DNA of 64,000 nucleotides. Source: Patiria pectinifera. Lineage: Eukaryota > Echinodermata > Asteroidea > Valvatida > Asterinidae. The stretch lies in NCBI GenBank assembly GCA_029964075.1, contig CM057135.1:9140863-9204862 (forward strand). Direction: 5' to 3'. The position numbers were made by a program, and so were the translations under genes. Of the stretch, positions 1-64,000 are shown in pieces (the first letter of the stretch is position 1; each line of letters opens with the position of its first letter). Under the pieces are notes generated by a model. It worked only from the letters and a program-made list of their open reading frames with translations, made no database searches and was not told the origin of the DNA.

Positions 1-922
1 GCCCATTTGCCGTGCCGGCCGACTTGCCTGCGTGCCAGGCCCGGCCCGGTCCTCGCGGGCGGGCAGGGCGCACCGGCCCGACGGGACGCCCTCTGTACAT
101 CGAGTATGCCTGCGCCGCACCCGTGATAGGTCTTGCCACTTTTTCTGCTCCACGTGTATTCATTTCCATTAAGTCGAGCAGTCTCAACGGTCGAGTTGTC
201 CCGAGTCGAGTTGTCTCAACGGTCGACTTGTCCCGAGTCGAGTTGTCTCAACGGTCGACTTGTCTGACACTCAGGGAGATTATCAACAGCACCTCACAAA
301 TATACTTGTATAAGTTTATTACACCATCATCTCCCTGCAGTTTTTTTTTCATGAAGGTTACCAAATTTGTTAATGAATAGAAATGGAAGCAACAGTTTCT
401 ATACAAATAAAATGTACCTGCAACTTTAGACTTCTCTTTTTGCTGGGCTTGAACTGCTCTCTTCACCTTGGACTTGTCAGTGTACAGACTGTAGCATGAC
501 CTATACAGAAAAAAATGTGGAGGTTTACATTTACATAGTACCAACATGACCAATAGGCCTACCATGACTACACAATTGCAAGGCACTAACATCAATACAT
601 GTTGACTAACGTTTATACACAATCATTGACTGCATTTAAGTAGTTTTAGGAAGGCATACAAATCTACATGTACTGCATTCAGGCCCCCCTATGCCATGAA
701 TTTTCAGAGCCCCCCCCCCTTAATGCCCTTGCCCTTATTTTATCTCGATCATCATGATCATAAAATAGTCAAGTCATCTGGTCATGGACATGATGGTCAT
801 GATGGTAGGTTACTAGATATTACACAATCTCGAAGTGAAGGGAAGTGTATGATTTGTATCTCACCGATGATGACTGGCATTCTCTAGGATCGTGAGATTG
901 CAACCGCATACTGACGGCCTGA
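1..922. other. Non-coding stretch with GC-rich start and short tandem repeat
   Basis: No convincing gene is seen. The first 120 bases are unusually GC-rich for this window. Positions about 170-262 hold two to three imperfect copies of a roughly 32-base unit built on GTCGAGTTGTC and CGGTCGACTTGTC. The rest is AT-rich, with a C run at 708-718. ORFs here have no recognisable domains. Confidence 0.5.
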
Positions 923-1306
923 TCATGCTGATCCGTAGCAACACTTGCGCCGGCTGACGTGGCGCATGTTTTGGCGATGAACTGCCTTGGCCCTGGCCCT
1001 TGCTATCTCGGCTTGCGGTCCTTTTGTGAAGGCCTTCCAGACGTCGGTATACTCAAGGAAACGTGACCAGAATAACTGCACTTCACCCTTTCCAGTCGGA
1101 AAGTGCATGAGACACTGAACTGATGATTTTGGAGCATTTTCTTCACCTGTCTCCGCTGCGGTCTCGGACTCGGTACTTCCTTCCGACGACATGGTCGACG
1201 ACATGGACGACGCCATGGACGACGCCATCTTGGACTCGCCTCTTGTCGACGTATATAGAACGTGCAATTTGATTGGTTCTTTGGCGACGCAACACAAACC
1301 TTGCAC
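923..1306 (-). CDS. Unassigned minus-strand exon or small gene
   Basis: An open frame of up to 127 codons on the minus strand. The likely start is an internal methionine (MASSMASS) at about residue 27, because what follows is a low-complexity Ser/Met/Glu-rich leader and then a basic, alpha-helix-prone segment (FWSRFLEYTDVWKAFTKG). Such a leader plus helical block resembles the first exon of many animal genes and transposon genes, but I do not recognise the family. The stop lies at 923. No splice donor was assigned, so it may be a first exon whose real end is earlier. The flanking Ty3/Gypsy element is on the other strand. Function unknown. Confidence 0.35.
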   Translation of the reverse strand: MQGLCCVAKEPIKLHVLYTSTRGESKMASSMASSMSSTMSSEGSTESETAAETGEENAPKSSVQCLMHFPTGKGEVQLFWSRFLEYTDVWKAFTKGPQAEIARARAKAVHRQNMRHVSRRKCCYGSA

Positions 1307-1641
1307 GTTATTGGTTGATTTTTATCCTCTCTCGGGCGTTATATTTGTCTAACGATTTTTTGGCTGTAACCTCGAATTTGATGTTAATTAAAATTCATTT
1401 GTGAAGTCCCAAACCACCCACGAATGCGGGAACGTGGTTTGTTAGCGCTTTCTATTTTTGATCAATAGAATGAGAAATATTAGAAAAAATTCGGAAAACC
1501 AGATCGCGTAACGAGCGAAAAAAAGGCCTCGTCCCACGGACTAAGACAGCTAGGTTTTGAGGATGTGACACTGAACTACATGTACTTACCGTAAACAGTG
1601 TAGGTACATCTCAGTCAGCCTCCATCACATGTACACTCACA

Positions 1642-2997
1642 TTGGGTCGTGACATCAAGGTGCCAATGATTTTCGATACCGGTTCACCAGTTTCCATCCT
1701 GCCACTTGTCACATTCGACAAATACTTCCTACGCGAGGCTCTACTACCCCCTCGGGCAAAGCTCACAACCTACTCCCATGAGCCAATAGCCATCAAGGGA
1801 TGCTTCCGCACTTCAGTCTGCCTTGGTGACAGTCATCATGTCCCAGCAGAATTTTACGTCGCAGAATCTGGAGATCTGATCCTTGGGCTAGACATTATCC
1901 GCAGCCTTTCGCTTACACTCAAGCAAGACAAGGTAGTGCACGTTCCAGTTCACAAGGTGTCGTCTGCACCTGCAACTACGCCTACAGCTACACCTACACC
2001 TACGCCTACAGCTACACCTGCAACTACACCTGCACCTACCAGCAAAACCTCTGCACATACAGAACAGTATGCTCAATCCATTCGCGCTTCGTTCCCTGAC
2101 TTACTGAAGGGAAAAGTGGGTTTGGCTCGCGGATTTGTCCATCGTGTCAAGACGCGACCTGATGTTACACCTCAACAGAGGTTGAGGCGACTACCCTTCG
2201 CAGTTCGCTATCAAGTCAAAGCAGAACTACAGCGGTTGGAAAGCGAGGACATAATCGAGCGAATTGATGCGAGCGAACGGGTATCGCCCATTATTGTGTC
2301 CTACAAGAAATCAGGCGCAATTCGCTTGTGTGTTGACTTGCGGCAAGTCAACCAGGCAGTCGTCATCGACAAATTCCCACTGCCCGACATACAGGAACCT
2401 TTCTCCGAACTTCGGGGTGCTACGGTATTCACTACCCTCGACCTTAACTCTGCCTACCACCAGCTACTGCTTGCAGAGGAATCGCGTGATTTGACTGCAT
2501 TTATTACTCCGGAGGGACTTTTCCGGTTCAAGCGAGTTTGCTTTGGACTTGCATCGGCACCTGCTGCCTTTCAGAAACTCATGAGCACAGTTTTGGCTGG
2601 ACTACCAGGGGTTCAGTGTTACCTGGATGATGTCGTATGCTACGGTCGTGACCAGGCAGAACACGACAAGAACCTCGCTGCAGTGCTCCAACGTCAACAG
2701 GACATTGGACTGACACTGAATACAAACAAGTGCCAGTTCAACGTTGCTTCACTACGATTTCTCGGGCATGTCGTGTCAGGTAACGGATTACAGCCTGACC
2801 CTTCCCACGTCGAGGCCATCCTACACGCGCCTTGCCCCACTGACGTCATCACATTATGCTCATTCTTGGGGTTAGCATCGTACTATGCGCGGTTCGTACC
2901 AAACTACTCCACAGTCATCGAGCCGTTACGCGCACTCACTCGAAAAGACGTGCAATTCTCCTGGACGCCGGATGTGCAACACAGCTTTCACTTGTAA
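1642..2997 (+). pseudogene. Gypsy protease and reverse transcriptase fragment
   Basis: This is a 451-codon open frame. Residues about 10-100 are a retropepsin-like protease with the active-site Asp in DTGSP. Residues about 108-135 are a Thr/Pro/Ala repeat linker encoded by a microsatellite. Residues about 170-440 are the reverse transcriptase, with LDLNSAYHQL (motif A), FGLASAPAAFQ (motif B) and YLDDVV (motif C). The frame ends at 2997, just where the reverse transcriptase connection to RNase H should continue, and the RNase H follows from 3012 in another frame. That points to a frameshift, not a natural end. The frame opens without a true start codon context, as expected for a polyprotein fragment. 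Confidence 0.88.
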
Positions 2998-3011
2998 ACT
3001 TTTCGCTTTGA

Positions 3012-3611
3012 GTGAAAGAACTCATCGCTAACTGTGTCACACTACGCTTATTCGATCCTGATTTGCCAGTGATCGTGTCTACTGACGCCTCTGCTTACGG
3101 CCTGGGAGCCGTACTACTTCAGGTGAAAGGAAACTCTGAATCACCTATCGCGTTCGCATCACGAACACTCACCGCAGCTGAACGAAACTACTCTGTTGGT
3201 GAAAAAGAGGCCTTGGCCTGTGTTTGGGCCTGTGAGAAGTGGTTCCAGTACCTATGGGGCCGCCACTTCACTCTGCGTACTGATCATCAGTCACTTACCA
3301 CTCTCCTGTCTACACGCGGAACAGGACGTCAGTCCATGAGAATCGCTCGTTGGGCTGCTCGCTTGCTACGATTTAATTACAATGTAGAGTACCAGCCAGG
3401 TGTTCACAACAAAGTAGCCGACGCACTTTCGCGCCTTCCCCTACATACTACCGTCCCAGTTCATGATGATGACAAGAAAGTAATCATACAGTCAATGAAT
3501 CAATGTACTGTTGCTGAACACCACGGTGAACAAAACCGACCTGCAACAAGCGGTTTTAGCAGATCCTACCCTCCAGCGGGTAATTTCGTATGTCATCAAT
3601 GGCTGGCCTAA
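3012..3611 (+). pseudogene. Gypsy RNase H fragment
   Basis: An open frame of 199 codons carries the RNase H domain of the Gypsy polyprotein. STDASAYGLGAVL holds one catalytic Asp, EKEALACVWACEKW holds the catalytic Glu, and TDHQSLTTLLS holds the next Asp. The tether follows with a PGVHNKVADALSRLP sequence, the usual end of the domain in this family. The last 35 codons (from about 3500) are out of frame with the integrase, which continues from 3511 in the next frame. The enzyme would degrade the RNA strand of the RNA-DNA hybrid during reverse transcription. The copy cannot make a full polyprotein. Confidence 0.85.
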
Positions 3612-4801
3612 CAAGAAAGCTATTGATGGATTACTTCAGCCATACTCGATGATTCGCGATGAACTTTCAGTTGTAGAGGACTGTCTCATGCGCGGAGACC
3701 GTTTCGTGATACCAGAGAGTCTGCAGAACAACCTGATTTCACTTGCTCACGAGGCGCACCAGGGCATCGTACGCTGTAAACAACGCCTCCGTGACTGTTA
3801 CTGGTGGCCTTGCATGGATCGCATGGTCGAAGAGGCCAAACGCAACTGCTTCACCTGCCAATCCAATGACAAAACTGCCCGAACTCGGACTGCTCCACTT
3901 CAACCTGTGCCGTTGCCAGAGGGACCTTGGCAAAAACTCGCGATTGACATCACCGGACCTTTCGAAAAGGGTCCTCAGGACTGTAGATTTGCTATAGTTC
4001 TCATCGATTACTACAGCAAATGGCCAGAATTGCATTTGCTCGAACTGTCACTTCTAGCACAATCATTTCGATGCTAAATACGGTTTTCGCACGCGAAGGA
4101 CTGCCCAACGAAATTGTCACTGACAACGGAGTACAGTTTACTTCATCTGAGTTTGAGAACTTTCTGCACAATTGCGGAATCAAACACTACAAGTCATCGC
4201 TTTACTACCCAAGGGCAAATGGGGAAGTAGAGCGTTGGAATAGGGTTCTCAAACAGACCCTACAGCTTGCTTCACAGGAGAGGAGAGGGTGGAAAGAGGC
4301 AGTTGTAGAACTACTCACTGCCTATCGTTCAACGCCACACCACACAACAGGGAAGTCACCATCCGAACTACTGCACAATCGGAAGCTGATCACGCGTATG
4401 AACATTCGCCACGATAAACCACAGCAGCAGCATGATGCCGAACTTCGCAGTCGTGTTGCACAGAGACAGGAAAAATCTCGCAACTACACTGACTCAAAGC
4501 GTGGTGCGGTTAATCCAAAGTTCAAGCCAGGAGACTTTGTACGCGTGAAACGACCAAACAAATGGACAACCAAATTCTCTACAACACTAAGGGACCATTT
4601 ACTTATGTGTTAGAGGATGGAAGAGTCTGGAACGCTTCAAAGCTAAGTCTATGCCCTGTAGAATTTATGGCACAGGGTTCAAGCTCAAATGGCATTCAAA
4701 ATCCCACAGCAGAAACTAAGCCTGTGGCCGGGGATGGTCAAGTTCGACATTCAACCAGACCTCGAAATCCCCCAGTGTGGTCAAAAGATTATGACATGTA
4801 G
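3511..4801 (+). pseudogene. Gypsy integrase fragments
   Basis: Three overlapping open frames (3511-4077, 4020-4613, 4562-4801) together make an integrase. The N-terminal zinc-binding domain has His pairs followed by CFTCQ. The catalytic core has DITGPF, VTDNGVQFTSSEFE and GEVERWN, giving the DDE triad. After the core come AYRSTPHHTTGKSPSELL, typical of Gypsy elements, then FKPGDFVRVKRP, and a Pro/Arg-rich tail ending in WSKDYDM. The breaks at about 4060 and 4600 are single frameshifts. Related elements insert with short target duplications, but none could be located here because the LTRs are missing. Confidence 0.85.
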
Positions 4802-5043
4802 TCCAGACCCTTTCATACATATGTTCCATCAGTCAAGCAGTTAAATGACTAAATCCAGGATAATATGGACTCGTGTAATTGGGACACTTAAATCCTATCG
4901 GACACTAGATTCACCATATTTACTCACTAGGGGACTCTGAACTTTTGCTAAGTTGCTTCGGGCTTTGAGAAGAATAAGGCTTGCAAGTTGAAACACAAAA
5001 TTCACAGTTTGTTCAAGTTGTTGCTAATGTTACTTAATAGTTG

Positions 5044-8000
5044 TTACTCAAGTTCTTTCTTAAAGATGAGGGGATATGTTGTGTCTACATGCATTTGTGA
5101 TATAGCGCCCTCCAGTGTTGGGATTGTAAAAGGGAGTTGCGTGGAACAGGAAAATGCAAGTTGTACGTTACTGCAAAGTTGTGTCGTTTTTGTGAGTACT
5201 TTTTCATACAATTTTCGGGGAATATACCACACCATGCCAACAAAGTTCAAGTACCCACCAACCGCAGTGACCTGATTAGAAATCAAGCAATTATTTGTGT
5301 AATTAATTAAGCAAGCATGATTACCTGATACTTGTCTCAAGTACCTGATATAGGTACTCATCGTAGCCTCTTCTTTCTGTCTGTTGTTGGAACCAACCTC
5401 AGAGAAGTTTGTGTTGAACATTTGCATGAAAGAGGCCAATGTCAAGTTGCTTTGAGTCTTGTGAATCAAAATGTCCTTACACTGCGGGAAAGCAGTTATC
5501 AGCTGTATGATCAAATACAACAATGGCAAAAGAAAGTGGGATCACTACAAATTCACTTTGAAACAACATGCCTACAAGAATTGAAGTGGTACTTAACCAC
5601 ATTAAAACTGCGGTAGGCTACGATTACATTATGTTAATGAATAATATTTCCATTATGTGAGACACAAAAGGTTAACTGAAAAGATTTTCTTCAGCCCGGC
5701 GTCATTACTACGGTTTCATTTGTAGGAGGGCACCTGGGGTGCACCAATTTTTCAAGGGGGGGGGAGTGGCAACTGATGTATTGTTTGCGTACAATTCCAA
5801 ATTGGGGGAGGCTTGTTACAGGCCCCCCCCCTCTCCATACTCACTGCTTCAGGCTGTGAGGAGCATCCCACTCAATGATGGTGTACGCCCAATTTTTGAT
5901 AGTGTACTGTGCAACAAACTGAATCAATTGACTCACAAGTCATACATGTACATGTAGTTTAACCATTTGACTTTGAGTTGAAGAGCAGACAAAAACAAAT
6001 TGTTTGCATTCTGATCGTTTGTTACATCTTTTGTTGATATGTTATTGGTTGTTGTTGACAAGCACAGCTTTGAAGAAAACTTATGACAGAAGTTAATCCT
6101 CTACCTGGAATATGCCTGTGGTACTTAATCCCTCCAGGAGTTGTCTAAGCGCACTACCACCTGGCAAATACAGTGGTAGGTGGACCTCCTTGGAGTAGAC
6201 ACAAGCCTATATAAATAAACATTGTTAGAAGTAGGTTAAGAACTGCAATATGTGTCATTCAGCAAAAAAATAAACTTTTCAAATTTGCCTTTAAGGAATC
6301 TCTTTTGTACAATTTCATGAACATGGATTTACAATTCCTTGAACTCGACTGTACAATTTCTTGAACATGGTTTTACAATAACTTGAACATGGATGATGAA
6401 ATGATAGATTTGACATAAATTACAATCACTTCTTTGACGAAAAAGCAAAACATTCATTCCAAATCCCAAACTAAACTTCCAAAATGCAGTAACTTCAATA
6501 TTGCAATCATTAATTTCCAGAGTATCAGGAGAAAAAATTGATTGAACTTCATGCCTTTGTTGACAGTATATCTCCCGACATAATTCTTGGCTCCGAATCA
6601 TGGTTAGACGAAATATTTCATTATCCGAAACTCTTCCCAGCCAATATCAAGTGACCAGGAAAGAAAGAATCACTAGCATTGCTGGTGGTGTTTTTATCAC
6701 CATTAAAGACGAACAAGTCTGGAGTCAGCTGTGCATTGTACACTGCACAACAAAGTATCTTTATTTGAAACTGTTACATGCCCTGGGCTGCTAAAAACGA
6801 CTTGGACATGTTAGACGCCAGGCAAAACCCACGACAATCAGTTAGAAGTCCACCGTCATACATCTAGCTACCCCTTCATCCAGTCTTTTTTTCCTGAAGC
6901 CATTTTACTTTGGAATGTCTTATCACAGCCAACTGTTAACATAACTTCCCCTGCAGCCTTCAACAGCTCCATCCAAGACCAACAAAGACATGACAGCCCC
7001 TATAGGCATCAACCAACTCTCGTCAACTTCCAGTTTAGGCGGTGGGCTTTACGGCAGTTTGATCTACAATGTACAGGGAACACATAAAAGACTGCAAGTT
7101 TAAGTTTTAACTTACCGATTAAAATATCCGTCGCCTTGTATACAGAAGTGAGGAATGCTGGGTTTTCACGCAGAACATAACCACCATCTTCATCCTCACT
7201 GAATACTCTTGCAACAACTTCTTGAACGGAAAGGTCCGCCGTAATCGCTGGCCTCTTCTCCAAAAAACTGTACATTTAATAGGATGTTTGGCTTGAAGTC
7301 ATCCACCACCAGTTCAGCAACTAAATCATCCATTATAGAAGATCTAGAGATGAAAATGTGGAACGTTTCCCCTTCCATGTCCTCTGGTGTTACTTGGTCA
7401 AGTTTCCTCCCTCTCATGAACCTGTTTCTGTGTGTGGCAAGGCAGTCAACTGGGGAAGCATCTGCATCCCTGTTTGATATAAGACAACGAACAGTCAATC
7501 AATTGTGACCTTGATATATTTTATTTAAATGGCCCATGAAGTGCATATTTCTCTGAACTTATTTGTGCTACTTTGTAGTCCACGTAATTGAATGAACACT
7601 AAGTGACATTCCTTTTTGGTTAATTTAATTGAAACAATTTCTGTGCTTTTCCTAACAACTGAGGGCACTGTTGCTGTGATGTCATTTCAGTAAGACCCTA
7701 CTTCATATTAATGTAAGCCCAAAACTTTGCTCATGAAAAATAGTTGTCCAGAACAGTTTGCTAAATGGCTTACTGCCACGAACTGACCCAACAACGATAC
7801 AGTAGAGAGAAAAAACATGTTACAACAGTGAAATATGTAAAATTCAGGCAACTTTTTGTGCACAAACCAATTGCAACTTTGAGGTTTCTGCCTGATATGA
7901 CATAACACTTTTGCTTATAAATATGGAAATTTGCATTAGCATAAAAACAAAAAGGCACCAAAATGCCCTTGAAAACGACAAAAAAAAATTTAAAAATAAT

Positions 8001-11000
8001 GGGACATTGAAGTGCATCTTCAAGAATTGAATTAAAACATATACATTTCATGGGCCATGTAAAAAAAAAGGCAGGACAAGTTCAAGGCAAGGTTTTGCAT
8101 ATGTAATTAACAAACACAGCAAATCAAGAAAAAAGAAAAAATCTTGTATATGAACTAACCACATGCATTGCTATAATCAAATATGATTCCTTTAAAAAAC
8201 ATGATTACTTGACCTTGATGCATGTACAAACAAATGAATTAAATGAGGGACTATTCCACATGTATTCCACACACCTATGTGAACCCGAGGGGTATCATCA
8301 ATAGCCAACAGATCAAAACTTTGGCAACTCCAGACTCATGAAAGAGATGGGGAGGATACACAAATCCTCACTTATGAGAAGAAACAGATTAGTAATCAGT
8401 GCTTTAATTTGAAAATGCAAAACAGAATGAGTTAATGAAGCAAGTGCAAAGTAAAGCACATCATTGGTAAGGCCAAAAAAAAAAAAAAAAATTCGGTCTC
8501 TGGTCAGACCAAAGTTCCGGAATTGACGCGGCCACGCGGCTTTTTTTTTTTTTCAAGCTTGGATTGTACAGACAAGGTGGGTACTATTTTGCTTTTTTGG
8601 TGTCCTCATGTACATTGGTGTCCTCCATATTTTGCCTTGGTGCTTTCGATCATTTGCCTGGGTGCAATTTCCCATTCCTTAGTGCTCTTTGGTAAAAAAA
8701 AATTGAGGTGCGGAAATAGAGGGCGCTGTTGGAGCTACCGCGGAACATTTTTGGAAAAAAAGATCGACGCGCATGATTAAAATCGACGCGCGCGCTGACC
8801 AGAGACCGACTTATTTATTTTTTTTTGGCCTAACGGTTGTAAACTATTTTGTAGAGGTATCCTTAATTTCATTGGAAAAATGCCTTTGTTCCAATAATCT
8901 ACTTTAAAAAGTACACTTTATATTAAACAAAAAATGGGTGAAAAATTAAGTTCTTTTGTGAACATAATTTCGAGGTAATTTAGATTGTTAACAATCAGCA
9001 ACACTGACAGCATTTGAGAAAGCAACATTTCATAGGATTATTGGTATTAGGATCAACCTTATAATTAGTAAGCTTTTAGATTGAAACTGAACAATATTTT
9101 TTCATCCTTACCAATCTTGTTATCTTTAACATATAATTCTGCAAAATGTCAACAATGTTCAACAGCAGGAACTAACAAAAGTTAACAAAGATGCATACAT
9201 AGAGGCTTGCATTGTGCTAATTATTTCCTTTATGTTTTTCTCTCTGTCCTCTGTGACACAGCAAAACAAAATGAAACACCAGATGATATGCTTGGGGTAT
9301 AAACACAGCATGTGTGCAACATATAAACTAGACGTCTATGTCTGTTTGCAACAGAACATTGTGCTTTTCCGCATTATTAATTATTTTATCAATAAAACAT
9401 TCCAGACTATGCATGTACAACGTTTCAAAGTATACAGTGCAAATTTTTTTTTATTTAGCATGTAGCTTCTGTGAGATATATTATCGTCAAAATAATTAAT
9501 CCATATTAAATCAGATATCTTCATAAGCAATTTGGACCCATTCAGACTGATTATTTTCTGAATGAGACTTTACAAAAATCCACTTTGATGATGACGTCAC
9601 ATGCCTTACGATGACATCATCTTGATAACACTTATCAATGCACATTTTTGCATTGTGGTCTTAGTTTGTACCAAGCTTGAAGTCAATCCAACCAAGGAAG
9701 TGTTAAAATTTTGAAGCAGAATGAAATTGTAAATATTAAAAACAAATCATAAACAAATTATGTGATGACGTCACAGTGACGTCATTTGGGATTTTGCATA
9801 CTAGTACCATTTCTAGCTAACCAACAAGTTTCATGACGATCAGACTTTCCCCCCTGTGTGTTTTTAAACAACTCATTTTAGATGACATCATGAGGACATC
9901 ACACATTTTCCAAAATTGTGTACATATATATACCTATTACCTAACAAACATAATATAAAACTAATTTTGAATTGTAAATGTTGCATTCATGATATATGGC
10001 TTAAAGGTCCAAAAATTACAAAAATCATCATGACGCCACCTCAATTTTTACCTATAACACATCCCGGTCTAACTACATACCGAGTTTCAACCCAAACGGA
10101 CTTGCAGTTCTGTAGATATAGGACTCCTTAATATGCACTTTTGTGATGACGTCACGTGACCCATGATGATGTAATCATGACTTCACTTTTCGGGACACAG
10201 CTTTGCTATATGGACTATGCCTATGCTGACTTTGAATGTTTTACGACAAAGTTTAATACCAGAAGTGGCGTTGAGAAAAGACATGTACAAAGTCTTTGGG
10301 ATTTGCCAGGGAAAAAAGAAGAAGAAAGAAAATTCAGAACAAAAAGAAAGGCTTTTTCGCAAATTTGCGAAAAAGTCAATAAAATGGTTCAAACATAGAA
10401 GCATGTTAACTCCAGAGATTTAGACTAACACATCCTCGCAGGCACACAGTAGAGCACAATCCACTGCACAACAGCTGTTAAAAGAATTTCGGTTTTGCCC
10501 TTCACCGACATATAAACATTGTTTACCCAGTGCGCTACCTCCAGTGTGAAAGCTCAGTGGTCGATCCAGTGGTCAAGTATCTGCACTAGAAAGCAGAAGG
10601 TATGGGTTCGAATCCCACCCGAGTGATTTTCCAACTTTCACTCGGGAAGTAATGCATTAAGCATACAGTGTTTTTACATCGGTGAAGGGCAAAACCTAAG
10701 ATGATTCACATCATCCAGATGCAAATTCTTTCTTATGAACAGGTATTAAATGTGCATAACACAAGTCTTATGTTAATGTCTCTTGTCACTGCAGAGGCCA
10801 CTGAGGTATCAGTAATTGGTTGGGAGGTGACTGATGGACCTGAATGCTGTAGAAGAAAATATAATTGTCAAAATTAGTGAACATTGGTGCATTGAGACAA
10901 ACACTGCTCTGCAAGAATTCTTAAATAATGCGCTCTTTTCACACTTCCGTCATGGGCATTGAGCCTTTATCTGGCAACTTTACACAATAAATATAGCCGG

Positions 11001-14000
11001 TTCAGTGATTCCCGTGTTGGGGTTCAAATCACTGAACCGGCTATTTTTATTGTGTAAAGCTGCCAGATCGAGGCTCTGCATGCCCAATGACGGAGTGTGA
11101 AAAGAGCGAATGGACCACACTATCTACATGTATCTACATGGTTGAGAGTCCTTATATTACTCACAACAAAGTTATGAAACTTGGGTTCAAATTTCAAAAG
11201 CATGTTAAAATAATGGTATCATGTAGTCCTGGAGTTATAGATTTGAAGGAGCTTTCCAGTCCACAAGATCAACAAGCATGCTTTCTTTAACAGAGGAAAA
11301 TGACTGCTAACACACATATAAAGTTCTGAAATCAGGCACAAATAATCTGAAATTTACAATCCTTGTGCCTACAAGAAGTCCATTATTAGTCTTACTTCAA
11401 TGTTTTCTGCAACTGTTGGGGCCGTTGAACTGTCAGTATGTGGTTGAGAAGTGCCTGCTGGACTTGGATGCTGTGAAAAAGAAGAAAAAAACATTTTCAA
11501 AATCAAAGAGTGATTAAACCGATGCACTAAGACAAACAGTTTGCTGTCTTTTAGCATGAGCTGAATGCAGGTGAAAGTTATTCAGAAAACACAATGTCAA
11601 CGTGTTATTGCCTTTTAAAGATCGGTATGTATTTGTTCATATGTGAGTCTGAGTAGAGTTGGAAATGGGACTGAAGGGACAGCCTCATTGAAATAACGGA
11701 AATATGTTTATTCGCTTGCAGATTATCAACATGGGTGATCGATTCGTATGAAAACATTGATCAGTGGGGCAGAGGAAATGTGAAGGCTTTGATTTTCGTG
11801 AAGATGTTGATCAATTAATACAATCACACCTACTACTTTTACCTAAAGTGGTAACGCAATGTGGACTGGACAACTTTTAAAGATTGACCCCACACAGTAT
11901 TTTGCATGTGGCCAAACAAGATTTGCCACGGTAGTATCATACTCCATAACATTTTCATTCAATCGTTTTTAAAACATACCTCAGGATTAATACTTGAAAG
12001 AAGAACTTCAGGCAGACTGGAATCCTAAAATAAAAAGTAGAAAAATATGCTTTAATGAAATTAAAATGTTTCAAAGTTCTACTTAATGGTATTGACATGG
12101 ATAATGGATAAAGTAAGAAATAAAAAGAGAGGGCACTTTTAAGCATTTAATCAACTGACGATTGACAACCACTATTCAATTTAAGGGAACACTGTAATTT
12201 AATATCCAAACTAAAATTAATAGTTTCCCATAGCTAACAGTAGAAAAATTGACTACAGTGAAATCTCGATAAGTCAAACTCTCATAACTGAAAACAAGTG
12301 TTAGGTCAAACAAAGAATCACTTAACACATTCATTCAACGGTCAGAGGATAGTATGACTTATCAGTTTTAAATTATGCATTCTTTTGTCCAGCCTGGGAG
12401 TTATTTTTTTTTTTTATATGAAACTCACTGTACACCAAAATTGAAATTACCTAGGATCGGAAAGGATTTCAATCCCCACATTTGTGGGCAGTACACAGCT
12501 GTTTTTTTTTTTTCAATCGCATTTTCGTTTCTTGTAAGTTGTAGCCAATGGTAAGGTGTGTGTGCCTTCATAGACTGACAAAACTATAGTTACTCACATC
12601 TCATTTCCAGCAATATGGAGCGACACTCATCAAAGTGATCCCTCAGAGCAGTTATTGGGAGATGTCGGTGACATATTTTGCATTCCTCGGTAGTAGTCAT
12701 TTGGTCATTGTCCTTGTCCATTGGAATGTTTTCTTGAATGGGTCGTAAGTACATTCTGGATGTAGATACAGCTTTAAGATCGTGTGCACAGCAAGGACCA
12801 ATATGTACTACTACTAATGTAGACCGTGAACGTTGTTCATTCCGAAGAATTTCAAAGCCTCCACCTTTGTCCAGCTTTGGATATGCCCTGTTAATAGCAG
12901 TATAGAAAAAATACAGTTACTTTTCAATGACCTTCTTGTCAAGATTTCAGTGCCAGTGCTCAGTTGCAACAGAAATTAAAACTGTCACTACATCTTGCCC
13001 TTTGCCATCCTATAACTAGAATGGCAAAGCCGCCAAGGCTCGCAATCCAAGGCGGGAAGGGAGGCCCAGGGTAGGGTTGGGGACTATGGACGGGGATCAC
13101 GGCTGAGGATGATGTGCCACGGTGTGGGGGTCATTTATTTTAAATGCCATCCAAAAAGTCAAACAATGTACTTTCATACAAACGTACATGTACATTGGTA
13201 GGCTGTCACAGCACTATGGAGCTTTTATTGTTAGGGTAATAAGGAGAGAGTTGTGGGAACTTTTTGCAGCCCCTGCAGCATCTTGGGTCCCCATAGGAGA
13301 GCATGTATGTAGTCCCCATAAGTGTGAAACAAGAATGGGTGTACATGTACAGACACACCACCAAACCCTATCCCAAACCCCACCCTTATCTTAATATCCA
13401 TCCCCACGCCACCTACAACCCCTACATGTATCTCCCCCATCGTCCACTACGGTCACCAGGCATGCAACTGGGAAGTCACAAGAATGCGGAAATTCACATC
13501 TTTCCAAGACTTTGTACAGTGTTTTTTTCTATTTTCAATGGCACACAAGGGAAATGAAAAAAGAAGAAATAAGCTGAACCGAGGAAAAGTTGCATGCCTG
13601 ACTACCCAAACCCCTTACCCCACCCACCCCAATTACCCATCTACAGCCCATCCCCTACACATTCCCTCCCTACCCAAACCCCCTACATCCACCTCCCTAA
13701 CCCCCTACATCCACCGACACAATCCTCTCCCTATCCAACCTCACCCCCCCCCACTCCCACAGGGTCATTCTATGTCAAATCACACAATGGGTTAAAGCCC
13801 ACATGTGCTCATAGATGTGGGGTAATTAAGGCTGAAAAAGTTGAAATTTTCAGTTTTAGCACCATCTAACAAACAGTTTTTGTGCTACTCCCCCCCCATT
13901 GTTTGTCAATTTTGGTTAAAATGGGAGTGGCCACCAATTTCCAAAAGACCACATGTCCTGAACCTGTTGGCAAAATTTGTTAATCTTTATAACATCATGA

Positions 14001-17000
14001 GGAACCCAAATTTACTAATTACTCTTCAAATTTACTAATTACTCTTCAGTAATTTGAAGTATGATGACCTTTTGACCCTTACTTTGAGCTTACATTTGAC
14101 CTTGTGGTTCAGGTGACCTTGAGACAAACTTGGATGAAAATTGAACCCCACCATGTTTTTTTATAAAATATCTACAAATTGGGGGTATAATATTTATTGT
14201 TTGGTTCCTAGCTCATCTCAAAGTTCGCATAAGTGTTGCAAAATGTGATATCCCTATACATGATGAACACATTTGAAGGACAAAAAAATCCCTGATTTCA
14301 ATCCATAAGTGCACTGTATATTTGCAACACGCATGCGAACTTTGAGATAAGCTAACAAAAAATATCACAGCCCCAATGTTGAGATATTTTGCAGAAATTA
14401 TGGCGGGGTGTAATTTTTATGCTAGTTTGTCTCAAGGTTGGGTGATCCATGTTATAACATGCCTTGCACACTGTATATTGACTGACACAAAACGGAACGT
14501 TCTGTAAGTACATGCATCTATTAATAAAACATGTGCAAGCATGGCGACCCACGTGGCGAACCCCAAATGGTGATTCCGCACAATTCTTTGTCAATTTTCA
14601 TCAACTTAAACCCAGTATCATAACAATCGAAAAGGTCAAATTCAAGGTCAAAGTAAAGGTGAACAGGCCATTATACTTCAAATAGCCCCAAAATGAAAAA
14701 AAATGGTAAATTTGTATTTGAAAATTGGCAGCCACTCAAAAACCATTGGTGCAATGGCACTAAAACTTAACATGTAAGCTTTTTCAGCCTAAATTACCCC
14801 ATAAACTAAATATGACCAAATGGGGGGATGAATTTTGATGGAGTTGAAGGGGGGGGGGGTAGGGGGTTATGGTTAATGTGCATGTTAACATCATGGCTCA
14901 GAAGTCAGAATGCCTGTTTCGACAGGAGGATTAAATATTGTACTTACTTATACAATGCATCTTGCACTTCTTCAGCAGAACTATCCTTGGGGAATTGCAC
15001 AGTTTTTTCTCCCAGGCCAGCTTATTTGAGAATCATCTTGTCTTCCTAACTTGGCACAAAATCCCCATGCCTGTCTGCCAGGCACACAATGGTCCTTCTT
15101 GCCCTGGTTTGCAAGAACATGACCCCAAAACAGTTAACAAATAAACCTGCCAATGGATGAAATAATTTTAACAGTGAAAATGGTTGCAATGGGGTCCGCT
15201 CGTAAGTCCGACGCCTCATAGGTCCCACGCCTCATAAGTCCGACAAAATTGCATCCCCTCAACAAATAAAGGCCCATAGGTCCGACGCCTCGTAGGTCCG
15301 ACGCCTCGTAGGTCCGACGCCTCGTAGGTCCGACGCCTCGTAGGTCCGACGCCTCGTAGGTCCGACGCCTCGTAGGTCCGACGCCTCGTAGGTCCGACGC
15401 CTCGTAGGTCCGACGCCTCGTAGGTCCGACGCCTCGTAGGTCCGACGCCTCGTAGGTCCGACGCCTCGTAGGTCCGACGCCTCGTAGGTCCGACGCCTCG
15501 TAGGGCCGACGCCTCGTAGGGCCGACGCCTCGTAGGGCCGACGCCTCGTAGGGCCGACGCCTCGTAGGGCCGACGCCTCGTAGGGCCGACGCCTCGTAGG
15601 GCCGACGCCTCGTAGGGCCGACGCCTCGTAGGGCCGACGCCTCGTAGGGCCGACGCCTCGTAGCGCCGACGCCTCGTAGCGCCGACGCCTCGTAGCGCCG
15701 ACGCCTCGTAGCGCCGACGCCTCGTAGCGCCGACAAATTAAATGCCTTGGCGTCGATTATGAGGCGTCGGACTTTTGATACGGCCCCAAAATAACATCTA
15801 CCTGACAATAGTTTGACCTGACTTTACCTTTTTTCTTTTTGTATTGTTTGCAAAGCTTTTGCTAATTTCACAAATAAAAATTCAATTCCATTTACACCGT
15901 GTTAGCTGAAAGTACAGTGGAATCACAGCTGTTTTAGAGTTGAACAAAGACATCATCCTCTAACAAACTGGCAATTGTTTCATGTTTACACAGCTGTATT
16001 TAACTGATCTTGAATAATTACCCATCTATGAGGCATGTAGGAGGCCTGTTAGACCCCAATTGTAAATAAATATGGTTGTGTTGTATAGCAGTTATATTAC
16101 TTTGTATTTTTGTCTCCTCCACTGTAGTTTACCCTTAAATGTTGAAAAGTTATCATGTGACATGACAGTCTTATGCTATTTAAAAAGTACAAAATTTTCT
16201 TTTTTTGGTAGTGATGAGACACACTTCTGATTGTCACCTAGAATTTACTAAGGTAGCATGCACCATTTGCTTTGCCTGGAATTAAAATAAATAAATGGTT
16301 GAAGGAATTCATAGTTTGCCTCCTTTACTTCCTTCAGACCAAACAAAGCAATTTATATAATCAGGAAATTATCAGGTTCCGAAACCAGAGTACATGTACT
16401 TGGCTTATAGCCTTATTACCCATTCACTGATGTGTAACCATATTGCAAATAAAATGTGGACTCACTCAATTTAATACATTTGGGGCTGTGTTTGAAATAG
16501 TCAGGTTTTTACAGTGATTGCCGACCGGCTATTGTTGAAAACTGATACAAAATTCAAGTTTTCTTGAAAACAACAGCACACCGGGTGCCGTTATTTCACA
16601 GGATGCTTGAGATTATTACTCACAATCAAGTAAGGTACTTGAAACTAATTCAATAGTTTTGTTTTTGATGTTTGCAAATGGTGTATACAACCTTCAATTT
16701 TGCCACAAGAGTTACACACATTATAATTGACAACTTACTTTGACGCTGATGGCCTCCAGCTGATGGTCTGCCATAAGGCACATTTGATGGGGACCTCCCT
16801 CGAGGCTGACAAAATGAAAAAAAGAAATGATGTTATACAGGTACAACTACAATGTACAATGACAGATACCTAGATAATGGACTAGATGTAAATCTACGCA
16901 TAATGCTGTGGAGTAAAACCATGAGATATTAAGGACGTAACTTGATCTTGAGTGTACCAGTAACCGTGGAGGAATAAGAACACATTCCTCCATGGTGTAG

Positions 17001-18057
17001 CCATGAAGCTATACAGGGTGTATCAAAAAAAGTAGACTCTCCAAAAAATACCCGCCAAATTTACAATTGAACATTTTCATGAAATGTCTTCGTTTGCATG
17101 TGTTGGTATGGACGTCCTGCTTTGGTCCATACCAACATTAATTGCATAATTTCATGCATGGCTGAACACAGGCCTGTTTTCCGGTGGGCAATAAAATGTC
17201 CTTCCTCCAAAAAATTAAAGGGTTAAAATTGGATGAAAAGTCTTAAACTGTAATGCAAAATGCGAATTTTTGTTTTTGCCCGCCGCGATACTCAAATTAA
17301 CCCTTTGTTTGCTGCTTTTTGCACTAACATATGCAAATGAAGACATTTCATGAAAATGTTCAATTGTGAATTTGGTGGGTACTTTTTGGAGAGTCTACTT
17401 TTTTTTGATACACCCTGTAGTGTAACAGGTTCTCACACACTCTGGGTACACACACTCTGGCTTTTCAGGGTCACTGAAGGGTGCATGTATCATGTGTATG
17501 AGTAGATTTTAACAGGCCACATTAGCTAAATGCTTTGAGTCAATGGGCATTGGATGCGGGGGTGTGTCAGGGAATTTGCAATTTTGCATCGACTCTTTGG
17601 AAAGTAGGACAGAAAATATCTAAGGGTGGTACATTTCACCCTGTGAGTGCTACACACGATCACTACAAGCAGTATGCTATGCAAGGATAGAAATGGATCG
17701 GCTGGGAAAGAAATAAACTACGTAATTTGTGGAAACACAAACAATATCAATAGGGCAATGCTATAACCAATGCTATAACAATGCTATAGCAATGCTATAA
17801 CATGAAATTTCTCTTTGCAATTCACTACAAATGTCTGGGACCAGGCAATTTCCAAAACTCACAAATAAAGCTACAACATTCACAAGGAGATACCTGATTG
17901 CGAGCAAACAAGGACCTGTGTCTTGTAGTAAGTTGATGCTGTTGTTGAGGAGTTGATGATGGAATGGGTGGTTGGGACTGTGACCTAGAAGCCACTTGAC
18001 GAGGCGGTGCAGAAGGTTGTACTTGTAGTGGAGGGGTCAAATTATTTTGCTGAGGAG
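5044..18057 (-). CDS. G2E3-like HECT E3 ubiquitin ligase gene (multi-exon, 5' end cut by Polinton 1)
   Basis: Exons read on the minus strand with GT-AG junctions. 18057-17894: Pro/Gln/Ser-rich. 16805-16739. 15020-14948, splicing in frame into 12887-12598: YPKLDKGGGFEILR, then a Cys/His zinc-finger-like CKICHRHLPI...H...C. 12024-11980. 11470-11396. 10846-10790. About 7471-7110: start of the HECT domain with FFGEEASDYGGPF. 5502-5044: FSEVGSNNR and the C-lobe. The GGGFEILR module followed by HECT is known from G2E3-like ligases, which move ubiquitin through a C-lobe Cys; SCSTQLPF near 5137 may hold it. Several exons between 10790 and 7471 and between 7110 and 5502 were not found. The HECT exon needs a frameshift after GGPF, so the gene may be dead or mis-assembled. 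The 5'-most exon abuts the Polinton TIR. Confidence 0.75.
6460..7010 (+). mobile_element. LINE retrotransposon remnant with internal deletion
   Basis: At about 6530-6620 the plus strand encodes a segment like ISPDIILGSESWLDE, the motif around the catalytic residues of the apurinic-type endonuclease in LINEs of the L2/CR1/Jockey group. It is followed by a GGVFITIK-like stretch near 6690. Beginning near 6885, the same strand encodes FFPEAILLWNVLS followed by a short Ser/Ala tail, which resembles the very end of LINE reverse transcriptase ORFs. The middle (most of the endonuclease and all reverse transcriptase motifs) is missing. The remnant sits in the intron between the HECT exons of the minus-strand ligase gene. 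Confidence 0.6.
8470..8831. mobile_element. MITE with poly-A/T-extended inverted repeats
   Basis: The ends are inverted copies. The left is AGGCC, an A run, then TCGGTCTCTGGTCAG. The right is CTGACCAGAGACCGA, a T run, then GGCCT. The interior of about 280 bases contains CG-rich words such as GACGCGGCCACGCGG and no coding capacity. This is the structure of a non-autonomous DNA transposon. It lies in a ligase intron. The target duplication is unclear. Confidence 0.65.
9570..10190. repeat. Region of repeated TGATGACGTCAC words
   Basis: The palindromic word TGACGTCA and near variants recur at about 9590, 9608, 9768, 9778, 9890 and 10147, mixed with AT-rich sequence and phrases such as GAGTTTCAACCCAAACGGAC. 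This looks like an old dispersed repeat and has no coding capacity. The word matches a CRE/ATF-type binding sequence, but repeated copies in an intron are more likely a property of the repeat family than a regulatory array. Confidence 0.35.
10490..10695 (+). mobile_element. tRNA-derived SINE, copy 1
   Basis: A tRNA-like head spans about 10550-10630. It has a degenerate A box around AGTGGTCAAGTATC and a near-perfect B box GGTTCGAATCCC. The surrounding bases repeat TTTTGCCCTTCACCGA as an inverted pair (10493 and 10678). Two related copies lie at 27895-28060 and 33250-33410 (minus). The head resembles a class II (Leu/Ser-like) tRNA but does not fold as an intact tRNA gene by eye. Confidence 0.55.
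10930..11108. mobile_element. Hairpin MITE of about 180 bp
   Basis: Nearly the whole element is one imperfect inverted repeat. The left arm runs from GCGCTCTTTTCACAC through AGCCGGTTCAGTGATT; the right arm is its reverse complement, ending GTGTGAAAAGAGCG. The loop is about 16 bases around 11015. It sits in the intron between the two duplicated short exons of the ligase gene. Confidence 0.7.
13815..14805. mobile_element. Foldback repeat of about 1 kb
   Basis: Inverted arms begin with GGGGTAATTAAGGCTGAAAAAG on the left and end with CTTTTTCAGCCTAAATTACCCC on the right. A second internal pair, CTCATCTCAAAGTTCGCA and TGCGAACTTTGAGATAAGC, flanks the centre near 14270. It has no coding capacity. 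A diverged relative lies at about 56640-57185, sharing the words GGGGTAATT and GAGATGAGCTAG. It is located in a ligase intron. Confidence 0.6.
15190..15760. repeat. 16-bp minisatellite with three ordered variants
   Basis: About 28 head-to-tail copies of a 16-base unit (GTCCGACGCCTCGTAG) run from about 15280 to 15735. The variants are sorted: first about 13 copies with GGTCC, then about 10 with GGGCC, then about 5 with GCGCC at the same two positions. Looser copies flank the array (15195-15240). The right edge (15750-15770) contains the reverse complement GAGGCGTCGGAC. Because 16 is not a multiple of 3, the long minus-strand frame through it is a repeat artefact. It lies in a ligase intron. 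Confidence 0.9.
17014..17417. mobile_element. Tc1/mariner-type MITE with TA duplication
   Basis: This 404-bp element is bounded by CAGGGTGTATCAAAAAAA on the left and the inverted copy TTTTTTGATACACCCTG on the right. It is flanked on both sides by TA (17012-17013 and 17418-17419), the hallmark of Tc1/mariner insertion. The inverted arms extend about 90 bases, through AGTAGACTCTCC and CATTTTCATGAAATGTCTTC. It has no ORF. It lies in an intron of the ligase gene. Confidence 0.85.
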
Positions 18058-19373
18058 TAGTAGTAGGGATAGTGGGGGTACCAGATCAAAATGGAAAATC
18101 TGTGGCAAGCCTGAACACGTCGCTCTCGTTTCTCAAAATCCCCCGAGGCAAATTTAAAAAAAAACCTGATCAAAATCCCCCGATCCCAATTTTTTTAAAA
18201 TCTGATCAAAAATCCCCGATCCCAATTTTAAGAAAATCTGATCAAAATCTCCCGATCCCAATTTTTAGAAATCTCCCGACGGGTACCGGATCAAAATCCC
18301 CCGCGGCAAACGCCAGGTACCAGCCTTTACCCCTCCCCAATGATTCCCCGCCCCTCCCCACCCCTTCCCTCTCCCAATATATCCCCCTCTCAATATCTCA
18401 TTCTCGAAATCAGGCCAGGCTCTTCATTTTTACACAACACAGACTCACAGCGACTGGTGCGCGAGCCTACAGTCACTTATAAATAAATAAACAAACAACG
18501 TTTTTTTAGGTTTACAAATCAAAGTTTGAACTTTTATTAAAAAAAACATGTTACTTTAACAAAACATTGTCATTCAAATTAACTTATTTAAATAGCTTTT
18601 CATACATCCTAATATATACAGTAAAAAGCCACTCCGAGTGGCTTTTTTGTTGTCATTTAAATTAACTTATTTAAATAGCTTTTCATACATCCTAATATAT
18701 ACAGTAAAAAGCCACTCCGAGTGGCTTTTTCGTTGTCATTCAAATTAACTTATTTAAATAGCTTTTCATACATCTTAATATATACAGTGGCTTTTTTGTT
18801 GTCATTCAAATTAGCTCATTTAAATAGCTTTTCATACATCTTAATATATACAGTAAAAAGCCACTCGGAGTGGCATTATGACATCATCGTTATATTAAGA
18901 CGAGAGCCACTCTCAGTGGAATTATGACATCATCGTTATATTTAGTGACTAAGCGTTTTGGCCAATTTTTATATCATAGAGATATATCAAAATGGTACAC
19001 TTTTAAGTTACTTTTTAAGAAATATCTCGAGGTTTTTACTCTTAAAAAATGGTATTAGCGGTACTTGAAAAAATCTTGCTTGTGCGATAAACCCGACGCG
19101 AAGTTATAAAGCAGCCTAACCTCTTTTTCACAGGTTGCGATGGGCGCATGGTCATCATCTGAAACAGAGGAAATATAAGCATTTACACTCAATGTTTGAT
19201 CAGAAACATCACACACACTAATGGGTGGCTAGACTTTTAGTGATTGTGTAGTATTGTTTTTTTTTATAGAGTTTTATCAATATGAAAACTTACATTATTG
19301 CCTTAACTTTTGGTTGGTGACTGCACGTTGAGCGTAGACGTCTGTACCGATCGACATATCATGTTGAAATGAC
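18058..19373. repeat. Left terminal inverted repeat of Polinton 1
   Basis: This is the inverted partner of 46004-47138. The outer part holds several degenerate copies of a CCCCGATCCCAATTTT-type unit (about 18120-18300). A polypyrimidine stretch and CACAGACTCACAGCGACTGG follow, then a tandem block, then about 500 bases matching the right TIR closely up to TCATGTTGAAATGAC at 19373. It is about 180 bases longer than the right TIR because of the tandem block. Confidence 0.9.
18567..18920. repeat. About 80-bp tandem repeat with hairpin inside the left TIR
   Basis: Four copies (one shortened) of a unit start with TTGTCATTCAAATTAACTTA and end in AAAAGCCACTCCGAGTGGC followed by a T run. The palindrome GCCACTCCGAGTGGC can form a stem, with the T run beside it. 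The right TIR lacks these copies and instead repeats a different unit (46430-46570), so the two TIR arms have diverged in this module. Confidence 0.8.
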
Positions 19374-19850
19374 GCAGTTAGAAAATACTGAATTGCGAAA
19401 TAAATGTTTTGTTAAATGTTTTGTTGTGATTATCGTAGCAACTAGGGGTGATATTAAAGTTCCGTACTTGTAACAAACGTCGCTCAACATACCAGCCATA
19501 CTCGCGCTTATAATAGGATCAGAACTCAAGTCGCTGGTGAGTTCTTCTTCAGAATCTATAGTGACGTTATAGCCTAAAACTTGTACGGGTGTAACAACAG
19601 CTAACCCTCTCGAAAATAGACTTAAAGTGTATTTACCAACGGTTTGAACAATTTCATTTCCAAATTTAGTGTCGTACAGATGATACAGCTTTTCGAGTTC
19701 TTTATTGTCAAGAGCTTCGATATGTTTAACGGTATATTCCTTTCCCAAGTACTTTCTAGAGTTTCCGGCTGCTACAACACCACACAAACGATCTTTATGT
19801 TCTGCGTTGTGATCTTGTTCGTTCGTTAAAGTAAGTTTTAGGTCCTCCAT
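19359..19850 (-). CDS. Conserved Polinton protein of 163 aa, function unknown
   Basis: An ATG-started intact frame at the left end of Polinton 1, ending inside the TIR edge. An acidic, polar N-terminus is followed by KYLGKEYTVKHIEALDNKEL, a helical YHLYDTKFG segment and two hydrophobic stretches (LSLFSRGLAVVTPVQVLG and YGTLISPLVATIITT) that could be membrane-associated. From memory of Polinton proteins, the pattern KxYTVxxIExL...LYxxY resembles a recurrent uncharacterised Polinton gene, so I take it as a genuine element gene. It is the last gene of the minus-strand capsid-ATPase series. The gap to the ATPase gene is about 300 bases once the solo LTR is removed. Confidence 0.65.
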   Translation of the reverse strand: MEDLKLTLTNEQDHNAEHKDRLCGVVAAGNSRKYLGKEYTVKHIEALDNKELEKLYHLYDTKFGNEIVQTVGKYTLSLFSRGLAVVTPVQVLGYNVTIDSEEELTSDLSSDPIISASMAGMLSDVCYKYGTLISPLVATIITTKHLTKHLFRNSVFSNCVIST

Positions 19851-20044
19851 TTAATTAGAAACGAATTTAATTTTGTTGTAGCTGTTGCAACTTTGTTACA
19901 AAAGCGGAGATATTCGTATGTGTAAAATGATAGATTAAGCGATATGATGATAATAGCCAAAAACTGCAAATACTCGAATATTGCTATCATTTACTAACAG
20001 CAAAGTGTATTTTGTTGACGTTTGTTGATTAACAAATTGTAATA

Positions 20045-21296
20045 TGTCACAGGTCAGCCTGATATTTTACGCCAAGTATAAGTTCCTTAGGATTTGTTTG
20101 AACTACGTGTGGCGAAGTTTGCCCTAGTTCCTTTTATATACACATTTTATGCAAATTAAGGTGTGGCCCTGCATAGTTTACTTCTATGTGTGGCATGTGC
20201 AGGTAAACTTTCTAAAGGTTAAATTAGCATACTATACTGGCTCACTGAAGTGTGCACATACATGCATTGGGTGCAGTTTTTAGTTAGAAGCAGACAGGCT
20301 TGTGGTGCGATAGCACACTGTAGAGCGATAGCTCCAACATTTTGAAGATTTTGAGTGGATGTTTGAGAATCCAGATAAGGCGATAGCCTACCCTTCAGCA
20401 GCGTTAGTTGCAGAGAGATTTTTCCTGCCATTTTGGGCGGAAGTTTGCCTGGTCTGAAGAGCTGTGTTTTAGACAGCGAATTTTGCATCCTGTGACGGTG
20501 GTCCAAGTTTTAGGAGCCAGTAATGTACTGTAAGTTTCATTTTAATATTTGTTTCATTAGTATAAAGTAATTAGTTCATTTAAACATCAGTGAATGTATC
20601 AATTTTGCTGGAGCTGTTTTGTACCTTGTGCATATTTGAATGCGCTACATTGCAAATCTGCTTTATGGGACACGCCCTTTTGGGCTGATAGAAATATTTT
20701 TGTGGGATCAGTTGATTCTATAATTACAGCCTGAAAATAGGGTAGGTGGTTATTATTATATTTAATATTATTTCAGGGCTCCTTTTTGTGGAGTTAAATC
20801 CAGTCGCCATTCACTGTTGGATCCACCCATTGGTTGGGGACTGCGCCGATACATCCCACCGGCCGATACATCCCTGAGGCCCGTCCGCTCAAGACCAAGG
20901 TCGCGGATATCTCATCCTCCAAGCCCCAAGAATCGTCCACCGCTTCATTGTCAAGCAAGGACCGGTTCTTGGACCGCTGGACAAAGACTCATCCTAAGAA
21001 CTGTTAGCGTTTCGCCTTTCAGCGACTTCGGGTTGTAAATGTATGGTGAATATGTAAATTATTAATATTGGTCCTATAGGTCATGAAATTAGAGTATGAA
21101 TCTGGTGTTTGCATTTTATAATTTACTTGGCAGAATTCTCCCCATTTGCTGATTTTGATATATTTGTGTAGATAGTGTAAATAAATAGTTGTACCCTGTA
21201 AATTTGCCTGCATTTATTATTTTGTCTGAGCGTTGTTATGATGAGACCGGGGACACATTGCGTGTGAGAGGGTAGGGGGGACCCGGGTTTGTGACA
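20045..21296. mobile_element. Solo LTR (1252 bp) inserted in Polinton 1
   Basis: The sequence starts TGTCACA and ends TGTGACA, so its ends are short inverted repeats of the LTR type. It is flanked by a perfect 5-bp direct duplication TAATA (20040-20044 and 21297-21301). An AATAAA signal lies at about 21179, near the 3' end as in an R/U5 arrangement if read on the plus strand. There is no retroelement coding sequence, so this is a solo LTR left by recombination. The small ORFs inside (20219-20506 minus, 20817-21038 plus) have no recognisable domains. Confidence 0.85.
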
Positions 21297-21324
21297 TAAT
21301 ACATGTGTAGTTTGTTGAATATGT

Positions 21325-21410
21325 TGCTCACCTAGCTATTAATTGTTACTCACCTAGCTATTAATTGTTACTCAACTAGCTATTAATTGTTACTCACCTA
21401 GCTACTCAAG
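21325..21410. repeat. 22-bp tandem repeat after the ATPase gene
   Basis: Three to four copies of TTACTCACCTAGCTATTAATTG lie directly downstream of the minus-strand ATPase stop. The last copy merges with the coding end (CACCTAGCTACTCAAGTAGC). Confidence 0.8.
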
Positions 21411-22007
21411 TAGCTCGTAACTAACTGGAGGTTCGGTGTATACGACGAATTTACTATATTTCACATCTCTCAAACGTCGTTTTATATAATCTCGTTCTTT
21501 AATGGGTACGACGTCATTTTCGTCTAACGCTTGATCAAACGATGTTTTATCTTTGCAGTAAAATAATGCCAACCAAGCCGTGTTTTCTCTATAATCTTTT
21601 AAAACGCTGTTGTACTTTTGAGTCAATAACCAACAGCTGTGATTTACGTGTCTTCCGCTAAACGCCATCTTGCTTAGCGCGCACGTCTTTTTACGATATT
21701 TAATCTCTTGATCCGAAGAGCAATCGTCCACGATAAACAGCGTAGCAACACCTTCGAATATTTTCCTGTAAAAATCGATCGCTTCGTTGAGCGTCATCTT
21801 GTACAATTCCGGATCGCAGAGGTATACCTCGGGATCTGCTTGAATCCACTTTCTTTCGATGTACGTTTTGTTTTTAAATATGGTAGGGCACATGATGACT
21901 ATCGCTTCAAATGTATTTTTATAGTCTGACTCTAACAGATCCAAAATCCATTTGGTTTTGCCCGAATTTGTTTTGCCGACGATTAAAGCGCAATGCGGTT
22001 GTGTCAT
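21402..22007 (-). CDS. Polinton packaging ATPase (A32/FtsK-HerA type)
   Basis: An intact 201-aa frame from ATG at 22007. Walker A is GKTNSGKT at residues about 11-18 and Walker B is TLFIVDDCS at about 94-102. A later Gln-Lys motif (WLLTQKYNSV) fits the sensor region. The length is usual for Polinton and adintovirus-like genome-packaging ATPases, which drive element DNA into the capsid. Only 22 bases separate it from the end of the capsid gene, a tight virus-like arrangement on the same strand. Unlike the polymerase and integrase it has no internal break, so it may be the best preserved gene of Polinton 1. The C-terminus reads into a tandem repeat. Confidence 0.88.
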   Translation of the reverse strand: MTQPHCALIVGKTNSGKTKWILDLLESDYKNTFEAIVIMCPTIFKNKTYIERKWIQADPEVYLCDPELYKMTLNEAIDFYRKIFEGVATLFIVDDCSSDQEIKYRKKTCALSKMAFSGRHVNHSCWLLTQKYNSVLKDYRENTAWLALFYCKDKTSFDQALDENDVVPIKERDYIKRRLRDVKYSKFVVYTEPPVSYELLE

Positions 22008-22029
22008 TTTAATCTAACGATAGTTTAAC

Positions 22030-23071
22030 TTAACAGAGATTTAAAATTTCCGTCTTCCAAGCATCCATGACTAAAAAGACGTACATCGTGAGGTCACCTT
22101 CAGTTTCGGCTTCTCTGGTAAATTGAATGTTGATGCCTCCTCCGTCTCCGAGTTTTCTACCGGATCCGGGAGCGGAATTGTCGTCGTTACTTCTAAAATC
22201 GAGCCACAGACCGTACTTGTTTTTTAGATAGTCTCGGAGGTCACAACCTGTCATATTTAAGTCTTTAGCTACTCCGCGCCCGCTTTCGGTATCGCTGTCT
22301 CCAAAGAACTTAATAATTTCGTTCCAGTGTTGGTACTGAAACATGCCTTGACTGTAGAGTTGATTGGGTTTACCTTCTACAGTCACCGATGTTTTGGTTA
22401 GTTTTGGATTATAAAATCGCTGCGGATTTTTCTCAGTGGGATCTTTAAACAAAAACAAAATACCCTTGAGACTCCTGATGGGTTGATTGACGCTGACGTT
22501 CCAAAGCGTGTCCGATTTGTTGACGGATCTAACTTCTAGCGAGTGGATTTTATCAAACAGATATTGCATTAACCCCTTGTGTTTATTCCTGATGGTGATA
22601 GCTAGGTCTCTGTTGGTCACCACTTCGTATTCGAGAGACAAGTCTGAGACACTGTACATCGCCGCCGTATCTGAACTGCTGACTACTTTATCGTGATCGT
22701 TAAACTTTATCTCGTACGTCAGAGGTTGTTTTAAACCGCTTGGGTAAAAAGGGTGATGCGAAGTCAGTATGTCAATGTCTAGGGGAATACAATATCTGTT
22801 ACCATAGGCATCCGCGATAGCTTGATCTTTACCGCTGTTGGCGCCCGCGTTAGCATCTTGAGCCCCCCGTTCTTAGTTTAGACACGTTTTCTTTTTCTAT
22901 GCCTGAGTACGCCATGTTTCGAGTCGTCGAGCTGTTGAGCCAATTGTCTTTAAAGTTGTGATACACGTCGGCGTGACGATAACTCACGATTTCGTGACCT
23001 TGAAGCCTGACGCTGATTTCGCTGACTAAATTTCTGGCTAAATTGCTAAAAATGGTTCTATTGTTGTCGCC
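22030..23071 (-). pseudogene. Major capsid protein, 3' part, split by the 17-kb transposon
   Basis: The frame runs from the insertion point to a stop at 22030. It has features of Polinton/adintovirus double jelly-roll capsid proteins: SLEYEVV, QPIRSLKGILFLFKDP, FYNPKLTKTSVTVEG, PNQLYSQGMFQ, then a C-terminal MYVFLVMDAW segment. A frameshift lies near 22865 at a C/G run; upstream of it, NLARNLVSEISVRLQG continues in another frame. The 5' part of the gene lies at 40083-40294, on the far side of the nested transposon, and one copy of the 6-bp duplication fits in frame between the two halves. The protein would form the particle shell. This copy cannot be made. Confidence 0.82.
23066..23071. repeat. 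Target site duplication GTCGCC, left copy
   Basis: GTCGCC immediately precedes the left end of the nested transposon. The identical copy is at 40083-40088. It is part of the capsid coding sequence. Confidence 0.92.
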
Positions 23072-23094
23072 TATGGCACGCCAAAGCGGAATTT

Positions 23095-23605
23095 ATTCAA
23101 CATTTTAAAAATATGTCAACATTTCAAAAACGTATGTCAACATTTTAAAAATATGTCAACATTTCAAAAATATATGTCAACATTTCAAAAACGTGTGTCA
23201 ACATTTTAAAAATATATGTCAACATTTCAAAAATATATGTCAACATTTAAAAAATATATGTCAACATTTCAAAAACGTATGTCAACATTTTAAAAATATA
23301 TGTCAACATTTTAAAAAAATATATGTCAACATTTCAAAAACTTGTCAACATTTAAAAAATATATGCCAACATTTAAAAAAAATATATGTCAACATTTCAA
23401 AAACTTGTCAACATTTAAAAATTATATGCCAACATTTTAAAAAGATCTGTCAACATTTAGAAAAAAAATGTGTCAACATTTTAAAAATATGTCAACATTT
23501 TAAAAATATGTCAACATTTAAAAAAAATATGTCAACATTTTGAAAAATATATGTCAACATTTTAGAAAAATATGTCAACTTTAAAAAAAATAATATTTGT
23601 TCTGA
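23095..23605. repeat. Left subterminal array of the nested transposon
   Basis: About 22 imperfect copies of a 20-27 base unit, TGTCAACATTT followed by A-rich bases and ATATA. A few solitary copies continue to 23770 with GTCAACATTTCG and GCCAACATTCACG. The right array is the same unit in inverse orientation. The plus-strand frame 23193-23543 is a repeat artefact. Arrays like this can serve as transposase binding sites. Confidence 0.9.
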
Positions 23606-23769
23606 TTAATTAACTAGAAATTACATGTCAACATTGCCAAAACTACCTACTACTTGTTGACAAATAAATGCGTCAACCCATCCTGGCCTGCGACAAAGTT
23701 CACCTAAAATACGCGTCAACATTTCGTTCAAAAATATGTGTCAACACTACCCGATGAAAAATATATGCC

Positions 23770-24130
23770 AACATTCACGTGACCGCGCGCGCTACGCGGT
23801 ATACGACGGAGTAGGTGCGCGAAGTATCGACGGAGTACATGTTCATGCGCGAAGTATGCGCTAGCACCCGGCAGGCGCGCAGGCAATGTGCTTTCGTTTT
23901 TCCATGGTGAGAATCAGCGAATAGGCTGGCACCTATGGTGCGGGTAATGAGGCTGTCCTTAATAAGGGAAGTGGGTACTAGGTACCATGCAACCATGTGC
24001 GAGTCGAGCGCGATCATCTGTCACAACACACTGCACTGTCACTAGCACTGACACTGACAGCATTGGACAGTGTTGTCACAATCGTTGTCACAATGTCAGG
24101 ATCTGTTGACGGCAGCCGGCAGAGAACTTC
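23770..24130 (+). promoter_or_regulatory. CpG-rich putative promoter of the element-borne ligase
   Basis: This is the only CpG-dense stretch near the left array: GACCGCGCGCGCTACGCGG, repeated CGCGAAGTAT and CGACGGAGTA words, then CACTGACACTGACAG repeats. It lies 70-430 bases upstream of the first coding exon (24204). There is no TATA box at a fixed distance. The call rests on position and composition only. Confidence 0.4.
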
Positions 24131-24203
24131 TTTTTATTGATTTACGTTAATATACTGTACATAAATTTACTGTACATACATAGCCTAAATATAAGTCAAG
24201 AGC

Positions 24204-27200
24204 ATGATGAACCGTGAAAGGTCAATGCCAACAAACGCCGAGGACTTTGAAGGGCTATTACAACAGCTAAGCAGGTCCAGCTCCACTACTGGAGCCCCGC
24301 AAGAGGTTAGGAACCTAGTGCAACAGATTGTTGCTCACCCCATCGTGGAGCAGTTGAGCCTGAGGCCAGTGCAAGGTACTGTTGTGTAGTTTATATTTGT
24401 TTTCGTCAGATTTTAGTTACGATGATAACCCTACGCCCTTTTTACATCATGTACATGGCTGTGTCGCGTGTCGTTTATCACGACAACGCTCTGGCAGAAC
24501 TAGCTGACTAGAGCCTGTCATGCGTAGATGGTAACGTGGGCCAGACGATAGACATTGAATCATGGAGAATAGAGAGAGACTTTGTTTCCTTCCTCCATGG
24601 TTAGGCATAGACAATAATGATAGACATGGGAACGCCGTGACGAGGTTTATGTGACGAAAACATCACCCTGTCTTGTAAGACACAGATTTGAGAGTGGTTT
24701 TTTAGGTTTTGCTTGAGCTGTAATTCAGTGAGTTTTAAATCTTTTTAGTTTTATTTTCATGTCAGTGGTTGGTGGGATATGATATAGAGCAGTTTCAATA
24801 TCTCAAATGGTGCCTTTAAAAGGCTAGGAAAATACAACATTTGCAAACATCAAAAAATAAAACTACCAAATCATTTTGAAATACCTTGCTGGACTGTTAC
24901 TAGTGAATGACAGTGTAAAGCATCCTGTAAAAATATGGCACCTGGTATACTCTCATTTTCAAGATATTTTTGTATCAATTTCCAACGCTGGTCGGCCGAC
25001 CAGCGTTTGAAAAACTGGCTTTTTTTTCAAATACTGGCCCCCATTGGCCATCGCACTTGTTTGCAATTGATTACACACCTACAAAAGGGGACAAGCCAGC
25101 TAAACTGTTTCCCTGATCTTACAATTCCCAAATGTATGTAAACTGCTCTGTTTCTTCTTAAATGGAGTCAGGGAACCAGACTACAGGAAAATGATTGTTT
25201 TTCTTGGTTTTTATAGCATTTTCGAACCCAAAACCTCAAAAAAGTCAGTGTAACCATATTCGCTATATATTTTCAACCCCCCAATTCCATCCATTTCTGA
25301 AAATTACAGCAAAAGCAAATGATGTACTCCCTTTAATGTATTTTAAATCAGTAGTTTCTGCACACATTTTACCTCAAGAAACTGTATGGGTCTGCTTTTA
25401 ATGTTGTTGTAAAGTTTATATGAAAACACAATTTGCCAAAGCTGTGTCGGCATGTTTTTCTTAGTTCATTATATATGAATACACATGTATTATTTGTTTA
25501 TTTGTTTGTATGAACTTCCTATGTATCACTTTATTTATAACTTTAAACATCTGTGTACCTTTATTTCAGGCTCTGGTGGTGGGGCCACCAGGACCACTAC
25601 AACCACCCTGACCAGCCAGACAATGGCACCCATGAATGTCATGAATGAGGAACTCGCTCGGGTTTTTCGACCAACTGGTGGCTTCAGAAGGAGGAGGAAT
25701 CATGCTGCTGCTGCAGCCAATGCTGCTGCTTCTGCTGGTACAAAGCAACCTGGTGCCACAGGAAAGCCAAAGAAAGGTGGGTAGACAGTGACAGGGGAGT
25801 GAGCAGATTTGAATGCGGGAGTTGGGGGAGGGCTGCTCGAAGCAGGTGTCAGTTGTCACCCAGCATGGCAATACGTAGTGCTAATTGACTTTTTGGGGCA
25901 AATGGAACGATATCATCTGCTCTTTTTTTTGGCGAATACCAGAATGATTGTTTCTAGGTAAAATTTAAAAAAATTGGGGTCGGTTACATTAGTTTTCGAA
26001 CTTATCACCGTCAAACCAGCTTCTATTTAAAAATGTCTATTTGTGTCACTTATCAAAATCTTGCTTGGAGATGTGAAAGATCAATGACAGAGATCAGTTA
26101 GTAGCCTATTAGCTAGCCTACTGGTAGCCGGATGCGGTTGATGGGGAGGTGGTTTAAATTTCTGTATCAGATCCAGGTCGACTTTCTGTAAGCGTTTGTT
26201 CTAGTGAAAACAGCCACCTCATTCCCTTTTTTCAAGTTGCCAGATCAGACCCAGATTGAATGTAAATGGGGTGTTTTGTATGCAAATATGATGACAAATC
26301 CACCAGACAAAGGGTCACTTTAACTTACATGTATAGTGTTGTTCCATTATTTATTTCAGTAAAGACAATCCAGAGGGATGTTGTTCTGCTAGATAGCATG
26401 ATGACTACAAAACCCTGTGATAAGCGGCTGCTGTATAGTGCAGGGAGAGTGGCTAACTGCGTCAAAATTGGATCTGACATGACAGAAATTAACTTCAGGG
26501 ATTTGATCTACTCATTATTCCGTGACAAACTGCTACATATGCCAATGCCAAAGTACGTATATTTCTGTGTGACATCTATATCTGTGTAAAGTAAGGTTAA
26601 TGCAATAAAATCACAAGATTTAGTTCATTGTAGATTGTAAGCTACATTCTCTGGTAGTGTGAACTGTGAGTAACAAGTATAACAACTGATTTTAGGTGAC
26701 TTATTTTTACCAAAAGAACAACCATTCACCCTCATTGATGATCAGTGATTTTTTGTTCATCGTTGGTAATGTAAAAACCTTTGTATCCAGGCTAACTATA
26801 ACGCTTTCTTGGCTTAGAACTGCCCCTTTATGGTTATGTTAGCCCCAAATTCTGGTGAGTTTCCCAAAATCCCCTGAGGCACTTGGAATACCCCAAAATA
26901 GGTAGTTCTGTTTTCAAAAGTGAGCTCCTCAAAATACCCCATCAAACTGTGGGAAAAGTTTCCTTCAACAAAGATTTTAATAATAGTTTCTCTCTAAATT
27001 GTCCTATTTTTTAGATTCCACCTCGTCAAGTGCGAACGAAATTCAATTGTGCAACCCAAATTCGCCGAGGCAACCAAAGTGGATGGTGAAACAGTAATCA
27101 GCATCTGTGGTGCAGGTCAAGTCTACGTCATGGCTACGGGTCAAATTGGTGACCAGTTTGACCCTTCCAGTTACAAAGACAAGGTATTGGGCATCACGCT

Positions 27201-30200
27201 TAGAATCCAATTGTGGTGGATTTGTATTCATAGATGTGGAATTTTATGTGGATATGTTTAGAATTTAGTAAACTGTTGAGAATTGCATTTTTAGAGTGTT
27301 TTAGAGGACACCAAATCGTATGTTGAATGGGAATGGAAATAATTGCCATAAGGCATTCATCAACATTCCTCCATGCAGGTCTATTGATGACAGAATTTAC
27401 TGCCTTTGTGCTGTAATTACATGTTTATGTACCAGTTGACCCCTATCTGCTCAATACATGGGCTGGTTGAAATTATTAACATTGCTCAGAAAAGCCGCAA
27501 TAGCATAAAAATAACAAACTTCCAGTGAAATAGCTCACATGTAGTAAAGTGACACTTGACAGCATGTGTAAGCTATTGCATGATTGTTTTGTTTATATTC
27601 AGGACATTCCTTCAGACGATGACGATAACGAGGATGGCCTGCCTGATATTTTCAGTTCAAGCAGGAGATCACGTGAAGAGGTAAAATGTGGATAGATTCT
27701 TAATTGCATCTATTTAATACTTGTGGGTTTTTTCCCCGTACCAATGTGTGTTGGCACTGTATGCTCAGTGGACAAATAATCCACATAGATTCATGACTGG
27801 CGTCGGATTCGAACCATAACCTCCTGCGGATTGCCGTGAATAATGCAAGATGTGGTTTTGTGCCGCTATCCATGGATTCAAATTGGCCACTCGTCATCGA
27901 CATGCTTGGTGGCTGAGTGGCTAAGGTGTCTGCACTAGAATGCAGGAGGTCGTGGGTTTGAATCTCACCTGAGTCAACACGGATTAGTTTGCCATTAAAA
28001 GGCTCAATGCATTGAACATAGGTACAGTGCTTAAGCACTTCGGGTACGGCAAAAAAAACCAACGATTTTATATTCTCTAAATCCATATCCCAAGACTGTT
28101 TGTTGCAATGACAGCATTTGTTTGTCTGTAATGCTATCTACATGTAGGGTGAACCATTTGGGACTACCCGCACAGACACTGTGATTCAACAGCCAGACAC
28201 ACCGACTGTCAGTTTTCCGCGTCACACTCAGGTAACAAAAATAGGTTATTTCCAATACATTGCATTTCTCTCTCTAACAAGTTCTTACAGTTCATACCTT
28301 TTTCATCATTCATAAATTGTTCTTTGCATTTCACACTATACTTTTTAATAGATAGTATCAGCAGCCCAACATCATAAAAATGTTTACCAGACTTGTCAGC
28401 CCTAACAAAATATATCTTTCCAATGTTTGCATTTGGTTAAAACATGAGGTCAGTAATTGTACATTGTAGTTTGGCTAATGGTCCTCTGAGGTACTTTAGC
28501 AGTTTACAACAGTCGTAGTATTTTGTTTTATCCAGTGGGTGATTAATAAGCGAATGTCTTAACCAACAGCAAATCCTGACAGATAAATTCTTACTGCAAA
28601 AATGTCCAAACCATTTCAGGAACCTCCCTTGAAGTTGGCAAGCAAGAACCCTGCTTCTTATGAGGCTTATCTACAGGTTATGCAGTATGATGATGAAGAT
28701 GATGGCGATATCGCGATCGCAATCGAAAGAAGCCTGCAGGATATTGTTACACCTGAGTATGTTGAATATTTTCATTCACGTTCTTTCACTACAGAAATAC
28801 ATGGACACTCAACAAGTTTTCCCAAATGACCAAAAAGTGCAAGATTTAGCTTTAAAAATATCAGTAAAGTACGAAAGATGCACAGATTTCTACAGTTGAA
28901 ACTGTACATGTACCTCTGTCCTGCAAACAAATTTAAAATGTATCCTAAAGCTGTATTAAAACCAAATCTAAATGATTACATACATGAATTAGGAAGTACT
29001 GTTGAAGTACGACAGACATAGTGACATGAAAGCTTAACTGTAGGAACAAAAATTGAATGAACAATTTCCAAGTAGGCCTATATGTCAACTTGTTACTTTT
29101 TTTGTAACTTTTTACTGTAGCTTCCAGGGTATATGCATTACATGTTGTGCTGATAAGCATTCAATGTACATGCAGCTTGTTACAGAAAGCAAACAAATGC
29201 ACAGTGTTATATCTTACCTTACAATACGAATTGCTGGGATTGATTTTTAAAAGCCTTTCTTTTAAGGATAGGTTTTTAACACATATATTTTCTTCATGAA
29301 TCCAAGTTGAAGATACATTTAAGGCAGCCTACATAGTACTAGTTGTTTTCAAATCAGTAGCAGTTGAGACCAGGTTCTCGGTGTCAAGACCGTGTCAAGA
29401 CTTTGTTTTGGTCTCAGTCTCAATCTCGTTTTCGGTCTCATCCTGCCAAGTCTTGTTCTCGGTCGTCTCGGGCTCTGACAAGCTGGAAAAAACTGGAGCA
29501 TTTATATCCAACATTCTGTTTGATATCCTTTCAGACCTTCTCCTGATGACCTGCTGCAGATTAAGGGTAATCTGTGTAAATATATTCAAGGAGACATCAT
29601 GAACATCATTATACAGAGAAAGCGGATTGGCCGGTCAACATTGAGGGCGATAACATCTGATGAATTTTCCTTTTGGCGGCCCCTTCAGGTGACTTTCTCA
29701 GGGGAGGAAGCTGAGGATGAAGGGGGACCACGCAGAGAATTCTTCAAGTAAATACAACAATCCTTTGTATTCACTAATCCAAATGATACATTTCAGTTTT
29801 GACATTACTTTGAGATTGCAGCTCATTGGCAATTCAGGCTTCCTAACCAAATCAAGAGATTGATTTATACATGGCCATTACATGGCCCTGCAAAACTTGT
29901 GCCTGTCTTAGTGGTCAAACAGTTAAGACATTTCCTCCAGATTGCATGAGGTTTGTAGTCCAGGAGCAAAATCCTGAAAGCCCTCTGGTTTAATAAGTTG
30001 TTTCATGCAACATTTCCTACATCTACAGTTTTCCATCAAAGGATGGTAGAATGCATCCTTTAGAACATTTGAAGGTACTATGAGCATATTCCCAAGAAAT
30101 ATAATAAAAAGGTTACTCAAAACTACTAATGTGTAATAGGTCTGACATCATTGGATGCATAATACACTCTTTAGAACATTCATAGGTACTATGGCGTCTC

Positions 30201-33200
30201 AAATTGTCATATCAGTTTTGTGCTGGTCCGTGGTTCTGGACTATTGTTTTGAGTAAACCTGGTATGCTGTAACTTTGTTACGTTTGGTCATTGAAGAAAA
30301 ATATTAAAATTTAATTCATCTTCAACATGAAAGTTCAAAAAGCCCGCTCTTGCACATTATTTGCTTACACTTTTCAGGCTTTTGATGCGTGAGGTTATGA
30401 CAGGAATGGGAGTTTTCGAAAGTACCACTAAACCGGGAATGGTTACTTTCACGTGCAGCTTGGAACTATTGCGCATGGAAACATACAAGCAAGCAGGGGA
30501 GTACGTATTGTGGAGCATTGCCCAAGGGGGACCTGGCCTAAAAGCACTGTGCCCTTCCACATATTCATCCATGATGGTCAATACTGTGTATCCGGAAGAC
30601 ATTAAGTACCTGTCAGATGAGATAACCAGAAATAACTTGATGGAGGTAAGTTAGAAGTATAGAACATCCTAATTAAACATACAGTATTATTAGTGGTACT
30701 GCTGTTTTTTTAAGGTACTTGTTAGCCTCCATCAGGTGGCTCTGGTAATAATCTCATTCGTGATTTTTTACTTAACACATTTTTGTTTAAAGTAGTAATT
30801 CAAAATAATAATAATACTCGGTTCTTATATAGCGCTGGTATCCATCAAACAAGAGATGATCAGATGATCACACTTACATGGCGCCCTGAGGCAACCATTC
30901 AATGTGGGACCACAGGGACAAACCTCTACTCTTTACGGAGGTGTCTTGGTTCTTAAACAACCGTGCACTGATCTTAGCACACCGGACCTACAGCTTAACG
31001 TCCCATCCAAAGGACATGACCCTAACAATGATGTGCATGGGTCTTTTATATGCCTCTTTTATATACTGATCTCATTCAGCCGCGCAGCCACGAATAATCC
31101 AAAATGATTCTTGTAGTGGTCAGTAGGTGCAGTGGTGGATCCTGCAGGAGCCAGATTGGGCAGGAGCCAGAGTGGGCGTGCCCCCCACCCCTCCCGGCCA
31201 ATGTTATTTTAACATGTACATGTATAACAAACTCATACGCCACATTTTTTTAAAAGGCTTTGTGTACGGTTAAAGTAAAAGGTCACCTAGTGGTCAACAA
31301 TAGTCATTGTCGGTGGCATACATGTATAAACACCCAGCTGATATTTGTGCTTCGTGAAGCACAGTCATCCTGCTCTAAATGATCTTCTGTTTATTCTCCT
31401 GTTAAACAAAAAAAATTGCATTCACTTGATGCACGGACCTCGGAAACACTCACCCATTCCCGCCCCAACTCATCTCTATAAATGTGACACTTTGTTGGGA
31501 TTTTTCCAGTACAGGAATTAATGTAGTCTTTTAGTTTAGTCGAATTGTTGTCATTGGGTAATTTTGCTTTTTCCGCCACCTGAAATGTCTTGATCAAGCT
31601 GAATAATATGTCACTTTTTATTTCCCTCCCATTTACTTTCAGAAAAGTACAATTTTAAATATCTGAACTATCAGAAAGATGCCTACCATTGTCATGTTCA
31701 TCATTTTATTTTACAGTTGCATGCCTGCTCACAGCAGCAGGAGTTTGCCCAAATAGTGACAAAACAGGCCGACTGGCTAATTGAAAGAGGAGTTACCAGA
31801 TTGCACAACCTGCAGTTGGAACAGGATCGCGACATTCTAGTAAAGGATCTGCTCATGCACGAAGTGTACTACAGGTAAACACTGTCCCCACACAGGTTTA
31901 TGTAGGACTACGGGTACAGAAATTACCCCCACAATAGCTTTGGGTCTTTACCCTAGAGATGAAAGTTTCATTCTGCAGTAAGTTAAAGGTACACATCGGC
32001 TTTGACTGTGAGCAACAAGCACTTCATAACAATAGAGTAATACAATTTAAATGGTCTCATATTTTTGGTCTCATTTTAGGTAAGGTTTACTGTATATTTT
32101 TTATTTATTTAACATTTGTGTGCTGGACTGTGTGCTTGTTTGTTTCTCTGGCTATTTGTCAGTTTTGGGCTGTTTTGCAGTCGGTCTGTTTGTGTTTTTG
32201 TTGGCTTTTTGTGAACTTTTCACTGTAAACATTTTGGAAATCAGATAATGTAATACTTATTGTAAATGTTTGTTGTCTCATTTGACGGTTTTATATAAAT
32301 TCTGTTTTAAACATTTTTTTTTTTAACTATTGTTAAGTGCCTAGGAGCATATTTTATGGATCGGTGCAATATAAATGTTTATTATTATTATTGTTATCGT
32401 TATTAAGGCTGTCTTGATTTTTAATTAAAAATGTCATAAATTTATGACATATCATTAAGAAAAAACGTGAATTTGTCAAGGGTTGGCGTATATAATATCA
32501 GTTGCGATATAACCTGCATGCCCTCATGGTGCCTGCAACATGAGCCATCACAAACCCTGCCAATCGCCTGGACACCGTACCAAAAATGCACAGCAAGGAG
32601 CTTTCCGTAGTGTAGTTCCTGGGCATGCCCGATTGTGTTTCTACACACTTGACCCACGCACTAAACATGAGATGTGGATGAATCAAACTTTTTTGAGAGT
32701 CGAATACAGATTCGCAAGTTGCGATTCTGACTGTAACTTTGGAATCGGGTAGATTTAACAAGGTGGATTCGCCCAATGTCGACATTATAAAAATGCTGCC
32801 ATTCAGCAATACGATAAACTGATTCTACCTTTTGTCATTTATGTTTTCATACATTGGTTAAACGGAGTGCAGCCAGCTGCAATGCAATTTCTACAGGGTC
32901 TTGGGCCGTTAAAGGAGATGATAAAGGACAACACAGCTGCAGGTGCAGCTTTGTTGGTATTCGACGAGAAGCCATTGACCATGGGTGACCTGAGGAAGCT
33001 GTACAAAGTGCAATATTCTGAGGAGGGCTCCAACAACCGCACCTTGGAGGAGGACACTGTATACTCCTTCTTAGTCTTTACACAGACTTGTGATGGTAAA
33101 TACATATTTCTACTTAAAAATCACAATTTGATTGATCATCCAAAGCGCATTCCTTGGAACCTCATTGATTTTTGCAAGATGTGTGTTGCATGATGCAATT

Positions 33201-33934
33201 TGCGCAGTTGAATAATGACATAAAGCGCTTTGCCTGATGTGCGATATCACTGTATTGTTTGTGGTTTGAGTCTCTGTGGGAAAAAAATTCCACATTGAGT
33301 CATGTGAGCTTTGAACTCACTACCTCCTGCTTTCTAGTGCAGACATCTTAACCACTCAACCACCGAGCATGTCAATGACGAGTAGCCGGTTGGAATCCCT
33401 GCAAAGCGACAGGTTCTTCAAATCATGCATGATAATTTGCGCTGTGTTTTTCACCATTTTGTCACCATTTGTGGGCTATTTGCAACACCCAAATATACTT
33501 ACCAATTTCCTCAAGTGTGAATTTTATGAAAGCCCATTAGTGCCCAACTCTTTTTTTCCAAACTACTATTATGGATTCGCAATCTAATAATTTGGATTCA
33601 CAATTCGTTATTAAGGATTCACAATCTATTATTATGGATTCGTGATCCATTCTGGATTCATAATCCAGTATTACGACTTCACAATCCGTTAAGTCGGATT
33701 CTCAATCTGTAGCTGTGCACAGTTGTGACACACCAAAAATCACCATTAGAGGGTGTTTGCCCCCTTTTGGTGATTTGTCTTTTCCCCCATATTTATGCAT
33801 TCCTGGACAGTAGGGTAACTATGTCGGAGGCATGTTCAATTACACTCTGGGGGCATCAGACATGCCTTTGGAATCAACATTCCTGTGCACTTGGGACCAA
33901 GACCCTGTGTTCCGAGCTGTTTAGATTTCATTGA
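24204..33934 (+). CDS. Transposon-borne G2E3-like HECT E3 ubiquitin ligase (multi-exon)
   Basis: Exons with GT-AG sites and consistent phase: 24204-24375, 25570-25776, 26360-26552, 27015-27183, 27603-27680, 28148-28231, 28620-28756, 29535-29747, 30378-30645, 31717-31874, about 32850-33095, and probably one from about 33810. Order: Gln/Ser-rich N-terminus; Ala/Arg/Lys-rich exon; a module with VKTIQRDVVLLDS and ICGAGQVYVMATG known from G2E3-like proteins; acidic linkers; a ubiquitin-interacting motif (DIAIAIERSLQD); then HECT, from SGEEAEDEGGPRREFFK through EYVLWSIAQGGPGL and YSEEGSNNR. HECT enzymes pass ubiquitin from E2 through a C-lobe Cys to a substrate. The C-lobe exon and its Cys are not securely placed. 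The acceptor of 32850 is not canonical. The first ten exons join without a frameshift, so the gene looks functional or recent. Confidence 0.8.
24815..25345. repeat. Dispersed repeat, copy 1 (intronic)
   Basis: Shares blocks in the same order with 52706-53092: AATACAACATTTGCAAAC, GCAATTGATTACACACCT, GGGACAAGCC, TAAACTG, GGAACCAGACTACA and AGCAAAAGCAAATG. Coding potential is absent. This copy lies in the first intron of the transposon-borne ligase. Confidence 0.7.
27895..28060 (+). mobile_element. tRNA-derived SINE, copy 2
   Basis: The tRNA-like head GGTGGCTGAGTGGCTAAGG is followed by GTGGGTTTGAATCTCACCTG, giving recognisable A and B boxes. The upstream words TCGTCATCGACATGCTTGG and the tail AATGCATTGAACATAGG recur in the other copies. 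It sits in an intron of the transposon-borne ligase. Confidence 0.6.
30800..31060. repeat. Dispersed repeat with TATATAGCGC motif
   Basis: The stretch CTTATATAGCGCTGG...GATCACACTTACATGG...CCCATCCAAAGGACATG has the look of a widespread animal repeat family (motif ATATAGCGC with a conserved CCATCCAAAGGAC). There is no coding capacity. It lies in an intron of the ligase. Confidence 0.4.
33250..33410 (-). mobile_element. tRNA-derived SINE, copy 3
   Basis: On the minus strand it reads GCTCGGTGGTTGAGTGG, TTAAGATGTCTGCACTAG, then GTAGTGAGTTCAAAGCTCAC, matching the tRNA-like head of the other two copies. TCGTCATTGACATG precedes it, as in copy 2. Confidence 0.6.
33560..33715. repeat. Degenerate GGATTC tandem repeat
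   Basis: About six diverged copies of a 20-30 base unit built on TATTATGGATTCACAATC run between the last ligase exons. Confidence 0.6.
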
Positions 33935-34597
33935 AGAGCGCTATGAACATGTCTTCCAAAATAAAGAATTATTACGTTTTCTAAGGTCAAATCCAGAAGT
34001 GGAAATTGTTTTTACCAAAAGACGATGTTTCATCGTAAGTCAGCCGCATATTTTGTATTTTTTTATCCTAAATTGCCAATGGCTTATTTCAAAGTTTTAA
34101 TAGTTTAGTGTACGGTACGATGATCTGTGTTGATTCTTATTCAAGTTTTAGACAGTAGCATGTATGTCCTGTTCCCCAATGTTTACCATTCATCCGGAGT
34201 GATTTTACCTGGAATTTAAAGATTTCGTTGTGAAATTCCAATCAACATGATTAATGTAGAAGGTACATGACAACATCAGATGTAATTTTTAGCATTTGCC
34301 ATTTCCTACTTACCTTGCCACTATTACTTCAGTGCAAAACATATTGCCATCTCGCCACCTTCTTACCCGTGGCTATTGTCACAATTTTTAAGCCTCCAAT
34401 TTTGCCTCCCTGTGAACTCCACAGGCACATTGTAAAAAAACAAAGTAGCCAAGATGAGCTGAGTTATGTTTATAATATTTATTAAATACATGGTATCATA
34501 TCCAATGCCAAAATTATGTTTGTTTTTGTATTTCTTTTTCATCTGTTACCCTCCATAAAGCATACAGTGTATGTACAAATTTAGCCACATGTTGTAC

Positions 34598-34611
34598 AAT
34601 AAAGTTTTATT
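34598..34611. terminator. Overlapping two-way polyadenylation signal
   Basis: AATAAAGTTTTATT contains AATAAA on the plus strand (34598-34603) and AATAAA on the minus strand (34611-34606), two bases apart. It lies between the end of the plus-strand ligase and the stop of the minus-strand transposase (35057), as expected for a shared bidirectional 3' end of convergent genes. Confidence 0.6.
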
Positions 34612-35056
34612 TAGTAGTCCTGCTGGATATCTGTGATTTTTCCAGCTGTCCTCCCTCTTGCAAAAAATCGCCCCACCTCGGCGGTAACAGAATAACACAC
34701 AATTGTACACAAATTACAATAGTTTTACACACTTTCAATTTTCTGCATAGAGCAACATCTGATTGGGACACTGTGACTTTTCTCATAATTCATCTGGGGG
34801 TCATGCATAAAAACAAAATCCAAGACCAGACCTGTGTACCCCAGAAGGTGACCACATAGGGAGAATATCATGTTATTATATGTCAGTCAAAACCAACCTA
34901 CATGTACATGTAGGAAGGTTTCGTTAAGAGGCGGGGCTTAATGGATTGGTCTATTCAGGACAGGAAAGTTCAAAAGTAGCAAATTTAGACTGGTGTAGGC
35001 TGTGCTACATATATGTACATTAACATTCTTACATTTTGCAAATGGAATGGAGACAC

Positions 35057-38000
35057 CTAATTGCCTAATTTCCGATTAAGGCTTTCAACAGTCGACACGA
35101 ATACATTTGCACCATAGCAGCCATCATCAGCCAGGGGATCAATCTCAGCCTGCAGCTGTAGCAGGTCCTCTTCAGTTAAACCCAACTGAACTTCTGGCAC
35201 TTGGACATCATTGTTTGTCTGAATATCAGGTAGAGGTCCATCATCATCTATGGTGTTCACAAGGTCATTGTGGAATGACACATTGTTCTGGTCCAGCACA
35301 GCCCTCAGGAAAAGCATGTTGGGCGAATTGTTCCTCTCTGTTCGAATTGGGTGGTTGTTCCACTGGTTTTGGAACTCTTGGAGAGCTCTATTGATGCGCG
35401 GAAGAAACACGTAACGCATGGCATAGACATGCACTGGATTGTATCTATCCGCCAAGCCCATCCTTTCAAATTTGTCGAATAGTTCGATGAAGAATGACGT
35501 TACGCTCTCTCTGACATCTTTCCAAAGACGCTCGATTCTCTGGTTATGCACAGACAGACCAGTTATTATACTTCCACGGTTGAGCCCCATCTCCTGCAAC
35601 ATAAAATGTGCAACTGACACATTTTCCATGCCATAGTCGCAACGGACCCGTGATGGGCAGCCATATGCAGCGACTGCACTCGCAAAACACTCCATGACCA
35701 CTGATGCCTTGTTGCAAGTGGAGCAATGAAGGTATACGCACATCCTGGAAAACCCATCGATACCTCCATGGATCACAAAGCCCCATGGGTCGATCAGCTT
35801 GTGATTGCCATCAATATGCCTGTAAAGAAATGATATAAGAATGCACATTTACAGGTTTAGTGTTATCCAACTGCTTCTACATTCCACACTAAGATTGTCG
35901 CTTTCAACATGTTCTTTATGTTGTAAGGATAAGTGAGTGATGTTTTCCAAGTTCATGTTCTATACAATGATGCTGCTTGTAGACATTTTAAAAGTTTTTA
36001 CCATTGATATCAGAAACAATTTGGTGACTGGAAAGGTGAATTCATAAGGTGGCCAACAGGTTGATGACCCCAATAAGAAATTAAACACATAATGCACAAA
36101 ACGAAGACTTTGACTTCATTTTAAACCAAAAATGGCTATCACATTGTGTTCAATAACCCAGTAGCATATCAGCAAAAACATAATGGCTGAGCATTTTATT
36201 CAATGCCAGGTGACTTTAAAGGCTCATGGTAATAGCATGTTTGTATAATAATTACATGTATTGTATCTTGCCATCACTTTCCCCACTTTTATTGCAAATC
36301 GGGAGGTGTTTTAGTACGTTTTGGGCACAAATGTTCTTGAGAATTAACAACAAGAAAACTGCTATAATGCAGAACAAAATGCTTGGAAGATCAGAAAGTT
36401 GGATTGTTAGTATTGTTAGAAAGAAAGATTGAAAGGTAGATGCTTGGAAGATCAGAAAGTTAGATTCTGAGATTTATTCAGATCCATGCCACATGGGCAC
36501 GGCTGACTAGTGAGAAGTATACAATGGAAGCTACATGTACAAAACAGGAAAAACCAACTAACCAGATATAGTTGGGAGCGGGAACATAGTAGCGCCGTCG
36601 GTATATCACACATCTCCGACGCAAAGCTCTCCCAACAGGATCAACTCTTGTAAGACTATCTCTGATGCGTTGTCTTTGTATTCTGTACCCTGAAATGATC
36701 CAAAATAACTGAATTGTACAGGCATTATGGCAAGGGGAGGGAGGTGTTTGGAGGACTATATCTGGTAAGCTGTGACATAATTTTTGTTGTGCTTTTGTGC
36801 TATAATTTTTGTGCCATTTCATGAAATGGACGAGACTGAAAGAGCTTTAAAATAATTTTAAATTCATCTTTGTAGATGCTATTGGAGCTATGATTGTTCA
36901 AAGATAGAGGGTCGTGCTAATTAGTACAAAGTTAGACCAATTAGTACAAAACTTGATCGCTACAGCAAATACCGATGAGCCAAACAACATAACATTCTAT
37001 TTTGGGGGGTTCTCATTTTGGGGGGAGTCCATTCATCATACCAGAATGTGTTTCAATTGGTGAGGGTAAGGTCGAAAATAGTGTTGAATTTACACGGAAT
37101 GACCCACCACAAAGATTAGAAAATACATCAAAATCTTGGAAACTATTGTATTATTTTCCATGTGTGTTTTTTTATGTTTCATTTGACTTCCTTTGCCAAC
37201 AATGTTATTCATATAAAATAATTGTTATTAAAAAATGTATTGTCCAATCACTAGCCTACTTATAAATCTCCAGATGATGAAACAAACAAATGAGTGGGAA
37301 TACACCCTGGCTGATTGTGGCGAGCAGAGTATGACATGGCACCAAATAGAACACAGCAGTTATATTGTAGAACTTTGGCATGAAATATACTTTTATCAAA
37401 TAATACTTTCAGTTTGCCCGTTAAATAAGTAAATGTAATATATTTCACATAACTTTACTTTGTAAGCAAAGCTAACTTGTAATTATTCCTTTTCACGTAG
37501 AAAAGCGCACTGAGCTTTGGCATATTTTAAAAATTACATAATTAATCTTTCAAATATAAACTCAACACAATAAAATATCTAAATGTTTCGCGATGAGTTG
37601 GTCCTCCTTGGGTCCAAGTTAATATTGGTCCGAGTTGGTTTTGGGTCCGACTTGGTCTGGGTCCAAGACGGTTTGGGTCCGAGATGGCTATGAGATCATC
37701 GTAACTATGGACCGGGCGGGATTCGGCCAAATAAAAAAATTTACATGTTTAGCGTCCCTGCCCGCTTCCTTCTTAAAAATAACCATTTCTGAATGGCAGA
37801 TAGGCCTGTACATACAAGCAATGGGGAAAAAGGAACTTTCACAATTTGCATTTCAAAATGTAAAATATCAATGCTCTCACCTCTGGAACGAAGAGCGCCA
37901 ATCATAAGAGTTTCTCCACAGGCTGGGGTCATTTCCATCACAGAACGGACGATCTGGTCCAGTTCATCATCGGTCACATCGAAATATCCTAAACTCAGCT

Positions 38001-38598
38001 CCTGAAATTCCACTGTTTGTCGTCTATTTCTCAATGTCCTTTCATTCATACCAAGAATATTTGAGATTGACCGCCAATTGAAGCCAGCATCTCTTAAAGA
38101 CTTCACAGTATCAACGCTAATACTTAACGGAGGGCGTCCGGGTTGTCGCTGTTCAAGGTTAGGAACAGACCGAGGCATGCAAGTTGGATTCTCAGAAATT
38201 GCAGGGATATTTGTTGGCCTGGCATGAGCAGGATGCATGTAATGGCCAGCTAAGAGCTGACGGATCTGGGTTTCAAACCGTAGTCTTAATGCCAGAACAT
38301 GAGCAAGCACTGCACAAACAAGCGATACAAAGTCCCTTACTTCGTGAGGCCGAGGGGCTTCGTACGCGAGTTCAATTGCACGCGACATCATAACGGAAAC
38401 AGTTTGTGCGTGCTCGTTAACCTGACGAAAATACTGTTCAGCAACGTTTATGTCATTTGTTGTTGTCTGTGGATAAGCTTCAGCCACGAATCGTACCAGT
38501 GCCAGCCAAAAATCAGAAATAAGTCCACCGTCTTCCATTTTATTAAACGCTAAACATGCAAGATTATCCCATTTTTGACGTACCAAGAAGTTGAACAT
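35057..38598 (-). CDS. DDE integrase-type transposase, three exons, 535 aa
   Basis: Exons 38598-37881, 36689-36563 and 35819-35057 join with GT-AG sites into 1608 bases, an uninterrupted frame of 535 codons plus stop. The start at 38598 has the context ACCGCCATG. Order: helical N-terminal domain; GRPPLSISVDTVKSLRDAGF with a helix-turn-helix (WRSISNILGMNERTLRNRR); a YFDVTDDELDQIV segment; RQRIRDSLTRVDPVGRALRR; then an RNase H-fold core. Catalytic candidates are Asp in WHIDGNHKL, Asp in RVRCDYGMENV and Glu in HNQRIERLW, with 34 residues between the last two. It is likely the enzyme that moves the 17-kb element. All key residues are present, so it could be active. The family occurs widely in invertebrates as integrase core domain proteins. 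Confidence 0.88.
37590..37690. repeat. Short degenerate GGTCCGAGTTGG repeat
   Basis: Four to five imperfect copies of a GGGTCCGAGTTGGTTT-type unit, in an intron of the transposase gene. Confidence 0.6.
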
Positions 38599-38734
38599 GG
38601 CGGTATCTCGGTTCCAGTTGTCTCTGCGCAAGTACAATCGTACAAGCAGCTGTAGTCTGGATACCAGACCTGACGTATCTGAATACGGTTGACGAAACGA
38701 AGATTTTTGAGTCAGCCTTAGGGAATTTTTGGAA

Positions 38735-40060
38735 CCAGACTAAAATGTTGACATATATTTTTTAAATGATGACATAAGTTTTTGAAATGTTGACATATAT
38801 TTTTTAAAATGTCGACATATATTTTTTAAATGTTGACATATATTTTTTAAATGTTGACATTAGTTTTTGAAATGTTGACATATATTTTTTGAAATGTTGA
38901 CATATATTTTTTAAATGTTGACATACTTTTTTGAAATGTTGACATATATTTTTTAAATGTTGACATACTTTTTTGAAATGTTGACATATTGTTTACAATG
39001 TTGACATATTTTTTAAAATGTTGACATATTTTTTTCTAAATGTTGACAGATCTTTTGAAAATGTTGACATATATTTTTTAAATGTTAACATAAGTTTTTG
39101 AAATGTTGACATATATTTTTTAAAATGTTGACATATATTTTTTAAAATGTTGACATTTTTGAAATGTTGACATACATTTTTAAAATGTTGACATATATTT
39201 TTGAAATGTTGACATATTTTTAAAATGTTGACATATATTTTTTAAATGTTGACATTAGTTTTTGAAATGTTGACATATATTTTTTGAAATGTTGACATAT
39301 TTTTTAAATGTTGACATACTTTTTTGAAATGTTGACATATTTTTTAAATGTTGACATACTTTTTTGAAATGTTGACATATTGTTTACAATGTTGACATAT
39401 TTTTTAAAATGTTGACATATTTTTTTCTAAATGTTGACAGATCTTTTGAAAATGTTGACATATATTTTTTAAATGTTAACATAAGTTTTTGAAATGTTGA
39501 CATATATTTTTTAAAATGTTGACATATATTTTTTAAATGATGACATAAGTTTTTGAAATGTTGACATATATTTTTTAAAATGTCGACATATATTTTTTAA
39601 ATGTTGACATATATTTTTAAATGTTGACATTAGTTTTTGAAATGTTGACATATATTTTTGAAATGTTGACATATTTTTAAATGTTGACATACTTTTTGAA
39701 ATGTTGACATATTTTTAAATGTTGACATACTTTTTGAAATGTTGACATATTGTTTACAATGTGGACATATTTTTTAAAATGTTGACATATTTTTTTCTAA
39801 ATGTTGACAGATCTTTTGAAAATGTTGACATATATTTTTTAAATGTTAACATAAGTTTTTGAAATGTTGACATATATTTTTTAAAATGTTGACATATATT
39901 TTTTAAAATGTTGACATATATTTTTGAAATGTTGACATACATTTTTAAAATGTTGACATATATTTTTGAAATGTTGACATATTTTTAAAATGTTGACATA
40001 CGTTTTTGAAATGTTGACATATTTTTTACAATGTTGACATATTTTTTAAAATGTTGAATA
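38735..40060. repeat. Right subterminal array of the nested transposon with higher-order repeat
   Basis: More than 50 imperfect copies of TGTTGACATATATTTTTTAAA-type units, the inverse of the left array. Above the unit level, a block of about 370-390 bases that includes the rare variants TATTGTTTACAATG, CTAAATGTTGACAGATC and AATGTTAACATAAG occurs three times (about 38985, 39375 and 39745). The array has therefore grown by duplicating long blocks. It is about 2.6 times the length of the left array. Confidence 0.92.
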
Positions 40061-40082
40061 AATTCCGCTTTGGCGTGCCATA

Positions 40083-40088
40083 GTCGCC
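40083..40088. repeat. Target site duplication GTCGCC, right copy
   Basis: Identical to 23066-23071 and directly adjoining the right transposon end (GTGCCATA). Confidence 0.92.
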
Positions 40089-40294
40089 TGCACAGTCTAG
40101 TTCTAAATTGAAAGCTAGCTTACAAGTGCCGGGTACGATCACGTCGTCCACACCCAATTGAGGAAACTCAGCGTTTGCCCCGCCGATATACTACTAGGAT
40201 TGTGGGTAATGACCACCTCTTTTCTCTCACCCTTGATAGATCTGGGTATTTTTAATAGCCTGCTGGGATTGAGCTTTTTTCCATACGCATTCAT
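40083..40294 (-). pseudogene. Major capsid protein, 5' part
   Basis: ATG at 40294 opens a frame with a Lys/Arg-rich start (MNAYGKKLNPSRLLKIPRS), then EVVITHNPSS, and after a one-base frame break near 40165 the segment VDDVIVPGTCKLAFNLELDC. It ends at the transposon junction; the duplicated GTCGCC is coding. The rest of the gene is at 22030-23071. Its start lies 24 bases after the stop of the upstream minus-strand gene, in keeping with a compact capsid gene cluster. Confidence 0.75.
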
Positions 40295-40318
40295 TTTATT
40301 TATACAATTTATAAAAAT

Positions 40319-40748
40319 TTAAAGATATCTGTAAGCCAAGAAGCCCACCAATAGCGTTCCTCCCGCGATAAACGCCAGTTCTTTTTCTATTTGTTGGTCG
40401 CTAGGCTCGTAAAAATCTTCGAGTTTCGGTTCGCGTTGCAGTCCTACGGGTAGTTCGGTAGATTGTCCACTCACCTCGTTGTAGTAACGCAACGCTCGGT
40501 CTACATTGGAAAATGTTTCTTTAGAGGCATTTTGTTTTCTGATACGTTCGTTTAAAAAATCTAGATACTCCGTTCGTTCTCGTTGCCACTTATCTTTGGC
40601 GGCTGAGAGTTGTTCTATCGCTAAATCGTCTCTTACGCTCCTCGTCGGCATCACTCTGTTTCAGGCTTGAAAATGAAAAGTTTGAACCCGTAAAAGCTAA
40701 GGCGTTTATGATCGCACCTCCAACCATCATTACAGCAGCTGACGCCAT
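40319..40748 (-). pseudogene. Small Polinton structural-type protein, frameshifted
   Basis: ATG at 40748 opens MASAAVMMVGGAIINALAF, a hydrophobic N-terminal helix. After a frame break near 40650 the frame continues with RDDLAIEQLSAAKDKWQRER, a charged coiled-coil region, then REPKLEDFYEPSDQQ, and ends in a hydrophobic tail (GGTLLVGFLAYRYL) at 40319. The arrangement of two hydrophobic ends around a charged helix recurs, as far as I remember, in Polinton proteins next to the capsid gene. The role is unproven; a virion or membrane function is possible. It is divergent from the integrase gene, with 42 bases between the start codons. Confidence 0.65.
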
Positions 40749-40790
40749 CTTTTTAATGTATAAAGCACTTTTAAATTATTATTATAATAA

Positions 40791-41718
40791 ATGATGGATA
40801 AACTTCAAAAACTGTATTATAGCCCAATCGGTTATTGGAGAGGTGAAAGTGCCGTCGATCATCTGCACGATAAAACCAAAATAGATAAAAAGGTAATCAG
40901 AGATTGGCTTAAAAAACAAGCGATCTGGCAAATTTATCTGCCGGGTCCTGCGTATGTACCCAGGCCTACGAGTACTTTGCGAGAGTTTGAAACACCAAAC
41001 GACTTTCACCAAATGGATGTGCTATACCTACCCTGGGATAAAGTAAAACGCAAGACTTATAAATACGCTTTGACGGTTGTCGACGTTGCGAGTCGATACC
41101 ACGAAGCAGAACCCTTGGTTTCTAAAACGGCGGGTGAGACCCAGGATGCTATTGTCAGCGAGGTCGCCTTTGAGTTACCCTAAAACGTTGAGAGTAGACG
41201 CCGGTACTGAATTTAAGGGCGCTTTTAAAAAATGGATGGCCTCAAAAAACGTCGAGATTATCGTAGGCGAACCAGGAAACCACCGATCGCAGGGTATCGT
41301 AGAAAGATTTAATCGAACGCTAGCCGAGAGACTGTTTGGTCATCAGTACGCTCAAGAAATGTTAAATCCCGAGAGTAGAAACACGCAATGGGTCGAGCGA
41401 TTACCCAGCGTGATCAAGGCAATAAACGATGAAACGACGAGATTAATAGCTAAAGCACCGTCAGAGGCGGTTTAACTAGAACAGGTCCGGCAATCGCCGG
41501 CTATCCCCGTTAAAACAAAAGAGCAGAATTTACCGCAAGACGCTATGGTTAGATATTTATATTACCCCGGCGAGCAAGAGGGTGGAACTTCGAAAAGAGC
41601 CACGGATCCCATTTGGAGCGTAGACATCTTCAACGTGGAAAAAAGAACGAGTCAATTTAAAATGATTAACGGTAAAAAAGTCACGACAGGCCCCACGCTG
41701 TATTACCGGCCCAAATAG
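40791..41718 (+). pseudogene. Polinton retroviral-type integrase, broken
   Basis: The frame starts MMDKLQKLYYSPIGYWRG at 40791, with a helical N-terminal domain (VIRDWLKKQAIWQIYLPGP). The catalytic core has Asp in FHQMDVLYLP, Asp in LRVDAGTEFKG and Glu in QGIVERFNRTL. A frameshift near 41165 joins the first and second parts, and an in-frame stop near 41473 precedes a C-terminal SH3/chromo-like tail (RATDPIWSVDIFNVEKR) ending at 41718. This enzyme would insert Polinton DNA and make a 6-bp duplication. With two breaks it is inactive. It is the only plus-strand gene of Polinton 1. Confidence 0.88.
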
Positions 41719-41771
41719 GAGTTTTGTGAGACAAAAGCTTCAAGTCGTCTCCAAGGACACGCAATTACCTC

Positions 41772-44700
41772 CTAATTAAGATCTAGATTACGGTGACCAT
41801 AAGCGAGCGTGTGTACTCCATCCGGTAAAATGTACCTCTTGGTATCACACGGACTCAACGACAATTTATCTAGCGATATGGTATAAAGGATGTGTTTTTC
41901 CGAACGAATTTGTGTCATCGTTTCTGTTTTAGATTTATTTTTAAAGATGCAGTCGTAGTAGTGTCGGTGTTTTAATTTTTTTGTCAGTGACCGATTTTGT
42001 GACTCCCTTGGCTTTTTTAAGAGTGATGTTGTTGTCATCTGCTAAAATCGAGTACATCTTGGGTCTCACGCAAACGGCTTCTTGAATGACCTTACCTCCA
42101 AATTCGTCTTTAAATTAACCGATCACTTTCTTATTGGTTGGATCGTATAACTCGTGATCCAGATTGTAATTCGAAAAGTCGTAGTGTTGCCCGTGAGATC
42201 GCATGTCTTTGTATATGTCATCCGTATAAACGACAATCAACAGACTGTCCGTATCCGTATACATCAACCTGATTTTATCTTTGTACTTGTCTTTCAATCG
42301 GTCGTACATCAGCGTCTTAGATAGATCTAAGATACTCACTCCGCAATAAATGGGTTTGTTTAACACGGTTTTAGTCTTGTACTTTTCGACAAACGACAGG
42401 TCACATTCTGAAAACGGTATTGTTGTTTTATAGCTCGGTTTTTTTTATGATTTTGGGTGTTTTTTTTTGATCGCCCTCGTTATTGTCTCTCAGTAGGTAA
42501 CCGTCAATTCGATTTCTAACGTTTTCCATCGTCTTACCAAACACGCTGTTATTCATCAGTTTAAAAAAGTCTTTCTCAAAATCAGAGGTTGCTTTTGTTC
42601 GGAGTTGTGTGTTTTTATGGATGTAAGATTTCATCCAAAGCGCTTGTTTAAATTTTAACACGCGATGTACCTTTTTTAGTTTCAAACCGAGATCGAGGTA
42701 TAACTGCAACGTAACGTAGTGCAACACGTATTTTTGTTTTGGATTAAGCGTACACGTTAATTTTTGAACGTTGCTACTAGGTTCGGTATCCAATAACTCG
42801 TTTTGATAATCACACATCCAATCTTGGGGAATGACCATATTTTCGGGTGCTAGGGGATAATCGTTATGCTTAGCGTGTAGATCGTGCTAGCCGGTGTTGG
42901 ACGTTTTCTTAAGCGTTAATATCCTTTCTTCGGTAAACGGTTTCGAGGGTGTCCATTTAAAATCGCTGTACGGTAGATATTGACCCATAGCCCAACCGTA
43001 CAGATTGTTGGCATCCAGATAAGCGATATAACTCGAGGGCTTGTTTGAATCGTAGTCATCGAGATATTGGCTTTGTGATGTCTCATTCCACCCACGCTAG
43101 ATATGCCTCCTCGTTTTGCTTTTTCAAAAAATAAGTGTTTGTCGACGTCTTGTAACAGTTCGAGTTTAGCTTTCGAGTGTTTCAATAGAGCATCCCAGGA
43201 CAATACGGGTGCGGTGTAATATTTGGCTGGATCTAACCCGTAGTTTTCTATGCACGTTCTTCTAAAGTTTTCAAATACGCCTGCAAGTAATAACGTATCG
43301 GTAGTCACGTACAAGTCGTGATATTCTCCTAGATTTTGTATATTAAACTCGTTCCACACGCGTTGAGCTCTGTAGTAGTCTTGTTGCGATATATGCTCGT
43401 CTTTTAGTCTGCTGTAAAACTTGTCGATGGGTGGTAGGCTGGTCTCTTTAAACTTATCAAACGAGTTCATATATTCGAAGGGATACATTCCTTTATGTAA
43501 TAACAAGTCAGTCGCCTCTGGCGTACCTAGTTTCAAATACTTTTTGAGTAGATGAAACGACTCTTTTGGACAAGCTTTCACTAATTTATCCAATGATGAT
43601 GCCATAAAATTAAACGAGTCTAAAAATCGTAGATTTCCTATCGAAAACGAAATATACTTTTCTGAATTTTTAGCGATCACTTGTATTTCCTTTTCGTCAT
43701 CGTATTCTGTCATTCCCTGCATGATCAGGTGAGCGTCGTAATTTTGTAAATTGTGAAAAAAGACCGGTATCGGTGTACAACCGGGTTTAATTTGTAGTTT
43801 GAGGTTACAATAAGCGTGTGCGGCACCCCTATATTTACCAGTGACGTGGCAGTGATCTCTCTCCTTTCTAAATTTATTAATCTTCTTTTTGCAGTCGAGA
43901 CATTGAGACTCGATAAATCCCTTACTATTTTTGTACTGATATTCTTCCATTTGTTTTATCGTCTTGGGTTCTCTGGGTTTCTGGCACTGACAGTTGCTCG
44001 AGTAATTGGGATAAATTGGTTTCTCGCAAATCCAACACGTGTTTGTTTTATCATGATCTTTTTTATCTCGCTCAGTAAATTCAATGGGTTCACAAAGATT
44101 AAATATAGCATTGATGTCTGACTGTAATTCTAACACAGTTTTTACAAACTTCGATGCAGCGTCTTTGCCTCTATAAGTCTTTTGATACACATTTTCACCG
44201 TCGCATCGTACTACAACTAGCGAATAACCGCTAGCTTTGTGAACGTTAATCTTTTTTGTGTTTGTCTCTTTGTCTGAGTGAGTAGGTTTGGATGTTAGTG
44301 TCTGTGTGGGTGTTGTTGTTTGTAATATGGATTCAAAGTCAGCATAAATTACAAATGGTGCTTTTTGTTTGTGGCTATAGTTTTTTCTAATATCGGTACT
44401 TCTCTTTCGTCTGGTTGCCCGTCTATGTATTTTGGTTTACCCGTCGGAAATACAATCTTTGATGGATGTGCATCTATACCCTAACAATCAGCGATATGCC
44501 TGTCTAATTTGTTTTGATTGGTAAAATGCCATAGACATCTTCGACAAAAATATTTCTTACATTTATGTTTCGTAACGTCGTACATCAACCTTGTAAAATA
44601 TTTTATCCAACAATAGTGATGCTTGTCAACTTTAGAAATCAAAAGCAGATCAATCTCTTTTGCCCCGTAGTTTTTAGACACGTATAATGGATATATCTCA

Positions 44701-45670
44701 CCTTCATAACCGTATATGTTTATCGATAAATTATTTTGTCTTTCTATCTTGGGTATCTGATCGACCGGTGTCGGAAAGTCAACGCCTTTAAATTTGAGTC
44801 CGTCGTCTTTGATGTAAATCGACGGCCTGCTTTCGTTGATTTTGTATTGAGGATTATTTCTCATTTGATTTTTTACTGTGTCCGTGTATAACCCCAAGGC
44901 AGATCTCAAACACCATCTCAAACACTCGTCGTCTTTGTTTTGTACGTTTATCATCGCCTGTTTAATTTTAAGATGTTTGGGTAGGTTTATGTAAGAACTG
45001 CCTCTCGCTGGATTATATCTGTTGATGTTGATGTATAACGCGAGTATTGTATCGACTACCCAACCCGATCCTTGATTCGTATACCTTTCATCCTTTTTAG
45101 CTTTCGGCTTGCTATAATGAATAGCTTCGGTCGTTTCGATGATATCGTTCGTTTTGATTTTTCGATACCTTATTTTTAGTACAAGCTCTACTTTTAAACC
45201 TCTGAGCTCTCTAAATTCAGACTTGATTTTATTGACTATTTGTTCCTTGTGCGAATCAAAAAACTTGATTAAATCGTGCTTATTAAGTCTAGGATTTAAT
45301 TCCCAGTTTCTGTAGTAATTTTTAAACCTTCTCGTTTCTCTAAAAGCTGACTCTATAAAAGATGAGGGTTGTCTGTAAGTATTAATCGCAGAGATTAAAT
45401 CTTTTTTTTCAAAAAACGTCCTTTATAACCCGTCGGTACATAATTTATACTATATTTGTCTATAATCTGTTTAAGCTCATCTAGTCTCTTTTGTCTCAAG
45501 TTTTTAAATTGACTTTCATAATTCTTTATCCCATCAATGTAGACTTTACGAGTAAGATAAACACTAGTATTATGTGGTATATTATACCGCTGCACATAAT
45601 CACGCAGCGTGGCTTTGTTCCATCTAGAATATCCTTTTACAGATGTTCTAATCATATTGTTACTCTCCAT
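41772..45670 (-). pseudogene. Protein-primed DNA polymerase B of Polinton 1, multiply frameshifted
   Basis: About 1300 codons in five or more frames. An N-terminal 90-aa module (45670-45395) ends VPTGYKGRFLKK. Next come INVQNKDDECLRWCLRSAL and a zinc finger-like YFCRRCLWHF. Exonuclease I (YADFES) is near 44345 and exonuclease II (FHNLQNYDAHL) near 43755. Motif A (DANNLYGWAMGQ) is near 43010, motif B (MNNSVFGKTMENVRNR) near 42530 and motif C (YTDTDSLL) near 42250. The KKAKGVTK segment is near 42010, and the C-terminus ends TLAYGHRNLDLN at 41772. Such polymerases copy linear element DNA from a protein primer at the TIR. Breaks lie near 44370, 43060, 42880, 42430 and 42115. Confidence 0.92.
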
Positions 45671-46003
45671 TTTATTATAGAAAATATAATTTATTTTTTT
45701 TTTTCATTTTTTTTGGAGTGCGATCAATTATTTCACAATCGATGAGAGCAGTGGAAATTCCCAGTAGAAGAGTACACAGCGATGTTATACCCGCACAAAT
45801 TTCATTGACGCCAGAATAAATTACAGCACAGTGACTCATTCATCTATTATTAAGTGGCTCCCCGCGGCGAGCTTGTTGTGTGACTCCCAGTAATGGACCT
45901 TGACCCTGCCTCTGTTAAAAATTACTATATTTAGCTTTGGAAATTTCCAGAAAAAATATTTCGCAATTCAGTAAGCCTAATTCGTCTGTTGTGCAATTGG
46001 CAT

Positions 46004-47138
46004 GTCATTTCAACATGATATGTCGATCGGTACAGACGTCTACGCTCAACGTGCAGTCACCAGCCAAAAGGTAAGGCAATAATGTAGGTTTTCATATTGA
46101 TTTTGTTCTCTTAAAAAACAACCTATACTACACAATCACTAAAAGTCTAGCCACCCATTAGTGTATGTGATGTTTCTGATTGCGTATTTTCACTTCTAAT
46201 ATTTTTTTCAGATGATGACCAGTACTCACTCTACCCATCGCAACCTGTGAAAAAGAGGATAGGCTGCTTTATAACTTTGCGTCGGGTTTATCGCACAAGC
46301 AAGATTTTTTCAAGTACCGCTAATACCATTTTTTAAGTGTAAAATCCTCGAGATATTTCTTAAAAAGTAACTTAAAAGTGTACCATTTTGATATATCTCT
46401 ATGATATAGAAATTGGTCAAAACGCTTAGTCACTAAATATAACGATGATGTCATAATGCAACTGAGAGTGGCTCTAGTCTAAATATAACGATGATGTCAT
46501 GAGGGAAGTGGCACTGCTTCTAGTCTAAATATAACGATGATGTCATAAGGGAAGTGTCACTTCCCCTCGTCTTTACACTGCAATGTGCTTTCCTATATGT
46601 TGTGTATAAATGGTAAGATTTTTAAAATGTTTTGTTAAAGTAACATGTTCGTTAATAAAAGTTTAAACTTTGATTTGTAAACATAAAAAAAACGTTGTTT
46701 GTTTATTTATTTATAAGTGACTGTAGGCTCGCACACTAGTCGCTGTGAGTCTGTGTTGTGTAAATATGAAGAGCCTGGCCTGATTTCGAGAATGAGATAT
46801 TGAGAGGGTGATATATTGGGAGAGGAAAGGGGTGGGGAGGGGGCGGGGAATCATTGGGGAGGGGTAAAGGCTGGTACCTGGCGTTTGCCGCGGGGGATTT
46901 TGATCCGGTACCTGACGTCAGATTTTTTAAAAATTGGGATCGGGGGATTTTTATCAGATTTTTTCTAAAATTTGCCTCGGGGGATTTTGATCAGATTTTT
47001 TTCTAAAATTTGCCTCGGGGGATTTTTATCAGATTTTTAAAAAATTGGGATCGGGGGATTTTGAAAACGAGAGCGACGTTTTCAGGCTTGCCACAGATTT
47101 TCCATTTTGATCTGGTGCCCCCACTATCCCTACTACTA
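46004..47138. repeat. Right terminal inverted repeat of Polinton 1
   Basis: Inverse of 18058-19373, from GTCATTTCAACATGATATG to CCACTATCCCTACTACTA. It contains its own tandem module (46430-46570) and degenerate GGGGATTTTGATCAGA units (46895-47065). It starts 334 bases upstream of the PolB start and may hold the PolB promoter. Confidence 0.9.
46430..46570. repeat. Tandem repeat inside the right TIR
   Basis: Three copies of about 45-55 bases with TCTAAATATAACGATGATGTCAT followed by an AGTGGC-type word. The left TIR has only traces of it (18875-18950) and carries a different expanded unit. Confidence 0.75.
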
Positions 47139-48950
47139 AACTGCCGAGTCTACTACTCGGCCCAACACCCATTGATATCTGAGCTTCAGGTATTACGCAG
47201 TGGTAAAGGAATCTGCACACCCGGTATGCATGAGAGGACACGCCGCTTGTCTCGGGTTCTCGTGCTCGGCCGGGCAGCGGGGAGCACACTGCTGGCGATT
47301 AGAAGGGAAGACTCGATGTCGAGATAGGGCCTAATTTATGACCGAGGCCAGTCGGCGTTGCTAGCCCACGGCTCGCTCGTCTAGCCCCTACGCAATATCG
47401 TCCCCGAGCAGGATCATCACCATGTTAAGTTTCTCGGAATCGTCGCCTCAGCCATAACGTTTCGTTACGTCTGGGACTCCACACATCCTCCAAGTTGGGC
47501 AGTCGGCTAGGCGATTAACCGGGTGATCTGCATTTTTATCGTACTACGTCAAGTCGGGCAAAATCTCGTTCCCTGGTATTGCTGTTGTCATTCCAATGAG
47601 TAGTAGTTTAATCAGTAAATTTTGTGAACACTAAACTCCTGACAAACACAGCGTGAACGAGAGCCCCGACAATCATTGTCTGTATCCAGCGAAAACCCAA
47701 CCGAAACTGAGCGGTCTTTGTGCCCGTGCTCAGGTATTGCGCGCGCAACTTGAGCAATGAACTCTTGACCGCCTGACAACCGACGTAGACCAGACACCAC
47801 TCAACCTCGTCCCCAGTGCTTACTTTATTTCCAACGTTGTTTACAATAGTAAACCCTGGATAGGAAACTTTCTTCCTGCATCCTGATTCGATACCGCAAT
47901 TGGCTAGAAATGGATTTATATCGTGTACTTGGTGTTTTTATTCACAACGTGCAGTACGTGTTTTCGCGATCATTCGTCCACGCCTTTTTGAAAATATTCA
48001 TTTCCTTTCCAGTTTGTTAATATTAATATGAAATGTGATACTGCATGTTGTCTCGTTAAGATCGTAACAGTTTAATTAAAATGAAATCATGTTTTCGTAA
48101 CTCACGCCATGCTCGCGCTGCGACGAATTGATTCTGTTTTTACCCCAGACACCGCATACAAAAACAACACAAATGTAATGCACAGGCAGGCACCAGACTA
48201 CTCCTAATTTCCATACGTGTTCAAAAATCTTGCACATGCAAATGATCAAATAACAGGGTGAGAGAGCAGGTAGTGGTGGGCGCGTACTGCTCGACACCCT
48301 AGGGACGAGGTTGAGACACCACTTGCCTCCCAGCGCGCGCTCAAGTTACCTCGCGCCCTTCTCGACACTCAATGTGTGACCGCGTTGTAACCTTTCACAA
48401 AAGGGCCTGCGCTCGATCGAGAGCGCAAGCCGTGTTGTCAGTTTCTTTGCCTTTTACTGTTGTTTCTTGCTAGTAAAGGATTAAATTAAAAATATGTAGT
48501 GTGTACGTTTGATTTGGACTAAACAAGGCATAACGTTTTTATATCTCGTATGTATACAAACAAATAAAACACAACGAATAAAAATTTGTTCCGTACATTT
48601 AAGTGTTGAAGCTCACTTGACATTCATAAACTTCAGAAAACTGTTATTGATTTTAAAGCGTCTCTTTATATAATTCTGTCATCGTTTATTTTACCAAAAC
48701 TAAAACCGGCAAAAGGGGCATTTCACTGACGGAAACAGCACAGAATATCTTCATCCTAATTATTTAACCCTGCAACAATTTAGTTTTAAAGTCAAATCTG
48801 TCGCATGCATTTCGAAATTCCTCGAATAAAAATTTAAAAATCAATTACATCCCGTTTGGTTGGACATTTTTAGCAGAAAGATAGAAGTTGAAGCTCCAAA
48901 TTGAAATGTGAATATTTTCAATTAAAAATGAACCTGTTTATACAGAAGCC
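47139..48950. other. Non-coding flank right of Polinton 1
   Basis: No gene can be supported. The first 300 bases are comparatively GC- and CpG-rich (CTCGGCCGGGCAGCGGGG, GAGGCCAGTCGGCGTTGC) and could be the edge of a CpG island or an unrecognised repeat. The minus-strand frames at 47612-47800 and 48076-48297 show no domain. The missing 5' exons of the interrupted ligase gene were looked for here and not recognised. Confidence 0.4.
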
Positions 48951-48959
48951 AACAGGATT

Positions 48960-49240
48960 TTATAGAAAACTATAGAAAAATGGCACAATTTCTATAAAAA
49001 AATCCATATTTTCTAAACAAGAGCCAATAGAAATTTTATAAAAAAATTATAGAAAAGTGACCCATTTTTTTCTACAGAATCTCTATAAAAACTCGATACA
49101 ATTTCTACAGAATTTCTTTAAGTAATTTTGTAGAAAATCTACAAGAATCGCATAGAATAGTTCTATAAAATGTAAATAGGATTGTATATAGAAGTTCTAT
49201 AGAATTTGTTTTATAGAATTCCATAGCATTTTTTGTAAGG
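48960..49240. repeat. Cluster of TTCTATAGAATT-like words
   Basis: Many overlapping variants of TTCTATAGAA, TTTCTATAAAA and TTCTACAGAATTTC form an imperfect, partly palindromic tandem region. It has no coding potential. Confidence 0.6.
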
Positions 49241-50681
49241 GCTAACTGGAGGCAGAGCTCAATAAGCCTTAGTACTAATGACGTCACACTTTTTTTACGT
49301 GTGTGCTTTCCTATGGTGCTCAGTGGACCATGGGCCCCCACTGGCTCCGTTGGTAAGTGCACATATAAACTAAAAGTGACGTCATTGGTACAAAGGCAGC
49401 CTCTGTACTAATGATGTTCCTTTTCGTTTAACTTGTCCCTTTTCGTTTAACTTTCGAGAGACTTATAAGAGGATCGGAAAGGCTGGAACAACACTCTACC
49501 AACTCAACAAAATGGGTGCGGTACAGCAGCAAGCTGAGCATGCAAGTCTACCTAGCATAATTCCCAGTATATCTTCCTTCATAGTCCAGTGGCTTTAATC
49601 TCTATAGAAGATATTCTAGAGGGGGGGGGGGGGCGGTTTTGGCTGCCTAAAGTCAGGCCAAGGTCACGCCCAAGTCACATGATAAAGTTTGCTTTAAGTA
49701 CTGTGTTGGAGAAACAGGTTCTGCAAAATATGTTAATAATATGATTTCATTCATCAATGATTATTATTGATAACAAACTTGTTTCTTTTCAGAGACTTGC
49801 GTAAAGTAAGCGGATTTCAAGGAAAAACTTAAAACTGACAGGACAATTATTCAAGGCACAACACAAAGCCAGCAGCGAAAAAGGTGAATTCCTGATGCAT
49901 AATAAAATATGTTGCAGGCTGCTTATTTGCAGAACTTAACAATTTCCTGATTTCAATTTACATAAAAACAGTTCCAGTTTTATTGAGTAACAGATTTATA
50001 GGATAGCATTATGTATCATGAACGAAACTTTGATTAATTGAACACGGTTAAACCCATGTTTTATTGGGTATACTATTAAAGTCAAGGAAAGGCTGTCTGT
50101 CCTCTTCAGGGCCCACAAACTTGAGGACTGTAACGCAATTCTGCTGCCATGTTTGCATTTAAATTTAGTTTTATTTGGTCGATTGACTTCAATGCAATTG
50201 CAACATTCCCTGGGCCAGAAGACTTCTAGCTTCTGATATGCAAGGAATTTTTTCAATGAATCGGAATGAGAAAAGGCATTCAACCGTAGACCCTTAAAGG
50301 CACGCAGCGCCACGCCTCTCTTCACTTTAGGCCTACGTATCACTGCTGAACACGTTGCTTTAGATTTCCGTGTCTCACGTTATATTCCAGTTACTTTAGT
50401 TTACTGTTTTCGCCTTGTCCTTCCGTGGGTGGGGGTAGGGGGTTGAGTGTGTGTTTCTGTCTGGTATTACGCTCGTGGACAGACACACAAAGGGAGAACA
50501 AAAGATCCTTTCATTCCTCAACGACGGTGCTTTTGTTCGAAACTGTCATCGGTCGAACGTTTACGTGCTTAGTCGATGGGAAAGTGTTAAGTACAGGGAC
50601 AAAGGGAAACACAATAGGTTGTCCTCAGGCGTATAGTAAAACACGACTGGGTGTGTGTGGGTGGGTGTGTGTGTCCGGATA

Positions 50682-51006
50682 AATCTTGTCAGCGCGATAG
50701 CTTGAGAAATACTTAACATTTTAACTTCAAATTTGGTTTGTGTATTGTTCTTGGTAATCCTTAGAAGCCTATTGCATTTGGGGCCAAAAGGTCAAGGGTC
50801 AAGTTCAGTGGCTAAAACAATACAAATCTTGTTAGCGCGATAACTTGAGAAATACTTGATATTTGAACTTCAAATTTTGTTTGTGTATTGTTCTTGGTAA
50901 TTCTGAGAAGCCTCTATTGCATTTGGTGCCGAAAGGTCAAGGGTCAAGTTCACAGTGGCTAAAACAATAGAAATCTTGTCAGCGTGATTACTTGAGAAAT
51001 ACTTTC
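50682..51006. repeat. About 145-bp tandem duplication
   Basis: Two full copies and one partial copy start AAATCTTGTCAGCGCGATAG and contain TTGTGTATTGTTCTTGGTAA and AAAGGTCAAGGGTCAAG. The third copy stops after GAGAAATACTT near 51006. Confidence 0.85.
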
Positions 51007-51474
51007 TAACAGACTAAGTTGAAAGGGGTTTTCACAATATTTCCCTTCAGTAAGTGTGTTGTAGTAAGTTAGGACCTAAACTCAAGTACATTTTTGTTCA
51101 TTGCAAGTGCTCCTATAACCTGCAGTTTTTCTTTCATCAGTTGTTCTTTGTTTGGGTCAAGTAAACTTATGTGTTGCCATGGTAACAGACTGACACTTGC
51201 GCATCTTGCCTTTTCCAAGTTGAGTGTTCTTTAAAAAAAACTTTCTAAAGTTGGCAAATTAAAAGCAATGGCAATAAAACGCAGTTGTTTGCTTAAATAT
51301 TAGAAAGTAGAAGAACATTTGTCAAAATATACTAAATTAATTGGAAAAATACGTGTATACCCATGGAGAAATAAAAAAAAAATCATGGTCTACCTAAAAC
51401 TGCAATTGATTTAAATTTTGCTTTTTAACCAATAAGTGTTTTTTTTCCACCCATTTTCTGGTCAAACTTTGCAT

Positions 51475-51880
51475 TTGATGTACAATAAGCCATTTGCGTG
51501 TAACCTATACCCTTTGGGGTTTACATTTGAAAAACGTCTGGTACAATGACTTGCTCAGAATGCTAGGCACATTTTAACTGTGAATTCTCCAGACCAAAGA
51601 CACTGTTGCTAATCACATGACTCGGGGCAAGCTCTTGCATAGTTACGTAAGAGACGCTCAGCACCAATACATCGTTCACAATGGGTGAGAATGGCACAAA
51701 GACACCAGACCATGCCGAAGCCTGGGGTAGCTAGCGTAAGGCTTGCCCCGAATCACGTGATATAGTAACAGTCTCTTTGGTCGGGAGAATGCTAGGTTAA
51801 AACGTGCAAAGCATTGTATTAAGTCAGCGTTCCAGATTTTATTCAAATTTAACACGCAAATGGCTTTTTGGGTGACATTT
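51475..51880. mobile_element. Inverted-repeat MITE of about 400 bp
   Basis: Arms pair GCCATTTGCGTGTAA with TTAACACGCAAATGGC, and AGACCAAAGACACTGTTGC with AGTAACAGTCTCTTTGGTC, with ACTCGGGGCAAGC and GCTTGCCCCGAAT near the centre. It has no ORF. Confidence 0.7.
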
Positions 51881-52705
51881 GTGTATTCTGTACCTTCTGG
51901 CCTACATGACCATTTATTATGAAAAACAATTTCTGACCTTTGGATAGCATTTTCATGGAATTGCCCATTTTATTATGAAAAGTGGGGCCCTGTTCATATA
52001 TGGTACAGTCTTTGCTTCCCCACTCTGAGGAGGATGTGGACTAGTCCAGTCAGCCACCACCCCTTTTTGTTACAGGTACATGTATATCCTGTTGTTATAC
52101 TCTTAGCTTTGCCCAGTTCACCCAGAGAGCACGTATGTTTCAGCCGCTCATTTAGTTTGCGTGCATGCGCACTCAAAAAATGAAATACTGATAATCAGCA
52201 AACATGGATGCCTGCAGTCGCAGTTTGACCCACTGAAGTATCGGTCAACATCACGCTCGAAGTACTTTGATAAATTTTTCTTTCCACGTGGACAGGAATT
52301 TAAGGCAATGAAAGTCACTTTTGCAAACCTTAGCGCAAAAACAGAGTATTTGATGCATTTTTTTTGGTTTTTCCGTGTCGTGTAGTACGAAAGTATTGGG
52401 TCACAAATTCAAAACAGGCGACAGTTTAGGGGATAATTTTTCAGTTTTGCCGAGTAATTGTAAACTTGTCTTCACTGAAAAATGGTAAAGGATGCCACGG
52501 AAAGTGCGATGTATAAATATCATTTAAGTCGGAAACCGTTTCAATGAGAAAAGTAAGGTCTCAAATTATATGTTTTTTCGTTGAATGTAACGTTAGTGTG
52601 CACGTACCTGTACACAGACCCTGGAATCTGGCCCGTAAAAATGGCTAGCCACGCGCCACTAGCCGCTCCGTTTGTAATCTTTTGACGCGTTGGAAATGTA
52701 TACAT

Positions 52706-53092
52706 TTAAAGGGAAAATACAACATTTGCAAACATCAAAAAACGAAATGATCAAATTATCACGAAATATCCTACTGGATTGTTCTTAAATTTTCATATTT
52801 AGTTATTCTGAATTTTCATTGCAATTGATTACACACCTCTGAAGGGGTACAAGCCTGCTAAACTGATTCTCTGACCTTACAATTTCCCAAAGTGCTCCGT
52901 CTCATCTTATTGGGGTCATGGAGCCAGACTACAAGAACAAGATAGGTTTTCTTAGTTTTCCAGCATCTACCAGCCTAAAACATGAAACAAGTCAGTTTAA
53001 CAATATTTTTTATAACATACTAATCCTCCAAATCCATTTATTTCTGAAAATTGAAGCAAAAGCAAATGTTGTACATTCCCTTTAACTGAAAC
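52706..53092. repeat. Dispersed repeat, copy 2
   Basis: Collinear with 24815-25345; shared blocks include AATACAACATTTGCAAAC, GCAATTGATTACACACCT, GAGCCAGACTACAAG and AGCAAAAGCAAATG. It shows that the family exists outside the nested transposon. Confidence 0.7.
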
Positions 53093-54057
53093 GATTTACA
53101 ACTGACTGGTTCCCGGCCCTGAAATGCAGCTCAGTACAATCATAGAGGGCACTGGGACCAGTGTATTTGTGCACGAAGCTTTCCAAATGGGTTTACTCGA
53201 AAAATGACGATTTTTTATAAGCTACAGGCTTCCTTCTTACATCAAATCACCTGTAAAATGAAAATAATCTATCATCCTTTCCGATGGTACAACGGCTGAA
53301 GGTTAACCCGGCAAATTGTCCAAATGTGTAAACCAAACTCAAAGGCGAACGATGTTTTTCCTTTTCATTGTGTACATTTTTTGTCCATAATTATTGCTTT
53401 TTTTTATATATTTGAAAAGGTTTTTAGCGCCGTTACCACACTGTAGAGACAATGTATATCTTTGTTCACTTGGTCTACTGATAATTTTTGGTTTGAATCA
53501 TCTTTTAAGTACGTTTGAGAAGGATGCATTTTAAGAGATGAAAACCAGACAATCGTTCAGTGCGTCGTCTGCTACCGCTGTTTGCAAGCCGACGACGCGG
53601 AGGAAACGATTGCACATGCGTGAGAAGACAACTAAATGCACGCACGGTCTATGGGGCTGAAACATACGTGAGAGTTGAATGTGTAAAATATGTCAAATTT
53701 ACATAGCCCTTTGTTGAGGTTCTGGCCTAGGACCAAGCCCAGCTTAAAATCACAAGTGCCTGGAATTTCAGGCCGAGTCCAGCAATTGAGTGTGGGGAAA
53801 GCATGTCCATCCTGGAGGGCGTGGCACTTTGTACCTGTAGATTTGGAAAGGGTGTACATATGTACTGGTACATGCACATGCTGTTGTTAATTTGCCAGAG
53901 GTGAAGTAAGTTGTTGCCTTTGCTCTTATTTTTGTCAATTGCACCTTCTGTTTTTGGTAATTTATGTATCAGCCACTGGTCCATGTCCTTCCATTTTTCT
54001 TAATTATACTAGTATGCCCTAGTCTCAGGCTCAGCAGCTGTAATAATTCAATTAGGT

Positions 54058-54723
54058 AAGATTCCCATATCTGGCCATCACTAATTTTTCCCTTCAGTGA
54101 CCTATCAGCCATCAGAAAGTAATAATATGTCTGAAAAAGTCAAATTTTGCTGGGAAAATATTGAAGTATTTACTGAGAAAACACTTCGAAATTTTCAGAC
54201 CAGTTTTATAGGGTTTGTGTAGCCCCATAAATGTGGCCAATTTACTGGACTACCTCCGTAAATAAAGGCCACACTTCCACCATGTACAAAAACATGTCGA
54301 ACTTTGTCAAATTTAGATTTTCACATTCAGGCTTAGTTTGTAATTTGTTTTTGCTTTGGAAGCATACTTACCCTCTTTATAGGCTAATCAGAAAGTTAGA
54401 TGTATATTTATTCGTAAAATTTCCAGATTCGTTTGCACACGTTTGCGTATCAAAATTTCAAAATGAAATTTCACAAAAATTAGACATCTGAAAAAGGCAG
54501 CACTTTCTGGTTAGCCTATAAAGAGGGTGAGTATGCTTCTAAAGCAAACGTAAACTGCAAACTAAGCCTAAATGTGAAGATAAAAATATGACAAAGTTCG
54601 ACATGTTTTGTACATGGTGGAAGTGTGGCCTTTATCTACGGAGGTAGTCCAGTAAATTGGCCACATTTATGGGGCTAGGGTTTGTGCACAGAGTGACAAG
54701 TGATGGCCAGATATGGGAATCTT
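54058..54723. mobile_element. Foldback element of about 665 bp
   Basis: The outer arms are AAGATTCCCATATCTGGCCA and its inverse ending at 54723. The inner arms (54215-54390 with 54500-54685) pair over about 180 bases, for example GGCCAATTTACTGGACTACC with GGTAGTCCAGTAAATTGGCC. The unpaired centre is about 110 bases. Coding potential is absent. Confidence 0.75.
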
Positions 54724-55165
54724 TCCTTTAACGATTCTTTGTTTATTGCTTCAATTACAAGCAAAACTTTTTCACATGCAATTCGCTGCAAATTCGTGTG
54801 GGGGGGGGGGGAGATACGGATACGAGTGCACATGAGAATTCTTTTTTGTACAATTTCCCATTCCCATTTTTTACTTTCAATTGCAATTAACGGTACAAAA
54901 TGTATAGTGTATCTTGCACTGTACCGTTGATAGCAGTTGTGACTGTTTTTTTATGGCTTATAATTAATTGCAGGTTATACAAGTTACGGCAAATTTCAAA
55001 GGATAATGACATCCGTTGCGTTTCTGGCCCTTTTTTTTTATCATGATTCATCCACCTAGCGTAAATTCCCGTTTCTGTTACATGTACCTAATTCACTACG
55101 TTTTTTTTTGTGGGTTGTAGATTACACAACAGATTTTCTCTAAATACGGTACATATTGTAGAATT

Positions 55166-55510
55166 ATGGCTATGCCAGCATCGCCGTCCACACCAAGCAG
55201 CTGCAGTCCTGCCAAGAAGAGAAAGATCGATGATGTGGTGGAGACTCTGCAAGAATCTGTAGAAGCTTTTGATGCTCTGTTGCATGCAACATGTTATTCC
55301 CTCATGAAGCAGCAGTACAAGGAGGCCACTACTACCTTGAAGAAAGTGCGGAGACGGCTAAAATGCTTACATTTGGAGGCCAAGGAAAACATGAAGTTGG
55401 TCTCACAGGAACAAGTAGTACTAATGCAGAAAATTTGTCTGATGACCACCAGAGAGTCCTTCCTCAAGAAGGAGAACAGCACCATGAAAGAACTGATAAA
55501 AGATCTTTAG
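55166..55510 (+). CDS. Small coiled-coil protein, family unknown
   Basis: A 114-codon frame from ATG at 55166. It opens with a Ser/Pro-rich leader and a basic patch resembling a nuclear localisation signal (PAKKRKIDD). A long charged helix follows (VVETLQESVEAFDALLHA, then EATTTLKKVRRRLKCLHLEA and MKELIKDL), which looks like a coiled coil. After the stop, a further acidic frame follows to about 55621 (DDEEADYFGE), so an intron or a read-through cannot be excluded. AATAAA-like sequence is not close downstream. I do not recognise a family. It could be a host gene or a transposon accessory. Confidence 0.45.
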   Translation: MAMPASPSTPSSCSPAKKRKIDDVVETLQESVEAFDALLHATCYSLMKQQYKEATTTLKKVRRRLKCLHLEAKENMKLVSQEQVVLMQKICLMTTRESFLKKENSTMKELIKDL

Positions 55511-56230
55511 ACAAAGTTGTGGCATTTGTGTGGAGATGATGAGGAGGCTGACTATTTTGGAGAGGCAAGTCAGGAGGATCACTCCGCACAGCTAGATCTT
55601 TTTATTTCGCAGCATTCACCTTAGTTGTTTTAAATGAGGCAGTTATGAACAAGCAGTGTTTTTTTGGAAATTTTCTTTGGATCATCTATGTACATGTACC
55701 GGTATTTTGGTTTGAAAACTTTAAAAACTGTATATATAATCTATACAGTGTATAGTTAGTATTTAATGTAATTAATTTTTAACTGACATACATGTACAGC
55801 TGCATATGTTTATGAATAGGCATAAAGCCGTCTGTTGATTAATTCTGCAAGATGACAAAAAAGCGCAGTAAAAAAAAACCTGTGTTTGTTAAAAATAGTG
55901 CAGTACATTTTAAAGTAATACGAAACTTGAGCTCCTTTTTCATTTAAACTTCATTTAAATCCAATATCAACAGTTTTAATATCAGTGGTTTTAAGCCAAT
56001 GGATTTCAGTCAAAAAGTGCAGGTTTGCAGTTTTTCTTGGGTCAAGCTGACCCTCTTTTGACAAGTTTAGACTTGTTAAATAATTGTGTGTTTCTTCATT
56101 GTCCAATTCCATTGTTTTTAGTCCAGCATCAGACTTGAAAAGTAAGACAAAAGTTTCATTACTCTTTGTGGTAAAAGTGATTTCAATTTACTTCATTTCA
56201 ACACAACACATTTTCAGTGCTTTGAAGCTT

Positions 56231-56378
<148 letters not shown>

Positions 56379-56639
56379 GGGCTTTCAGGCAGAGAGTGCA
56401 TGCTATAGCATTTCCTTGGTTCAGATGATTTCATTTTGAATTTTTACCATCTATTATTGGGGATCAAAAAGAGATAGACGGAGTAAAAACAAATCTTCTG
56501 CTGCTTGTAATGCCTTTTTTTTTTTTACTCGTGTTCAATGTTTGCACATTTGGTAGATTTCTGATAGTAAAAATGTTTTCAGTTTGTACACAAAGTTGCT
56601 GTTTGAGCCGAGGGTCAATCCGTGACAAATTACCAACAA

Positions 56640-57185
56640 CAGTGAAAGTTTAAACCCCACCCCCTTCAAATTGATTCATATTTAGTGTATGGGGTAATTT
56701 ATACTGAAACAGCTGGAATTATACATTTTAGTGTCATCGGACAAAAGGTTTTCGAGCTACCGCCCGCAATTATTTGGCAATTTGTCAAAATGGACGAGGT
56801 CACCAATTTTCAATTGACCATATTTCCATAACGTGTGGGCCAAATTTGTTTATCTTGGTTTCTTTGGAAAGGTTACATCACATAATAAGAATTCTAAATT
56901 TACCATTATTTTTCATGAGTATTTTGCAACAAGTATACCAGCTTTGAGATGAGCTAGAAACCAAAAAAAAAAAACCACCAATATTAGATATTACGTAGAA
57001 AACATGTTGGGGTATACCTTTCATTAAACTACGTCTCAAGTTGACTTGATCCACAAGGCCAGATTTAGTTTAGTAAAGGTCAAACAGTCATTATACTTCA
57101 AATTACTCCGACATGAAAAGTAATCTTAAATTTTGATTCCTGATGATGTTACCTTTCCAAAGCAACCAAGATCAACAAATTTTGT
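56640..57185. mobile_element. Foldback repeat related to 13815-14805
   Basis: Inverted arms pair CCAAATTTGTTTATCTTGG and GGAAAGGTTACATCA with TGATGTTACCTTTCC and CCAAGATCAACAAATTTTG. GGGGTAATTTATACTGAAAC and GAGATGAGCTAGAAACC recall the repeat at 13815. The right arm looks truncated by the next hairpin. Confidence 0.6.
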
Positions 57186-57461
57186 TAAGTTGATGCAGTG
57201 GTTCTTTTCTAATATTTCACATTTTATTAATCTGGTTCTAATCCCAACACACACACACTGCATGAATGAACTCTGTTTTTCAATTGCTGACTGATTGCAA
57301 GGGTCTCCTTGAAAAACCAGTTGGGTTGCCTTGTTTTTTAGAACAATTATATATGTTGAAACCTAAGGTCGACACTGTACTCTAATCATGCTATCCAGGA
57401 TAAGACATTCATGTAGAAAATGGAGAAATATTAGAAAAGAACCACTGCATCAACTTAACTT
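57185..57461. mobile_element. Hairpin MITE of about 275 bp
   Basis: GTTAAGTTGATGCAGTGGTT at the left is inverted at the right end (AACCACTGCATCAACTTAAC), with about 33 matching bases including TCTTTTCTAATATTTC. It has no ORF and adjoins the preceding foldback. Confidence 0.75.
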
Positions 57462-58206
57462 CCTGCTCCATAGCAGTAGTCTTATTTAAATCTTTCATTT
57501 TCATGTATAATAGGTCTCTCTCAAATGACGTCATTTCCTACAGACCAGCCACGTTCGACGTATTTTGAGCGTCAACTGTCATTTCGCGCATGGCTGCGTC
57601 ATATTTGGAGCAACATCGCGTGTGTTTGGAACATTTTCAACACTGAGCCATGCGTAAAATGCGCAGATGCAGTTTTCCTACAGAAGTGTCTGTCTTTGAG
57701 AGAGACCTACCGATATAGTTTCTTGGATTTCCTTTGTAGCATGTTTGAAATGTTCATGTCACCATGATTTGTATTTTGAAGTGCATCATTTCTGACCATA
57801 TCAGGAAATGTGACTTGACAGGAAAATGAAGGTCAAAACCAAGAACGTGCTACATGTATTGTGTATTTTGGAATTAAATTATGAAAGCTCAATCAAAAGT
57901 AAACAAACATTTCTTAATTGCATTTGATGTACATACTGTTGATAATATTTACATTGAAGCACATTATTAAGAGCCCTGTCACATGTACATGTAGGCCACA
58001 ATAGTTTTGAGTGTAGCATTGTGGCAACAGATATCTGTCACACTATATTGCTATAGTTTAAACTGCCATGGCCCATTGTTCTTGTCAAACATGACCATAG
58101 AATTGTCAGTGACGTGACATTCATTTGCACTTACACGTATCTGCTTAACTACTTAAAATCAATACTGTGTGTCTTTCAGATTTTGAATTAAGCATTTTCA
58201 GCAAAG

Positions 58207-59254
58207 ATGCCAAGAACAAGAAAAAAAATCCAGGGAGGCAAGGCAGAAAACAAATACTTCGTATAAACAACAGCAGCGCCGTAATTGTGCAGTATGTGTA
58301 ATACTTTAAGGGTTTAGTCCGTCAGTTGCCAAAATTGAGACTTTACCACAACCATGGTGATTCTACTGATCAACGTTTTCTCTTCAGTTTATTATAGAAG
58401 TGACTGAGCACTACACTTATGTGTACAGGCACAGAATCTTCATGTTAATTATAAATTTTCGCTGTTTATAAAAACAAGGGCATGTGTGTTACAAAACAGC
58501 AATACAGATGAGATAGCAGTAGAATTTTCGTTTTACAAATATTAAATGGACAATTCTGGGGACAAAATCCTTTGGGAACAAATTGCAACTCCTTTCCAAA
58601 GTCTCAGTCATTCATCTTATTTATTATCTTGGATGAATCACAAAATAACACACCATTTTTCTGCTTATGTCATTGTGGTAACTGTGTTATCACTTTTCGC
58701 TGAACTTTCATATTCAGATCTACAATTGTAAAGAACTCACTTCAGTTTTTTCATAACAGGTTCATTCTGCAGCTGAAGTGGATAAAGTTCCAGAGAAGTC
58801 CTTGAGAGAGTCTACTGAGAATCATCATGGTAGCCAAGATGGTCAATCCAAACAGCACCTTCATTGTGCATTGCGCCCGAATGAGACAATGTTTCAGTAT
58901 CTGCCGAGTGAAACTATCGTACATGTACTTCAAAGTAGCATGGCACAGAGCAATGGTATCTTCAGTGATCGGTCCAGGGGGAAACAGTGTACAGCCAACA
59001 GTTTAATGGCTCTAGGGTACACTCTTTACAAAGACACAGCAGCATGGAATGTGGATGACCTGGAAAGCATCCTCCTTCAAAGAGACTCCTTGTATAATGA
59101 GATAACTAAACATCAACATCACCAAGGTTTTCTTGATTTCGAAGCACTTCCAGCTTCTTTTAGCATCGGTGGTGTGACTGTGAGACTCACTAAAGGAACA
59201 CCTCAATCCAGGACAGATATTATTATTATCATGATGAAAAGGCAGTATTGGTGA
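58207..59254 (+). CDS. OTU/C76-like cysteine protease-like gene, probably two exons
   Basis: The main frame, with ATG at 58778 or an acceptor at about 58760 (TTTTTTCATAACAG), runs to a stop at 59254. Its centre has SRGKQCTANSLMALGYTL, with a Cys preceded by Gln, followed by AAWNVDDLESILLQRDSLY and then FSIGGVTVRLTKG. Gln-Cys-x-Ala-Asn-Ser-Leu is the arrangement I associate with papain-like deubiquitinase-type proteases (OTU or C76 groups), often seen in viruses and transposons. The catalytic His is not placed. A short basic peptide (MPRTRKKIQGGK) at 58207 followed by a GT could be the first exon. The stop after MMKRQYW may truncate the protein. Family call is tentative. Confidence 0.45.
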
Positions 59255-59933
59255 CATCACACACTTTCCACTCGATCGCTTCCTACATCCAGCTCTTGTG
59301 CACTTCACTCAAACTTACCCACGCACCGTATGACATATGTCCCACTTTCTTGACAATAGAGACTCCCGATTTATCTAAGGATCCGGAATCAAGTCATCAG
59401 TCAACAGGTGAACGCAATACAAATGAGTGGAACCAGCAACAGGGACTCGATAGTCCTCATGCTGATAGTATTTGTAGGGAGATGGGCAGGCACTATTCCA
59501 AATCCCATTATCTCCTCCTCCTTAATTACCCCCCTCCCCTCCAAATGACCCCCCTCCGAAATAGATCCCCCTCCCCAAAAATATATTTCCTTTCCCCAAA
59601 TATATCTCCCCCTTTAGCTCCCCAAATATATCTCTTCTCTCTCTGAGTTGTTATATTATAAGTGGGGGTACGGCGACAAACCCCATATCTCCCTCTGTCT
59701 AGGCACCAGACCAGGCTCTTACTTTCTAATATCTTTCGCCGTCTTGGAGATCTCTACACAGACTCACAGCAACTGATGGCGCCCTCTATCAATACTTATA
59801 AATAAATAAATAAACGTTGTCTTAGGTTTACACGTCTGAGTTTTCACTTTATTAAAACGGCTGACTTTACCATTAAAACATATAACAAAATATAATATTT
59901 AACAAAATATAATATAATAAATATAGATCAAAT

Positions 59934-60260
59934 AATGATGTCAGAGTTCCATTGAACTAAAGGGAACTACCAGTTCCCTTTTCTTTGTCAAAAACAAATT
60001 TTATTCATAATCATGATGTCAGAGTTCTATTGAACTAAAGGGAACTGCCAGTTCTCTTTTCTTTGTCAAACGAATTTTATTCATAAGCATGATGTCATCA
60101 GAGTTCTATTGAGCTAAGAGGAACTGCCAGTTCTCTTTTCTTTGTCAAACAAATTTTATTCATAAGCATGATGTCAGAGTTCTATTGAACTAAAGGGAAC
60201 TGCCAGTTCTCTTTTCTTTGTCAAACAAATTTTATTCATAAGCATGATGTCAGAGTTCTG
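59934..60260. repeat. About 78-bp tandem repeat with palindrome in the Polinton 2 TIR
   Basis: Four copies plus a partial one of ATGATGTCAGAGTTCTATTG, AACTAAAGGGAACTGCCAGTTCTC, then TTGTCAAACAAATTTTATTC. The palindrome GAACTGCCAGTTC recalls the different palindrome in the Polinton 1 TIR repeat. Confidence 0.85.
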
Positions 60261-60444
60261 TTTAAATAATTGTCTAGAACATTTTAGTTTTTCATACAAA
60301 ATTTTCTTTTCGAGACCACTGACATCCAGACATTGTGCCAATGGTTAAAAATCTTATTTACAAGGGGCCACAGTGTTTGCATTTGCAATCTAATCGGTGT
60401 CCCCATTTTCTACCTTCCTTGTCGTGTATGCTAAAAAAAAATCA

Positions 60445-61131
60445 CTATATGCTCTCTTTTTTTCGGAAAAAAGTTGAGGGTAGGCGGTAGTAAATTAATT
60501 GGGGATAATCCTTTGTTAGATCGTAAAATTCTCTCAATACTTTTGCCCACTTCTTCCCAATGCCGCAATTGTTTTTTAACCAAAAATCGAAATTTGGTAA
60601 AAGTACCCTCCCCCTTTTCTTATCTTCTCGAAATGTTTGAAACGACACTTCTAACCATTCCCCAAACCTTGCTGCGTTTAACAAAGCCCTGTTTTCCCCA
60701 TGTTTGTATATTATATTACAGTCTTTGACGCACGTTTCTAAATAACTTAAACTATGGCGTTGATTTACAGGTACAGCTGGAATATCCTCATTTACTGGCT
60801 GCCGCCATGGCTCATAACGGGTTTTTATTTTTTCATAGATTTCTTGGTGATTTACAGGGTTTTTTTTTGGTACTGGAGGCTGCTCATCTTCAGGTTCATC
60901 AATGTGTACTTCTAAAATGGGGAGTGGTGGTGGATTACGAAAACGGCGCTGAAGGGCTTCAACGTGATCATTAAACTGTGGAGTCGCTATCAGTTCTTTT
61001 GCCTGTGCTACTACCTGTAAGCATTGAACGAATCCCACAACACACCAGCCCCTTAATCAGGAAATGATTCCGTTTGCCTCGTTTAGACCCTCCTCAACGT
61101 GAGTTATGTCAGTGGTCTGCCATGGAATCTC
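60445..61131 (-). CDS. Uncharacterised Polinton 2 protein with phage-like helical domain
   Basis: ATG at 61131 opens a short frame (MEIPWQTTDITHVEEGLNEA) that stops near 61054. The main frame resumes near 61011 after TGCTTACAG, so either a short intron or a lesion joins the two. The main part has AKELIATPQFNDHVEALQRR, a Pro-rich acidic linker (PPLPILEVHIDEPEDEQPP), YEKIKTRYEPW, then FGEWLEVSFQTFREDKKRG, NFDFWLKNNCGIGKKWAKVLR and a Lys-rich end. The WL...F..W...GI....A..LR spacing resembles ParB-adjacent phage helical proteins (DUF3102-like); that is only a resemblance. Polinton 1 has no counterpart between its TIR and PolB. Function unknown. Confidence 0.55.
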
Positions 61132-61261
61132 CATAGTGTTTCTAAAAAAAGAGAGAACGAAAAAATAATAAATATAGTGGCATATATAGATTTTCATCAT
61201 TTTTATGAAATGGTAATTTTGATGTAGTATTCAGACAACCTTTTGTTACAAAGGTGACTGC

Positions 61262-61371
61262 TCTATGTTCCGACACCCCTATGTTCCGACAACCTAGACT
61301 GTGTTACTCCCGGTTAGGGTTAGGAATAGGAATATGTGCAGTCGGAACATAGGGGTGTCGGAACATAGAGG
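61262..61371. repeat. Perfect-arm hairpin with TTCCGAC repeats
   Basis: The left arm CTATGTTCCGACACCCCTATG plus TTCCGAC is inverted at 61344-61371, leaving a loop of about 54 bases. Each arm repeats CTATGTTCCGACA twice. It lies upstream of the Polinton 2 PolB start and downstream (in genome order) of the divergent minus-strand gene, so it sits in their shared promoter space. Confidence 0.8.
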
Positions 61372-61513
61372 TGTAACCGTTACAAATAGTAGTCATGATT
61401 GCTGTTGTATCGGGAAAAAATACAAATACTAAAATAAGTTGAAAGTTATTTACAAAAAATTGTTATGTGCTTTGCAATTGCTCATATTCTTCCTTAATAT
61501 CTGTAAATATTAA

Positions 61514-62925
61514 ATGGAGACCAACTCAAAGCCATCACCTAAAGTCTATTCGCGGTGGGTTAAAGCTGCATTGAAGAGTTACGTTGATCAAAATAATATA
61601 GCGATCGATGAACGAGAAAATTATACTCGTCGAGACTATACTCAAGCCATAAGGAATGAAGAGAGTAAATTTAAAAACTTGAGGAAAAGGACACTTTATG
61701 AGCTCAAACAGATTGTAGACGAACAAAATCTAGAATACGTACCGACGGGTTATAATGGTCGATTTTTGAAAAAAAGATTTATTCTCAGCGATCAAGAGAT
61801 TTAAATCTCCCGAAGATTTTCAAGAGGCTGACTTCAGAGGTACGAGAAGGTTTAAAAATAACTTTCGAAACTGGGAACTGATTCCGAGACAGTTTAATAA
61901 TGCTGTTGAACTGTTTTTTCGCACTCACGAGCGGCAGATCGAAAGCAAAGTCGTATCAGAACTGAGAGAACTCACTTACATGAAGCTTCAGATTGCAATT
62001 ACAGTGAGAATGTACCTGATGGAGAACGGGTGACTGCTGAATTTACCTTTATCAGTAACAATGTGGTTATTTTGAGGGAGAGTCAGGTAAAGCAAATTCT
62101 TAAAGAAGCGATCGATCAAGTAAAAGAAAAAAACGCGAGTCATACAAATCGAGGATCAGGTTGGGTAGTCGATAAAATACTCGCGTAACGTAAACCGTTA
62201 TGCTCAAGCAGGAGGTAGTTCTTACATAGAGCTACCCGACTATCTCAAAAATAAAAAGGCAATTATCAACGTACAAAACAAAGACAACGAATGTTTGAGA
62301 TGGTGTTTGAGAGCCGCTCTTGGTAAATATTCGGACAAAGTAAAATAGCGAATCAAAAAGGTCCATGAAGAGAGAACTACGATATACAACACAAACGATG
62401 GATTGAAATTCAAAAATATAGACTTTCCCACACCAGTGGATCAAATGTCTAGGGTAGAAAGACAACATAATCTATCGATAAGCGTTTTTGGTTATACTGA
62501 ACAAGATAACATACATGTATTGGCATTATCTAAAAACACAGATCCTACCGTTGAGGCTATCGATCTGTTGTTGTTTTCCAACGGTGATAAGAGTCACTAC
62601 TGTTGGATACAAAAATTTTATAGATTATTTTATACCGTAACGGCAGATCGACACTAGAAATATTTCTGTCGAAGATGTCTGTCACACTACGGAACGCAAG
62701 AAAAACTAGACAGACACAAACAAGATTGTGAAGGAATGGACAAACCTCCGTCTAAAATCGTTTTTCCCGAGAACAACGTATTAGAATTTAAAAACCACAG
62801 ATTTGCACAGAACGCACCATTTTTCATTTACGCCGACTTTGAATCGGTACTAGAAAAAACTCAGCACGATAAAAAGGACAAAACGCAAAAGACAAACATT
62901 CACAAAGCAAGCGGTTATTCGTTGG
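61514..62925 (+). pseudogene. Protein-primed DNA polymerase B of Polinton 2, 5' part only
   Basis: ATG at 61514 opens the same N-terminal 90-aa module as in Polinton 1 (SRWVKAALKSYVDQNN, then YVPTGYNGRFLKK). Frameshifts follow near 61800, 62030, 62190 and 62345. Homologous blocks continue in order: NWELIPRQFNNA, INVQNKDNECLRWCLRAAL, NIDFPTPVDQMSRVERQ, HYCWIQKFYRLF, then exonuclease I with FFIYADFESVLE and HKASGYSL. At 62926 the sequence changes to the hAT end; exonuclease II and all polymerase motifs are absent from the window. They may continue beyond the hAT element. The copy is dead. Confidence 0.87.
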
Positions 62926-64000
62926 CAGAGGTGGCAGCAAGTCATTTTTTGCAAGTCCAAGTCAAGTCACAAGTCATTAGGTCCAGTCACAAGTCAAGTC
63001 ACAAGTCATTAGGCCCAGTCACAAGTCAAGTCACAAGTCATTTGGCCTAAACACAAGTCAAGTCACAAGTATCTTTGTCCAAGAACACGTCAACGTGCAC
63101 ATTATTTTGTCCAGCTGTAATAAGCTAAAAGAACCTGGCAACAACTTACGAGTTATTTTAAACACGCCTCCTTAATTCCCCTTTTTCAATGTGTTGCAAT
63201 TACTATTCTTGTAGTTTATCACATATCTGTCGGATATTAGCCCTTTGTATACTTTAATAAATTTACTCAACATTGTAGAAATAAATGTTGAGATGGCATG
63301 AAAAAAAGACTTCACTCACTCGATTACATGTAGTATACCAACACTTTATTGTTCAATTTTTATGTATACTAATCGCCGACCGATGGGTAGGCTATCCGGT
63401 ATTTTACATGCAATTGACAAAGGCCTGCTTTCTTTTCATGAAAAGTTCCTTTCAAAGTTTGTTCAACCATTACATTAAGCAAGAGACTTGGTCAATGAAA
63501 ACTGTAGTTTGTTATGACAGTCGTATTGAAAATTTTTGAAACTAGCGGGAACTATTCATTTTACTGGATTCAGTCACTGAGGTCTATTTTCTGGAATGAA
63601 ACTTTCTCGCTGCAACTATAAACTGCATTCATAAACACCTTGAGTGGCCTTTTTGGGCCTTGTGTTGGGCGACTTCAATTGAAAAAAAATCTTTTTTTCA
63701 TGTACAAACTGTTACACTGTACATTTCAAATAAACAAGATTTGATAGCATAGTATCACTCAACTTTGCTCTGTGTGGCCTCATAATTATTCCTCCATGAC
63801 TGAATACACGTTCGATCGGGGAGCTAGTAGCAGGAACAGACAGTACCCTCATAGCAAGAGGAAAGAGTCTGGGGAGGCTGTTGTTATTTACCAACCAGAA
63901 GTGCAGGCAGGCATTACGCAACGTAACAGCTCAGCTCACTGATATGATCTACAGCTGCAGCTGGGCGAAGTAGAAACCGCGCAAGCCAAAGTCCGTTTTT
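62926..64000. mobile_element. hAT-family DNA transposon, one end
   Basis: The element begins CAGAGGTGGCAGCAAGTCA, a typical hAT terminus (CAGRGGTG...). It continues with subterminal repeats of CAAGTCACAAGTCA and CATTAGGYCCAGTCAC (62945-63070) and contains the end of a transposase on the minus strand (63921-63712). The other end is outside the window. The insertion splits the Polinton 2 polymerase. The expected 8-bp duplication would be about TTCGTTGG (62918-62925), which can only be tested past the window. Confidence 0.82.
63712..64000 (-). CDS. hAT transposase, C-terminal dimerisation region (partial)
   Basis: The minus-strand frame to a stop at 63712 contains FPLAMRVLSVPATSSPIERV, FSHGGIIMRPHRAKLSD and NLVYLKC. 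This is the conserved hAT C-terminal (hATC) block, including the SxxxERxFS-type core and the final LVxLKC. Transposase folding and dimerisation depend on this region. The catalytic DDE core lies upstream, beyond the window. Reading toward the element's left terminus fits the usual layout. The frame shown is open to 63921 and may continue upstream with a break. Confidence 0.85.

Follow-up and report, generated by a model that had tools for sequence, protein, structure and literature searches.

A putative two-gene lineage of IS3EU-type transposons in Patiria pectinifera, pairing a DDE transposase with a HECT-type ubiquitin ligase

A DNA transposon that holds a gene resembling a HECT ubiquitin ligase beside its transposase raises the question of whether the ligase is a working part of the element or a gene that it happens to carry. 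We address this question for an element of Patiria pectinifera (assembly GCA_029964075.1, contig CM057135.1) in a window of 64,000 nucleotides, by which we mean the whole stretch of DNA analysed (positions 9,140,863 to 9,204,862 of the forward strand; coordinates below count from its first letter). We consider it very probable that the element belongs to an IS3EU-type lineage in which autonomous members encode both a DDE transposase and, convergent with it, a HECT-type E3 ubiquitin ligase; this high confidence applies to the two-gene statement and not to the substrate of the ligase.

The element and its two genes

The whole element, delimited by its ends and an end-motif scan, spans 23072..40082 (17,011 bp, TATGG..CCATA). 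The initial annotation had proposed perfect terminal inverted repeats (TIRs) of about 40 bp with GTCGCC on either side, two convergent genes, and a 535-residue DDE transposase with three candidate catalytic residues, and all of these stood up to closer analysis. Alignment of the ends places the repeats at 23072..23111 (plus strand) and 40043..40082 (minus strand), with identity stopping after exactly 40 bp at a one-base offset, and the target site duplication reads GTCGCC at 23066..23071 and again at 40083..40088. Within the window, the 18-bp end with up to three mismatches occurs at the element's two ends only, against 0.01 occurrences expected. Subterminal 21-bp tandem arrays continue from the TIRs in opposite orientations, with 24 copies on the left (23090..23592, plus strand) and 64 on the right (38743..40064, minus strand). 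The element sits inside a Polinton-like element, which we read as a Polinton and at whose ends, as read, no target duplication was recognised.

The transposase gene (35057..38598, minus strand; exons 38598-37881, 36689-36563 and 35819-35057) has an intact frame of 535 codons in three exons with GT-AG borders. Its product matches Pfam rva_4 (PF24764, E=2.7e-74), while the match to Pfam rve (E=5.7e-6, 27 bits) falls under that model's cut-off of 32.6. The candidate catalytic residues D285, D343 and E378, spaced D-x57-D-x34-E, are the same in all 28 transposases aligned. The TA..TA (TAY..RTA) termini, the 6-bp duplication and the integrase-type transposase indicated by the rva_4 match all fit membership of the IS3EU superfamily. 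As a cut-and-paste element nested in a putative Polinton, it would be mobilised by transposase binding to the TIRs and 21-bp arrays, the left array included, followed by excision and insertion at a 6-bp staggered site. Among the 81 of 126 genome candidates that were scored, no second copy of this transposase family was found, the nearest other transposase being 64% identical; 35 of these 81 lie on C7, whose arm, the window's own, is rich in transposase matches. Three scans of viral contigs with transposase or HECT queries returned no relative.

The initial annotation described the second gene as a UIM-HECT ligase with ten in-phase exons, a description that holds for the exons and the N-lobe but not for a complete ligase. 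The HECT-like gene (24204..31874, plus strand) was delineated by splice borders and homology, with exons at 24204-24375, 25570-25776, 26360-26552, 27015-27183, 27603-27680, 28148-28231, 28620-28756, 29535-29747, 30378-30645 and 31717-31874; every border is GT-AG and the phases are compatible. An eleventh coding block at 32867..33097 (plus strand) is homologous to P0001 (Acanthaster planci LOC110990165), with no AG acceptor in the P0001-matching frame. Despite the lack of any match at E<=1 between the ten exons and the Pfam HECT and UIM models, a HECT N-lobe can be recognised in the last exons by two kinds of similarity. P0001, itself a PF00632 protein and one of two proteins matched among 8000 candidates scored, is 46% identical to the window's HECT-like protein (E=7.8e-88), and likeness to solved structures ranged from E=0.002 (the best, AREL1) to 2.1 across 32 sequences. 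The UIM is motif-like only, a string DDEDDGDIAIAIERSL in the exon at 28620-28756 that fits our own loose pattern.

Downstream of these exons, no C-lobe with the catalytic cysteine was found with four queries (P0001, P0002, L060 and L061); the best match reached E=0.17 and is interrupted by stop codons, and the alignment scores were under the mean of shuffled queries. The window copy's ligase therefore seems to lack its active half, and the copy itself is probably incapable of the ubiquitin step. The transposase of this copy may nevertheless be active, and it may also mobilise the many non-autonomous relatives.

Pairing of transposase and HECT genes in related elements

Further loci with nearly the same termini, a search for which the initial annotation had called, do exist. 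In all 13 fetched loci with paired, near-identical TIRs, eight of which have an exact 6-bp duplication, transposase and HECT are both missing, so that co-occurrence of the two genes cannot be read from them; being devoid of transposase, they are non-autonomous and uninformative on the ligase. We therefore dropped same-ended copies as a test of it. Seven further fetched loci (L022-L028) have no TIR pair and are excluded from this count; none of them matched the transposase or HECT.

Evidence on the gene pair comes instead from related elements in the same genome. A HECT locus lies within 20 kb of the transposase at 21 of 65 transposase loci in the 613.5-Mb P. pectinifera genome, and all 21 pairs are convergent; shuffled positions gave a mean of 1.6-1.7 pairs with a maximum of 7, and at most 5 convergent ones. 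A Pfam-based transposase list gave a similar picture (19 of 73 paired, all convergent). These statistics describe one genome, in which the searches scored the best candidates only, and the 21 pairs are not independent, forming about ten families as judged from like scores and distances rather than by formal clustering. A cross-species hint is provided by two Dendronephthya gigantea proteins whose contigs are both 2,603,702 long, a correspondence that says nothing of adjacency.

One sister family is L062, of which six insertions with TAYGG ends were recovered, five of them 97-99% identical to the sixth. TAYGG stands at either end in all seven family copies read, and 6-bp duplications are exact in four of the six insertions (five of the seven copies, read by eye). 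Both genes lie between the family's own ends at six loci, and these copies show that the transposase and HECT gene transposed as one unit. A 698-codon HECT frame is open in three of the six insertions, and the one protein modelled folds as a HECT domain, matching over about residues 346-696. Cysteine 664 is nearly invariant: of 30 L062-type HECTs aligned, drawn in part from records of echinoderms, brachiopods, molluscs, fish and corals, at least 90% retain it. With both lobes and the catalytic cysteine in the model, the protein is predicted to be a HECT-type E3 ubiquitin ligase with transfer activity. For other families, a terminal pair or end motif was absent from the stretches examined around L060 and the C20 element (L063), and the left end of L061 lies beyond the stretch examined. 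Elsewhere in the window, beyond the element, lies a degraded HECT-like gene of another kind (5314..7453, minus strand), recognised by a piecewise DNA match to the HECT side of the IS3EU-like family L059/L033, the three longest pieces being 91-94% identical.

Because related elements in this genome carry the same gene pair, the ligase seems to be a regular component of such elements. The proposal of a two-gene mobile system has good support from the sister families, through their convergent pairs and the one pair that moved as a unit, but not by the same-ended copies.

Possible roles of the ligase

We suggest that the ligase is retained because the element would gain from its ubiquitination of nuclear proteins. 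The most likely substrates in our analysis are host factors that silence or restrict the transposon, although we put this forward tentatively, at somewhat below even chances. A second and less probable reading, which we regard as unlikely but worth weighing, is that the ligase targets the transposase, either by itself or in its complex with DNA, and thereby keeps copy number down or aids disassembly after strand transfer. Two genes that remain together and convergent are what would be expected if one regulates the other, and a transposon ubiquitin enzyme acting on transposition proteins has been suggested for Helitron deubiquitinases, in the portion of that study available to us (PMC9741609). 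However, trees of both proteins, a comparison that the initial annotation had advised, do not sort HECT and transposase types together: the window HECT shares 43-44% identity with the L060/L061 HECTs and 33% with the L059/L033 one, while for the window transposase the corresponding values are 34-35% and 52%. The sample is small, with few full pairs, and branch support is 56-73 across both trees (a low 60-67 in the HECT tree), with the exception of the L060/L061/L062 transposase group at 100. Since the two types do not sort together, a general host target fits better than a tightly matched partner.

It is improbable that IS3EU elements captured the HECT-like gene from host DNA on one or a few occasions and have since carried it unused. 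The apparently missing catalytic lobe of the window copy would suit such a history, as would the mobility of non-autonomous relatives without HECT, the 44 of 65 transposase loci (54 of 73 in the Pfam-based list) with no HECT detected within 20 kb, and the loss of about 0.7 kb of HECT frame from one L062-family copy, C17. Yet the pairing recurs, in a single orientation, beside transposases 34-64% identical to the window's, HECT frames of 698 and 792 codons are open in several insertions, and the cysteine is nearly invariant among the aligned L062-type HECTs. Least probable is a composite formed by nesting, with HECT gene and transposase from two elements inside one TIR pair: the density of transposase matches on the C7 arm and the element's own position within a Polinton-like element would allow it, but no separate inverted-repeat pair surrounds the HECT gene among the 25 longest of 328, and at six loci, four with exact duplications, the ends of L062 enclose both genes.

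Returning to a ligase directed at host factors, we also propose, with comparable reserve, that IS3EU-type animal transposons are an ancient two-component system with a swappable HECT ligase as an anti-host factor, and that most of the many HECT genes specific to lineages of echinoderms, fish and corals descend from it, whether still mobile or domesticated. Such elements would provide a concrete possible source for animal HECT gene expansions, and sister copies with open frames allow one to ask what a transposon gains by tagging proteins.

Comparison with known systems

Animal HECT-domain proteins such as LOC110990165 and 33 relatives of the L062 HECT belong to the same HECT subtypes by sequence; they are mostly listed as uncharacterised or HECT domain-containing and were compared as protein sequences. 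IS3EU, a Repbase superfamily of the same lineage as GingerRoot, has TA..TA ends, usually 6-bp duplications and an integrase-like DDE transposase, according to the main text of PMC10045372. The window element shares these features and differs in its HECT second gene, its 17 kb length and its long subterminal arrays. That main text makes no mention of HECT or ubiquitin, and we found no description of HECT on IS3EU in the literature searched.

Helitrons with VTD or OTU deubiquitinases, as presented in the available portion of PMC9741609, likewise carry a ubiquitin-pathway enzyme on a transposon, but they are rolling-circle elements in which the domain lies within the Helitron reading frame, and their enzymes remove ubiquitin, whereas attachment is predicted here. 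A further parallel is offered by the TET+ IS3EU families of rust fungi, which in the available part of PMC12730594 have TAYGG..CCRTA ends, TIRs of more than 30 bp, 6-bp duplications, and accessory genes for a TET/JBP dioxygenase and an alpha-kinase, the latter opposite to the transposase. The present elements resemble them in ends, TIRs, duplication and the possession of accessory genes, and differ in their animal host and in the HECT ubiquitin ligase, the accessory enzyme looked for here. If our reading is correct, ubiquitin ligases join TET/JBP dioxygenases, alpha-kinases and deubiquitinases among the accessory enzymes of eukaryotic DNA transposons.

A transposon with two convergent genes, probably nested in a Polinton

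The transposon occupies 23072-40082 of the window, which corresponds to C7:9140863-9204862 in an assembly of 613.5 Mb and 1020 contigs. Comparison of its ends confirmed the perfect terminal inverted repeats (TIRs) of about 40 bp described in the initial annotation: terminal identity spans 40 bp, GTCGCC flanks both ends, and the ends continue into arrays of a 21-bp unit (24 copies on the left, 64 on the right). The transposon sits between inverted terminal copies at about 18058-19373 and 46004-47138 (88.9-90.7% identity), which also enclose an A32-type ATPase (Pfam Pox_A32, 1.1e-9), an integrase-like frame (rve, 2.2e-4, below the Pfam cut-off) and frames at 42428-44954 that appear polymerase-like by eye and for which Pfam gives only endonuclease VII (3e-4, below cut-off). 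Based on the ATPase and the integrase-like frame, we read the enclosing element (18058-47138) as what is presumably a Polinton, with the transposon nested inside; no target duplication was recognised at its ends. Two inverted stretches at 44446-45554 and 61624-62767 (69-75% identity) suggest that the window's right end contains another Polinton-like fragment. Frames at 1642-4613 resemble, by eye only, the protease, reverse transcriptase and integrase of a Gypsy-type retrotransposon.

On the minus strand lies the transposase gene, whose three exons, all bordered by GT-AG, code for a 535-residue protein that matches Pfam rva_4 at 2.7e-74. The candidate catalytic residues D285, D343 and E378 are invariant across 28 aligned proteins, in agreement with the DDE transposase originally proposed. 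A protein search returned 1614 relatives among 8000 candidates scored, and the best match among the 120 relatives listed is from Lineus longissimus (64% identity over 95%).

The ten exons of the convergent gene, all with GT-AG borders, yield 559 residues. Its HECT assignment is based on weak similarity to HECT domains of solved structure and on similarity to the best HECT relative found, P0001 from the starfish Acanthaster planci (46% identity), which itself matches PF00632 at 4.7e-17. The ten-exon structure and the HECT similarity of the proposed UIM-HECT ligase were upheld, but scanning the ten exons directly against Pfam detected neither HECT nor UIM. The next part matching P0001, at 32867-33097, has CGG at the expected acceptor position, and no C-lobe was found beyond this block with P0001, a second HECT protein (P0002) or the HECT-bearing families L060 and L061 as queries. 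As it stands, the window copy would encode an N-lobe protein at best. A short dispersed repeat is present in inverted copies (82%) in an intron (27861-27977) and in the 3' part of this gene (33295-33411).

Relatives with the same ends

The 18-bp end, allowing up to two mismatches, was found at 182 + 188 places in the genome, about the first hundred of which were listed; the reversed control gave 2 + 5. We examined 13 TIR-paired relatives of 0.65-9.2 kb, each end within one mismatch, which share the TIR with the window element over about the first 30 bp with few differences. Exact 6-bp duplications flank 8 of the 13; the array core GTCAACATTT occurs in at least 14 copies in 11 of them and once in L011 and L012. 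The expectation that the termini recur therefore held. None of the 13 contains a transposase or HECT match (tblastn, 1e-3); being non-autonomous, they speak neither for nor against co-occurrence of the two genes. Nor did the genome search (81 of 126 candidates scored) reveal a second transposase of this family: the match ranked next shares 64% identity. Within this assembly, the window therefore holds the only copy found carrying both genes of its family. Two non-autonomous relatives, L013 (C21:34996131-35003276) and L014 (C21:35069442-35076258), carry each other's flanking hexamers (GAAAGT..CCTGAC in one, CCTGAC..GAAAGT in the other), the pattern that recombination between two copies would leave.

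Transposase and HECT genes pair across the genome

The 81 transposase matches and 69 + 92 HECT matches, host HECT genes included, were merged into 65 transposase and 60 HECT loci; both lists are lower bounds because the genome search scores best candidates only. A HECT locus lies within 20 kb of 21 of the 65 transposase loci, and in all 21 pairs the nearest HECT is convergent, as in the window, with none divergent or in the same direction. Chance gave means of 1.69 pairs (uniform placement within contigs) and 1.63 (circular shifts), with a maximum of 7 in both and at most 3 and 5 convergent pairs, respectively. Setting contigs of unlisted size to the highest coordinate seen makes chance pairs likelier. 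The 21 pairs are not independent, representing about ten families as judged, not computed, from like scores and distances. Using Pfam PF24764 transposases, 19 of 73 loci were paired, and 18 of 73 when HECT loci were also restricted to Pfam matches, all convergent. Contig C7, 7% of the assembly, holds 35 of the 81 transposase matches, 33 of them in its first 24 Mb; old heterochromatin, or some special region of the chromosome, may make up this arm. Decayed HECT-like exons at 5314-7453 of the window (minus strand) match the HECT part of L059/L033 elements, the three longest pieces at 91-94% identity. About 47 kb upstream (C7:9098279-9099614, plus strand) there is a transposase belonging to the L059/L033 family, again convergent; the two may be parts of one element split by later insertions.

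The sister family L062 (C15:11722000-11729499) combines a transposase of another clade with a HECT frame that spans 698 codons in a single exon. This stretch recurs at C21:3059106, C21:22138009, C864, C17 and C1 with 97-99% identity, starting at L062 base 710 to 713, with the terminal sequence TAYGGAAGTGTAGATAGG; the terminal array is repeated in inverted orientation at the far end. Flanking hexamers, read by eye, are exact duplications in five of seven copies: TTTTAC at C21:22138009, CATTTC on C864, TTATTC on C17, TTTTTG on C1 and GGTTCG at a small C2 copy; those at C21:3059106 (GATTTT/CATTTT) and C15 (AAGTTT/GTTTGT) differ. The L062 ligase therefore sits between the element ends and has moved with the transposase, in keeping with the two-gene mobile system first proposed. 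About 0.7 kb of the HECT frame is missing from within the C17 copy, the C864 and C1 copies carry inserts, and the Pfam transposase match of the C15 copy runs through two stop codons, so not all copies are intact in both genes. At about residues 101-200 of the L062 HECT protein, an alpha/beta domain is predicted confidently (block means mostly >90) ahead of a disordered linker.

Possible roles and known parallels

Element structure, gene pairing and joint movement are direct observations, around which a mechanism can be sketched. The transposase would bind the ends and arrays, and the ligase would act in trans, most likely by marking host silencing factors; alternatively, it could tune the transposase. 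The window copy, without a C-lobe, would rely on intact relatives or do without the ligase. In the literature searched, we found nothing naming IS3EU together with HECT, and a Repbase note may exist; no transposon with a HECT gene appears in the titles and abstract openings of the literature matches listed. Among accessory enzymes of other transposons, TET/JBP proteins are thought to counter silencing (PMC12730594) and Helitron deubiquitinases to protect needed proteins from degradation (PMC9741609).

In a small sample, the two genes do not show the same affinities. The window transposase shares 52% identity with the L033 transposase and 34-35% with the L060 and L061 transposases, whereas the window HECT shares 43-44% with the L060 and L061 HECTs and 33% with the L059/L033 HECT. 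These values suggest, from few sequences and with low branch support, that HECT genes have been exchanged between transposase lineages. Such exchange would resemble that of TET/JBP genes reported among fungal transposons (PMC12730594).
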